Below, one piece after another: positions 1 through 64,000 of a stretch of DNA of 64,000 nucleotides; positions within the stretch are counted from its first letter, which is position 1; the number at the start of each line of letters is the position of its first letter. This stretch comes from Lonicera japonica (Eukaryota; Streptophyta; Magnoliopsida; Dipsacales; Caprifoliaceae), in assembly GCA_021464415.1 (NCBI GenBank), contig CM038465.1:22413839-22477838 (forward strand), read 5' to 3'. A model generated the notes under the pieces. The model saw nothing but the letters and a program-made list of their open reading frames with translations, was not told the DNA's origin and did no database searches. The position numbers and the translations under genes are program-made.

Positions 1-1079
1 ATAATTGGCACCTAATTGACATTATTTTTGTTCGATGGAGAAATTCAACATACAGTTGATTTTGAGAGACAAAGAAAGTATCTTGGTTGTACCACTTTTA
101 TCATTTCCTTGATGAATGTCCTTACTCAATTTAAAATAGGAATCATCTGTTAGATCTCCTTTGGAGGAAGAAGTATTGTTTAGGCTTCAATCATTGGTTC
201 AATTCATCTATAATTGATTTAAGGAAGTGCTTTGATTCAGAAATGAAATATAAAGTTCTCAGTTCCTCACTTAAAATCTAAATTCCCTACAAAATCCCAT
301 GACTGATTACTCAATACTTGAGTATATATAGTTGAAGAGAGAGGGAGGAGGGCACAATACCTTGGAAATAGAAGCAGTTCATGTCGATGTTAGCAATGAT
401 CCTCGAATTAAATTATTCCGGTCGCAACACTAGTACCGTCCATAAGGTTGGAGCAAAGGTTTATAGTAACTATAATTTTGAGACGGTGAAGGACAAATTG
501 AGGGAAAAGAAGGCGACACAAGAGGAAAAAGAATCAATGCAGGTTGTGAGATAACTGGTTGAAAAGGAAGAAACCGCTGATTTTGAAATGGCGATTACAG
601 TAATTGTCATGATGGTTGGAAATAAGTTACAGCAGAAAGAAAAAGGAAAAAAGAAAATAAAGGCAGCTTTCCGGTTGACACGTGGCAAAGAAAAGCTTCT
701 GTTTTAGTATTATTTTATAGAAACCGCGATTATAGTAACTGTCACGATGGTTGGAAATAAATTACAGTAGAAAGAAAAAGAAAAAAAGAAAAAAGAAAAT
801 AAAGGTAGCTTTCTGGTTGACATGTGGCAAAGAAAAGCTTCCGTTTTAGTATTGTTTTATAGATGTGTGTATTGGGTTAAAAAAATGACTACATTTATTA
901 TATATATAAACACATATAATATTGATTTTGACACGAGTTGCCACCTAATAACATTTATTTTATGTGTGCATGTGTGTTATATCCATGGTACTCTTTCAAT
1001 AATTTATAAACTGATGAAATAGAGCAACACATGCATTATGTATAATATATTTACTAGGTTTTTGTCGAACTCATATGTA
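1..1079. other. Host intergenic sequence, no gene seen
   Basis: AT-rich sequence with no open frame that resembles a known protein. The only internal structure is the tandem duplication listed at 588-859. Short open frames here have low-complexity translations and no start context, so I do not call them. Confidence 0.6.
588..859. repeat. Two-copy tandem duplication, period about 137 bp
   Basis: The segment beginning GCGATTACAGTAATTGTCAT near 588 recurs, with scattered substitutions, beginning GCGATTATAGTAACTGTCAC near 725. Both copies continue through an A-rich tract and the shared words GACACGTGGCAAAGAAAAGC / GACATGTGGCAAAGAAAAGC and end in TTTTATAG. Function unknown. The copies differ enough to be an old duplication. 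Confidence 0.8.
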
Positions 1080-1082
1080 CGT

Positions 1083-1376
1083 GCGAGCACACAAGAAGAA
1101 TGGAGTACTTCGCAGGTGTCATCACTGCCACGATATATGCATCGTTTCATTCAGTTTGGTTTCACTACTTTGACCATTTATTTTATGACTGTGATATGTG
1201 GCCATTTAACTTGCTTTTGAGCATTCAAGCTTGGACTTGTTGTAATGGGGTTGCAGGCCTTCTGGAGCCTCTTCATGGCTCTTGTCAACTGTTATGCAGA
1301 TTTAGTAAATTATTGGGTTCAAGGCTACTATGGAGCTGTTATGTATATAATATAGGGACTTGGGTAACCTCCACCC
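1083..1376 (+). pseudogene. Exon-like fragment with an inverted copy at 62672-62964
   Basis: This stretch is homologous, in inverted orientation, to 62672-62964 near the other end of the window. Shared blocks include ACACAAGAAG.ATGGAGTACT at the start, TTGCAGGCCTTCTGGAGCCT near 1249 and GGGTTCAAGGCTACTA near 1315. After the TTGCAG (a plausible 3' splice site) one frame reads AFWSLF.ALVNCYA.LVN and then WVQGYYGAV in both copies, with the differences spread out. That suggests a decayed exon of a membrane-type protein, which I do not recognise. The frame ahead of the TTGCAG is not conserved. No complete gene model can be built. Confidence 0.45.
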
Positions 1377-1865
1377 TTAAATAGTTGGGTTCAAGGCAAG
1401 GTGTGCTTTTTTTTTTTTGCTCTTTAATTGTCACAAATACACTGTATATTTTCTTTTTCATGTTTTTGTTATGAGATGAATAAAATTTTTACACAAAACC
1501 CACGCACGAATTTATCACATTTGCGTACTGGACTAAACTAAATACTACCACTCAAATAAAAAGCAATAGTATTCTTTAAAAAGAAATTAGTATTATAAAT
1601 AGCATATTATTAAATTAAGCTTAGTTTCCTTGATTGTACATTAATCTCCACTATATAATCTGAGCTTGTTAGCCGCATTTAACCCATCCCATCTCCTCTC
1701 ATCAGCTTACCTCAAGTTTTTCTATTAATTTGCTTTTCTTCCTTTTCTCTCTTAGCTCAATCTTTTCTACAAATTCTCTCTCTATATATATATATATATC
1801 AACTTATCTTAAATTCCTTAGTTTCTTATTAAGTCATATTCCATAAACCTCCCTTGATTTCTTTG
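1377..1865 (+). promoter_or_regulatory. Promoter and 5' leader region of the LEA_2 gene
   Basis: This is AT-rich non-coding sequence upstream of the 1866 start. A (TA)n run at about 1785-1799, preceded by a CT-rich stretch, is the most likely TATA element. It lies about 70-80 bp before the start codon. No other motif is clear. Confidence 0.35.
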
Positions 1866-2564
1866 ATGGCGGATTACACATTACCATGTAAAACTAGCAA
1901 GGGTTGGATGTGGTGCGCTATATTCTCAGTCATTATCATTCCTCTACTCATCATCTTCTTTGCCTTCATCAAGTTTACGTTGTTCAAGTATAACCCATCC
2001 TTTCCCCAATTTAACTTAACCAGTGTCGAATATTTCTCGATTTCATTGGACACCGAGAAAAAATTAAATGTAAATATTACCTTGGTTGTAACAGTTACTA
2101 ACCCAAATAAACACTCGGCCATTAAAGTACATGGCCTTAACAAGACTCTTTCTCGCATTGCTAGATACGAACTCCTTGCCACGACATCTTTCCTTCCTTT
2201 CGCAGTCAAGAAATTGGATAATTTATTTGTCAATGCTCCAATGGTTGTCACCCGCTTCTCCATTCGGCCTAAACACCTTCAAATGACGAGGGAGGATTTT
2301 GAAAGAGATTTTATCTACTTCAATCTCAAGGGAAAGTTTAGCCTGTACCAACACCTTTGGAGATTATTTCGTGCGCCACTTAAATTATATTTTAACTGTA
2401 ATTTTAGTGTGCACCAAAACAGGTCTTTACAATACCAGAGATGTGAGGAGACACAATGTGTGACGCCCCAAATCCCGTTAGAAGATTTAGGTCTCCAGGA
2501 TCTGGTTGATCATAATGCCATACGCGACGGCGGGTTTAAAGTACATAATTTAAAATTTATTTAA
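1866..2564 (+). CDS. NDR1/HIN1-like (LEA_2 domain) membrane protein
   Basis: An uninterrupted single-exon frame of 232 residues. The start is ATG 1866 (MADYTL...); the frame extends 12 nt upstream only through non-ATG codons. A short basic N-terminal tail is followed by one hydrophobic segment at about residues 16-37 (WCAIFSVIIIPLLIIFFAFI). Next comes a LEA_2-type beta domain with the family motif NITLVVTVTNPNKHS near residue 75, and several N-glycosylation sequons. This is the layout of plant NHL proteins: plasma-membrane anchored, LEA_2 domain outside or on the surface, many linked to pathogen or stress responses. Length is normal for the family (about 200-240 aa). The C-terminal tail after about residue 190 is not a conserved part I recognise. 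An AATAAA overlaps the region just after the stop (2566-2571). A 19.8-kb retrotransposon begins 160 bp downstream, on the opposite strand. The family call is firm; the specific role is inferred from the family. Confidence 0.88.
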   Translation: MADYTLPCKTSKGWMWCAIFSVIIIPLLIIFFAFIKFTLFKYNPSFPQFNLTSVEYFSISLDTEKKLNVNITLVVTVTNPNKHSAIKVHGLNKTLSRIARYELLATTSFLPFAVKKLDNLFVNAPMVVTRFSIRPKHLQMTREDFERDFIYFNLKGKFSLYQHLWRLFRAPLKLYFNCNFSVHQNRSLQYQRCEETQCVTPQIPLEDLGLQDLVDHNAIRDGGFKVHNLKFI

Positions 2565-2723
2565 TAATAAACTGTATATAAAACCTGATTTAAGAAAAAA
2601 ATTAGCATGTGGAGTTCGCATATATAACAAAACCAACACCTGTAAAGGAGAAAATATAAGTTTCCTTTCTTCAAATCAAACTCCACATTCACAGTAATAA
2701 TGTTTCGTAACATACAAATCCTC

Positions 2724-4228
2724 TGTGAGAATCCGCAAATGCGACCCCCCGGGTCTCGTCCCCGTTCGATTGGGCGTCTGAAACGTCGAAACAGATCCCG
2801 TTGTTCCATTTGCTGGAGTGTCTCTGGTGATTCATATCAGGTGTCCCTATGTTCTATTTCTAGATGCAAAGGGGTTCATTCAGAGTCGCCAGTACGTTTT
2901 ACGAGAAAACGGACAAAAATGGTTATGTAAGAGGAAAGGCTACAGTTAAGCCTTTCTTTACACGTTTGTCTACGAAACCAGGATTCTATAGGGTTCGGAA
3001 ACTATATCACGGTTTGGGAAGGTGTTAAGTACCCATTCCGCCCTTTCGGTCTCTAGTGGTCTTATATGTTTATTCTATGTTGAAAAACTTGGATGCTTTT
3101 ACTGATAGTCTACTACTTTTCCAATGAAAACCCTAATTTCTGGGAAAAAAACGGGAAAGGGATAGAAACCTTTGTGTTCCGAGATCCGATGTTTTAGTTT
3201 TGAGAAATGCAAATACAAGTGACGAAAAGTTGTTTTCTTTCGAGATGGAGTTTCCCGTATTACTTCTCGGATAACGCCGGTTTTCTCGAGTTTTGCTTTG
3301 TTTTAGAAAAAGTTTGGATCTTATAGTGGAACTAATTCAATATGGAATTGGAACTCTTGAGGGGAGTTCTATAGGACGTATCACAATCTATGAAACAGAT
3401 AGGATATACCGGGTTTTTAATTCCTAAATAAGTTTTACCGGTCCGGGTTTTGAAAACAGGATTTTATCCGGATGGTAATGTACTTACTCTTCTGGTTTTG
3501 CAAATGGTTTTATCAGGGTCTCTTGTTTTGAAACGATAGACTATTTGTAACTTGGCAATAAGTTTATTCAAATAAAACGCGGACAAAACAACGGAAATAA
3601 AACAAGTACACAGATGTTTAATGTTAAATACTAGAAGAGACTTTCTTTACCTTCCCGACGAGAATAATAATAAGAAAGAAAATATAATACGGCGGAGAGA
3701 TATTCGGCGATGATGATCTTTTCCTTCTTCAGATATTTTCGAGAATTCGATTCCAGAGACGGGACACGTCAAGTGTCGAGAATAGATTCGATAATTCTTC
3801 CGAAATAAGACGATAATAGAGAATGCTCAATAAAAGACTAGAAAATCAGATTTAAAATTTAGAATTCTTCAATCCCAAGTTGCTGCCTTGAACCCTTGGG
3901 GGGTGTTGGCCTATTTATACTGCTCGGGGAAGATTGTCGCGCGACACTTCCCCAAAAAGGGCATATGTCGCGTGACATTGTGTCCAATGTCGCGCGGCAA
4001 ACGGCTGAAGTGATGTTTCTGACAGACTGATGTGTCAGAGAGTGGATGGTATGGTGTCAAGGGGGATTGTCGCGCGACATAGTGGGATTGTCACACGACA
4101 TATCAGTGATTGTCGCGCGACAATGTGATATGTCGTGCGACAATCTCTCTTAATATCAGATTTGTTGTCCAACAAACCCTTTCGGGGTAGTTTCGGATTC
4201 TCGGGGGTCACGGATCGGGGTATCTACA
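2724..4228 (-). repeat. E1 3' LTR (1505 bp)
   Basis: Near-identical over its length to 20965-22502, with TG...CA ends on the element strand. Relative to the 5' LTR it lacks about 55 bp near the + strand right end (after 4199) and has an extra 26 bp around 3966-3990 carrying additional palindromic boxes. It contains a - strand TATA box at 3912-3919 followed downstream by U5-like sequence, so its own promoter points left toward the LEA_2 gene. Confidence 0.93.
3912..4142 (-). promoter_or_regulatory. E1 LTR promoter: TATA box plus seven TGTCGCGCGACA boxes
   Basis: On the - strand TATAAATA lies at 3919-3912. Upstream of it are copies of the 12-bp palindrome at 3935, 3966 (1 mismatch), 3988 (1 mismatch), 4068, 4089 (2 mismatches), 4111 and 4131 (1 mismatch). 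Successive spacings are 31, 22, 80, 21, 22 and 20 bp, mostly near two or three helical turns. The core holds CGCG, the target core known for CAMTA factors, but the full palindrome is longer than a simple CGCG box. The binding protein is unknown. Confidence 0.75.
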
Positions 4229-5590
4229 GACCCTCTCGACTCAAGCTCCTTTCTTGCAAGGAATTGAGGCGACTGGAAGAGACCATGATCCATGGCTCCA
4301 GCATGAACTCTAAAGGAGTGTGTGTGTGCTGAAAGTGTTCGTGAGTACCTCCGGAGAGGGCTTTGTGTTTGGTTCTTTGCCTCCGAAGAGGGCTTTCATT
4401 TGCTCTACTTGCCTCAAATGGGAGGACTACCATTGCGCCTCAGGTGGGAGGACTACCGTTGTTCCACTGTGCCTCTCTGGGAGGGCTTCGCCTCAGGTGG
4501 GAGGACTACCGTTGCTACACTGTGCCTCTCTGGGAAGGCTTTTGATCTTCTCGCCTCAGGTGGGAGGACTACCATTGCGCCTCAGATGGGAGGACTACCG
4601 TTGCTACACTGTGCCTCTTTGGGAGGGCTTTTGATCTGTAAAAAAGAAACAAAATTGCCTCTGGGAGGGCTTTTCGTGAGTAATTTTGCCTCTGGCGAGG
4701 GCTTGTGTTGGTGATTTGCCTCCAGAGAGGGCTTGTGATTGTGATTTGCCTCTGACGAGGGCTTGTGATTGTGATCGCCTCTCTTTAGACTGCTAGAATG
4801 AGAGAGAGAAATTTTTGCAAGGGTAAAAAGAGCTTTACGGGGTCTAAACTTTGTCTGGATGTTCGTTTCCCTATATCTTTCTGAACTTTACTCTCATGTT
4901 TTCCTCGAGTGAAGATACTTCTCTCAGAAGGTAGTTTTCGGATTTCTTTTGCTCTCCGCGGAGCGACGGTCCGAGGATTTCCAAACCATCTCTTCTGTAT
5001 CGTGCTGAAAAGAAAATTTGTTTGAAAGTTCAATCTCTGATCTCTGTTTTCTTCTTAGTTTTTCTGTTTTGGTGGGCCTAGATCGTATTCTGTTTTCCGA
5101 TGCCCTTATTTCTCCCTCTTTTGGGAAAGACTTTTCCTGGCCTTTTTTGTTTTTTGACCAGGAGTCTTTTCATCCCTTTGTCGTGATCAGGAGCCTTACT
5201 CACCCAAAACGAAGCCCTGAGCCGATTTTGGCCTTAGCTGTCACTTTTGGTGTGGTTCTCCTGTCATTCTGCATTTCTGTTTCTCTCACTCGCTTTGGGC
5301 GCTCATGCGGGTTTCTTCTCTTTTCTACTCTTTCAATTCTTTCTATTCCCGTCTTATCTTGCTATTCTTCTTTTTCTCATTTTGATGGTCTCGGTCTTTT
5401 CTGGTAGATCAGAGACTGCTTTATTCGTTCGCATTTCGTCCTCGCATTTTCGGAGAGATGATTTGGAAGTCTTTCCTTGTGTTCTCATCCTGGATGTGCG
5501 GTTTTTAGCAATTTTTTCGAAAATTGCTTCTCAGAAGTCCTCCTACATGAGATAAAATGAGACAAAGGTCAAAAAATCAGGGGATGGGAC
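4229..5590. other. E1 3' untranslated region (polypurine tract, minisatellite, spacer)
   Basis: Non-coding part of E1 between the 3' LTR and the antisense promoter. The - strand purine-rich stretch at 4229-4240 (GAGAGGGTC directly before TGTAGA) is the likely polypurine tract. The identical GAGAGGGTC precedes the E2 LTR. A degenerate minisatellite occupies about 4380-4780. From 4790 to 5590 the sequence is T/C-rich on the + strand with several open frames, none resembling a protein. Confidence 0.6.
4380..4780. repeat. Degenerate minisatellite in the E1 3' region
   Basis: Repeated words GCCTC..GGTGGGAGGACTACC, CACTGTGCCTCTCTGGGAGG and, further right, TTGCCTC...GAGGGCTTGTG form imperfect units of about 30-60 bp. 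Open frames across it come from the repeat, not from a gene. It sits in the same place as the larger array at 50470-51380 of E2, although the unit sequence differs. Confidence 0.7.
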
Positions 5591-5594
5591 TGAT

Positions 5595-5678
5595 TGTCGC
5601 GCGACACTTCGGCGTGGAGGTCTTTGTCGCGCGACAATGTGTCCATTTGTCGCGCGACAATCTCCTCTACTATATAAG
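5595..5678 (+). promoter_or_regulatory. Promoter of antisense gene A in E1: three palindromic boxes plus TATA
   Basis: Three perfect TGTCGCGCGACA copies start at 5595, 5625 and 5648 (spacing 30 and 23 bp). TATATAAG follows at 5671-5678, 11 bp after the last box, and the gene A ATG is at 5825. The order boxes, TATA, leader matches the LTR promoter of the same element, in the opposite orientation. Confidence 0.75.
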
Positions 5679-6189
5679 CCCCTTGCTGAGCTCATTCCAC
5701 CTCATTCTCTCATTTTTCTTTCTCTCTCTAGCACTTTTTTCTCTTATTTCTCTCTTCTCCCAGCGCGGAAGCCCTACCGCTTTCCCAATTTTTCTGATTT
5801 CTCTGATTTTCTACTCATACTCAGATGGATCCGACACAGCCAGATAGACTAGTGGGTGACCAGGAGGAGGTCACCTTTACCGACGCTCAGGGTGTTCTCT
5901 GCTGCAGTCCTCATCATGATGATTGGGAGGACCTGGATTGGTACGGCGAGGATGGGGTGGACCGCGGTCGGGCGGTGGTCTACCGAGACGTGACCAAGGC
6001 TGCTCCAGTTCCGGACATTCCTTGGCTCTTGATGGAGCCAGTTTCTCACGAGATCCGTCGACGGTCTCTGGTACGTCTTCCTTTTGTGTATTTATCTGTT
6101 CTATTATTTCTGTCGTTCCCTGCATGTATTTTAAACAATGTTAGTATGCATGTCTGCCTAAAAATAACGTCCGATTTAGTGAACACGTA

Positions 6190-7041
6190 CTTTTACTTGT
6201 GATACCCTTTATGTTTGAAAAATTACATAATTTATCCCTATGACCTTATAACTCTCATAATCACACATAAAAATACCCTCAGTTTTTGGAGAATTACATA
6301 ATTTACCCTTATAACCCTATATCTCTCATAATTATACCAAAGTACCCTCAGGTTTTGGAAAATTTACATAATTTACCCCCATAACCCTATATCTCTCATA
6401 ATTACACCAAAGTTCCCTCAGTTTTGGAAAATTACATAATTTACCCTTATAACCCTACATCTCTTATAATTACACCAAAGTACCCTCACGTTTTGGAAAA
6501 TTACATAATTTATCCTTATAACCCTATATCTCTCATAATTACACCAAAGTACCCTCAGGTTTTGGAAAAATTACATAATTTACCCCCATACCCTATATCT
6601 CTCATAATTACACCAAAATACCCTCAGGTTTGGAAAATTACATAATTTACCCTTATAACCCTATATCTCTTATAATTACACCAAAGTACCCTAACGTTTT
6701 GGAAAATTACATAATTTATCCTTATAACCCTATATCTCTGATAATTACACCAAAGTACCCTCAGGTTTTGGAAAATTACATAATATACCCCTATAACCCT
6801 ATATCTCTCATAATTACACCAAAGTACCCTCAGGTTTCAGAAAATTACATAATTTACCCCTATAACCCTATATTTCTCATAATTATACCAAAGTACCCTC
6901 AGGTTTTGGAAAAATTACATAATTTACCCCTATAACCCTATAACCCTCATAATTACACCAAAGTACCCTCATGTTTTGGAAAATTTACATAATTTTACCC
7001 TCATAACCCTATATCTCTCATAATTACACCAAAGTACCCTC
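6190..7041. repeat. Intronic minisatellite, unit about 70 bp, left block of about 12 copies
   Basis: Units repeat the words ACATAATTTACCC, TATAACCCTATATCTCTCAT, AATTACACCAAAGTACCCTC and AGGTTTTGGAAAAT. About 12 copies lie here and 4 more at 8661-8900; the array is split by the solo LTR at 7042-8660. It fills most of intron 1 of gene A. Unit length varies by 1-3 nt. A long open frame across it (MENYIIYPYNP... repeats) is produced by the repeat and is not a gene. Confidence 0.92.
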
Positions 7042-8660
7042 TGTTGACCTTAAAGTCAATTAATCTTATTTTGATAATTACAATAAGTTAATAAAGTGTT
7101 ATTTAACTCGGTTGTTCCAATGATGATAGCCATTTTAACCGATATATCTTCCGATCAAGTGTAACTTCAAACCGAAGCAAATCTCACACAAGCTTTACAA
7201 ACGCCTCAACTCACAAGAAATGAACTCAAGTAATATACATGTGCTATACAAAGCCAAGAAAAGATCTAGATCATCAAGCAAGTGAAGATATGCACAAGAA
7301 TGATCTCCACATGTTTTACAAGTTATCAAAACCAATAAAGAATCAAGAACATCAAACAAGTAAAGATACGCACAAGAAAATCAAGCATCACGAAGACTTG
7401 AATTATCATTAAATTGAGTGAGTGCTTAGATTTTATGTAAAGATACTTTATTGATCAAATTCCTATAGCTCAAACATATTCTTGCATATTTTTAAGATTG
7501 ATTCAAACGAGCTTGAAATTGAATTTATTTGAAAAACATTATTTTACAAAAATCGAGTTTCAAAATAAATTCATATTAATTTTAAATGATCATGTTTTAA
7601 GCTATAATAAAAATGGGTATCTTAGAAACATATATTTGAGGTTCATAAATCATTAGAATTTTATTTGGAACTAAATTATTAAATTGGAAAAATATTATTT
7701 TTTTCGTTTAAAATTCGCTCAGTTTTTGCCCAGTTTTGATCTAACGGTAAAATGGAGGCCTTCCAGAACTCCGATCATTTTGAAATTTTTACAGTAGTTA
7801 GACAACATCTTCTGGCAATTTTGACTAAATTTTGAGCATGATCCAACGGTCTAATTGAGAGAAATTATCAAAACAATTTTGAATTTTTTTGTCAAAACTA
7901 GCTGTTGGATAGTTTGAAAATGTATACCTTGGAGCCAAAACCTCTCTTAATCATCCCCAACGGCCATATGATTTTGTAAGCTATAAATATGATGTCTTAG
8001 GCATGTTTTAACACACTTGAATCATTCTACAAACTTATTTTACATATATACAAAGTTATTCAAGTATTCAATTCATTTTATTGATCATATTCTTCATTTT
8101 TGAGCTATCTACTTTGATCAATTTTGATATCTCTTAGTGTGAGCTTCATTTGTATTTTGTTATACACAAGAGAGATATTGTACATTGGTGTTAGCCACCA
8201 AAACTTATTCAAATCATATTTGTGAGAGGTGTATCTCATAGATTAGCAAGAGGGATTTCTTGTGAAAGTATTGATGGTGTTTCAATACTTGTGAGAGTGT
8301 GTGAGAAGAATACACTTGTAGAGGTTTGATCTTCACCCGGAAGGAGATCGGTTATAGTGGAAATTCTCGGGGAACTAACCGAGCGCGGAGTAGGGGGAAC
8401 AAGCCGAACCGTGTGGACAAAAAATCTTCGACTTCAAATTGGTTCAATCTTTCTTACTCAATCTCTTTATTATTGATTGTTTAAATTGTTTGAGATTGCT
8501 TATTTATTTGCTCTTGTGCTTGATTGTTTATTTGCTTACATTCCTTGATAAATTTGTTTAGTAAATTGTTTTACTTAAACATTTTCGAAAAGATTTTTTA
8601 ATTCCGCATTAAGTTTTTAAAACCCTATTCACCCCCCTCTAGGGTATTTTCCGACCTACA
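7042..8660 (+). mobile_element. Solo LTR (1619 bp) inside intron 1 of gene A
   Basis: Starts TGTTGACC and ends GACCTACA, and is flanked by perfect 5-bp direct repeats CCCTC (7037-7041 and 8661-8665) within the minisatellite. A TATA-like TATAAATATG sits at about 7983. The right end has the CCCCCCTCTAGGG motif often seen near the end of copia LTRs. No internal domain remains, so it most likely arose by LTR-LTR recombination. It is younger than the minisatellite it interrupts. Confidence 0.88.
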
Positions 8661-8900
8661 CCCTCAGGTTTGGAAAATTACATAATTTACCCCCATAACC
8701 CTATATCTCTCATAATTACACCAAAGTACCCTCAGGTTTGGAAAATTACATAATTTACCCTTATAACCCTATATCTCTCATAATTACACCAAAGTACCCT
8801 CAGGTTTTGGAAAATTACATAATTTACCCTTATAACCCTATATCTCTCATAATTACACCAAAGTACCTCAGGTTTGGAAAGTTACATAATTTACCCTCAT
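8661..8900. repeat. Intronic minisatellite, right block of about 4 copies
   Basis: Continues the 70-bp array of 6190-7041 after the solo LTR, up to about 30 bp before the exon 2 acceptor at 8928-8929. The polypyrimidine tract and acceptor lie just past the last unit. Confidence 0.9.
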
Positions 8901-11831
8901 AATCCTGTACTCGTTCTTTTTGTCTGCAGTGGGTTGGCCGCGATTGGGGTTCTCCCAACACCATCTCTTTAGAGTGGCGACAGGCACCGGCCCCTGTCCA
9001 GGAGTTGCTTCTTGCGACCCCTTTTGACTCTTTCTTCGATGCCCTCCCGGAGCGGGTATCTAGGGCAGCTGTGTTGGTGTCAGCTCTGGCCTGCCATTGG
9101 TGGGACACCACTCACACTTTTCACTGCAGCTGGGGGGCGATGACGATGACCCCCCTCGATTTGTTTGCTCTGACCGGGATTCCTTCAGGGGGGTCCCTAT
9201 ACAGATTGATGTCCCCCTGCGTCTGACAGCAGAGGGCATCGTTGGTGCATTAGGATGGTTTCCGGAGCGGCGGAGTTCCGGTGATACGATTCCTCGGGCC
9301 GTCTTGGTTACCCGGCTAGCCACGGAGAGAGCCAATTAGCTGCCTCAGGAGCGCCGATGACTCGTCAGGAGGCGCGCCAGTATGCCCGCGTCATTCTTCT
9401 ACTGACGCTCCACGATCTGTTTGAGGCCCGTGGGGGGGACACGGCCCATCTTTGGTGGTTGCCCTATCTTAGGGACTTCAGTATTATGTTTGATTATGAT
9501 TGGGGCGGTTTTATTCTGGCCGTCCTCTATGACGCTATGGACCAGGTTTCCCGCCATTTAGCTCTGAACCTTAAGGGCTTTTCTCTGCTGTGGGAGGTAT
9601 ATATACTTTTGTTCCCTTAACCTCGTTCTAATTCTTTACTTTTTTCCAGTTGATTATTGTTGATACTTTTTATGTCTCTTCTTCAGAGTTGGTTTGTGGC
9701 GTATACCTGTCTGGGGCGCGCCCAGGTGGATCTCCTCGTCGAGAACGAGGATCAGTTTCCCTTTCTCCACCGATTCATCGCGGGGAACTATAGGGCTCCT
9801 TATATATACCGGACTCGAGAGACCGGTGCTGCTGCCGTTCATGACCTGCTGGAGGAGCAGGTAAATATTTTAGTACTCTTTCCTTTCAATAAATAAATAT
9901 AATATATATATAAATAACTTAGATAAAATTTTGTTCTCCTTGTAGATTGAGCGGGCCCCCTGGGGTGATCTAGGCCTTCATTTCGGGTATGGCCGTGCCC
10001 TGACCGCCTCGAGGACTAGGCGGTTGATTAGGGATGAGTACGGCCTTCATTTTTACTTAGGCGAGAGAGTTATTCGCCAGCACACACCGGCCCAGTGGCC
10101 TCGAGTTCCACTATTTCCACCGGTTCTGATGAGGCGGACAGGCGAGATTGATCCGGTGACGGTGCAGGCCTTGGTTGACGGGCTCGGTTTCCAGACGTTC
10201 ACTGAAGAGGGAGACTATGCCGCTTTTGCTGCTCGTTATCTGATGAGGGAGCCGAAGGGGACTCAGGGACGGGTCTTCTATGAGAGATATCGGGCATTGG
10301 GAGGTGATCCCCATTACATACGGGGACAGACCCACTTAGCTAGGGCGGTTCCGGGTCATCTGCCACCTGTCCCCGACCAGAGGGACAACATTCTGGATTC
10401 TGAGGATGAGGACCCCGAGGGGGAGAGGGATGTTCCTGCTGCTGCCGAGGGTGGTGGTAGGTCAGAGGGTGAGGGAGGTGATACGACAGCTGCTCCGGAG
10501 CAGTCACCTCAAACGACACCCGTGGAGGAGCGCCGCGCTGAGGGTTTTGCGTTCTCTACCGGCCCTTCTGTGTCTCTGGGGGTCCTTTTTGCTACTGCTG
10601 AGGCTGCAGAGGGGAGAGCGGGATTTTCTGAGAGGTCCTGGGAGCATGCGGACCTTGGGACAGATTACGAGCAGTTTGGGCGGACTCCTCCTGCTGCGGC
10701 GACTACTCCTTCTAGTGGGGTGCCTCCTTTGAGGGCGACGGCCATGGTGGATCCTCCAGGGGTCCGCACCTACGCTACGTTGACTGCTCTCTCAACGACT
10801 GTCATGGGGCCTCCATCCCGATCTCCAGGTCTTGGCGGCTCATCTTCTCGTCCTCTTTTGTTCCCTATTCGCGAGGAGGGAGGGTCTACTTCTGCAGCTG
10901 TTCCAGCGGGGTCGTCTATTTTGTGGGTAGATCTACCCCCACTCCCCAGAGATATCTCTTATATTGGCGCCGGTTTACTTCGATATCCTGTCCCGGAGTA
11001 CCCTCTTCCTGAGGATACTTTCGACTATCTGGGTGGTCGCCCTGGTGACGAGGTACCTTCTTTACCTTCTCTTGATTTTATCTGTACTTATTTATTCTCT
11101 TGACTGTGCTGACTCTCTTATCTTATATGTTTTACAGAGGGTGAGTGTGCGGGTGGCAGCTCTGCGGGCTTGGCACGCCCAGTACCTCTACAGCTGGAAC
11201 CTGCTCCAGTATGTCGGTCGGGACCCTCCAGCATACATGCGTGACTATTAGAGGGCTATTGACGTCTCTTTACGGCCAGACGACCCCTTGACTTCCTCTC
11301 ATGCCCGGACGGAGTCTAGGCGGAGTAGCAGTCGGACCTCTAGGCGATCCCGATCCTCTGTGATCCGCCTGATGGCACCGGTTCAGTCTACGGGGCCTTC
11401 CCAGGCGACAGTTCCTCCTGTTCCCGGCATCCCAGTCATTGATCTTACTCCCGAGGAGGGCTCGGGTGATAGTGGGAGCGTGTCAAAACGTGCTCAAGTA
11501 GATTAGTTTTCCCTTTCTGCATTTAGTGTTAGTTTGGACAGATATGTATTTATTTAGACATGTTTAGATAGATATTTAGTCTTAAAAACTATTCTTTTAT
11601 TGGATTTATAAAATATCTTTATCTGTGTCTGATTATACTTTTATTCTCTGTCTGTGAATGATATATATACATGAGTTGGCGATTTAGAAGCCATACCCTG
11701 TAGCGTAGTGATACTTATGTTTCCTGCAAAAAGAACAAAGTGAGAACAAGAAAGCATCCAGAAATGATTCTTTTGGCAAAAATGACTGTTATGTGTAAGG
11801 AAAACAAAAATAGGGTGCCCCTAAATGGGTT

Positions 11832-11909
11832 TGTCGCGCGACAATCCCTCCTGGACATGGGTTTGTCGCGCGACAGACAGGCACAGGACCCTCATTTTTG
11901 CTATAAATA
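11832..11909 (+). promoter_or_regulatory. Promoter of antisense gene B in E1: two palindromic boxes plus TATA
   Basis: Perfect TGTCGCGCGACA copies start at 11832 and 11864 (32 bp apart). TATAAATA is at 11902-11909 and the gene B ATG at 11948. This gives a leader of only about 10-20 nt if transcription starts about 30 bp past TATA. It is the third promoter in E1 with the same box. Confidence 0.72.
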
Positions 11910-11947
11910 CACCCATCTTCCTTCCTTCATCCCCACACCTTCCAAAA

Positions 11948-13204
11948 ATGTCCTCTTATCGCACAAAATCTGATTTTTCTTACGTCAATGCTCGAGATGC
12001 TTTGATATCTTCTGAAAACGGTCTGAACTTCGGTGCTTTTAGTCCTTTAGCAGGCTGGTGCCATCGTCCCATCGATTTTTCCTTTCTGTTAGGTGCTTTG
12101 TATTTCTGGAGTCCTGCAGGTCATCTTTTCGGCTTTGGATTATATGAGCTTTGTCTGACTTAAGAGGAGTTCTCTTGGCTGTTGTGTTCGGACGTTCGTC
12201 TCCCAATGGCAGTTCCCATAGAAGAAATTGGTCCTCGAGATATGTTGATTTCTTTGTTAGCCATTCCCCAAGCGGTCTGTGATGGTTTTATTACCGACGG
12301 ACTCCTTGACCTCCATAAAATGGTGAGGTTCTTTTATCGTTATGAAGATAGGGCCTCTTACGGCGTGGGGCGTACTGCTGCGGACCTGATCTGCCTTGTT
12401 TCTGATATGTTACTGGTGACGGGCTCTTCCCGTGTTGATCCGACTATTTTGAGCCTGATTTACCAGGCTAGAAATGGGGAGTCTATAGTGCCGATCGTTC
12501 TTGCAGAGACACTAAATGGTGTTGATGATGTTCAAAGGGGGGCTTCACCCTTCTTCAGGGAGAGTTCGCGTTTACTATACATGTGGTTGCTGGAGCGCTT
12601 CCGATCGGTGGGTTTCAACGGGGTTCGGCTCGATAATCCGACGCATTTCTTCCGTCGTCCCCTCTTTGGGGCTTTGACCATGTCTTCCTCTGATTGGACG
12701 GTGTGGTTTTCGGAGAACTTTCGGGCTATTCGGTGGAACATTCCTTGGTGGAAGCTGAGGGAGACGGTGCTTAGTACAGGTGGTCAGAACTATGTCCGGC
12801 TTCGCGGGCTTTGGTTTTCCTCCTTTTATCTCCCAGGACGTCTTCTTCGGCAGTTTAACGTTCCTCAGGAGGTTCCCCTTGGTCTAAACAACTTCTCCTC
12901 TGAGTCTAAATTTATGACCCCGCATGTTTCTTTATCGGTAGAGAGGATGTGGCGTGCTCGACTGACTCGTCAGTTCAACTATGCCCGTTTCGGTATTACC
13001 CGGCCCCTCCGGGCTGACATTATCCGCTCTTACTGGCAATCTCTGGAAGGAGAACTGATTAACAACCCCCTTCAAATGGAGTGGTTCTGATTCATGGATA
13101 CTGAGGCCACTGATGATAACATTGTTTTTGCGAACCAGATTTTGGACGAGGCTCGAATCGATTTGGCTACTGAGGATCCAGTTTGGCCGACCCCTAGGGT
13201 TTAG
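11948..13204 (+). pseudogene. Gene B of E1: single-exon PMD-like (possibly DUF7745-type) protein with two stops
   Basis: One frame of 418 codons runs from ATG 11948 to TAG 13202-13204, with in-frame stops at 12161-12163 (TAA) and 13088-13090 (TGA). The aligned E2 protein has no stop at either place and has Arg at the second, consistent with CGA to TGA. Shared features: HR at the W.H....FSFLLGAL step, FW, a GLYELCLT / GLDELCPT step followed by EEF, LAETLNG, LLYMW..ERFR, IPWW and GGQNY.R.RGLW. These motifs recall proteins annotated as plant mobile domain or DUF7745 in plant genomes; the exact family is from memory. The frame is otherwise well kept over 1.25 kb. The codon pattern at stops suggests decay by deamination. 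Confidence 0.75.
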
Positions 13205-13427
13205 TCTATTATGTATGTTGTATCCCCTTTGTAACTTTCGGTGTTCTGAACCACTGCTTTAATAATATATGAAGAACTGCTTATGGGAAATAAATTTCTT
13301 TACAAAGTTTAAACCGGGCCTGAAGTCACTTCTCAGGTTGCCTACGTTCCCCTTTTTGATTTTTTCAAAACAACATAATTTTTGTTGGGGCTCAGGTTTA
13401 CGTAGTTCTTGTCTATACATGTTACAT
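13205..13427. other. Intergenic convergence zone between gene B and pol of E1
   Basis: The + strand gene B and the - strand pol converge here within about 220 bp. The - strand piece GGGAACGTAGGCAACCTGAG / TTCAGGCCCGG at about 13320-13345 recurs, diverged, at about 43885-43920 in E2. That marks homologous 3' ends of pol. Confidence 0.6.
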
Positions 13428-15040
13428 CTACTGGTAATACTTCTTCAGTCGATCCATGTTGACCGGAGAATGCAGTAACTGTCCATCCAAATCAGCGAGT
13501 ATAGCGGCACCCCCGTATCAATCTCTTTGACGATATATGGCCCTGTCCACTTCTGCCCGAACTTACCCCTCGGATCTCTGGCTGGGTCTCGAATTTCTTT
13601 CAATACGATATCGTTCTCATTGATATCCCGAGTCCTCACTTTCTGGTTAAATGCTCGAGCGATTCTCTTCTGATACCCTTGATGGTGGTACGCGACTTTC
13701 AATCTCTTTTCATCCAGTAGGGCTAGCTCATTATAATGTGCCGGGACCCACTCCAGTTCATTGACTTGATTCTCTAGCATTACCCTGAGGGAGGGGACCT
13801 CTAACTCAACAGGGAGGACTGCTTCCATCCCGTATGTAAGAGAAAACGGGGTTGCCTCGGTGGAGACCCTCTCGGTGGTGCGGTATCCCCACAATGCATA
13901 TGGTAATTTCTTCGGCCAGTCCCGGCAGGTGTCGGTCATCTTGCTTAGGATATTCTTCAGATTTTTGTTGGCGGCTTCAACTGCCCCATTAGTTTGTGGC
14001 CTATATAGCGAAGACCTGTGTCGGGTAATACCGTATTCTTCCATGACTGTATTAGCTTCTCCTTCGAAATGGGTGCCGTTATCCGAGATGATCTCGTGTG
14101 GGACCCCATACCGGCAGACAATATTCCTTTTGATGAATTGGGCAACTTTCTTCGCGTCAAGGGTCTGGAAAGACTCGGCTTCTACCCATTTGGTGAAGTA
14201 GTCGATGGCTACTAGTATGAATTCATTACCGTTACTGGCTTTGGACGAGATCTTCCCAATGACGTCGATTCCCCAGGTTGCGAAAGGCCAGGGAGCAGTC
14301 ATGTTGTACAACTCTTTTGGAGGAAGCTTCTGGGATTTAGCATAAATTTGGCACTTGTGACAATGGCATACGTGGTTAGCGCAGTCAGTTTGCAGGGTAG
14401 ACCAGAAATAACCTTGTCTGATGATTTTGCGGGCAAGTGTATGTCCGCTCATATGAGGTCCGCAATCGCCCCCATGTATCTGATCCATCATTCTGACTGA
14501 TTCTTCTTCGATGAGACATTGAAGATGAGTCCCGTCGTAGTTCCTCTTATACAATCTTCCAGCACAAAGTATGAACCCTGATGCTAATCTTCTGAGTGTG
14601 ACCCGTGTTTTCTTGTCTGTTTTCTCGGGATACTGATGGTTCTTCAACAGGTTCCAGATGTCATAAAACCAAGCGGTTGAGTCACCGTCCTTTTCATTCT
14701 CTACCTCAAGGGCCATGCAGTGTGCTGGTCCTAATTTCTTTTGTACTGTGAGAGTTATTTCTTCCATCCCTTCCGGAATATCGATCATAGATGCCAGGGT
14801 TACCAGTGCGTCAGCAAAACCATTCTGAGACCTGGGGACATAGTAAAACTCCGCACGCTCGAAACTTCCCGCGACATCCTCCAGTCGGGCGAGGTAAGGG
14901 ACTAATTTCTCATCTCTGATCTTCCATTCCTTCAGAACTTGGTGGACCACTAGTGCTGAATCTCCGTATACCTGTATTCTCTTTATATCCCTTTGAAACG
15001 CGATCTCTAACCCGAGTATGCAGGCTTCATATTCGGCCAT
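13428..15040 (-). pseudogene. E1 pol: C-terminal part of additional RNase H plus integrase
   Basis: A nearly open frame on the - strand. It begins with the second half of the aRNH (MAEYEACILGLEIA, then YGDSALVV and FADALVTLAS). Integrase follows: an HHCC-type finger (HCHKCQIYAKS), then a DDE core with GIDVIGK, ISDNGTHFEG and NGAVEAANKNLK, then a GPYIV C-terminal region. The first Asp, second Asp and Glu are visible. A single-base loss in a G run near 13514 shifts the last 25 or so codons; the conserved LKKYYQ end is found in another frame, stopping at 13430-13428. Catalyses insertion of the element cDNA. Probably dead because the other pol parts are broken. Confidence 0.9.
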
Positions 15041-15067
15041 GTTGTTGGTTCAGAAAAAGTCCAGACA

Positions 15068-15925
15068 TTATGATACCGGGGAGTGAGTTTGGTCCGGAGA
15101 GACTAACAGGATGCCTATCCTATTTCCGTTTCGATTGGCGGCCCCGTCAAAGTACAACTTCCAGTCTTCATCGATCTCGACATTCATGATGGTTTCGTCC
15201 GGGAACTCGGCTTCTTTTAGCATGTCTCCCAATACCGGGTTGTGGGCCAGGTAATCAGCTATGATCTTGCCTTTGACTGCTTTCTGGGTCATGTAGGTGA
15301 TGTCGAATTCGGAGGGTAGAAATGACCATTTTGCCATTCGGTTCGAGAGAGCTGGTTTCTTGAAGAGGTATTTCAATGGATCAATTCGTGATGCCAGGAT
15401 GACTGAGAAAACTAGCATGTAGTGCCGTAGTTTCTGTGTTACATAGACGAGAGCGGTGCATGATTTCTCCAATGGTGTGTAGTTTATCTCAAACGGGGAC
15501 AGCTTCTTGCTGATGTAATAGATGGCCTGCTCTTTCCGGGTATCGGTCAGGTGTTGGGCCAGCATGGCTCCCGTGGTTGAATCAGTGACGGTTAGGTACA
15601 AAATTAGTGGTAGTCCGGTTTGTGGTGGGGCTAATACTGGGGGGCTGGAGAGGTAGTCCTTTATCTTATCAAAAGCTTCTTGGCACTGGTCATCCCATTC
15701 TCCTGGTGAAGACTTCCTCAGGAGTTTGAAGATGGGTTCGCAAGTTTGAGTAAGCTGAGAGATGAACCTACTGATGTACTGCAAATTACCCAGAAATCCC
15801 CGGACTTCTTTCTCGGTACGAGGCTCGGGCATGTCTTGGATAGCTCGAACTTTGGCAGGGTCTACCTCGATTCCCTTTTTACTGACGACATAGCCTAGGA
15901 GTTTTCCCTTGGTTACCCCGAACAT
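15068..15925 (-). pseudogene. E1 pol: RT thumb, gypsy RNase H and start of additional RNase H
   Basis: An open frame of 285 residues continuing RT. It has LGYVVSKKGIEVDPAKV and GFLGNLQYISRFI (RT C-terminus), then IYYISKKLSPFEINY and YTPLEK (RNase H). It ends in WKLYFDGAANRNG, the start of a second, archaeal-like RNase H. Having both RNH and aRNH before integrase is typical of the Tat/Ogre lineage. It is separated from the RT core by a TAG at the PKKC position (15931-15926 region) and from 15040 by a frame break with stops. Confidence 0.9.
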
Positions 15926-15931
15926 ACATTT

Positions 15932-16483
15932 CTACGGATTGAGTCTCATCTGGTACTGGCAGAGGCGGTCAAAGAAAGCTCGTAAGGCTGAAACATGGCC
16001 TTCCCTCTCCTTTGACTTAATTATCATGTCGTCCACATACACCTCTACTTCTTTGTGAATCATGTCGTGGAAGATAGCTGTTGCTGCCCTTTGATATGTT
16101 GCTCCGGCATTCTTCAGCCCGAATGGCATAACGGTGTAGCAGTATGTTCCCCACGGTGTGATGAATGCAGTTTTCTCCTGGTGATCCGGGTGCATCTTGA
16201 TCTGATTATACCCTGCAAAACCATCTACAAAGGATTTCAGGGCATGGTTGGCGGTATTATCCACTATCAAGTCGATGTTGGGTAATGGGAAATCATCTTT
16301 TGGGCAAGCTTTGTTAAGATCTCGGTAATCCACACACATGCGGACTTTCCCATTTGTCTTTGGAACGGGCACAATGTTGGCTAACAATGAAGGGTACTCG
16401 ATCACCCGTAAGAAACCCACACTCAATTGTTTCATCACTTCTTCTTTCACTTTCAAGGACCATTCTGGCGTAAGTTTTCTCAA
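15932..16483 (-). pseudogene. E1 pol: reverse transcriptase core
   Basis: Contains the ordered RT motifs: VPVPKTNGKVRMCVDYRDLN, DDFPLPNIDL, GYNQIKMHPDHQEKTAF, MPFGLKNAGATYQR and the catalytic YVDDMI. The palm-finger core looks intact. The frame continues upstream through a TAA at about 16503 into 16505-17026. Confidence 0.93.
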
Positions 16484-16504
16484 CTTCTGTTTGATGGGCC
16501 TAAA

Positions 16505-17026
16505 TTATGGCTTGGTGTGTATCTCGTGCATGACTATCTGACTGTTCAAACCTGGCATATCCGCATAAGACCAGGCGAAGACATCCACATACTCTTTCAG
16601 AGTTTGTGTGAATTCCTCTCTTTCTGTCTCACTTAGGATTGCCCCAATGCGGACCTCTCTTCTTTCCTTTTCTGTCCCGAGGTTAATTACAAGAGTGTCT
16701 CCTTCCTCGCTATGTATACGCTGCTCCTCCCATTCAGGATAACGCAAAATAGAGTTTTCTTCATTGATAATAGTGTTTACAGGTACAAGTTTAAAAAGTA
16801 AATCTAGGAGTGACTCTTCCCTAGCCTTACCCTCACTCTTACCTCTCACCCTTACAATTTCACTCCTTCCCCTTTCTCCTTGGTAGTCTGGATCAGCGTA
16901 TATCCAGTGTACAGGGTCCTCTTTTGGCTCGTTATCCCCCAGAGCCATGATGTCGAAGAGATCTCCAATCATTTCTTCCTCCTCATCTTTCTTGTCTTCA
17001 TTTTCTTCCTTCGGCCCGATTGTCAA
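16505..17026 (-). pseudogene. E1 pol: spacer between protease and RT
   Basis: An acidic Glu/Lys-rich segment followed by IGAILSETEREEF and the DVFAWSYADMPGL motif that precedes RT in Tat-type polyproteins. It is truncated by TAA at its 3' end, directly before the RT core. From 17027 to 17419 the coding frame is broken up. Confidence 0.85.
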
Positions 17027-17419
17027 CTTGGTAGAGAAACTGTGTACGATGTTTTTCTTGATATATAAGTCCTCTTCATAGAAGATTTCCCATCCCGGAA
17101 GGTTCTCTCCGTCGCTGTTTCTCCAAGGCTCCTGAAAGCCGCAAAAGGGGAAGTCCTCTCCTTCTTTGACAAAAAACTCGTTCAGAGAGCTGAAACTCGG
17201 ATACTAATGCCCTCGACCCCTTTTTTCTTGATTGTCTTCTTTAGTGTGTTGGTACCCCAAACCTTCCCTTTCGTACCTCGTTACTGGTTCCAAGGCTTGA
17301 AGTAGTCCCGGCTGTCCCATTCCCAGACTGGCTCCAGGTAAGTATTTCATCATTCTTAGCATATTTGTGATCTTGGTGCTGAGACCGGGGATATTGTCAG
17401 GGGGAAGATACTCGATTAT

Positions 17420-17840
17420 CTAGGTGCTGAGAGTTTGTACTTGAGGCTCGTAGGAAAAGCCTCCTAGCTGTATACTCTGACTCCCGATGCCCAAAACAGG
17501 TAACTCCAGATCTGCCAAGGTCCTTTCAGGATCTCCTTGGACGGTGATTTTGTTCCCTTCAAACGGTATCTTGATCTTTTGGTGTAAGGAGGAGGGGAGT
17601 GCTCCTATGTCGTGTAGCCATGCCCTTCCCAACAGTAGGTTAAAACTGGAGGGAATGTCTATGATTTGAAAGTCGGCTGAAAAGTTTCCAGGATCGACCA
17701 TGAGATCAAGCTTTAGAGAACCCAAAACGGCTCTCCTGGTGTTATCATAGGCCCTGACGGTTACGGCGGATGGCGGTCTTCAGGGGGCAGACGTTTATGG
17801 TTGACTCGTTGTCGATGAGGACTTGCGGCAAGATTTTCCC
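17420..17840 (-). pseudogene. E1 pol: aspartic protease remnant
   Basis: After a TGA at the end of the 17841 frame, the same frame reads VLIDNESTINVCPL. This is the protease active-site region, but with Glu in place of the Gly usual after Asp-Asn/Ser. In another frame, FQIIDIPSSFNLLLGRAWLH (about 17615-17670) is the conserved protease C-terminal motif. It would cut the Gag-Pol polyprotein if active; here it is probably not. Confidence 0.85.
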
Positions 17841-18917
17841 TCAGGTCCGGACAGTGATATGGAGAGCCAGGCTGTGTTTCCTCCCTAATGGAGATAAGTC
17901 TTCATCTGAGAATGACAGACTTCTTTGGATTGTGAGTGACCCAATCATGTTTGGCAGTTGTTCTGGCGTGGAATCGAGTGATATGACGGCCTCGTCAAGG
18001 AGTTTGATAAAGGCGGTCCTGTGAGGTTTGGAGGCAACCAAGAGGCCCCAAATGGTGATGTGTGCCTGAGTTTTCTTCAACTGTTCCAGTACCCGGTCTT
18101 CTCCTATTTCCTTAGGAGGTGGTGATTTCTCGGCATCCATCGATGGTGGCTGGTATACCCTTCCTGAGCGGGTAATCTGTTGTATCCAAAGGGATGATGG
18201 GTCTGATCCTTCTGAGATTTCTGATGTCTCTAGCTCTTCCGACCAACTGAAAGTCCCGGGGGAGGTTTCTGTCGTACAGATTGTCTCCTTAGGGGGGCCT
18301 CGTGGTTTCCACGGCTGTCCCTTCTTCTCCTGGGTCCATCCTATCCCAGATTTTTCGGGATTGGTTTTGATTATGAGTGGTTGCGAGATCCCCTGATTTG
18401 TCTTTCCTAAGCCCTGCCCAGGTAGGAAGTTCATCTTGGCCATCCATTGGTCGATTATCGGATTGAGGCCTGGGGCAACTTGCGCTTTTGCCGGTAGCAT
18501 AACGGGCGCCTTATAGGCTGGGTCATCCCGAATAAGTCCTACGGGGTCAAAGCCTTCTTCATCAGTGGTCAAGGCGTTAATTCCCGCAGGTGGAATATGA
18601 TTGAGAAGGGGGTTGTTGGTAACATTGGGCCCGCCGGGTGCGGGGATGGTTCCAGCTTCAATAAGCTCCTGGATACGATGGCGAAGAGCCAAGCAGCGTT
18701 CCGTGTCATGGCCTGCTGCTTGATGGTATGCACAGTTCTCATTCATTCTCCAGGTGCTGGGAATAGGGTTTGGTGGCGGGCGCGGGTTGAGCGGAGTGAT
18801 TAGTCCGGCCTTTCGGAGTAGTTCCAGGCTTTTGACCAGGGTAGTGGGAAGGGTGCAGAAATTTCTCCTTTTCTTGGCCTCGGTGCTCGAAGAGTCTCCT
18901 TGTGCAGGCCAACTCAT
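17841..18917 (-). pseudogene. E1 gag-pol linker with G-patch-like and zinc-binding-like motifs
   Basis: A 358-residue open frame, Pro-rich at the start. It contains CAYHQAAGHDTERCLALRHR, the CxYHx-H-x4-C type motif that replaces the CCHC knuckle in Tat-type Gag. It also contains MNFLPGQGLGKTNQGI, a G-patch-like motif common at this place in Tat elements. It leads into the protease. The start shown is only the beginning of the open frame. Confidence 0.82.
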
Positions 18918-18979
18918 TGGAAGGACTTGTTGTGACTGTTGAAATGGGTTTTGTTGATACGAGTATGAGCTTAGTTGGT

Positions 18980-20217
18980 TTACGGCTGGAGTGGCTGTCT
19001 TTCTCCGGTGTAAGAGGCTTTCTTGGTATCCGTTTCTGCCTTCTTGGCCAATTCTTCCTCTACTTGTGACCCCATACTCAACAGGGCTCTGAAGTGTGGG
19101 AATACATGCTTTCCCATGCAGTTCAATACAGCTGGAGTAAAATTCTTCTGTATGATCTCCAACTGCTCTTCTTCATCGGGCCGCTTGGACATTTGGGAGG
19201 CCATTTCTCTCCAGCGGGTGACAAAGTCGCTGAAGCTCTTTTCTCGCCTTGCTTGGCCATTTCCAGGTGTTTACAGGTAATTTCCAAATTCTCGTTGGAC
19301 CCGTACTTGGTCATGAACTCCTTGACGATATCCCCCCAAGTTTTCGTGTAGTGTCTCTCCAGATCAAAAAACCATCTCAGGGCGGCCCCCGTGAGAGTCA
19401 TGTGAAAGGCCTGAGCCAGCTCCGGCTCTCCACAGCCGGACACTTGCATGGATCTGATGTAGGATTGGAGATGGGTTTTGGGGGGTGTGGTCCCTGTGAA
19501 TTTGGTGATAGAAGGGAGCTTGAATCCCTGAGGTAGTCTGGCTTCTGGGTAGAGGGAGAAGGCGTTCATATCTGTGATCTCGTCTGCCCCTTTTATTAGA
19601 GAAATACCTCTTTGCAGAACCTTCATCTGCTCTTTCAGTTTCTTCATCTCTTCGCTCTCTCTTGACACCTCGTCGGGCTGTTCCCGAGCTATAACCGATT
19701 CCGCATACACTGCCCGGAGTCGGTTGATGTCTGGGTATTCATTGGGAGGGGCTACTGGGGCCGGTAGTGGAATAGGTCTTGCGGGGACTTGTGGCCATGG
19801 TTGGTATTGGGGATCGAGGCCTTGCTGAGGTTGTGGCCAGATGATGGGTGGCTCTTGTTGTTGGTAAGTGGGGCCTAAATCCGGGGCCCATTGGTTTTGA
19901 TTGTTAGGATCGGTTTGAACGGGACCGGCCATGACGGGGCCCGTTTGGGGGGGATTGGCTCCTGGAACCAGGGGGAGCACTTGCGATGACTGCCCTTGAT
20001 CTCGATTCGGTGGTAGTCGTTCAAACCCCGGTGGTGCGGTCCGTACGGCTGACAATTCCTCTACTCAGACTCAGGTATTCTGTTGCTCGCTTGTGAGGCT
20101 TGCTAGGTTCATGCTGACGGTCGTTAACAGACGGTGCATCTCGGCTAAAGTCGGCTGAGGTGCAGACGCCTCGGCTAGGCTCTGATCTGTCTCTCGGTTC
20201 TCGCGTTCATCGGTCAT
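18980..20217 (-). pseudogene. E1 gag (capsid)
   Basis: The frame can be followed from ATG 20217 (MTDERENRE...), through two TGA codons at 20073-20071 and 20067-20065, into a long open part. That part has a Pro/Gln-rich N-terminus, a heptad-like helix (EEMKKLKEQMKVLQ) and a retrotransposon Gag domain (LTGAALRWFFDLE, TWGDIVKEFMTKYG). Near 19230 an A-run indel shifts the frame; the domain resumes with MASQMSKRPDEEEQLEIIQ down to 18980. Forms the virus-like particle. Pseudogene. Confidence 0.88.
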
Positions 20218-20944
20218 TTCAGGTGTGCTTGGCCTTACTAGTCTTCCGGTATGATCTCGACCGGCCCAACCTTCCAGTCTGTCGTCGCTGTAGATGAAAC
20301 CACGTGGCGAAGATTAAGGAAGACTGTGATGCGACTCGATTTTTGCCAAAAGAGCCACTAAAAATTGCCGAGAAGAGCCTCGAATTTTAAATAGGTGTTG
20401 GAAAGTAAGCCGTAAGGTGGTACATCCCCTACGGTTGTTTGACAAGTGTTTTAACTCGACTCGATCTTATATGCAGCGCAGGTGTACGAACGGTTAAGGC
20501 TTCAGGCTCCCTCCTATTTGGCAAGACCTTGCGATATACCCCAAGGGCGGGTACGTGCAAGAGCCTTTTGATATACTTCCCGAGTACGTGAGTGTTCTCG
20601 TCACTCGATATACCTCGGGGGCGTACTTGGCCAAGTAGAGTGAAAGTAAATGCTTTCGGTTTATGTTGGCCTAAGCAAGCCAACTCCCTTACTCACTTAT
20701 AATACTGTCGAGGTTTTGGGGTAAATTCACACTCGTAGGACTAATGCATGATTTGTGAAAGTGCGTGTAAAGTTCGAAAGTTTGGTTTCACAAATATCAT
20801 TTATCTTGATTACGTATTTTGAAAAAACTCCGATTTTTAGAAAAATGTTTCTTCTCAATCAATTAACATAAATAGGAAAAGCAGTAAAAGCAAGTATTCA
20901 ATCAGATAAACAAAATTCCACATATAAGAGTCTAGTTTTCTGGC
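20218..20944 (-). other. E1 5' leader between PBS and gag
   Basis: Untranslated leader, read on the - strand. No convincing ORF; a short frame at 20429-20683 has no recognisable domain. The 700-bp length is normal for Tat-type leaders. Confidence 0.6.
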
Positions 20945-20963
20945 GTCCCCAGCAGAGTCGCCA
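20945..20963 (-). other. E1 primer binding site
   Basis: One base after the 5' LTR (on the - strand) the sequence reads TGGCGACTCTGCTGGGGAC. It starts with TGG, as expected for pairing with a tRNA CCA end. It looks like the tRNA-Arg type PBS described for Ogre/Tat elements, but I could not check it against a tRNA set. An 11-nt copy of its start (TGGCGACTCTG) also lies inside both LTRs. Confidence 0.8.
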
Positions 20964-20964
20964 C

Positions 20965-22502
20965 TGTGAGAATCCGCAAATGCGACCCCCCGGGTCTCGT
21001 CCCAGTTCGGCTGGGTGTCTGAAACGTCGGAACGGATCCCGTCGTTCCATTTGCTGGAGTGTCTCTGGTGATTCATATCAGGTGTCCCTATGTTCTATTT
21101 CTAGATGCAAAGTGGTTCATTCAGAGTCGCCAGTACGTTTTATGCGAAAACGGACAAAAATGGTTATGTAAGAGGAAAGGCTATAGTTAAGCCTTTCTTT
21201 ACACGTTTGTCTACGAAATCAGGATTCTATAGGGTTCAGAAACTATATTACGGTTTGGGAAGGTGTTAAGCACCCATTCGGCCCTTTCGGTCTCTAGTGG
21301 TCTTATATGTTTATTCTATGTTGAAAAACTTAGATGTTTTTACTGATAGTCTACTACTTTTCCAATGAAAACCCTAATTTCTGGAAAAAAAAACGGGAAA
21401 GGGATAGAAACCTTTGTGTTCCGAGATCCGATGTTTTAGTTTTGAGAAATGCAAATACAAGTGACGAAAAGTTGTTTTCTTTAGAGATGGAGTTTCCCGT
21501 ATTACTTCTCGGATAATGCCGGTTTTCTCGAGTTTTGCTTTGTTTTGGAAAAAGTTTGGATCTTATAGTGGAACTAATTCAATATGGAATTGGAACTCTT
21601 GAGGGGAGTTCTATCGGACGTATCACAATCTATGAAACATATAAGATATACCGGATTTTTAATTCCTAAATAAGTTTTACCGGTCCGGGTTTTGAAAACA
21701 GGATTTTATCCGAATGGTAATGTACTTACTCTTCTGGTTTTGCAAATGGTTTTATCAAGGTCTCTTGTTTTGAAACGATAGACTATTTGTAACTTGGCAA
21801 TAAGTTTATTCAAATAAAACGCGGACAAAACAACGGAAATAAAACAAGTACACAGATATTTAATGTTAAATACTAGAAGAGACTTTCTTTACCTTCCCGA
21901 CGAGAATAGTAATAAGAAAGAAAATATAATACGGCGAAGAGATTTCCGGCGATGATGATCTTTTCATTCTTCAGATATTTTCGAGAATTCGATTCCAGAG
22001 ACGGGACAAGTCGAGTGTCGAGAATAGATTCGATAATTCTTCCGAAATAAGACGATAATAGAGAATGCTCAATAAAAGACTAGAAAATCAAATTTAAAAT
22101 TTAGAATTCTTCAATCCCAAGTTGCTGCCTTGAACCCTTGGGGGGTGTTGGCCTATTTATACTGCTCGGGGAAGATTGTCGCGCGACACTTCTCCAAAAA
22201 GGGCATATGTCGCGCGACAAACGGCTGAAGTGATGTTTCTGACAGATTGATGTGTCAAAGAGTGGATGGTCTGGTGTCAGGGGGGATTGTTGCGCGACAT
22301 AATGGGATTGTCGCGCGACATATCAGTGATTGTCGCGCGACAATGTGATATGTCGTGCGACAATCTCTCTTAAAATCAGATTTATTGGCCAACAAACCCT
22401 TTCGGGGTAGTTTCGGATGCTCGGGTGGGTCCCGGGCCCAAAAATAGTAGTCCTTGAAGGTCGTTAGGGTTCTTGCGGGGGTCACGGATCGGGGTGTCTA
22501 CA
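20965..22502 (-). repeat. E1 5' LTR (1538 bp)
   Basis: Matches 2724-4228 throughout. Begins TGTAGACACC and ends ATTCTCACA on the - strand. The TATA box is on the - strand at about 22152-22163. Six copies of the palindromic box start at 22177, 22208, 22288 (1 mismatch), 22309, 22331 and 22351 (1 mismatch). It keeps about 55 bp at the right end that is missing from the other LTR. Confidence 0.93.
22151..22362 (-). promoter_or_regulatory. E1 5' LTR promoter with six palindromic boxes
   Basis: The TATAAATA on the - strand lies 12-15 bp from the nearest box at 22177-22188. Box spacings are 31, 80, 21, 22 and 20 bp. Compared with the 3' LTR, one box is missing because of a 26-bp length difference between two neighbouring boxes, as expected from slippage or recombination between repeats. 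Confidence 0.75.
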
Positions 22503-23103
22503 TCGTCCAACGAGGTCCTAGTCTGAAATAAAAGTTTCACATCACATACAAAGATTTATAAATTAATACATATAGAATGATAGGTCTACGAAATGTTTGA
22601 ATACATACAGTTCATGAATACTAAGTCGTCCACGGACGACTACAAATGTCTAAAGTTTATTAGAGGTCTCTAGACTTCACACACGCGCCATCCTGCGAAG
22701 AATACCTGCAAAACTGTTTTGGAAAAATGGGAGTGAGCCAAACACGGGCTCAGTAGGAACTATAAGGCTTTTATACTAGAGTACACGTTGGGAAGCACAT
22801 GCAACGTGGAGTAATGAAAGTAATTCGAACTTTGTTTATATACTTATACCATTTCCACATATATATATATACATACATATAAGTAGTACTCTTGTCAAAA
22901 TAACTACAAAAGTATGATCTATGTAATGCATACCAAATACCATCCCATCCCCAAAATACAATAATATATGTATCGTAACGATACAAGTAAAATAGTTGTA
23001 TCGATCATAAGTCTAGTTGTAAAACACACGTAGGCACTAATTTGTTAACAACAATCATATACTCTTCTATCTCGTATCAAACATTTAGGATTTACTTTAC
23101 GGT
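22503..23103 (-). other. Probable chromovirus-like LTR piece (right part)
   Basis: Non-coding. Its - strand carries a ...CAGGTATTC... and variable T-rich pattern with the same order of landmarks as the solo LTR at 60116-62433. It likely joins 26710-28746 once the small LTR element between them is removed. Assignment is by layout, not by close identity. Confidence 0.35.
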
Positions 23104-23314
23104 TGACGCGAACCCGGACCGTCTTTTTTAGCCAGGTTAATGGATCCTCAACCCTTGAACTACGAATGTAGCAAGAACCATGGAATACGTCGAAAGATGG
23201 AAGGCGGAAATCTTAACCCAACGCTTAAAGAAGTGCAAACCTCGATATAATGAATGACACCACAATCTAGTGTGGTTACTAGATTGATAAGTCAAGAACA
23301 CGCAAATTAATCAA
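23104..23314 (-). repeat. Truncated third LTR copy of the small LTR element
   Basis: Homologous to the first 210 bp (in + coordinates) of the LTRs at 23315 and 26124: it starts TGACGCG and shares TAATGGATCCTCAACCCTTG and GATAAGTCAAGAACA. It ends exactly where the next LTR begins, without a target duplication. It may come from unequal recombination between two copies. Confidence 0.75.
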
Positions 23315-23757
23315 TGACGCGATCCCGGATCGTCTTTTCTAGCCAGGCTAATGGATCCTCAACCCTTGAACTACAAACGTAGCAAGAACCTTGGAATACG
23401 TCGAAAGATGGAAGGCGAAAACCTCAACCCACCGCTTAAAGAAGCGCGAACCTCGGTATAGTCGAAGACGCCACAATCAATTGGTGGAGAATTGATTGAT
23501 AAGTCAAGAATAATTGAATTAATCAATTCAACATGTTCAACATGTTCTTAGAGAACATAAAGAGAAAACTCTCAATATTATTAATCATCAAAGCTTCATC
23601 ATAAAACAATAATGTGCCTCCTTTAAATAGGAGTAAACAAAGCCTTAATCCTAATTCAAAAAGGAAACTAATTCCTACTTAGAAAAGGAAAATAATAAGT
23701 CCTAGAATATTCCTAATGCAATAAGGAAATTAATAATAAGGAAACTTATTCAAAAAG

Positions 23758-23980
23758 GAAACTACTAATCTAATTCCTAATTGAATAATAAAATAATAGA
23801 ACTAATAATTAAAAATACTTAAAATAATAATTGACTTTGCGCGCTCCATGACTTCCATGTTTAACTAGGAAACTACTAATCTAATTCCTAATTGAATAAT
23901 AAAATAATAGAACTAATAATTAAAAATACTTAAAATAATAATTGACTTTGCGCGCTCCATGACTTCCATGTTTAACTATG
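23758..23980. repeat. Perfect or near-perfect 111-bp tandem duplication in an LTR
   Basis: The unit starting GGAAACTACTAATC and ending CCATGTTTAACTA occurs twice in a row with no difference that I can see. It explains part of the length difference between the two LTRs of this small element, and postdates insertion. Confidence 0.88.
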
Positions 23981-24328
23981 CTTAAATCCTTTAACTGCGC
24001 ACGTACTAGTATGCTCCAAGGTCATCCAATACCACTACGGACCCTACCAATTAATGCTTTAATCAAGTTCGTGCTTGTGCTAGCCTGGATCACATCACTT
24101 ACCCATTCCTTGATTCAGCCAGTCTTTAACAACTTCGGCGTTCGGACACTGCTTTGGAACTTGGAATCTCCCATGCCAATTGAATAAGTATTTTGAATAC
24201 TTTCCATTCTTCCGTCGAAACTCAACATGAGATAATTCTGTTCTTCCTTACCATGAAAACAAATATTTTGAATATCTTCGACGCTTGATTCTCCTTACAA
24301 AGCAAAACTTCTCGAAATTTAAACCATA

Positions 24329-25171
24329 TTACAATGCGATCCTCCGCAACTTGTTGAATAAATCTAATATCATAAAGTTTGAATGGACATCAAAGCGATC
24401 CACTCCAATTAAATCAATATGCTCAACATTGTCAATCTTCAACTCAGTTCGAATATCATCTTCTTCCTCGGTAGAAATATTATCCAAATCAGCAACATTA
24501 GTTGAAGTCTCTTGCTCATTGACTTGCCCCTCAATTAAAATCAATTGGCCTCCCTTGATGCAGTTCTCACCCATATCCACACTTACGGCTGAAAGTGCTT
24601 GCACTTGTGGTTCTTCAACTTGCACTAAAACTTCTTCATCTTCCTCTTCTTTCAAGCTTGGAATTAAAACTTCAACCCACAACTCACCTTCTTCAGCCGT
24701 CACTTCAATTTCCTCGATCTCATTGGTTTCCGTCTTATTCTCCAATGGCGGCTTAGATATGGCTCGTTTCTTTTCTTCTTTCAATTGACTTGGTTCGCCA
24801 AAAGTTGTATTCAGACTTTGACTTAGCTCTAGGCTGCCCCTCTTCTTAGACTGCTCATAGGCTTCGGCAAACATCTCCTCAAACCTACAAATAAATTCAT
24901 CATCAAATAAAGAAACCTTCTTCTTACTACTACCCATATTATTGTCTCGAACCCGACTTTATCCAATCTCACCACCATGTCTTCTATTAGTAACACCCAA
25001 ATCCCATTCATCTTCAAATTAAACTTTACGAGGCTTACTTTTCAATTTCTCTTTAGAAGCCTTATTCAACCGCATGTGCCGTTCAATTTCTAATTGCTTT
25101 AATCGCGCACTATCGTGTTTAATCTGCTCTTGAAGCCACCTTTCTCCATATTCAAAGTTTAGACAAGGCAT
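24329..25171 (-). pseudogene. Unrecognised Gag-like or accessory frame of the small LTR element
   Basis: A frame from ATG 25171 reads a charged helical segment (FEYGERWLQEQIKHDSARLK, then EIERHMRLNKASKEKLKSK). It crosses two TAA stops near 25022 and 24960 and continues as an open 202-residue part from ATG 24937 to TAA 24329. The latter is strongly acidic (repeated EEE/EE, 80% of it without obvious hydrophobic core). No zinc knuckle or capsid motif is visible. I do not recognise the family. Position and element context suggest a Gag N-terminus or a captured host fragment. Confidence 0.5.
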
Positions 25172-26123
25172 ACTTGTTGCAAAACAAAGATTAGTGCAAT
25201 AAAGATAATTCTCACCACACTCCCTTTCGTGTATTGCTCAATTGATGTCACTATGATTTTTTTTGCTCGTATTTGTCGCTCAAAGTATTGATATACACAC
25301 AATTTTCTCTTTGGAGCACCAAAACAAGTTAAATAATATGAATATCATAAATCCTCAACAACCAATCGCAAAACCCAACAATTAGATTTAGACGCGTTTA
25401 ACAATGTTATACCAAAATTAAAGAAACCAAATTCTAGCAAAACTAATGAGCCAAACGAATTTCTAAAATTGCTAAAATATGCAAGTAGAATTTTCAAACG
25501 ATGGTAACAAACAAATCCCTAATTAACGCAAATCCAATATCCTATGACTTTCTAGATTTTTCCCAACCAAACGAAATTTATGTGGACCAAAATCACAAGA
25601 TTAAAACCTAACAAGAAGTATATCAATGAATAATCTAGGGTTTTTGAAATATTTAAACCTCCATAATTAAAACTTCAATGCAACAATATTTGTAAACAAA
25701 CCCTAACAATAATCAAAATTCGATTCTAGGTTTCTTCCAACAAAGAAAATTTCAATAATTTTTTTTACTATTCACAGCACTTTTTTTTTTCAATGCAGGT
25801 TCTATCGTAAAACAAAAATAACTTTTGATGTAACCGTTGGATCGGGCTGATTTTTGGATATGTTTTTCGGCACGCAATTTTACAATAATTGGGCAGAAAA
25901 TCAGGACGATCCGATATCATTTTGATAGTGAAAACCACAAATTTTGACAGCTCTGCGGGATTTTGATAAAAAAACAATCCAATCTTAACTTCTTTTTTTT
26001 ATGAACCCTAACATAAAGATATGGAATCAACAAATCACAAGATCCAAGATTAGGAATTTGGAATTGAAAACACAAGAATTAAAAGATAGAAAACCTGGAT
26101 ATAAAAGTTTGCTCTAAGACCAA
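25172..26123. other. 5' leader of the small LTR element
   Basis: AT-rich non-coding sequence between the PBS (about 26110-26122) and the decayed frame. No gene seen. Confidence 0.5.
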
Positions 26124-26709
26124 TGACACAAAGTCGGATCGTCTTTTCTAGCCGGGTTAATGGATCATCAACCCTTGAACTACGAATGTAGCAAGAACCT
26201 TGGAATACGTCAAAAGATGGAAGGCAAAAATCTCAACCCAACGCTTAAAGAAGCGCGAACCTCGGTATAATGAATGATGCCACAATCTAGTGTGGTTACT
26301 AGATTGATAAGTCAAGAACATGCAAATTAATCAATTCAACATGTTCAACATACAAAGAGAAAACTCTCAATATTATTAATCGACAAAACTTTTCTTAATA
26401 AAACAATAATGTGCCTCCTTTAAATAGGAGTAAGTAAAGCCTTAATCCTAATTCAAAAAGGAAACTATTTTCTACTTAGAAAAGGAAAATAATATCACCT
26501 AGAATATTCCTACCACAATAAGGAGATTAATTTTAAACACTCTAAAATAAGCCCAAAATAATTCTAAAATAATAATAACTCTAGGAAATAATTATCTATA
26601 ATCCTTGGGCTTTAAGAAATATAAAACAAATAATTAAATTCTTCAGTCAGCCGGTCGTGAGAACACGCAAGAACGTAAGGCTAATTTCTTGGCTAGGCTG
26701 GATCACATC

Positions 26710-26968
26710 AATTATGCACAGTGATCGCAATAAAAGCCCCTAAGGCTGGGTCCCCCCGTGGACCACCTAGATGGTATAGGGTATGCCGCCTGTCTCCCTA
26801 CAAACAATAGAGTATGTTGCTCTAAAAGCAAGATCCTTCTACACGAATCAGGGTATGTAGCCGCTAAGGCTAAGTCAACCATATGAACCATTAGTGCTTT
26901 ACAAAAGCAAGAAATCAATAGAAAGTATCATCCCAAAGAATATACTTATTTATAGCACACACCCATGT

Positions 26969-27002
<34 letters not shown>

Positions 27003-28746
27003 CCTGATTCGTACACATATATAGATCTCAAATCATATATTAGTTTGCCAAAAGCTTATATAGTTTCGTGCACCAAAACGCATATGTGGTCAATAGCTAG
27101 ATTCACTGACTATGGTAATTGTTCCAACTATAGATGTATCTAATGTATATGTGCCATTGAGGGGACTAATATCCTTCACATGATTATATCCACAGAGTAC
27201 CTGAATAGTTCCAATAAATGGACTAGTAATATTTTTGTAATAAACTCTTTGCTTGCTAATAACATTAATGAAACAATTAGCCCATTTAATAGCGTATGCA
27301 TCTCATGGATACAATCATCATAATGTTTATAAGTGAAATCATGTATCAAACCTAATATTTATCCAGTGTATAGCTACATTAGAAAACATGGAAAGGTTGT
27401 CACCAAAAATGGTGGGGTTCTACCAATTTCACGACATTAGTAGACTTAATGGCATGTATACATTATCAACATTATGCAAACATAAGATGTGTATGACCCC
27501 ATCTCATATACTAAATTTATTCCAACCTCTATGTAGTCGTACACAGATGCTAACTAAACGCACTAGTGTATATAAATAGAGGCTTTAAGGTGAAATTTAG
27601 GGAGGCAAGTGACAACATGAAAATCCTTGCGCACTTATAAATTTAATCCCTTATCAACCCAATAATGTACACAGGGACAAATACGCATCGTCTCTAGGGT
27701 ACCAAGTTATTATCCAAGTATAATAGAATTTATATCTAGGGTAATTCCTCTATTTAGGCCATTACATGATATATATATATATATCTCAATAGACTAGGTA
27801 TATAAGCCTATGCGCTAGCAAATAGTCACTAGGGCTTATAGTACTCTAGCTTATAATGAGATTCTCACAAAAAAAACATGAAATCACAACAAAAGCATGT
27901 CTAGATCAAGAAAACTAGTAATAAATCTATGTCTGAAACCCCTTGTATGTGCACAACAACAAGCTTATAAGAAAACCCCTAATTTCTATTGTAAAATCAA
28001 AATGCATCACATAATAATTTGAAAACAAGTTAGAGTACTAGTATTCCCACCTTAATCAAGAAAATCTTTGAGGTTAAGAGCGGTGGATTGAGCCGTAATC
28101 CGAGAAATTAAGAAATCCCTAAAGTAGAGCTTCAAACCCTCATTAATGGAGGAAGGAAAATTGAGGAGGAAGATGATGATGGTGATGATGATCTTGTATG
28201 GAGAAAGAACTATGGAGGAACACACATATGAATCCCTCTCAAGCTTTCTCTCATCTTCTCTCTAGCTCCATTATGAAATGGAACCAAGTGGGGTGAAAAA
28301 GGGTGGAAAGAATGAACATAAAATGGAGAAGAAAGGGTTCAAAACCCATTGGAGCAACAGATCGATCAGAGCTACCTCTGATTGATTAGTGGACACCTAC
28401 CTAAAGCCCCTCATTTTTTTTTCAAAAATCACTTTCGGAGGCCTGTTTTAACCCTCGAAATGATTTCGATTCAACTCGGCCTTCAAGCAAAACTTGTAGA
28501 GGGCAATAAAATTAAGCTATAGGCGCTTACAGAAGTCAATTAGGGTCAGAGAAGAAGAAGTTACGAATGTCCAAAATTGGCAAAAAATAACAAATCGCGA
28601 AAAGCCAAATTTCGCGTTTAGCACGACGAGTGGGGTTCGGACCACCCAGAATGCTTAATGATCACTCATGAAAGTTTGAATATATATATAACATGTAGAA
28701 TATGGCTTGTGGGGAAAATTTTCTAAACTAAAAGTAGGGCGTTACA
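26710..28746 (-). repeat. Chromovirus-like LTR fragment (left end at 28746)
   Basis: Read on the - strand it begins TGTAACGCCC, the start typical of plant chromovirus (Tekay/Del type) LTRs. It has a CTCAATCCACCGCTCTTAAC...AGGTGGGAATACTAG block that parallels GAGGTGGGAACATGAG in the solo LTR at 60116-62433. The other end is not intact. No coding frame over 100 codons is convincing. It includes (AC)n(AT)n at 26968-27002. Confidence 0.5.
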
Positions 28747-30655
28747 CAATGGGATATATATTTTACTTTTTCGTCCATAGATAATACTTGTATATATATT
28801 TTGTTATGTTTACTTCTCTTTAGTACACTTTTTATAATAGATGTGATTTTTCTAGTGGAAAACCTGTAATTGACAATTATTTAGAAGAATACAAATTGGA
28901 TGAATATATGCTTTAGTTCATTGATTTCGAGGCCCAAGTTATTGACATTATTTTGTGGAACTTGTGCACTCTAATACATGGACTTACAATTTATTTTTGG
29001 GCTTAAAAATTGGAAAAATGCATAAAAATAAGATAATAAAAATCAAAAGTGTGTTGGTAAAAACACCCTTAAAATTCAGTTTAAACACCTTTTTACTTTT
29101 AATAAAAATCATTGAAATAAAAAGTTATATTTTGAAGGCACTCTGATATTTCACAAGGTGGTTCAATGACAACACACTTCTTGAAACGAGATATACACAT
29201 ATGTATATGTCTCTTTTGGAGTTTTCTCATTCAATACCATCATTGTGGATTGAAGCTAGTTCTTCTCATTGCTGACTGCTTTCTATGTCTAGCATGTTGC
29301 AGAGATATGTCTGCTTTCTCCATGTGAGATTTGCATCCTCCATTTTAGATGAATATGCATAGTTATAGATGACTGGGAGATCAAACTTTTGAATTGTTGA
29401 ATATATGTGTTATTCTAATAGGGTGTTCTAACTAATACGGGTGCTTTTATAAGAATAAAATTTAAATACGGGTGCCTAAAAAATAGGTGTTGAAATTGAT
29501 TTTTAAGGATGCTTTTACCGGCACCCAAATAAAAACTACTTGCGCTCGGCTAAAAAGTTATTGGGTAATTAAATAGTATAATTACCGTTTGTTATGACCT
29601 TTAGCTAGAAAAGTGAAAAACATCATCCTTTGATTGTTCATGTATTACACATGACCATATTTAGCACAAAATTTGTCAAATAATTTTAGATTATATAGCT
29701 TATTGTTGGGGGTTATTGCCCAAAGCTGTGGAGTTTTCATTTTTTCCTAGAAAAACATTAATTGGACAATCTTTTTTTTCCTCAATATGATTAAATTTAA
29801 AAATTGAAAAAATATATCATGATATCCTTCAATTAGGTTTGGCAAATGGGCTGGTTTAGCTGACTTTGAGCAGGCCGAATTGGCCGCGTTGTTCACTTGA
29901 GGCTGCTTAAAATTTATAGAAAGCTAGGATTTATCCCCCATAATTTAAACTATATAGTATTAAGGATTACCTAACTTTAGATGAAAAATTAAAGAGTGGG
30001 GTTTTAATCGTACTAAATTTTATGACCCAAGATACTTGTAATGTGGTTTTAATCCGGCAGCACATTTGTGCTATAATGACCGGAATACCCTTTGAGTGAA
30101 TTTTAGGAAAGATATGTGACATAATTTTAGGGAGGAATGATAACATACATAATTTTAGGGATCATAATTGATTAGTATATTAAGGAAAAATGCATTTATG
30201 TTTTGAAATATATTATTTTCTAAACATGTAAATATACATCCTTTCAAAAAAAATGTAAATATACGTGTCTTTCATAACCCTTTTTTTAAGAAATATTTTA
30301 TAACTAGTTTTAGCTTCTTGAAAATACTAAGTATTTTTTTGATTAATTAGATACTTAATTCATTTAATAGATTTTACATATATCTTAAGCTAACTTGTAT
30401 TGTTATTGATTTCATAATTCCACATAATTTTTTACTTTAGTATCAAGTTTTAATAAATTAAAGAGTTTTACAAATATTTACTGTAATAGATTTAATTTTA
30501 ATATTTTCAAATGTATTATATAATAGATATTGTAATAGATAATTATTAATAATATAATAAGTATTTTTACTGATATTGTACATGTGAAAATTATTTGGAA
30601 TAAATATTTTGTATTAAAGCATTAATATATATATATATATGTATATGTGTATATA
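28747..30655. other. AT-rich intergenic sequence, no gene seen
   Basis: No open frame resembles a protein and no clear terminal repeats were found. There is a short region near 29440-29540 with imperfectly repeated 'gggtgctttta' words. Confidence 0.5.
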
Positions 30656-31592
30656 TCTATATTATCTATATTATAAAATAAGGATTTTTTGCAATAAAAT
30701 AATAAATCAATCTAACGTCTCATATTAATTTGTAATGGTGTTAACACTTTTAGACCATTAGATCATTTTTATATCTCACAGCAAGATGTCAAATTAACTT
30801 AATATTTACTCACACACTAAACATATACGCAAATATAACTCTTACATCTCTCTACTTTTCTACAACATTTCTCTCTCATCAAATTTTAAGAAAACTTTTA
30901 AATGCCATAACTTTAAATTTACAAATTCAACTTTAATAAAATTTATATATTTGAAATATGTTCATCAACATCTACAAAACAAGATCCATTGTGATTATTA
31001 AATTATGTATAAAAAAATTCAAGAGAAAAGTTATAAAACATTACAAATATAATGGCATATAAAACTTATAAAACATTACAAATATAATAGTTATTGAAAA
31101 TATACATTTCTCTCTCATCAAATTTACAAATCCATTAGTTATTGAAAATATTACCCAATGAATAAAAGATACTGAAATAAAATTAAAAATAAGTGTCCAA
31201 CCTACCTCGAATATGGGGTGAATTTTTTTTATATTAGTGTCCAACTTACCACAAATATAATATTTTTTCTTTTAAATATACTAATAACACCATTACAATA
31301 TAAAAGGATCGAAGTAATTTTAGGGCGATAATTTTTTATATTACAATTCGATCTGCCTTGGATATAATATTTTTTTTCTCTTTTAAATACACTCATAATA
31401 TCATTACATTATAAAACGGTCGATGCGATTTGAGATCTAATTGAACAAGTAAGACAATCATACACATCTTCAATCATAAGTAATATACAATCATACACAT
31501 CTTCAATCCTCATATTTTGCACGTAATTATATTTTATCTAATTATTATTTTTTATTCTTTTTATCGTGCCGGACGGCACGGGTATACCCTAG
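30656..31592 (+). mobile_element. Non-autonomous Helitron (937 bp)
   Basis: The 5' end is TCTATATTATCTATATTATA; the 3' end is CTAG at 31589-31592. Eight bases before the CTAG ends a hairpin with a 7-bp stem (CGTGCCG, loop GA, CGGCACG, 31565-31580). The flanks are A at 30655 and T at 31593, as expected for insertion between A and T without target duplication. No RepHel coding. The terminal features are classic; the exact 5' base is less certain because the flank is TA-rich. Confidence 0.78.
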
Positions 31593-32591
31593 TATTATAC
31601 TATTACAATATTTGTAACATCTATTGTGGTTAATTTTAACATATATGTGAAAAATATTTTTATATATTTGTAAAAGATATTTCTTATTTCTTATTTCACA
31701 TGTAATATATATTTCAATATTTGTTAATATTCTATTTTCCCAATTTATGTTTAAATATTTGAATATATATATTTCTTATTTGCAATAGATATTTCTTATT
31801 TAATATTTGGTAATATTATATTTTCCTAATTTATTTGTTTAAATGAATATTTATTTATTTATTTAGAGAAATAATATATATTTATTTATATTTATATTTA
31901 TATTACTAAACATTCGAATATCTGTTAATATTTTTCCAAACCAAAATTGTGCTAGGCAGTTTGAATCAAACCCGGCTTAATCAGCTTATTCTTTTTTATA
32001 AAGTTTGCTTTCAATCAACGTTTGTTTGAAGTTTACGAATCGAAAAAAGTTTCTTAAATAAGTAAATGGTTGGGTTTCTGTTTGACATCAAATTGTTTTC
32101 TATATATGCTAAAGAAATATGTAAGTTGATAATTTTGCAATTATCATTTGCATACAATGTTCTTTTTCTAGATTGGTGAATGAAACTTTCGATTTCTACT
32201 TGTTAAGTTAATCTAATAATTTATGGGAAGCAAAAGTAAAGCGCATAATTTGGTTGATTACAACACCTCAAGTCCAATTCAAAATTTTGATATTTAAATG
32301 CCAATTTATTATGAATTTTTATTTTTTTTCCTTTTTGCTGGCCCAGCAATAAAGTATATCAAATAAGGAAAATAGTTATCAAAAGAGTTGGTATAGGCAT
32401 GAATGAAATTCCTAGAAACAGAATATTTGAATTGGAAGGACGATTAATTTATAAAATATATTTGAATTCCATTATGGCTACATGTGCTCGACTTTCCTGA
32501 ATTCAGGTTTCAATCATTTCTAGACATATCTTCTTCACAAATATGCCATTTTTGGTTAGAATTCGTAAATTTCACGAATTTTATCAGGTAT
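31593..32591. other. AT-rich intergenic sequence up to copia A
   Basis: No gene seen. It ends with GGTAT (32587-32591), the left target duplication of copia A. Confidence 0.55.
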
Positions 32592-33438
32592 TGTTGGAAA
32601 ATATGAACAGCATAATCAAGAATAGATTAGGTAGAGAGTACACCGGGTTGAGTCGCGGACTAAGTCGCTCTCTTTAAAATGTTTCGCGGCTCTGGCCGGA
32701 ATTGTGCTAGCAGTTCTGAATATGCCACGCCATCCCCAGGATGAAACAACCCAGAAACTCTCTGTACGATCGATGTGCACGCTTTCGATCGCTTGACAAT
32801 AACACTCTTTTAATTGCTCGGGATCGGAAAATTTTTCTACCGCCGGAGGCTAAAAATATTTTTCTGTCGAAAAATATTTTTGTAGATGGATCTCTCCGTT
32901 GGCTTTTGGTTCAGTCTGTGTATATATTTTGAAAGCTATTTTGATCCGTTTAAAGGGGAAAGTGTTGTGACCAAAAAACAGCTTTCCGAAAAAACCGAAA
33001 GAAAACACGGAGGGAATTAATGGAGCGTGTTGGAGGAAATCAAGGGAGCGTGCAGAGGAGATTGCGGAAGAAAATATGGGAGCCTTATCCCCCTTTTAAT
33101 TTTTATTTAATAAATAAAATTCTTTAAATGTATTTTGTATAAAAAGATAATACACTACACAAGCCCAAAGCCCGAGCCCGAGACCGGACCGGACCGGGTC
33201 GGTCGGTCGTTGAGCTCGCGTGTGGGGAACCACATTCATCCAAGTCCTCACCCAATAACACAAAAGTGTAATGCCCAAAGGGCTCAAGCCCTTAAGCAAA
33301 TTCTTTCATATAAAAACCTATGAAAGGTTTTATATCTCTCCTATGTGGGACTTGGGATAACATCACATCAAACATCACATCACATTAAATCACCTTGTCT
33401 TGATTTAATTTTTTTCTTTAAATACAAAAGCTCCAACA
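32592..33438 (-). repeat. Copia A 3' LTR
   Basis: Matches 37939-38746. Differences include a short GC-rich tandem stretch at about 33170-33210 (repeated GGACC / GGTCGGTC words) that is shortened in the other LTR. It holds a 63-codon open frame that also appears in the other LTR; it has no known domain and is not called. Confidence 0.93.
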
Positions 33439-33949
33439 ATCCCCCACTTGTATTTCAGGAAAAATTGTTTCATCGAGCATATCCCATAGGACAGTGCATA
33501 AGTAAAGGTATTTTTTCAATTTGAACCTTTACGTAGTGTTTGTGTTTCAGACTATACTAGAGTAACTCGTAGTTTTGAACTCTCACAACACACACTATCC
33601 CCAAGAGTGTAGTCCAAAAGCCAGCACGTTATGGCCATGTGCTTATATCCCGGTTAGTGAATGCTCTAGAGAATTTGCCCAAAATTCCATAGGAAGCGAC
33701 CTCTCTTCCACATTCACATAGGTGAGTCTATCAAGAGTACTCTTATAGCATTGGTACCCCACTCCACATAGAGCTATAGAACCCATTAAGAGCAGATGCT
33801 CAACCTTTTCGCCGCTTCAAGATATCATGCTCTATAGGGATGAGATAATACTACATGATTTCTAAACTATCACTTGTAACTTGTTATTTACCCTTTGAAC
33901 CTATTTCTTGGGATCTCCAGTCCATAGGTTGGGTTACCATTACAGTGAC

Positions 33950-36900
33950 TCAAATCTCGTTGGGCGTTAACCCCATCCCTTTCGAGGTGTTAAGCACCTT
34001 CTCTCTCGTTAGTCCTTTCGTCAAAGGATCGGCCAATTTTTTCTCAGACCGCACATAATCCACTCTTACAGCACCTTTGGAGAGTAACTCTCTAACCGTG
34101 CTGTGTTTACGATGAATTTGTCGTTTCTTACCGTTATAGTAACGGTTCTGAACTTTTGCAATAGCCGCGGTACTATCGCAGTGGATAAGGACAGCTGGGA
34201 TCGGTCTCTCCCATAGAGGGGTATCTACAAGAAAGCTTCTCAGCTAGCTTGCTTCTTCACTAGCAGCAGCTAGTGCTATCATCTCAGACTCCATCGTATA
34301 CTGGGCCAAAATGGTCTGTTTCTTAGATTTCCAAGAAACTGCACCTCCAGCAATGCTGAAAATATATCCACTTGTGGCCTTGAAATCTTCTGACAGGGTA
34401 TTCCAGTTAGCATCGCTATATCCTTCTAGGACAGCGGGAAACTTTTGATAGTGTAACTTTAGGTCCATGGTTCTTTTTAAATAACGCATGACCCTCTCAA
34501 TAGCATGCCAATGCTCTATACTAGGACTGCTAGTAAACCTACATAGTACCCCCACTACATAAGCAATATCGGGCCTAGTGCAATCAGTAGCGTATCGAAG
34601 GCTACCAATGATGCTCGCATACTCAGTTTGTCTAACACTGTCTCCAGTGTTCTTGAACAACTTCACACTAGGATCATATGGAGTACATGCTGGTTTACAA
34701 TCTGAGTAATTATATTTCCTTAGAATCTTCTCAATGTAATGAGATTGATCCAAAGAAAGTCCCTTTTCCGTCCTAGTAATTTTAATCCCTAAAATTACAT
34801 TGGCTTCTCCCAAATCCTTCATATCAAAATTTTCACATAGCATGGATTTCACATTATTAACTACATGGATATTAGAACAAAAAATAAGCAAGTCATCAAC
34901 ATACAAACATATAATAGTGCAAGCATTATTCTCAGTCTTATAATAAATGCATTTATCACTTTCATTAATTCTAAATCCATTTGCAATAATCAATGCATCA
35001 AATTTCTCATGCCATTGCTTAGGAGCCTTTCAAACCATAAAGGGATTTATCTAATTTGCATACTTTTTGTTCTTGGCCTGTAATAAAGAATCCTTTAGGT
35101 TGTTCCATGTAAATTTCTTCTTCTAATTCTCCATTAAGGAAAGCGGTTTTAATATCCATTTGATGCACAACAAGATCATGCAAGGAAGCCAGGGCAATCA
35201 AAACACGTATAGATGTTATTCTAGTAACGGGAGAATAAGTATCAAAGAAATCTACATTTTCACGTTGTCTATAACCCTTGACAACTAAACGTGCTTTGTA
35301 TTTGTCAACAGTGCCATCAGGTTTTAATTTCTTTTTAAGTATCCACTTACAACCTATGGTTTTACAACCAGGAGGAAGGTCTACTAGGTTCCACGTTCTA
35401 TTTGATTCTAAGGAATCCATTTCATCGTTAATGGCTTCTTGCCAAAGGTCAGCATCTAAAGAAGATAACGCTTCTTGAATAGTGGATGGATCATCTTCTA
35501 AAGTGTATGCATAAAAATCAGGCCCAAAGTCTTTAGTGGTTCTAACTCTTTTACTTTTCTTAGGTTCAATTGATGTATCATGGTACACAGTACTAGTAGG
35601 TAAAGTAGAGCTAGAAGGTAGTGAGCTACCCCCACTATTCTTCAATTTAAAAGGAAATTATCTTCAAAAAAGTCTACATCATTAGATTCAATAATAACAT
35701 GATTTTTCAAATCATAAAATCTGTAGGCCTTACTATTAATTGTATATCCGATAAAAACACATTCATAAGCTCTACTAGCAAGCTTAGATCTTTTAGGATC
35801 AGGAATACGTACATAAGAAAGGCACCCCCAAACGCGTAAATAAGAAATATTAGGCCTTTTATTATTTAAAATCTCATAGGGGGTAAATTAGATTTAATCT
35901 TAGGCACTCTGTTAAGAATGTGACAAACGGTTAATAAAATCTCTCCCCACCAATGTGAGGCAGCCCCCGAATTTAGTAGCGTAGTAACAATTAATTCGGC
36001 AAAAGTTCTATTTTTCCTTTCGACTTTTCCATTCATTTCAGGTGAATATGGAGCAGTCGTCTCATGAATAATACCAAGTGAAGTATATAGATTTTTAAAA
36101 TCAGTTGAATCATATTCGGTTCCTCTATCACTCCGAAATCTTTTTATTTTCTTATTAAACTGATTTTCAATTTCTGTAGAAAATATTTTAAACATATCTA
36201 TTGCTTCACTTTTATTTTTCATAAGGTAAATATAGGAAAAATTCGAATTATCATCAATAAAAGTAATAAAATACCTTTTTTCATTTCTCGTTAAAACACC
36301 ATCAAATTCATAAATATCCGAATGAATTAATTCAAAAGGTTCAGTTTCTCTTAAAACAGATTTGTGAGGTGTTTTAGTAATCTTTGCTTGGCTACAAAAT
36401 TCACATTTTTCGAAATCATTTAAAGATAAGGGGGGAATAAATTCCAGTTTACTCATGTTCTTAATAAGGCGCTTATTAACATGACAAAGTCTAGCATGCC
36501 ACACATTAAATGAACAAATCATATAAGCAGAACTAGAAACAATTTTATTAACATCAACATTCAACTTAAACATCCTATCACAAGCATAACCCTTCCCCAC
36601 AAATACACCATTCTTCGTAAGAGTAAACAAATCTGCCCCAATAGTTTGAACAAATCCAGCTTTATTAAGGATGTAACCCGAAACAAGATTCTTCCTAATT
36701 TCTGGAGTATGCAGAACATCCTTAAGGATGACAGTCTTTCCAGAAGTGAATTTCAACTCGACATCACCCATCCCAGCAACATTAGTGGTGTGGGAATCAC
36801 CCAACAACACTTTCTTATCAACAGCATGAGAATAGGTCTTAAATAAAGCACGATCATGGCATACATAACGAGAGGCGCCAGTATCTACCCACCAGCCTTC

Positions 36901-37892
36901 AGAACCCGATACCAGATTAATTTCTGTTATCATAGCCACTAAGGGCTCTTCTTCAGTAACATTCGCATGAGGAACTCGGCGTTTGTTTCGACAATTTCTT
37001 GCCATATGACCAGGCTTTCCACAGTGATAGCAAGAGAACACATTGTTATTATTAATATTATTATTATTATTATTATTATTATTAGCCTGGCCATTTTTGT
37101 TTTGGTTCTGAGTTTGGTTATTCCTATTCTGGTTCCCAAACCGGATCGCATTATTTCCACTGTTATGATTTTTCATATTTTTCCGGTTCGGCCTTAGAGC
37201 AGGAGGGGTGTTGTTCGAGCGATTCTGATTTTGATTACGGTTCTGATTTTTGTTAAAAATAACCAGAACCTCATCATTCCGATTTTGCTTACGGTTTTCC
37301 TCTTCAATCCTGAATTTTGTAATCAAACTTTCAAATGAAAACTCCTTAGATTTGTGACGCAAACTATTTTTAAAATCTTTCCATCCAGGGGTAATTTATC
37401 AATCAAAACTGCCACTTGAAACTGCTCATCAAATTTCATCCCTTCAGAAATAATCTCATGTGTAATTTTCTGAAGTTCGTGAGACTGTGTAACAATAGAC
37501 TTGTCGTCCGTCATCTGATATTTCAGATAACGACTGACAGCGTATTTTTTAGACCCAGCCTCTTCGGTGTCATATTTCTTTTGGAGTGAATCCCAAATTT
37601 CTTTTGCGGATTTGCACGGGAGGTAAACATCATAAAGCTCGTCATGAAGAGCATTCAAGATCAGATTTCTGCATGCATAATCATTGTCTTCCCATGTTTT
37701 GAGAGTCTTATGATCTGCCTCAGAACTCGGATTAGGGAAGGTGGGTTTTTCAGAAACACAAGTAGATTCCACCTTCTTAAGAGTTAAGTAAAAAAACATT
37801 TTTTGTTTCTACCTCCTAAAGTACAGACCCTCAAATTTAAAAGGTTGATTCAATGAGCCAGAAGCAGCAGCTTGATTATGTTCATTAGCCAT
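33950..37892 (-). pseudogene. Copia A gag-pol polyprotein, decayed
   Basis: Frame from ATG 37892 (MANEHNQAAASG) to TGA 33952-33950. Order: Gag (UBN2-type, WDSLQKKYDTEEAG), Asn-rich tract from (ATT)n at 37046-37084, CCHC knuckle (CYHCGKPGHMARNC), protease (WWVDTGASRYVCHD), GAG-pre-integrase, integrase core (HSDIYEFDG, then FRSDRGTEYDS, then NGKVERKNRTF), RT (KARLVVKGYRQRENVDFFDT, then [10 protein letters not shown]) and RNase H (YSDANWNT, then DPLTKGL). Lesions: TAG at codon 28, frameshifts near 37370, 35875, 35650 and 35020 (2-nt loss), and TAG at 34246-34244. Integrase before RT confirms Ty1/copia. Confidence 0.93.
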
Positions 37893-37938
37893 GACAACAG
37901 TTATACAAAAAATAGCAGAAAAGAAATTGTCTTAAAAT

Positions 37939-38746
37939 TGTTGAAAAATATGAACTGCAGAATCAAGAATAGATTAGGTAGAGAGTACACCGGGTTGAGT
38001 CGCGGACTAAGTCGCTCTCTTTAAGATGTTTTGTGGCTCTGGCCGGAATTGTGCTAGCAGTTCTGAATATGCCACACCGTCCCCATGATGAAACAGCCCA
38101 AAAACTCTCTGTACGATCGATGTGCACGCTTTCGATCGCTCGACAATAACACTCTTTTAATTGCTCAGGATCGGAAAAATTTTCTACCGCCGGAGGCTAA
38201 AAAATTTTTTCTGTCGAAAAATATTTTTGTAGATGGATCTCTCCATTGGTTTTTGGTTCAGTCTGTGTATATATTTTGAAAGCTATTTTGATCCGTTTAA
38301 AGGGGAAAGTGTTGTGACCAAAAAACAACTTTCCGGAAAAACCGAAAGAAAACACGGAGGGAATTAATGGAGCGTGTTGGAGGAAATCAAGGGAGCGTGC
38401 AGAGGAGATTGCGGAACAAAATAAGGGAGCCTTGTCCCCCTATTAATTTTTATTTAATAAATAAAATTCTTTAAATGTATTTTGTATAAAAAGATACTAC
38501 ACTACACAAGCTCGAGACCGGGTGGTCGGTCGGCGCGCGTGTGGGGAACCACATTCATCCAAGTCCTCACCCAATAACACAAAAGTGTAATGCCCAAAGG
38601 GCTCAAACCCTTAAGCAAATTCTTTCATATGAAAACCCATGAAAGGTTTTATATCTCTCCTATGTGGGACTTGGGATAACATCACATCACATTAAATCAC
38701 TTTGTCTTGGTTTAATTTTTTTTCTTTAAATACAAAAGCTCCAACA
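37939..38746 (-). repeat. Copia A 5' LTR
   Basis: Starts TGTTGA (mutated from TGTTGG) and ends CTCCAACA in + coordinates; next to TSD GGTAT at 38747. Shares the 32741-type open frame with the 3' LTR, confirming homology. Confidence 0.92.
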
Positions 38747-38901
38747 GGTATATATATACGTAAATAGTGAGATCGATAAAGATTGAGGGACAAGCAGATC
38801 AGAGAGCACCGTGTGCAGGTATGGACAAATAGATATAAGCTATTTATTATGCAATTTTATTCTTATAGAAATACATGATCGAAGTAAATAACACTCCATA
38901 T

Positions 38902-40967
38902 TTAACATGCAACACAACACAGGCATGAGTCCGGTGACTCACAGATTGCTCTTGCGACAGGTACATTCACGAATTTGTCGAAACATAAAACGGTACATTT
39001 ATAATCAGTACAACCTTTCATATTAAAATGGGCTTCACAAATTCCTTTATTACTAGGTCCACCTGCATACATGAATGTTGAATCCTAAATTCTTTCCCAA
39101 ATAATTAAATACAGTCTTATATTCTTATGAAGATTCAAAGCATCTTTTTTGAAATAAATATACAAGTAATTGATAGCAATGTACAGCTATATATCTATTA
39201 ATATATATATATAGAAAAAATTTCAATCAAGTAGTTAACCTACTTGCTGGTTGAATTTTTTGATGAAATTTGGTGAAGATGTTTTACCCATAATGAAAAA
39301 CATCCCCACCAAATTTTATCAAATTTTTTTATAGAAAAACGTACCAAATGACCCGGTCCGTAAATATGATCCTTACTTGAAATACACCATATATATATAT
39401 ATGCAAAGCAAATAAATAAATGTGGGAAAAAAAATAAAGAAAAAAAATAATTAAAAGTTTGCAACTTTTACAACTTTGAAACAACTCGGAGATGTGTGGG
39501 GCCCCAACGAGGAAAGTGGTGGAAAAAGTAGAGGTAATTACATGCAAGAAACAAAAACATAACTTACTTACAAGTAGGGTATGGTCCCCCAATTAATTAA
39601 AAATAAAGTAAAATTATACGTTTGGTAAGTAGTTACCAATGTAGCAGACATTTTCTTTCTTTCATTTTTTGTCTTCACATTTACTTTTTTTACCTTTATT
39701 AACTGATCTTATTTAAGTAACCACCGATTTATAATTTTTTTTTTGTACCATTCTTAATTGCAACGAAATAAAATTGGTACATATGTGAATATATATAAGT
39801 ACATTCGTGTACAAAGTGGTATCAAATAATTGGATAAAATAGGTACCCAATTGGACAAAATATTAGACAAAAAATTGCTCCAATAAACTTGTTTAAATTT
39901 TTTTTTGCATGGATCTTAACAGAGTAAAACTAGTACATATGTAAATATTTAAAGGTACATTCATGTACAATATAGTACCCAAATTAGGAAAAATATTATA
40001 CACAAAAAAGGCTCCCAGAAAATGGTTGACGCTTTGTTGATGATTTATTTTTTTGGTAGGTATAATATTTTATGTCTTATTAGCTGAATTTATGGGAGCC
40101 TTCCATTCTTTCTTTTTTTAAGAGAAGGTGTTCGAAAAATTTATTTGTCTAATTTGTAAACGGGTCAAAAAAATTAAAGTGTCAAAATGGATTCCCGTAT
40201 TAAAAAAAAAGTCTAAAAATTATAAATTGGATAATTGTAATTTTATCCCTATTTTTAGAAATTGCAAATATATGAATATTATTTAAGTTTGTGGCCCCTT
40301 TAATTTTTAAAACATACTACTAATATTAATATTGCACCTCAATCTTGAACATAAATAATATTAGTATTAAATTTTCTCATTTAATTTATAGAAATATACA
40401 TTAATGTTAAGGCTTCCCTCCCCCCCCCCCCCCCCCCCCCCTCTTTCTCTCACACCCCTTCCCTTAAAAAAATATTGACTCCACCCCGGGGTGGGTAGAG
40501 GGGGTTTGGGTGGTTGTGAGTTTGAGTTTCCATTTTTAGAGAGAGAAACTAATGCTATGGTTGTAGTAAGTTTGAGTTTTCATTTTTAAAGACATAGTAA
40601 TAAAGGTGGTGATGGCCGTGGGTGGTGGAAGATTTGAGTTTCTATTTTTAGAGAAAGATAAGTTAGAGCCGTGGGTAGTGGTAGTAGGGGGGTGGTGGTA
40701 GTATTATGGATGACAATGATCAATACTATGTATCTATTCTTCATCATCATGATAATCATAATGAAGTGTGAACAATTTTAAAAACGAGAGAGAGAGAGAG
40801 AGAGAGCATGTACCACACAATGCAGGAAGATCCTCTGGCCAAAAACCAGATTGAACTTTACTAGTTGCGTCATGATAATTCGAAGCAGTGGCCATAGATA
40901 ATGAACCATTAGAAACAACATTGAGTAAAATCAAGCAAAAAATAACGAAAGTGGGGTTCTTCTCCAT
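38902..40967 (-). CDS. Defensin-like cysteine-rich secreted peptide, two exons
   Basis: Exon 1 is 40967-40814 and exon 2 is 39062-38902; the intron of 1751 bp has donor GTACAT and acceptor TGCAG, phase 1. The product is 104 residues. Exon 1 encodes a signal peptide (MEKNPTFVIFCLILLNVVSN) and a short linker; exon 2 encodes the cysteine-rich part: ICEAHFNMKGCTDYKCTVLC, a 13-residue gap, then C, x5, CLCC and a final C at the stop. There are ten cysteines after the signal region. The CxxxC and CxC pairs recall the alpha-beta defensin fold, and a signal-peptide exon followed by a single cysteine-rich exon is the usual gene structure of plant defensin-like and LURE/SCR peptides. Likely secreted; role (defence or cell signalling) unknown. 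Copia A sits about 155 bp past the stop. Confidence 0.72.
39063..40813 (-). other. Intron of the defensin-like gene
   Basis: AT-rich, non-coding, with a 22-base C run (40420-40441) and an (AG)n/(CT)n tract just inside the donor (40790-40808). No inserted element with clear ends was seen. Confidence 0.65.
40420..40441. repeat. Homopolymer C22
   Basis: Twenty-two consecutive C on the + strand, flanked by CT-rich sequence. Long poly-C is rare in AT-rich plant DNA and is prone to both real length change and assembly error. Confidence 0.95.
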
Positions 40968-41045
40968 AGTTTCAATTCGAGTGCAAAATGTTTAGATGAT
41001 TATCGAGATGGATGATAGGTTATACCTATCACATACGATAGTTAT

Positions 41046-41056
41046 GTATATATAGC
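41046..41056 (-). promoter_or_regulatory. TATA box of the defensin-like gene
   Basis: On the - strand CTATATATAC lies about 80 bp upstream of the ATG at 40967, a normal distance for a short leader of about 50 nt. Confidence 0.55.
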
Positions 41057-43187
41057 ACAATATTGACATAGATCGACATAGCATGAGGTGATCTTATTAT
41101 GGTAAATTACAGTAATTAAATCACTCATGGAATTGCAACTACATTATAGTCAACGGATTACATTGATTATATAGCAAGATCCCCGTTAAGTTTTCTTCCT
41201 TTTTTGTGTTTATTTTTTGGTAAGTTTTTAAAGAGCTTTCCAAAGCAACCCTTCAATTTCGCTAAAATTTTGGTAAGTTCTTAAAGAGCTTTTAAAATCA
41301 ACCGTTCACATGCGCTAACATTAATAATGTTTATAATAAAATATTATTTATTTACTTGTTACCTAGATTTTATTTTCGTTTTTTCCGCTTTTCTAAATGT
41401 CTGCTGTTAACATGTAATAAATACAGATTCTGCCATTATTAAGTTTATATGCTATATTTCATTTCCTTTATATTTGTAATTGTGGCTAACCCGTGAATAT
41501 CATCCTATATATTAAATTGTTGGGTAAAATACAGTAAACCCCTTTTACTATTGGTCTTTGGCACTCAACCCCCTGAATTATAGAACTCTTCAATAAACCC
41601 CCTAAACAATTACCCTTTTTCCCACTTTTACACTTCCCTCTGTCCCAATTCCATCAAGAAAATTAACGGAAGCATGGCACTTGACACGCACATGATCAAA
41701 CTTTCAAATACAATGACAAAACTACCCTTTGAATCATATAAACAAAAGTAAATCTAGAGGTTGCCAAAAGTTTCAAATACAATGACAAAACTACCCTTTG
41801 AACTAATATGTATATATGTACAAAATTCCATAATTGTGCTCTTTTTTCTGTGAACCCTCTTCTAAAACATCGTTGTTCATTTTTAAAAACTGAACAATTT
41901 CCTTAACAATTTTTTCTTGAGGTTGCCAAGAGTTTCTCTCATCTGCCAACATGAAGCTAGTTATTCTTTTGCACTTTGCTTGCATAATTAGATGAGCAAC
42001 CATGTTTGAAAGAATGGTTTCCCAGTGAATGAGTACTTGGATGAATTGGCACACTTATAGAGCGCCATCAGTAAAGCAAATGAATATTTGTTTTGATCTT
42101 AGCTTCTACATGTTAAGAAAGAATAATGTGCAAATCCAAATTTTCAATAAAACAGTTCATTAGGAATTTATCATTATATAACTAATTAAGTGTAATTTAA
42201 CTTTTGCAGAATTTCTTAATGTAAAACAATCTAGTGGATTTTTGTAATTTACATTATATACACATTTTCACACAATTTTCATAATGCAAAAGTTATAGTT
42301 CAAATTACTTTATATATTAAGATGAAATTTCTTAATGTCAAACAATGTGAATTGCATTAGGTGTGAACGTAATTAGTTGCAAATTCGTTTTTGCACTTAA
42401 TCAGTGAATTATGTGCAATAAATTCCAAATGTGAAATAGCATGAATCAATGTGAAAATTGCAATTAAAATTTCTTGAAACACAAAGTAAGTGAAAGATTG
42501 ATAAAATATATCAAGAACAAGTAGTGGTACTAAACAAATATTTGAATAACTTTGTGCGAATGAAAAATTTACGAACTACCAATTTTGTGCAAACTTGTGT
42601 TTGCACTAAATTTATATTCACAAGTTCAAGGTCGTACATTCACAGAAAAAACAACGAATTGATATTACAGATATGAGTGAAATAGATACTTTCTTCTTTT
42701 TGTTTTTGAGTGCGTTCTAATTAGATTTTTGTCATTCGCATTTTGTTGATTTTTGATAGACACCCAAAAATACTATATTTTATACCCCTAAATGCTTCTT
42801 GGTAGTCTATTATTATTGCCAAAACTGTGTTCACATCATCTTATGTTCGCTCTATAAGTAAAAAGTGAAAAGAGCGTAAATTTGTGTCAAATTTAATAAA
42901 AAATTGTTGTAAAGGTGTGTCAAGAAGTAAAGTGACAATTGTTCCAGTAGTTAGGAAAGCTTAAAAGTGATATTGATCATATTCTAAGTGGTGTAGAATT
43001 CCAATTGCAAGAAGGATGCGGGAATTAAACTTTTGATAATTTCAATGCTAGTTCGGATTTCGATAATATGTTTATGCTTGGACCTCATAATTTTGCGTGA
43101 TATATATGGTTGGAAAGAAGAATCAAAGGATTATAACTTTCGTATTTTGAAATTTTTTAGATTCTCACATCTTGTCGAGGAAAAAAT
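41057..43187. other. Host intergenic sequence with small repeats
   Basis: AT-rich. A 33-bp sequence TTTCAAATACAATGACAAAA... occurs at about 41702 and again at about 41776. An 83-codon - strand frame at 41803-42054 is charged and helical in its second half but resembles nothing I know and lacks splice or promoter support. Otherwise no gene seen. Confidence 0.5.
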
Positions 43188-43694
43188 GTAACAAACCTGG
43201 GCACAAGCGCGAAAATGGTGTGCAAATGTCTCTTTTGTGGGCTCTCACTTTTGTGGGCTGCCATGTTATTAATTAAGGATTGGGCTGCAAGTTTGTCATT
43301 GGGTTAAAGGGCCTCACTTTTAACCCATTGACTAACTTGGAACCCAAACCTTAATTAGTCACATGGCAGCCCACTTATGTTTTCCCACATCCCCTTCCCA
43401 TTGGCCAATGCCCACCTAAGCCATTTAAACAAATAAATCCTAGGCCACCATTAAATAAATCCTAGCCCTCATGAAATTTTCCCATTGGCCAATTCCTCAT
43501 GCACAATTCGTGCAGCTTTACCACACACCAAAATTCTAGCCGTCACCCATATTTCTTGTTCTCCACTCATTAATTCTTTCATTTTTCAAGCCTTCCGTAT
43601 TTCCCCTTAATCCCTAATTCTCACACCTATAAAAAATATTCTAAACACACAATCACAAGGACAAAAGTACATTTGTGAGAGAGCTAGAAAAAAT
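43188..43694 (+). repeat. Possible chromovirus-like LTR start, truncated by E2 remnant
   Basis: Begins TGTAACAAACCTGGGC, similar to LTR starts of Tekay-type elements. It includes a TATA-like CTATAAAAAATATTC near 43625. It runs without a visible boundary into the integrase tail of E2 at 43695. Weak call based on the start motif and TATA position. Confidence 0.3.
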
Positions 43695-43802
43695 GAGCCG
43701 AGTACACCGCTACCGGAGGCTGCCGTGCTTCTTACCTACATTGATGGCCAAGAGTTAAACTTACCAGTCAACCTTGATCGATTAAAGAAATACTACCAGT
43801 AA
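43695..43802 (+). pseudogene. E2 integrase C-terminal tail
   Basis: 35 codons ending PVNLDRLKKYYQ and TAA at 43800-43802. This is the same ending as E1 integrase. The upstream coding part was lost by truncation. Confidence 0.85.
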
Positions 43803-44134
43803 GATTGTACTCATGAACTACGAAGACCTGAGCCCCCCCCTCCCAAAAAAAAAAAAAATTAATAAAAAAAAAATTAAATTCTGGGGAAACGTAGGCAACC
43901 TGAATATTAGGCCCGGTCTATTCATTATAATAATATCCATCCATTTGAAAGCAAAAAGGGAGACAAAAAGAGATTTTCCATATATATAATCAAAGTCAGG
44001 CTACTACATACTTTTTCATGTCAACAACCTACACCAAGCTCCTACATACTTTTCCTACAGACCCGCTTACCTACATACAAAAAAGATTTCATAGAGAAGC
44101 AGTGTAACCAAACCTAAGCTAAACATCAAAACCA
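43803..44134. other. E2 convergence spacer
   Basis: Non-coding spacer between the integrase stop and the stop of gene B. Contains a C8/A13 run at 43830-43860, the conserved GTAGGCAACCTGA block, and a repeated CTCCTACATAC / CTACATAC word near 44000-44080. Confidence 0.6.
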
Positions 44135-45367
44135 TCAGTCAGAAGCGGGGTACAAAATCCTCTCTCGGTCCATAGTCTGATATGAAGCAAGTACTGTCTC
44201 CTCCGTCACCCGTGAGTCCGCAAACCTGAACCACCTCATCATCATCGGCTCGTGCTCGATGGTCTGACGAACTCGACGCCAAACATGTAGTACAACGTCA
44301 GACCGGGTCACCTGGGTAATGCCGAGCTCTCCTCCATGGAATCGACGAACAAAACGAGTAGACCAAAGACCTCGTAAAGTCGTCTCCAACCTCGGGGTAA
44401 TAGGCAGCGCAACCGAAGAAAAATCTCTAAGGGGGAGGGGTATACTCAGAGGAAGGCCGAACTGTCTAGTCAACCGGCTGGGTATGTAGAACGATGTCTC
44501 TCGTAAACCACGGAATCGGAGGTAGTTCTGCCCACCCATACTCATGATCATGGTCCTCATGCGCCACCATGGGATATCCCAACGAATCGACGAAGAAGAC
44601 TCAGAAAAACGCACAGCCCAGTCAAAGGATGACAAACGATGGATCAGAGCATAGTCGGGACGAAGAAAGAAGTGCCGGGAATCCCAGGGAAGTCGAATCC
44701 CCAAATACCGAAATCTCTCAGTAACCCACATATACAACATATATGGGCTACCCCGAAAATGGCTAAGTCGGCACTGAACCACGGCATCCAGACCATTTAG
44801 TGTCTCCGCCAGTAAGATGGGAGTCACCAAATGGCCGCATCTAGCCTCAGATACAACCCGAATAATAAGAGGATCAACCATAATCGCATCATCAGTAACT
44901 AACAGCATCTGAGAAAAAGTAAAGATCATATAGGCAGTAGTCCGACCTGAAAAATAAGCAGGATCATCGCCATGCTGCAGGAAGAAATCAGCCAGGCGAC
45001 GCAAGTGGAGCCGTCCGTCTACAATCATCGGTCGGCACTCACTCTCTCGCAAACCCAAAAACTCCGCCAGCATAACCCGAGGGCTCCTCGCATCCCGCAA
45101 AGACGCCAACGGCAATGAGAGGTCCTGGCGCATCAGCAAAGTGAACTCCTCGATCGTAGGGCAGAGCTCGTCTAACCCAATACGGAAGCAATGATCCTCA
45201 GCATCCCAGAACTCAGCCAAACCAAGCAGGAACGAATAGTTGATCTCGTGCGAGCACCAACGGTGAAGGTGGCTCAAGTCGCCCCAGTTGAGACCACAGT
45301 CGGCCTCGAACAAAGACACAAAATCGGACAAGAGGGAAAATGCAGCATTGGTACGGAAGATAGACAT
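44135..45367 (-). CDS. Gene B of E2: intact PMD-like (possibly DUF7745-type) protein
   Basis: An uninterrupted frame of 410 residues. I choose ATG 45367 (MSIFRTN) because it aligns with the E1 start (MSSYRTK); the upstream open codons lie at or before the predicted transcription start. Motifs in order: LNWGDLSHLHRWC (about 27), FLLGLAEFWD (about 50), GLDELCPTIEEFTLLM (about 65), LLAETLNG (about 170), LYMWVTERFRYLG (about 195), SIRWDIPWWRM (about 250) and GGQNYLRFRGL (about 268). The protein is rich in Arg and aromatic residues and has no transmembrane segment. E1 holds a homologue with two stops. The frame survives although the element has lost nearly all of pol. It is antisense to pol and driven by its own boxed promoter. 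Function unknown; nucleic-acid-related action is inferred from the PMD link and context. Confidence 0.82.
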   Translation of the reverse strand: MSIFRTNAAFSLLSDFVSLFEADCGLNWGDLSHLHRWCSHEINYSFLLGLAEFWDAEDHCFRIGLDELCPTIEEFTLLMRQDLSLPLASLRDARSPRVMLAEFLGLRESECRPMIVDGRLHLRRLADFFLQHGDDPAYFSGRTTAYMIFTFSQMLLVTDDAIMVDPLIIRVVSEARCGHLVTPILLAETLNGLDAVVQCRLSHFRGSPYMLYMWVTERFRYLGIRLPWDSRHFFLRPDYALIHRLSSFDWAVRFSESSSSIRWDIPWWRMRTMIMSMGGQNYLRFRGLRETSFYIPSRLTRQFGLPLSIPLPLRDFSSVALPITPRLETTLRGLWSTRFVRRFHGGELGITQVTRSDVVLHVWRRVRQTIEHEPMMMRWFRFADSRVTEETVLASYQTMDRERILYPASD

Positions 45368-45454
45368 GTTGGCAGAAGAAAGACAATCTACTTTTAGGCT
45401 AAAAGGGTAGAGTGAATAGTGATTTTGATGGGAAAAAAAGGGCAAATTCGCGCT

Positions 45455-45590
45455 CTATTTATAGCAAAAATGCACAGGCCAACCGCACGGCTGGCTGCCA
45501 ACCGCACGGCTGCCCTACCAACCGTACGGCTGGCTCCCAACCGTACGGCTACCCCTTGCGGGTAGGGCGTGCGGTTGGCTCTCCCCCTTA
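45455..45590 (-). promoter_or_regulatory. Promoter of gene B in E2: TATA plus four phased CCGYACGG boxes
   Basis: On the - strand a TATAAATAG lies at 45464-45455. Upstream, AACCGCACGGCT at 45481 and 45500 and AACCGTACGGCT at 45520 and 45539 (positions on the + strand) are spaced 19, 20 and 19 bp. Two more half-sites follow at about 45560-45580. None of the E1 boxes (TGTCGCGCGACA) occur here. Confidence 0.75.
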
Positions 45591-45968
45591 GCCAAAAATC
45601 TCCGTTTTTCCAAATCTTTGTTTTCCAAAATTCTTCTTCACAATAATACATTATGGTATGAATGTTGCCAGACTCTATTCAGGAAGAACGATCCATTCAT
45701 TGCATGCATATAAATTTAATAATCACTTGCCAACACGAGTACTTGACCATTTTTGTAATTAAATTCAGTCACTCTTAACGATCCTTTCGCATATATTTAA
45801 TAATTTCGCCAATGCATATAATTAATTAATCATCTTTCATTTTAATCAAGTTCGTAATGTTTTTGCCAACATATGTTATATAACCGTTTCTTCCAAACAC
45901 ACTCACAATAATATTATAACATTCGCAACACATCACACGCAAACATGTTTTCTCTAAAGAAGCATAAA

Positions 45969-45999
<31 letters not shown>

Positions 46000-46176
46000 A
46001 TTTTATTATTTTATTATCAAAACCGGTCACACTAATAAACCAACATTTTTTCCTAACAAAACAAACACATTTTAAATTAACCACTAAATTAACAAAGTTT
46101 TTTATTAAAATCAAAACATAAACTAAATTAACTACTTAAAATGTCTTTCCTAAAACAAAACCATCACTAAAAAATG
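45591..46176. other. Spacer between genes B and A of E2
   Basis: AT-rich non-coding sequence with a (TTTA)n microsatellite at about 45970-46015. No gene seen. Confidence 0.6.
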
Positions 46177-49100
46177 TCAACGCTGAGGGGCCGGGGGAGG
46201 ATCCATCGTGCGCGGTCGCTTCGCTTCTGTTTCTCCAACACCCTCTGCTGGGCTCTCCGAGACCGCACGACCCTCGCCATGAGGAGAAGGACCAAGCCGG
46301 GATGTACGCCTCGACTGCTGGACTGACTGGGACGGCGCCGCCGATCGGGACAGCGAGCGTGACGGATGGTAGGTGACAGTCGTATCGCCCGCCAAACGCC
46401 TGCTGTACCGCCCCATGTACTCCGTCGGAAAGGGAGCCGCGAACGTCAGCAGTCCGTACATGTTGAAGTAGCTCCTCAGCAACTCAGCTACCTCGCGAAG
46501 TCGGAATAAGCCCATCTGCCACAAAACCAATTTGTTAGTTATCATTCACAATAATTCACATATACTTAACTTTTTAAAGGATAACATACCTCCTCGTCCG
46601 AGACGTGCGCTAGGGCCCCCATTCGCTCGTCGTCCACAGGCACATCGGGAATCCGGTAGCTCTTCGGTAAACCGAGATCCAGGTAAGGAATGTCTCGCGG
46701 GTACTCCGGGAGCGAGTAGGACGTCGACGCCCCACCAGCCTGTGACGGACCAGCTCCACCAGCGCCGCCCGCCGGGGGTGTGTCCTCCCCGGTATCCTCT
46801 CCTATCTCCGGCTCGGGCGCCACCGCTTTGCCTTTCCCCTTGTCGCCGCCCTCACCGGCCGGAGTCTGACCAATGCCCACCTCCACTCCCAGCTGGACTT
46901 CCCTCTCTCGTAACTCCCGAAAGACTATACCGCGAGCCGCTCCGGAGGAAGGGGTAGACAACGAATAGGGCCTCAACCCTACTGATCCAGCGCCGGGCGA
47001 CCCCACGGGCGTGCGCAGCAAAGGCGAGAATGATACGTGCTGAGCCCAATCCATGTCGTCAGACCCATACACAGGTGATGATCCAGTCATAGACCCACGT
47101 CCCTCGGGTGTCTGCGCCGACTCCAGCATCTGTCGTATATCCTCCGAAGACAACTGGGGTGTCCTCCCTGCCATCGCTGGTGGAATGGGCGGCCTCGATA
47201 TGGGACTACAACCTCCCAATGGACTCCTCCCGCCCCTCGTGGCCCTACCTCGCCCTGGCAAGACCGCAGCAGTCGGCCCCTTGACCCCTCCTCCGCCTGA
47301 CCCACCCGGGGGCGATCCACCGTTGCCTCCTCCCAAGGGGACCTCCTCCGACCCCCTTTCGTCCTCCTCCTCCTCCTCGTCCACATGTTGCGGCTCCTCA
47401 TCCCTCTCGCCATGCGGATCTTCATCGTCCAAATCTGCAATCCCCTTCGCCCTCCGATTCGGCGCGGGAGCGGGCTGGTGTGGGACCCTCTGTGAGATGT
47501 ACAGCTGCCCCCAGATGAACAATGGATCTCCCCCGATGGCAGCGTACCTCGCATATATCACCCGGCCGCGCACGCCCTTCATCTTCCTCATCAAATAGCG
47601 ATGCGCGAACGTCCCGTACTCCCCCTCAACCAGTAAGCCCTCCATCGGGACCCCTCCCAAGAACGAGGCCCGCTCCTCTGAAGACAGCATGACCGGCCGC
47701 CTCATCGCCGCTGGAGGCCAGGCCGGAACCCTAAAGCCTAGCCCGGGGGTGTGCTGCCGCACCACGCGCTCCCCTAGGTAGAAAGCCGCACCGTACTCAT
47801 GCAAAAATAGTCGCCTCGAGCGAGCCGCCGCCAACGCATCTGCATACCCCCACTGCTGCGTCACGAATGCGGGCCATGGGCTCCACTGCACCTGTCACAT
47901 TAAACATGCGCTAATAAATAACTCAACTTTCTTTTTCAAAATATAACTTAAATCTCAGTTAAGTCAATCTCATACCCGATCTAGCTGAAGACCTGAGACG
48001 TCGCCTGCACTGACGTCGGGGGTCAGATATCGATACACCCCAACTATGTTCCCGCTGTAATATCGTCTGAAGAGTGGGAACTCATCTGCGAAGGTCGGGT
48101 GCAGATGGATCTGACCAAAACCCTGATGGGTATGCGCAATGAACCACATCTGTTGCAAATTATCACAATTATTAAAACCATCAATATTTATAATCACACA
48201 CTTTTCTCATAAAAAAGAATGATAATTGAGTTTTTAATTTAAGTAATTTACCTCCCAAAGTGTGACCAGCCCGCGGTGATTGAGCTCCATATGCCGGCAC
48301 ACCAAGTCCATCGACTCGTACAGCACCGCCAGTACATAACCTCCCCAGGCAAATGTGTACAGCTGATCGAAGAACCGCAAGTACGGCAGCCACCATAGCC
48401 GTAGGTTGTCGCCGCCCCGTGCATAGAAGAAGTCGTGTATCAATAGCAGTATAAAGCACCGAGACAGCTGCCGGACCTCCTGCCGTGTCATCGGTCCATC
48501 CCCAAGCCTCTCGCTCTCCACCTCGATGTGATGAACCATAGCCGTGTGAGGTATCCCGTCTGCCACGATCCGACTCGGCCTCCAACCTAGTGCCGCTCCC
48601 ATCCCATCTAGTGTAACTCGCAACCGGGGGTTGGGGGCCAGAGCCTCTCCTCCGAATGGCAGTCCCGTCAGCACGAATACGTCCTCCGGGGTCAGCGTCA
48701 TCTCGCCCCAACTCCAATGGAAGGTGTGTGTCGTATCCCACCATCTCTCTCCCAGTACTGTAGGCAGACTCACCAATCGCTGGAACTCTCCGCCCGGCAG
48801 CACCTCGATAAATCATTTGAACGGGGTCGTGCTCAAATAGGCCCTCACCAGCGGGGGTAACTGATCTCGTAGCTCGGGCGCGGCACGTGTGAAACCGCGG
48901 CAACGTCCAATCCTCTGTAACAATCACGTGTTTTAATAAAATTTAGAACTCACTATTTAATACTGGATAATACAGATTTTAAGTAAACTATGTTAAGTAT
49001 GTCGATTATGGCAAGTAATTATTAAATTTATCATATTTCATGCATATCATGACATTGCATATTTTAAAACATCATATAGCATGAAAATCAGCATATACCC

Positions 49101-49404
49101 GAGTACGGCGACGGATCTCGTGTGCCGCAGGTTCCATCAGTAGCCACTCCCGTCCCTCTCCCGGCGAGATCAAGGGCACGTCACGATACATCGCTCGCTG
49201 CAGCGACCCGTCTGCCCCTAGTGGCCCCTCCCAGGCCACCCCCTCCCAATTGTCGTGGTGGCTAGCACATACCAGTCGTCCATCCATCATCGCCGTGATA
49301 GAGTCCATCTCATCACCAGGGAGTAGCTCCGTCGCCTCCCCGCCCTCCGGTGGGCCCCCCATCATCATATAAACGAAAATCGATAGTAGTCTCGTAAATG
49401 CCAT
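46177..49404 (-). pseudogene. Gene A of E2: five-exon PMD protein with a single in-frame stop
   Basis: Exons on the - strand: 49404-49099, 48914-48252, 48149-47976, 47891-46590, 46515-46177. All GT-AG and phase 0. Exon lengths 306, 663, 174, 1302 and 339 nt give 927 codons. Exon 1 has the HEIRRR end and NWEG.AWEGPLGAD region shared with E1. Exon 2 carries the PMD core: WWDTTHTFHWSWGEMTLTPE then DVFVLTGLPFGG, and further LWWLPYLRFFDQLY. Exon 4 has an acidic stretch and Gly/Pro/Ser-rich low complexity. Exon 5 ends with a basic AKRPR motif (possible NLS). The only lesion I see is TGA at 48815-48813 (residue 136), where the context suggests a Trp codon; it is one G-to-A change. It could be a sequencing error, a null allele or an early pseudogene. 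An in-frame start further in (MMMGG) is also possible. Confidence 0.8.
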
Positions 49405-49510
49405 CACTCACACTCGTTAAAAAACTCACAAAATATTTTTGAAAATCGGATATTTATATGCTAGAGAGAGAGATTGCAAGAAGAAGTGACGAGAATGATC
49501 CAAGCAGAGG

Positions 49511-49640
49511 CCTATTTATAAGATTTGGACGCCAGCCGCAGGCTAGCCAACCGTACGGCTAGCCCCCAACCGTACGGTTGGCTGCCAGCCGTACGGCTGG
49601 GGGGTCAGGCCTGCGGCTACCCCGTGCGGCTACCCTCATT
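49511..49640 (-). promoter_or_regulatory. Promoter of gene A in E2: TATA plus three phased CCGTACGG boxes
   Basis: On the - strand CTTATAAATAGG lies at 49522-49511. Boxes AACCGTACGGCT (49549), AACCGTACGGTT (49568, perfect palindrome) and AGCCGTACGGCT (49587, perfect palindrome) are exactly 19 bp apart. Half-sites (AGCCGCA, TGCGGCTA) flank them. The gene A ATG is about 107 bp downstream of the TATA. Confidence 0.75.
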
Positions 49641-50469
49641 TTTGACCAGTTTGACTTAAAAAAAAAAAAGTGAAGGGAAAAATAAACAAAGTTCTGAACC
49701 AATCTTTTCCAACATAAGAGGATCAAGACTCACACACAAGCACGAAATGACTGATCAAAGCCCAAAGTTCGACACTCCAAGGACTGTGGAGGAACCGAAG
49801 TTCAAAAGGATAGATCTATTGTCCGGAAGGCTCGAATCTGATTTATAAACAGGGAAGGTGTAAAAGAGGAATCGAGTACTAGAAAAAATTGAAAGAGTAA
49901 AAAAGGGTAAAATCCCGTTGGTCCAAGAGAGAAAAAAAAAGTAAGAAAAACAGAACTAAAGAAAATCGACAGGGAGAGCCACACTAAGAGTGACAGCTGT
50001 GCCAAAAGGCGGAGGGCTACATGTTAGGTGAGTAAGGCTCCTGTCTTGGAAAAAGCCAAGAAAGAAAAGGCAAAGTAAAGTCCGAAAGTCCAAAAATAAA
50101 AAGGGCCGGATAATCAAAAGAGGGAGCAATAAGGGTATCGAAAAACAGAAAACGATACAGGACCAGCATCTTCCCTGTAGAAAAAATCAGAGGGTAGCTT
50201 GAGGATGATTGGGAAATCCCAGCGAAGTTCTATCCCCACAACCGAAGAGAGGAAGACTGAGGGTAGAGAAAAGTCAGATCCCCACAACGGTCCGAATGTC
50301 TTAGGAAAAGTTTATTCAAAATTCTGATTCCCGATAAAGCCAAAGGTCAAAACTGAGGGTAGAAAAGAATGGGAAAGAAAAGGCACTCCAACTTGCGAAA
50401 CATTTCTCTCTAGCATGTTATTTTTTATAAACCAATAAAGCAGTAGCGGAACCATGGCAATGAGACAAG
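49641..50469. other. E2 3' untranslated spacer
   Basis: Purine-rich on the + strand with no gene seen. It corresponds in position to the T/C-rich 4790-5590 stretch of E1, which is read on the other strand. Confidence 0.55.
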
Positions 50470-51380
50470 GTTAGTAATTTTCTCGGATTCCTCTGAGTTA
50501 GGAATTCTTCGCATTCCCCACGATGGGAATTTATCCGAAACCACTTTCCCCACGAAAGGAAATAACGACTCCACGTGTTCCCCACGAAGGGTATTTTCTT
50601 GGATTCCTCTGAGTTAGGAATTCTTCGCATTCCCCACGATGGGAATTTTTCCGAAACCACTTTCCCCACGAAGGGAAATAACGACTCCACGTGTTCCCCA
50701 CGAAGGAAAATAACGACTCCACATGTTCCCCACGAAGGGAATTTTCTCAGATTCCTCTGAGTTAGGAATTCTTCGCATTCCCCACGATGGGAATTTTTCC
50801 GAAACCACTTTCCCCACGAAGGGAAATAACGACTCCACGTGTTCCCCACGAAGGAAAATAACGACTCCACATGTTCCCCACGAAGGGAATTTTCTCGGAT
50901 TCCTCTGAGTTAGGAATTCTTCGCATTCCCCACGATGGGAATTTTTCCAAAACCACTTTCCCCACGAAGGGAAATAACGACTCCACGTATTCCCCACGAA
51001 GGGAATTTTCTCGGATTTCTCTAAGTTAGGAATTCTTCGCATTCCCCACGATGGGAATTTTTTCGAAACCACTTTCCCCACGAAGGGAAATAACGACTCC
51101 ACGTGTTCCCCACGAAGGGAATTTTCTCGGATTCCTCTGAGTTAGGAATTCTTCGCATTCTCCACAATGGGAATTTTTCCAAAACCACTTTCCCCACGAA
51201 GGGAAATAACGACTCCACGTGTTCCCCACGAAGGGAATTTTTTTCGAATTCCTCAAGGTAGGAATTCTTCGCATTCCCCACGATGGGAATTTTTTCCGAT
51301 CCCTTTTCCCCACGAAGGGAAATAACCTGTACCGTGCTTTCCCCATGAAGGGAACAACTTTATCCCTGCACTCCCCATGA
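50470..51380. repeat. E2 3' minisatellite (compound, units of about 115-150 bp)
   Basis: Higher-order array. The short module TTCCCCACGAAGGGAA or TTCCCCACGATGGGAA is repeated about every 35-50 bp, and the modules form larger units containing GATTCCTCTGAGTTAGGAAT and AATAACGACTCCACGTGTT. At least seven large units. The module itself is nearly palindromic (TTCCC...GGGAA). Long open frames on both strands across it are by-products of the repeat. Confidence 0.92.
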
Positions 51381-51814
51381 TGGGAGTTTTCAAACTTCTC
51401 AAAAGACATTGATTTCTTCTGACTCCAGATCCCCACAATGGATGCATCACCAAACCTCAAAACACTCTTTTACTTTTGGGAAACCTTTAAAGCACTTTTC
51501 CGTTACGATCATTTGGACCCAACAAATTGTCGAAACTTCTCCCATAGAGTCTTATACACTGAGGGTGGTGTGCCACTGAGGGTAGCATGCCACTGAGGGT
51601 AGACTGATGAAAAGGCTGATGTTTCGTGTCGACTGGCCGAAAGGAAATGGGCGGTCGTGGATTGCGTCGCCTAAAATACAACGAGATCCATATGCCAGAA
51701 AGGGTGCATTTTGATTCGATTATCACCGCATTGAGATTCACCCGAGAGTCGTGAATTGTTGTCTTCTTATCGTCCCTGAATTCTTGCCAGCAAGAATCCC
51801 AGGACGAGAGGGTC
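51381..51814. other. E2 end of 3' UTR and polypurine tract
   Basis: Non-coding. It contains GAGGGTGGTGTGCCACTGAGGGTAGCATGCCACTGAGGGTAG direct repeats at about 51560-51600. The purine-rich GACGAGAGGGTC at 51803-51814 abuts the LTR and shares CGAGAGGGTC with E1. A 12-nt GAGTCGTG inverted repeat lies around it. Confidence 0.6.
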
Positions 51815-53175
51815 TGTGAACACCCCAATCCACGACTCTCGTGTGAACACTGGTTTTCTTAAAACAAGCATCTCGCATTAAGTATCGAGTCATCATACAT
51901 ATAGAAGACCGTTAGGAAAAGACTCCATTTCCGGACGCGTTGAGAGTCTAATATAACCTTTGTTGACTCAATTTCCAGGTCGCGGGGTGCGGGGCAGCGC
52001 CCCGTTAGAAAATTAGGTTTTTTCCGAGTGTTCCCGTGCATTTTTGTGAGCCAACCGCAGCCCCCAGCCGCACGCTCCCAGCCGTACGGTTACCTGCCAG
52101 CCGTACGGTTGGTACCCTAGCCGCACGCCCCAGCCGCACGCGCCAGCCGCACGACCCAGCCGCACGCCCTAACCGCACGCCGCAGCCGCATGCCCTGCGG
52201 CTACCCCCAACCGCACACTCCCAGCCGCACGCCCTGCGGCTACCCCCTGCGGTTGGCCTCTTTTGGAGCGTTTTTGGCGGAATTTATGCTATAAATAGGA
52301 CCCTTGGGATCCCATTTGAAGGCATCAACACTCAATAGTGTTTTTAGTAAGTAGGAACTCTGTCAAAATTATTAGAGAGTCATTTTAGAGAAATTCTGAG
52401 AGAAAGTTTCCGAGAGAGAATTTCTGAGAGAGAATTTTTAGAAAGAGAAAATCTTGAGAGAGAAAGTTCTAGAGAGAGAAGGAAGCAAGCAAGGCAACAA
52501 GGCAAGGCTCTCATTTCTTCGGCAAGCGCATCAGGTACATCTATCTACAACCTTTCTGAATTTCAATATCGCATTTAAGTATTCATTTTTAATATAGAAA
52601 ATTAGATAACTTGCAAAGAAGTTCATTGCTTTCAAAATAAATCCTTTCTAAATTTTATAAGAAATCTAAAATCTGCTTTGACACGTTTTCAAAACAAAAC
52701 AAAAATACAAAAACAGTTTCCTAACAAGTGGAACTACGAGACTCTGATTTCATTCTACGAATGAATACGTAGGCGCTCGCAAAGCTCGAGTCTGGTTTCA
52801 AAATATTGTTTTAATCTAAATTCATCCAGAAAGGACTATTGTACAAACTATTGAAACTACTTGCAAGATATCTAAAATAGGAATTAAATACATGATCCAT
52901 TAAGAGATCGAAAGGGCGAATTGGGTGCCTAACACCTTCCCAATTCGTAACGTAGTTCCCGAACCCTAGCAAAGTATTTTAAATGAATCTCTGGTTTTAA
53001 ACGTATGAACAATAATTCATTTTCGAATTGTCTTTCGTACGATCTTTTGTTTGTTTTCTCGTAAAACAAACTGGCGACTCTACAAAACACACGTTTTCCT
53101 TTAAAAACAATTGAAAAGCGAGAACGGAGGATTCTCTCTCTCTCTCTCGGGGGCCGGGGGGTCCGGATTCCCACA
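51815..53175 (+). repeat. E2 3' LTR (about 1361 bp)
   Basis: Starts TGTGAACACCCC next to the GAGAGGGTC tract and ends CGGATTCCCACA. In U5 it shares GGTGCCTAACACCTTCCCAA, ACTGGCGACTCT and a GGGGGTCCGGATTC end with the E1 LTR. The TATA is at 52290-52297 on the + strand. The end could be 53175 or 53177 because of a CACACA run. There is no second LTR copy in the window. Confidence 0.82.
52050..52297 (+). promoter_or_regulatory. E2 LTR promoter with about a dozen CCGYACG boxes
   Basis: AGCCGTACGGTT occurs at 52080 and 52099 (19 bp apart). About ten half-sites of the form AGCCGCACG or CTGCGGCTA follow at intervals of roughly 12-14 bp up to 52260. TATAAATA lies at 52290, about 30 bp past the last half-site. 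Same design as the gene A and gene B promoters of E2. Confidence 0.75.
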
Positions 53176-55713
53176 CACCCATAATACGCCTTAGGGTTTT
53201 AAAGCCCTTTAAGCTTAATGATATATATTTAGGTCTTTAGACCTAAATAACATAAGATAATACACAACACATCAGAAGCAGCCACTTCATCTCTTCACAT
53301 CAAGCACATTATAGGTTTATTTAGTTGGGAGTACTTAAAGCTGTGGGCAAGGTGGAGGCCGTTCGTGTAACGCTACACAACGCGAGTATTGTAAAGGCAA
53401 TCACTGACGATCCATATTATTCCACTGCGTATACAGGTATGCGATACTTGTACTGTATTAGTTTTCCAACAATGAGGATCCAAAAAATTAAAGACTTCTA
53501 ATTTACCTCATGGTAATTTTACTTTATTGAAGTTTATTAACTCTTAAATAAAAATAAAAGGAAAAAGAGAGAGTAAATATAACAGACATGTACAACTACT
53601 GCTGCAATAGATCCACTCTCTCTGTGTCCACTGTTTACATTCTTTCCTTTTTACTCTCAGAACACAACTACAGATTCTAAAATCCTTCTCCTCTCTCTCT
53701 CTCTCTCTCCCGTATTTGCGCAGTTGATGGTTGCTTCTAAATATTAGCTTATACTTTTTAGGCTTCTGTAATATTAGTGTTCTTATAAAATATTATGGGT
53801 TTGTTACCTGCTTTATTTTATGCATGAACGTATAGTAATACGTGTACAGAGCTGATCCTGAATTATAAAGAGTCGTGTGTCAAAGTTGCATTTCTGGTGC
53901 TTCTTAATTATTATGGGAAATTTAATATATATATATATATAATAATACATCTTGGCTCTTGTTTTCTTCTAGTACTTAAAACATGAGGCCGTTATATAAA
54001 AACTTTTAAGTATAATTAGGGTATGTGTGATTATCGATCGTAGGGCGGTCCTAGGCTTGTCTATCCTATATATATACCAGCATAAATAAGCATAACATGT
54101 ATGCCTCTAATGTTTAATATCTCACTGTCAAGATAAAAGTACTAATTAAATGTTCTTATTTATGTTGTACATAATTAAACATGTAATGTATGCCATCCAT
54201 TTAGGATATATTTATTATTATTTTTACTTTAATTTCTCACTGTTAAGATAAAAGTACTATGGATCATTCACATAGGAGATTGGCTAATATATGTGTGTGT
54301 GTGTGTGCATATGTGTCGATTCATTTAGTGTATTTGCACATATATGGTCATAGGGGACTAGCTAATACATATATATATGCACAGACGTATATATGTTGAT
54401 TCATTTCATAAATTTGCACATATATTAAATACCTTCTATGCAATCATTTTGAGCTATCGTGTGCTAGTATGTCAAGAAGTTCAGTAATTCCTTTTTCTTT
54501 TCCTATTCCATCGATGAAGCATATTAACAATTATTAAGGATTTCGAGTGTGATTATAAGCTTTCTATTATCTTATTCATTCAGTCGATTAGATATCAATT
54601 TATATCTCTCTCTATGTCATTGAACTAAACAATGTTTGATATTAGTAAGGACTAAGGAGAGACACCAATGGATAGCCTCACATACTTGAAACTTAGGATT
54701 GAAGCATATCAACTGCAGTATAAATATTCTTATGTTACATGAGATAGATATGTAAAGACGATATAAATGCTCTAAGGACTTAATTATTATCCTCTTCTTT
54801 GCTATTAAATGCTTAAGTAAACAAAGGAGAACAAAAAAATGATTTAGATTTTTGAACTTAATCACAACAGGAAAAAAAATTAATAAATAAAAGGATGTTT
54901 ACTTTTTTTTTCTTTATACAGTGCAATTGATTTCGCAATTTGTCCATTTTGCAATTTAATGATAGCATGATGATTGAAGGCATATCAGTTTCAGATTGCT
55001 TTGATTTCATATTGTTTTATATCAGAATACTGCATTTCAATTCAGCATATCAGTTTTAGTTGCAGGACTAAGCAAGCAGCAGATGGACTCTAATTTAGGA
55101 CTGAATTTAGGGACGGTTGTACATTTCTAGATTTTGATAAAAACTGATTGTATTTTAAGTTGGCACTTGCACTATTTTTATAGGACTGCTGCACTTACAC
55201 CGTTTTAGGACTGCACTTTAATTATACACTAGTTTTAGGATTGCATTTAAACACTATAATTCTAATATTAGACATAATTAGTGAAGTAAATTTTGGCAAT
55301 TTTGGCTCCTGAAGATTACTAGCTCATAGAGCACTTGCATTAAACGACCCATACTCTAATCATTTAGTAACACTTTAGTACTAGCCTAACCATCTTCCTT
55401 ATGAAAGGTTTTGGGTAGTGAAATTTTGGACCAAAACGATTTTTATGATGGGAACACATCCAGTATGTCTCAATATCATATTTACATTTGCGTGCGTGGT
55501 CACAATGCAATTCGGATGGCTAGAATGAGTTTTGGTTACTCAAACCTGACTTTTGGCTTTTTACCGACAAGGAAATCGCGTTAGGTGGTCATTCTTACTT
55601 TAAGGGGTGTTTTAATCAATTAACACCTTCCACAAGTCATATTAGTGATTTTGTATATGCGTCTACCATTTAAATGCATTTTGGATATCTGTAATTGAAT
55701 TCGATAGGTTGAC
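53176..55713. other. Host intergenic sequence
   Basis: AT-rich with (CT)n at 53692-53710, (AT)n at 53927-53942 and (GT)n at 54291-54307. One short stretch at 53332-53435 reads KAVGKVEAVRVTLHN... and ends at a good donor (CAG|GTATGC), but no second exon can be joined and I do not recognise it. No other gene seen. Confidence 0.45.
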
Positions 55714-56340
55714 TGTTAAAGTTAATGCTTTATTTTAAATATGTATTTTTATTAATTATGTTATGTTTGGACACAAGTTTTGTAAAGCTTCTCTAGGAAG
55801 CCTTCTTTTGTATTCTCTAGAAAGTGTCTAGGAACTTATTGAATCTAGAAAAATCTGATGGGAGTGTTAAAAAGGCACTATCCTCTCTTTTCATAATAAG
55901 AGATGATCCTTCTCTATTATCTTTGTTGATTGAGCTCCTTTAATATTTTATATATATACAAATTTCCTCTCTTACTATAGAAGCTACATTAACAATTAAT
56001 CCAACATAAATTGGTATCAGAGCTTCAGATCAAAAAGGATCTCTTGTTGTGAAGAAGAAAAAGAAAAGTTTCTATTTAAAATCAAAAGCTTCAGAACTGC
56101 GAAAAATCAGCCATGGCCAGCTCAAGTAACACAAGTATAAGCATTCAACAACCTCTATCCCAATATTTGAAGAGTATGACTTTGGTGTATTAAGATAAAA
56201 CCTTGTTTATATCTCAAAATGTTTGGGATTTAGTTGAAAATGGGTATGAAGAACCCGAATCAACACAAACACTAACAAATGTCCAAAAAGAACAATTAAA
56301 AGATGTTAAACAAAGGGATGCTAGAGCTCTCCTTTTCATT
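55714..56340 (+). mobile_element. Copia C remnant: LTR, PBS and start of gag
   Basis: A short LTR at 55714-56006 (TGTTAAAG ... CCAACA), then a perfect initiator-Met PBS TTGGTATCAGAGC at 56011-56023. Gag starts at ATG 56113 (MASSSNTSISIQQPLSQYLK) with one TAA near 56190. It ends in RALLFIQQ at the junction with copia B. The small LTR and PBS are typical of plant Ty1/copia. Confidence 0.85.
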
Positions 56341-58074
56341 CAACAGTGCCATCAGGTTTTAATTTCTTTTTAAGTATCCACTTACAACTTATGGTTTTAC
56401 AACCAGGAGGAAGGTCTACTAGATGCCAAGTTCTATTTGATTCTAAGGAATCCATTTCATCGTTAATGGCTTCTTGCCAAAGGTCAGCCTCTAAAGAAGA
56501 CAATGCTTCTTGAATAGTGGATGGATCATCTTCTAAAGTGTATGCACAAAAATCAGGCCCAAAGTCTTTATTGGTTCTAACTCTTTTACTTTTCCTAGGT
56601 TCAACTGATGTATCATGGTGCACGGTACTGGCAGGTAAGATAGAGCTAGAAGGTAGTGAGCTACCCCCACTATTCTTCAATTCAAAAGGGAATTTATTTT
56701 CATAGAAATCTACATCATTAGATTCAATAATAACTTGATTTTTCATGTTATAAAATTTATATGCCTTGCTATTAACTGCATAACCAATAAAAGCACATTC
56801 ATAGGCACGACTAGCAAGTTTAGACCTTTTAGGATCAGGTATACGCACATAAGCAAGACAGCCCCAAACACGTAAATGAGAAATATTGGGTTTCTTATTT
56901 TTAAGAATTTCATATGGGGACACTTTCAATTTTGTTTTAGGCACACAATTAAGGATATGGCAAACAGTCAATAATATTTCTCCCCACCAATGATTAGCAG
57001 CTCCTGAATTCAACAAAGTGGGAACTATTAATTCAACAAATGTTCTATTTTTTCTTTCAGCTTTTCCATTCATTTCAGGAGAATAGGGAGCAGTTGTCTC
57101 ATGAATAATTCCATGGTGAGCATAGAAATTAATAAAATCAGTTGAGTTATATTCAGTGCCTCTATCACTACGTAATCTCTTTATATTCGTACTAAACTGA
57201 TTTTTAACTTCAGATATGAATACTTTAAACATATCAATTGCTTCACTTTTATTTTTCATGAGATAAACATATGTGTAATTTGAATTATCATCAATAAAAG
57301 TAATGAAATACCGTTTTCCATTACGAGTTAAAACACCATCAAATTGACATATATCAGAATGAATTAAATCAAACGGTTCAGATTCTCTAGTGACAGATTT
57401 ATGTGGCGTTTTTCTAATTTCAGCTTGGCTACATAATTCACATTTTTCGAAATCATCAAGTGACAGTAGTGGAATCAGTCCTATATTACTCATGTTCTTA
57501 ATTAAACGTTTATTCACATGACAAAGGCTAGCATGCCAAATATTAAAAGAACACAACATATAAGTAGAAGTGATTTTATTAGCCTCAGCGTTCAACTTGA
57601 ACATCCCCTCACACGCATAACCCTTTCCCACAAATACACCATTTTTAGTTAGAGTAAACAAATCTGCCCCAATGGTTTGAACAAAGCCAACTTTATTAAG
57701 GAAGTAACCCGAAACAAGATTCTTCCTAATTTCTAGAGTATGCAGAACATCCTTAAGGACGATAGTCTTTCTAGAAGTAAATTTTAACTCGACATCACCT
57801 GTGCCAGCAACATTAGTGGTGTGGGAATCAGCCAACAACACTTTCTTATCCACAGTATCAGAATAGGTTTTAAACAGAGCACGATCATGGCAGATATGGC
57901 GAGAGGCGCCAGTATCCACCCACCATCCTTCAGAACCAGATAGCAGATTAATTTATGTTATCATAGCCACTAAGGGCTCTTCTTTAGTAACATTTGCCTG
58001 AGGAACTCTGCGTTTGTTTTAACAATTTCTTGCCATATGACCAGGCTTTTCATAGTGATAGCAAGAGAACACAC

Positions 58075-58147
<73 letters not shown>

Positions 58148-58956
58148 GCCTGGCCATTTATGTTTTGGTTCTGAGTTTGGTTGTTTCTATTCTGGTTCCC
58201 ATACCAGATCGCATTATTTCCACCGTTATGATTTTTCATATTTTTTTGGTTTGGCCTCAGAGCAGGAGGGGTGTTGTTCAAGCGATTTTGATTTTGATTA
58301 CGGTTATGATTTTTGTTAAAAACAACCAGAACCTCATCATTCCGATCTTGCTTACAGTTTTCCTCCTCAATCCTGAAGTTTGTAATCAAACTTTCAAGTA
58401 AAAACTCTTTAGATTTGTGACGCAAACTATTTTTAAAATCTTTCCAGCCATGGGGTAATTTATCAATCAAAACTACCACTTGAAACTGCTCATCAAATTT
58501 CACCCCTTTAGAAATAATCTCATGTGCAATTTTCTGAAGTTCGTGAGACTGTGTAACAATAGACTTGTCGTCCGTCATCTGAAATTTCAGATAACGAATG
58601 ACAGCATATTTTTTACACCCAGCCTCTTCAGTGTCATATTTCTTTTGAAACGAATCCCAAATTTCTTTTGCGGATTTGTACGGGAGGTAAACATCATAAA
58701 GCTCGTCATGAAGAGCATTCAAGATCAGATTTCTGCAAGCATAATCATTGTCTTCCCAAGTTTTGAGAGTCTTATGATCTGCCTCATAAATCGGATTAGG
58801 GAAGGTGGGTTTTTCAAAAACACAAGCAGATTCCACCTTCTAAAGAGTTAAGTAAAAAAACATTTTTTGTTTCCACCTCTTAAAGTGCAGACCCTCAAAT
58901 TTGAAAGGTTGATTCAATGAGCCAGAAGCAGCAGATTGTTTATGTTCATTAGCCAT
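56338..58956 (-). pseudogene. Copia B gag-pol (gag, protease, integrase, start of RT)
   Basis: Same family as copia A. Frame from ATG 58956; Gag (WDSFQKKYDTEEAG), then an (ATT)n tract at 58078-58147 that is longer than in A and shifts frame, so Asn codons become Ile codons. The knuckle is broken (second Cys to Tyr, then a stop). Protease DTGASRHICHD, integrase core HSDICQFDG ... RSDRGTEYNS ... NGKAERKNRTF, then WKYILKKK-type RT start ending at KPDGTV. TAG near 58843. The rest of RT, RNase H and the 3' LTR are deleted at the junction at 56338. Confidence 0.92.
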
Positions 58957-58999
58957 GACAGAAGTTACAAGAAATAGCAGATAAGGAACGTCTTAAAAT

Positions 59000-59725
59000 T
59001 GTTGTTTAAATATGAACTGCAGAATCAAAATAGACAAGGTAGAGAGTACACCGGGTTGAGTCGCGGACTAAGTCTCTCTCTTTAAGACGTTTCGCGGCTC
59101 TGCCCGGAATTGTGCTAGCAGTTCTGATTATGCCATGCCGTCCCCAGGATGAAACAGCCCAGATACCCTCCGTACAATCGCTCGACAATAACGCTCTTTT
59201 AATTGCTCGGGATCGGAAAATTTTTACAGCCGGAGGCTTAATTGTTTCTTCCTTGTCGGAAGCAAAAAAAATTTTAAGGCTCTTTTAAGATTTTCGTTAA
59301 AATAAAGTTATTTTTTGAAAACTATTTTTGATCCGTTTAAAAGGGATAAAGTTCAAACCAAGAAATCACTTTGAGGAAAATCCGCAAAGGTGGAAGAAAA
59401 CACGGAGGAAATTATGGGAGCGTGTGGAGGAAAATGAGGGAGCCTTTTCTCTTTCCTTTTTTTTATTTAATAAATAAAATTCTTTAAATGTATTTTGTAT
59501 AAAATGATAATACACTACACACGACAAGCCCAAGTCCTCACCCAATAGTACAAAAGTGTAATGCTCAAAGGGCTTAAGCCCTTAAGCAAATTCTACCATA
59601 TAAAGACCCATGAAAGGTTTTTATATCTCTCCTACGTGGGACTTGGGATAACATTACATCATCACATCACACACATCACATCACATTCAATCTTTGTTTT
59701 GTTTTTGTTTTTTATCTTTAAATAC
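59000..59725 (-). repeat. Copia B 5' LTR, right end degraded
   Basis: Homologous to the copia A LTRs: TGTTG start, GAGTACACCGGGTTGAGTCG, TTCTTTAAATGTATTTTG and CTTTAAATACA blocks. It has several indels, and the terminal CTCCAACA is missing, so the outer end is only approximate. Confidence 0.85.
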
Positions 59726-60115
59726 ACAAAACACTTAAATATTATATATAAGAATTATGTATGTATTCCGAAAAGACTTGTTTTCTAATGCGATGCCCCA
59801 TTAGTGTGGTACCAGATGTTTATGGACTGCAATAACCACTTGAAAATGAACCAGTTTTTATTTATTATAGCATATCAGAAATACTAGCTAAGAAGTAAAA
59901 ATTGACAAGAAGATCGAGAACGAGTGCCTTACATATATGTTTGACAACAATTAAACAATATATAGTTTAATACCTAACTTATCCGCTAGAGTCAGATATA
60001 TAATATATAATTATGTGACATTGGAAAACAAAGATACAACACAACCAAACCATAGATATATATATATATACACAAATAGAAACACACACATAGTAGCACT
60101 AGAAGATGACGTTAT
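59726..60115. other. AT-rich intergenic sequence
   Basis: No gene seen. It ends with GTTAT (60111-60115), the left target duplication of the next solo LTR. Confidence 0.55.
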
Positions 60116-62433
60116 TGTAACACCACATGTTTTGATAGGTGTATTTATTCTTAATTTAGTTAGCTAATTGTCCAATTCATTCGTACACTTAGACAAGTCC
60201 GAATGTTCCAACATGTCACTTTGGTGTTATGGATAAAATATTTACATATGTGGCAGTGCAGTTACCATTTTGATCATATCTTTTCACTCAGAACTCCGTT
60301 TTGGCGTTCTTTAATATCGTAGAGAGAAGAGACTCGAGCTAAAACTTCTTCCTACTGAAAATTTTCCAGTTCGGACATTTAGTAGCCTAAAAATAGCTCC
60401 TAAGATACTGGTCAGGCACAGTGACGTAAAAACAGGGGATTTTGGTAATTTTCTTTTTTTTTTCCCACTTATACTCTTCTCTTCTACACACTTCTCATTT
60501 TCTCCTTCTCCAAACCCACGAAAAAACAGAGCGTTCTCTCTATTTCCCTCATCTTAAAACCTTGATTCATCACAAATTAAACCACTAAGTCCATTCTACT
60601 ACTAGAAATCACAAGCTAGCAACATCATCAACAAGATTTCATCATCCTCCTCCTTTGAATCATTCAATTCATCCAAGGATCCTTCAAGCTCTTCATACAC
60701 AACTACTTCAATTCTTCATCAATCCTCTATTTGAGGTGGGAACATGAGTAAACTTCTCTTCTCTACTCTAATTTACATGTTTTATACTCTAGAATGTTAA
60801 TTTTGAGTTCCATCCATATGAATCCTAGATTTGCTATTTTAGAGAAGAGATGATTTTCTAAATTTCTATTAATTGAACTATGAAGTTGTGATGATGGTAT
60901 TTGATATATGAATTTGCAAGTTTTATTGTTATATGGGTTTACTAAAATGTTTAAGTAAGCAAAAATGAATTTTTGCTACTGTTTTGGTATATTTCGAGCT
61001 GGTTATTGATGAGTGATATTAGATATCAAGTATGTATTTCAAAATATGGTTCAACATCTAGCATATGGCTTTGGAATCACTCAAAAATGATGAAAAATGA
61101 ATTTTTGGTGAATTTTACAAGTTTGGTGGATGATAACGATTTCTACGCGGAAATGTTAAAATTTTTGTATTATATCTCATATTATTCTCCAACGTTTGGA
61201 TTAATTATTTTGACTAGTGAACTAGATCACTTTTATGATGGAATTTGAGAATCTAAGATGCTCATTAAGTTATAATTCTTGGAGGAATATATTGTAGTTG
61301 TTTTATTTGTAAAAATAAATAATAATTGAATCGGTTATTGTGGTTTTCTCAAGTTTTTGGCATGGTGAGTCCATTTCCTAGCTCAGTTTTCTCGATCGGT
61401 GGCAGTAGGTGGTCGGTTTGAGACTCCCCATTTCCGTAAAACCTTGCCCGTAAATTATTGGTATAATTGAATAAGTTTACTTTAAAAATTATTTATGGAA
61501 TTTACTTTAGTGTTGGTACTTAAACTTGGTTTAAAGACACATTTAAGGTAAATTGTGTATTGTATGGATATTATACTTGTGCTTGTATTTGTGGTTGGTT
61601 TGTAAGTTGGGACGGAAAGCCCCTCGGATGAAAAGACCGGAAACCGTGCACGGAAGCAAGTAAGAGGTGCCACCGCCACGGGGTGAGAAGCCCCCGAATG
61701 GGGACCACCACATTAGCATTTATGGAGTAACCATTCATTATGTATGTGTTACTAGTTTTTTTGAAATTTATATTCGGTTATTATTCCTCTACACAATAAA
61801 ATTAAATGTGTCGATTTTATAATTTATATATCCCTTAACAAAGTGCCAACATTGTTTATGATTCTTATATGAGTTTAATGAGGCATGATTATTTCCTTTG
61901 TTGAATTCCATTATACTTTGGAGCCTTATTTATTAGACTTGTTTACAATTTTAATAGTTCAATTAATAGTTTCATTTTGCACTCGTGTTTCCATTGGGCT
62001 TTTTAGCTCACGTTTTCCCTCCACAGGTATACAATCTGATCGTGTAGTAGATGATAAGGAAAAGGGGAAAGGATGAGGTTGCATGCGATAGAGTACATCC
62101 TTGATACCAACTAAACCTTGTGTAGTCTTCATGTAGAAGACTTTGGTTTGTTTCTTTTGGGTTTTATTAATAATATGTTGTGGTTATGTAATATTAATGG
62201 AAAATATTTTGTGGAGAACTTATGGTTTTATGTATATATGACTTTTATATTTAATGAGTTTGATAATGTTTTTGTGATTTGGTCAACAGTTTGTATCGTG
62301 TAAAATTTTTAGATTTATTTATAGGAAACTTCAGTTGGTCTTATGTGCGTCCATTATCCAAATTTATATCCGCCCTGTAGGTGGATACCGTAGCGTCCCC
62401 GCTACCCCGGGGTGTGGGATTCGGGGCGTTACA
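60116..62433 (+). mobile_element. Chromovirus-like solo LTR (2318 bp), TSD GTTAT
   Basis: Starts TGTAACACCAC and ends GGGGCGTTACA, with perfect 5-bp flanks GTTAT (60111-60115 and 62434-62438). Contains CTCCTTCTCCAAACCC and GAGGTGGGAACATGAG blocks and GGGACGGAAAGCCCCTCGG near 61610, which are features of plant Tekay/Del-type LTRs. Small open frames inside are not genes. No internal region, so a solo LTR. Confidence 0.9.
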
Positions 62434-62671
62434 GTTATGCAATTCTAACATATATAATTAAGCTTATTTATTTAAATTTTATCACTTCTAATCAAACGGT
62501 CCCATTGATTGTCGTAAAGTGGGGAGAAACAAGAATAACGTGAGGGAACGGCACACGAGTTCAGAAACTGCAGCCATACCAATCGGCAAGAAGCAAAAAA
62601 ATCAATTATCATCGTCATCATCAACACAAGAAGTAAAGGTGACTGCAGATGCATAGGCAGCCACAAATGTA
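62434..62671. other. Host sequence
   Basis: Short host stretch after the solo LTR; no gene seen beyond the fragment that follows. Confidence 0.5.
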
Positions 62672-62964
62672 AGGTGGACGTTACCCAATTCCCGATATTC
62701 TATACATAAACAGCTCCGTAGTAGCCTTGAACCCAACTATTTACTAAATGTGCATAACAGTTGACAAAAGCCGTGAAGAGGCTCCAGAAGGCCTGCAACC
62801 ACATAGCAATATGGCTGAGCTTGAATGATGAGAAGCAAGCTAAATGGTCACAAAGCAAAGTCATAAAATAAATGGTTGAAGCTGCGAAACCAAAGGAGAC
62901 GATACCTCATGGCAGTGAAGAAACCTGCGGAGTACTCCATCCTTCTTGTGTTATCGCGCGGTGT
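62672..62964 (-). pseudogene. Inverted copy of the exon-like fragment at 1083-1376
   Basis: On the - strand it reads ATGGAGTACTCCGCAGG, then GTTGCAGGCCTTCTGGAGCC, then GGGTTCAAGGCTACTACGGAG, matching the left-hand copy. The frame after the TTGCAG reads AFWSLFTAFVNCYAHLVN then WVQGYYGAV and TAG. Similar in length to the other copy; unknown protein. Confidence 0.45.
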
Positions 62965-63283
62965 AATTTTAGTATGATTTGAGTCAATTTGTCATGCGTC
63001 CGTAATCTGAAAATTGAAATACAAGATTAATGTGGCAATGATCAATGATTGAATTTACATGTGTGAAAGAGAGAAGAGTTGGTGGAAATATCAAGTTGAG
63101 AATTTTCATTCACAATAGGAAATTTTTTTTTATAAAGGGGGTGGAAATATCAATGGTGAATTTCATTAATTCTTAGAATTTTCAATGAGAAGAGAAAAAT
63201 TACTTTTTGTTTTCTTCAAATTTAAATAGGTGGATGAAGTAGTTTTGAACTTAACTAAGTGTATACGGCTTGAAAACCATTAC

Positions 63284-63440
63284 TGAAAGCATTTATTTGT
63301 CACAGATTTTGGTCCTGTCACAAATAAAATTATTTGTCACGGTTAGATACATTCCCGTTACAAATAAGAAGTTATTTGTGATGGTTAAACATAAAACCGC
63401 GATAAATAATCTCATTTGCCGCGACTTAGTGCGCTACAAA
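63284..63440. repeat. Three tandem hairpin units (TTATTTGTCACGG type), CACTA-like end
   Basis: Units of about 40-46 bp, each an imperfect inverted repeat: TTTATTTGTCACAG/CTGTCACAAATAAA, TTATTTGTCACGG/CCCGTTACAAATAA and a more diverged third. They are followed by TTAGTGCGCTACAAAAAA, which resembles the CACTACAAAAA end of CACTA (En/Spm) transposons. The opposite end is not identified. Confidence 0.45.
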
Positions 63441-63481
63441 AAATATATATTATTAAGCAACAATACAAATATTTTGAATAA

Positions 63482-64000
63482 TCTCTACTATATATAAAAG
63501 TACGAATAATTTAAGTTTTTTTTCCCTTTTTGTGAAGACAAGTATGCCTCTTAATAATAAACAAAAGATTTTAAGATTTACATTAACTTTATTTGGTTAA
63601 AATAATTAAACAAATTTTTTAAGATTTACTTTAAATAAAACCATAGTGTATAATTTTGATTTGTGTAAAATTTACACGTTTTGTAAAAAAAAGGTCTCCA
63701 ACAATCTTTTAATAAACTTTGACTTGTGTAAAAACGTTGTGTAAAATACAAACCCAATTTACACGACCACGTCAGATAATCTCGCGTCTATTTTTCCTCA
63801 TCTTGTAAATAGAAATAAATGGATTTGAAAAGTAAGGCAATAAATATAGGATAAGTTCTACTTGTGTGTATCTAATTGGTAGTTTAATATTTATACAAAT
63901 CTCTAAAACAGACTGTTGGAGTACAAAATGAATTCTTTATTATTTTTATGTAAATCCCACTTTGACACGTATGATTTACACAAAATTTATGCAAGACGAT
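63482..64000 (+). mobile_element. Helitron 5' end, open to the right
   Basis: TCTCTACTATATATAAAAG is the typical plant Helitron 5' terminus, preceded by A at 63481. No CTRR hairpin end is found before the window stops, so the element continues outside. Confidence 0.6.

Follow-up and report, generated by a model that had tools for sequence, protein, structure and literature searches.

Two Ty3-type retrotransposons in a 64-kb stretch of plant DNA (the window, to which all positions refer) carry different palindromes at the same three promoters, those of the LTR and of two antisense accessory genes, A and B. The palindromes probably serve as address labels by which each element recognises itself, a suggestion that comes from the presence of each element's own palindrome at three promoters together with a predicted fold of protein B like that of VANC21. 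The best account, which we consider probable and which draws on two elements, parts of two further promoters reconstructed from protein models and one structure model of modest confidence, is that Tat/Ogre retrotransposons have a self-recognition system resembling that of VANC.

The first element, E1, lies on the minus strand and the second, E2, on the plus strand. E1 is bounded by a 5′ LTR (20965–22502, minus strand, boxes at 22176–22363) and a 3′ LTR (2724–4228, minus strand, boxes at 3934–4143) that diverge by about 5%. Its gag and pol (13445–20055, minus strand) follow the order RT, RH, additional RH and INT, with RVT_1 at 15932–16483, RT_RNaseH at 15068–15925, and then RVT_3 and rve within 13445–15040. 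E1 shares this additional RNase H, placed after RH and before INT, with Ogre/Tat elements that have a PMD eORF-3′R, and the presence of LTRs, gag, RT and INT sets E1 apart from MULE-type DNA transposons such as VANDAL. Gene B (11948–13205, plus strand) is degraded, with in-frame stops, and is preceded on the same strand by boxes at 11831 and 11863 (11831–11876) and a TATA box at 11902. Gene A (5825–11507, plus strand), which resembles E2 gene A by eye, contains introns, one with a large insertion, and is preceded by boxes at 5594, 5624 and 5647 (5594–5660, plus strand) and a TATA box at 5671. Repeats of ∼69 bp occupy 6202–7045 and 8660–8909 of a gene A intron, with about 1.6 kb of different DNA in between. 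In E1 and E2 alike, genes A and B are antisense to pol and are placed between pol and the 3′ LTR, as is the PMD ORF of Ogre/Tat elements.

What could be recognised of E2 pol is the C-terminus of INT (43725–43802, plus strand, by eye), and a tblastn search of the rest of the window with the E1 gag-pol ORFs (E 1e-3) found no further E2 gag-pol. Gene B (44135–45367, minus strand) is an open ORF of 410 aa in the DUF7745/PMD superfamily; its core promoter, CATTTTTGCTATAAATA, lies at 45456–45472 and its array of four boxes (45481, 45500, 45520 and 45539) at 45478–45550, both on the minus strand. Gene A (46177–49404, minus strand; exons and ends by eye) is a spliced PMD gene with one in-frame stop in exon 2, and the PMD that it has in common with host MAIN and MAIL1 falls within 48234–48803 (2.8e-22). 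Its TATA box (49513–49520) and its box array (49547–49598, boxes at 49549, 49568 and 49587) are likewise on the minus strand. The PMD ORF is antisense to the pol remnant and the LTR, as in Ogre elements with a PMD extra ORF. The 3′ LTR (51815–53175, plus strand), with the ends TGTGAACA and TTCCCACA, has no second copy in the window by self-BLAST; it contains boxes at 52054–52259 (full sites at 52080 and 52099 and, in addition, half-sites, many of them spaced 13 bp apart) and a TATA box at 52290–52296, both on the plus strand.

The profiles of genes A and B align with each other. Gene B is a DUF7745/PMD protein whose PMD score falls under the Pfam cut-off, and E2 gene A gave four matches, one of them named MAINTENANCE OF MERISTEMS-like. 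The fold predicted for protein B, in one model of modest confidence, is VANC21-like. No sequence similarity to VANC was found for gene B: DUF1985 was absent from the 8 families reported for 24 members, and VANC21 from the PDB sequence matches. No gene B relative was found in viral contigs (25 pattern-matched stretches) or genome contigs (122 stretches), and an E1 14-mer matched 65 stretches of IMG/VR contigs. A DUF7745/PMD protein filed under the bacterium Modestobacter lapidis (P0009, on a 933-base contig) is probably plant contamination.

The box scans took in the whole window. E2 boxes lie before the TATA boxes of gene B, gene A and the LTR at the positions given in the preliminary description, and the 19–20-bp repeat reported there was recovered, with steps of 19, 20 and 19 in gene B, 19 and 19 in gene A, and 19 in the LTR pair. 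TRF independently identifies the gene B and gene A arrays as period-19 repeats. Both of the box sequences quoted in that description occur, each as one exact copy only; boxes 45481 and 45500 read CCGCACGG on the plus strand. Nine full 12-bp sites are present (four in gene B, three in gene A and two in the LTR), and a tenth, at 49622, consists of the 8-bp core alone. The commonest form, AGCCGT(A/G)CGGTT in promoter direction, accounts for seven of the nine. These seven are asymmetric (AGCC...GGTT) and all have the same orientation relative to transcription, which amounts to three independent promoters at most because neighbouring sites are duplicates. Just two full sites occur in the LTR, and the gap between them and the TATA box is filled with half-sites in both orientations, frequently CCAGCCGCACG at 13-bp steps; TRF describes 52115–52234 as an array of the half-site CCCCAGCCGCACG with a period of 13 bp. 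From TATA to the nearest full box there are 17 bases in E2 B, 28 in E2 A and 179 in the E2 LTR (nearest half-site about 36), and 10 in E1 A, 25 in E1 B and 14 in each E1 LTR.

These sets exceed chance expectation in both elements. In E2, CCGTACGG occurs seven times exactly against 0.03 expected, and ten times at ≤1 mismatch against 2.48 expected (40 dinucleotide shuffles); when the promoters were shuffled singly (500 shuffles), the counts were 3, 2 and 2 against 0.00–0.01. In E1, TGTCGCGCGACA occurs exactly 12 times and was never obtained in 40 dinucleotide shuffles. Allowing ≤3 mismatches, the E1 14-mer has 18 sites in the whole window, 7 and 6 in the LTRs, 3 in the gene A promoter and 2 in that of gene B. 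The E1 boxes are indeed absent from E2, as had been asserted: TGTCGCGCGACA has no match there at ≤1 mismatch and one at ≤3, against 2.62 expected. Across the whole window, no exact box of one element was found in the promoters of the other. The sole exact CCGTACGG in E1, at 20041, is within gag, and the E2-like 12-mer nearest to an E1 promoter (5770, two mismatches) is downstream of the gene A TATA box. Each element thus has a family-specific motif arrayed in its own non-coding DNA, as VANDAL families do. By eye, both palindromes share a dyad-centred CGNNCG core (CGCGCG in E1, CGTACG in E2), a weak hint of common descent.

Conservation of the core promoter, of the region upstream of gene A and of an LTR island indicates that the E1 and E2 promoters are homologous and that the boxes are the part that was turned over. 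The B proteins are 41% identical over 407 positions, and E1 (at 11893) and E2 have the gene B core promoter CATTTTTGCTATAAATA letter for letter in common, at distances of 16 bp (E1) and 8 bp (E2) from the changed boxes. Upstream of gene A, 301 non-coding columns show 70% identity, and the LTRs share a 66-bp island with 83% identity. The cassettes are homologous, and the exchange of the motif as a set at three separate promoters, proposed in the preliminary description, is real. Judging from the sequences, this exchange is not recent and E1 and E2 are two old families, since their B proteins are only 41% identical. The conserved non-coding stretch upstream of gene A (70%) spans 5070–5345 in E1 and 49880–50168 in E2, and the differing boxes lie between it and gene A.

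The E1 arrays preserve traces of their turnover. The gene A array (5594, 5624 and 5647) aligns with LTR boxes 3934, 3965 and 3987 over 76 columns, spacers included. The two arrays lie on the same DNA strand with different directions of transcription and have in common the spacer TGTGTCCA, of which the window contains two further copies when both strands are counted. Of 5000 shuffles that left boxes and spacing in place and permuted the other letters, 20 reached the score of this alignment; the pair had been picked beforehand as the best of the six E1 pairings in a set of 12 comparisons (300 shuffles each). Between the 5′ and 3′ LTRs of E1 there is a difference of one 22-bp box unit. The E1 A and B arrays align weakly (p 0.047 and 0.023), and the B array aligns with the LTR no better than shuffles do (p 0.41 and 0.68; 300 shuffles each), so copying is not evident in every array pair. 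The six E2 array comparisons gave p values of 0.003 to 0.02 (300 shuffles each), to which we give less weight because the E2 spacers are simple GC-rich DNA. Independent point mutation of each site, already thought unlikely as the cause of the swap, is rejected, as the E1 gene A promoter and LTR share array spacers. The choice then offered between spread and co-evolution has evidence on both sides and is not an either/or: the spacer-inclusive alignment and the 22-bp difference between LTRs argue for spread, and the VANC21-like fold predicted for protein B points to a changing binder. CpG decay in E1 is similar in boxes (4/17) and outside them (19/70), which is expected for a now-silent copy and gives no direct support for the mechanism.

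Protein models from other sequences provide two further promoters in part. The gene model of P0005 from Lonicera macranthoides, found by protein search and 89% identical to E1-B, begins too early, and its first 41 residues match the translated E1 promoter. In this extension, available as residues only, the E1 12-mer is compatible with the residues at precisely the two positions equivalent to those in E1 (mean 0.00, 500 residue shuffles). The plant of the window is accordingly likely to be a Lonicera or a close relative of that genus. P0023 is 71% identical to E2-B over 22% of it and has an upstream extension of 52 residues that admits no reading of the E1 box or of the complete E2 12-mer; the 8-bp E2 core is readable at two places against 0.44 expected. 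The extension may carry a third kind of box or a degenerate E2 box, or it may fall outside the array. Among these few promoters, E1 and P0005 agree in box type, E2 differs and P0023 has neither full box, which counts against a simple clade rule and suggests that box type may turn over within the E2 clade. Early-starting gene models retain readable promoter copies and could be used to recover box types from other annotated genomes.

In the mechanism that we propose, each element would encode its own sequence-specific regulator, most likely the product of gene B, perhaps with that of its PMD relative gene A. The regulator would bind the element-specific box upstream of TATA at the LTR, gene A and gene B promoters, probably as a dimer given that the site is a palindrome. 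Bound promoters would stay active and free of methylation, an effect like that of VANC on VANDAL transposons, and it would be restricted to copies with the same box. With arrays gaining and losing units and passing copies from one promoter to another, boxes could follow a drifting protein specificity as a set, which would leave different palindromes beside conserved core promoters in E1 and E2. The preliminary description made no mention of VANDAL/VANC, a published system that this arrangement resembles. VANC21 binds YAGTATTAY, VANC6 targets contain AGTTGTCC/AC, and the arrays evolve as tandem repeats (PMC5735166; for further context, PMC10398659, PMC6419827); a VANC structure and co-evolution with target DNA are mentioned as unpublished (PMC12859917, PMC8756742). 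VANDAL and E1/E2 have in common a short element-specific motif that is repeated in the family's own non-coding DNA and differs between families, turnover driven by tandem repeats (PMC5735166) and, for E2 gene B, the predicted resemblance to VANC21. They differ in that VANDALs are Arabidopsis MULE DNA transposons with 8–9-bp motifs, whereas E1 and E2 are LTR retrotransposons with 12–16-bp palindromes at three promoters.

The boxes could instead be sites for host transcription factors, each family having captured one factor for its three promoters while the accessory proteins act otherwise. LTRs that recruit host factors are common, GTAC, found in the E2 core, is the core of SBP/SPL sites, and in six of the seven arrays the nearest full box is 10–28 bp from TATA, a normal proximal-promoter position. 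We nonetheless regard this as rather unlikely: a complete change at three promoters beside an identical gene B core promoter is easier with one element-encoded factor changing, we know of no plant factor site that matches the E1 12-bp palindrome, and the predicted fold of B resembles a DNA-binding transposon protein. Neutral concerted evolution, in which CpG-rich palindromic minisatellites expand and pass from promoter to promoter through template switching or gene conversion without any dedicated binding protein, would fit the array copying and contraction in E1, the short tandem periods in E2 and the frequency of tandem repeats in Tat-lineage Retand elements (PMC11963269). It is improbable, however, in view of arrays that recur upstream of TATA at three promoters, of palindrome symmetry kept while spacers vary, of two boxes that still fit in Lonicera P0005 though the residues between them changed, and of a long E2 array (50477–51354) that matches itself alone in the window self-BLAST. 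That the boxes are host silencing targets (CpG methylation seeds or MAIN/MAIL1 sites) with the accessory PMD proteins as decoys is very improbable, for although MAIN and MAIL1 are PMD proteins required in TE silencing (PMC7156037, PMC5418596) and each palindrome has two or more CpGs, an element would be expected to lose such sites rather than multiply and copy them, and the enriched promoter motif was found only among down-regulated genes (PMC7156037).

If VANC-like self-recognition is right, sequence-specific anti-silencing extends beyond VANDAL to LTR retrotransposons, and PMD-family host silencing proteins may be DNA readers that were domesticated. Tat-lineage retrotransposons often carry antisense accessory genes, with function unknown (PMC6317226, PMC11963269), and PMD is termed a domain of unknown function (PMC8616336); the genes described here bring a concrete candidate DNA target and a predicted structural link to a transposon protein whose anti-silencing role is well studied. 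PMD is reported in 57% of Ogre elements, for which the available text of PMC6317226 mentions neither shared palindromes nor a promoter set. Retand elements resemble E1 and E2 in that antisense ORFs and tandem repeats occupy the interval from pol to the 3′ LTR, with role unknown and a regulatory role suggested (PMC11963269), but their ORFs are TRP28, whereas the accessory genes here are PMD/DUF7745 with no TRP28 (PF04195) among the families reported for A and B. The PMD-A1 and A2 clades are confined to Gypsy elements (PMC5418596), and a review suggests that TE PMDs may counter silencing (PMC8616336). Host MAIN and MAIL1 silence TEs, unlike the role proposed for A and B, and their DNA binding is left open in the excerpted text of PMC7156037, in which a promoter 'DOWN' motif is enriched in genes down-regulated in host PMD mutants. 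Among the literature matches listed, mostly from outside subscription journals, no title or abstract was recognised as dealing with sets of palindromes in retrotransposons with PMD genes or with a link between PMD and the VANC fold. We raise tentatively, and with some doubt, a wider reading in which the whole PMD/DUF7745 superfamily, MAIN and MAIL1 included, would have the VANC fold and bind DNA sequence-specifically. Ty3 elements would rely on it to recognise themselves and to escape silencing by way of palindromes that change quickly, and one branch would have been domesticated by plants as a silencing factor; on this reading the MAIN-linked 'DOWN' motif would correspond, on the host side, to the boxes. 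Many families with their own palindromes would constitute a natural experiment in the joint change of a DNA-binding protein and its dispersed sites.

The window holds other repeats. The array at 50477–51354, between E2 gene A and the 3′ LTR, is built in tandem of 116/148-bp units and is rich in a 16-bp inverted repeat, TTCCCCACGA(A/T)GGGAA, with 18 matches including one variant at 51339; its E1 analogue differs, with eight matches to GCCTC..GGGAGG at 4411–4670. Two copia-type elements, at 34244–38746 and 56336–59729, are about 84% identical.
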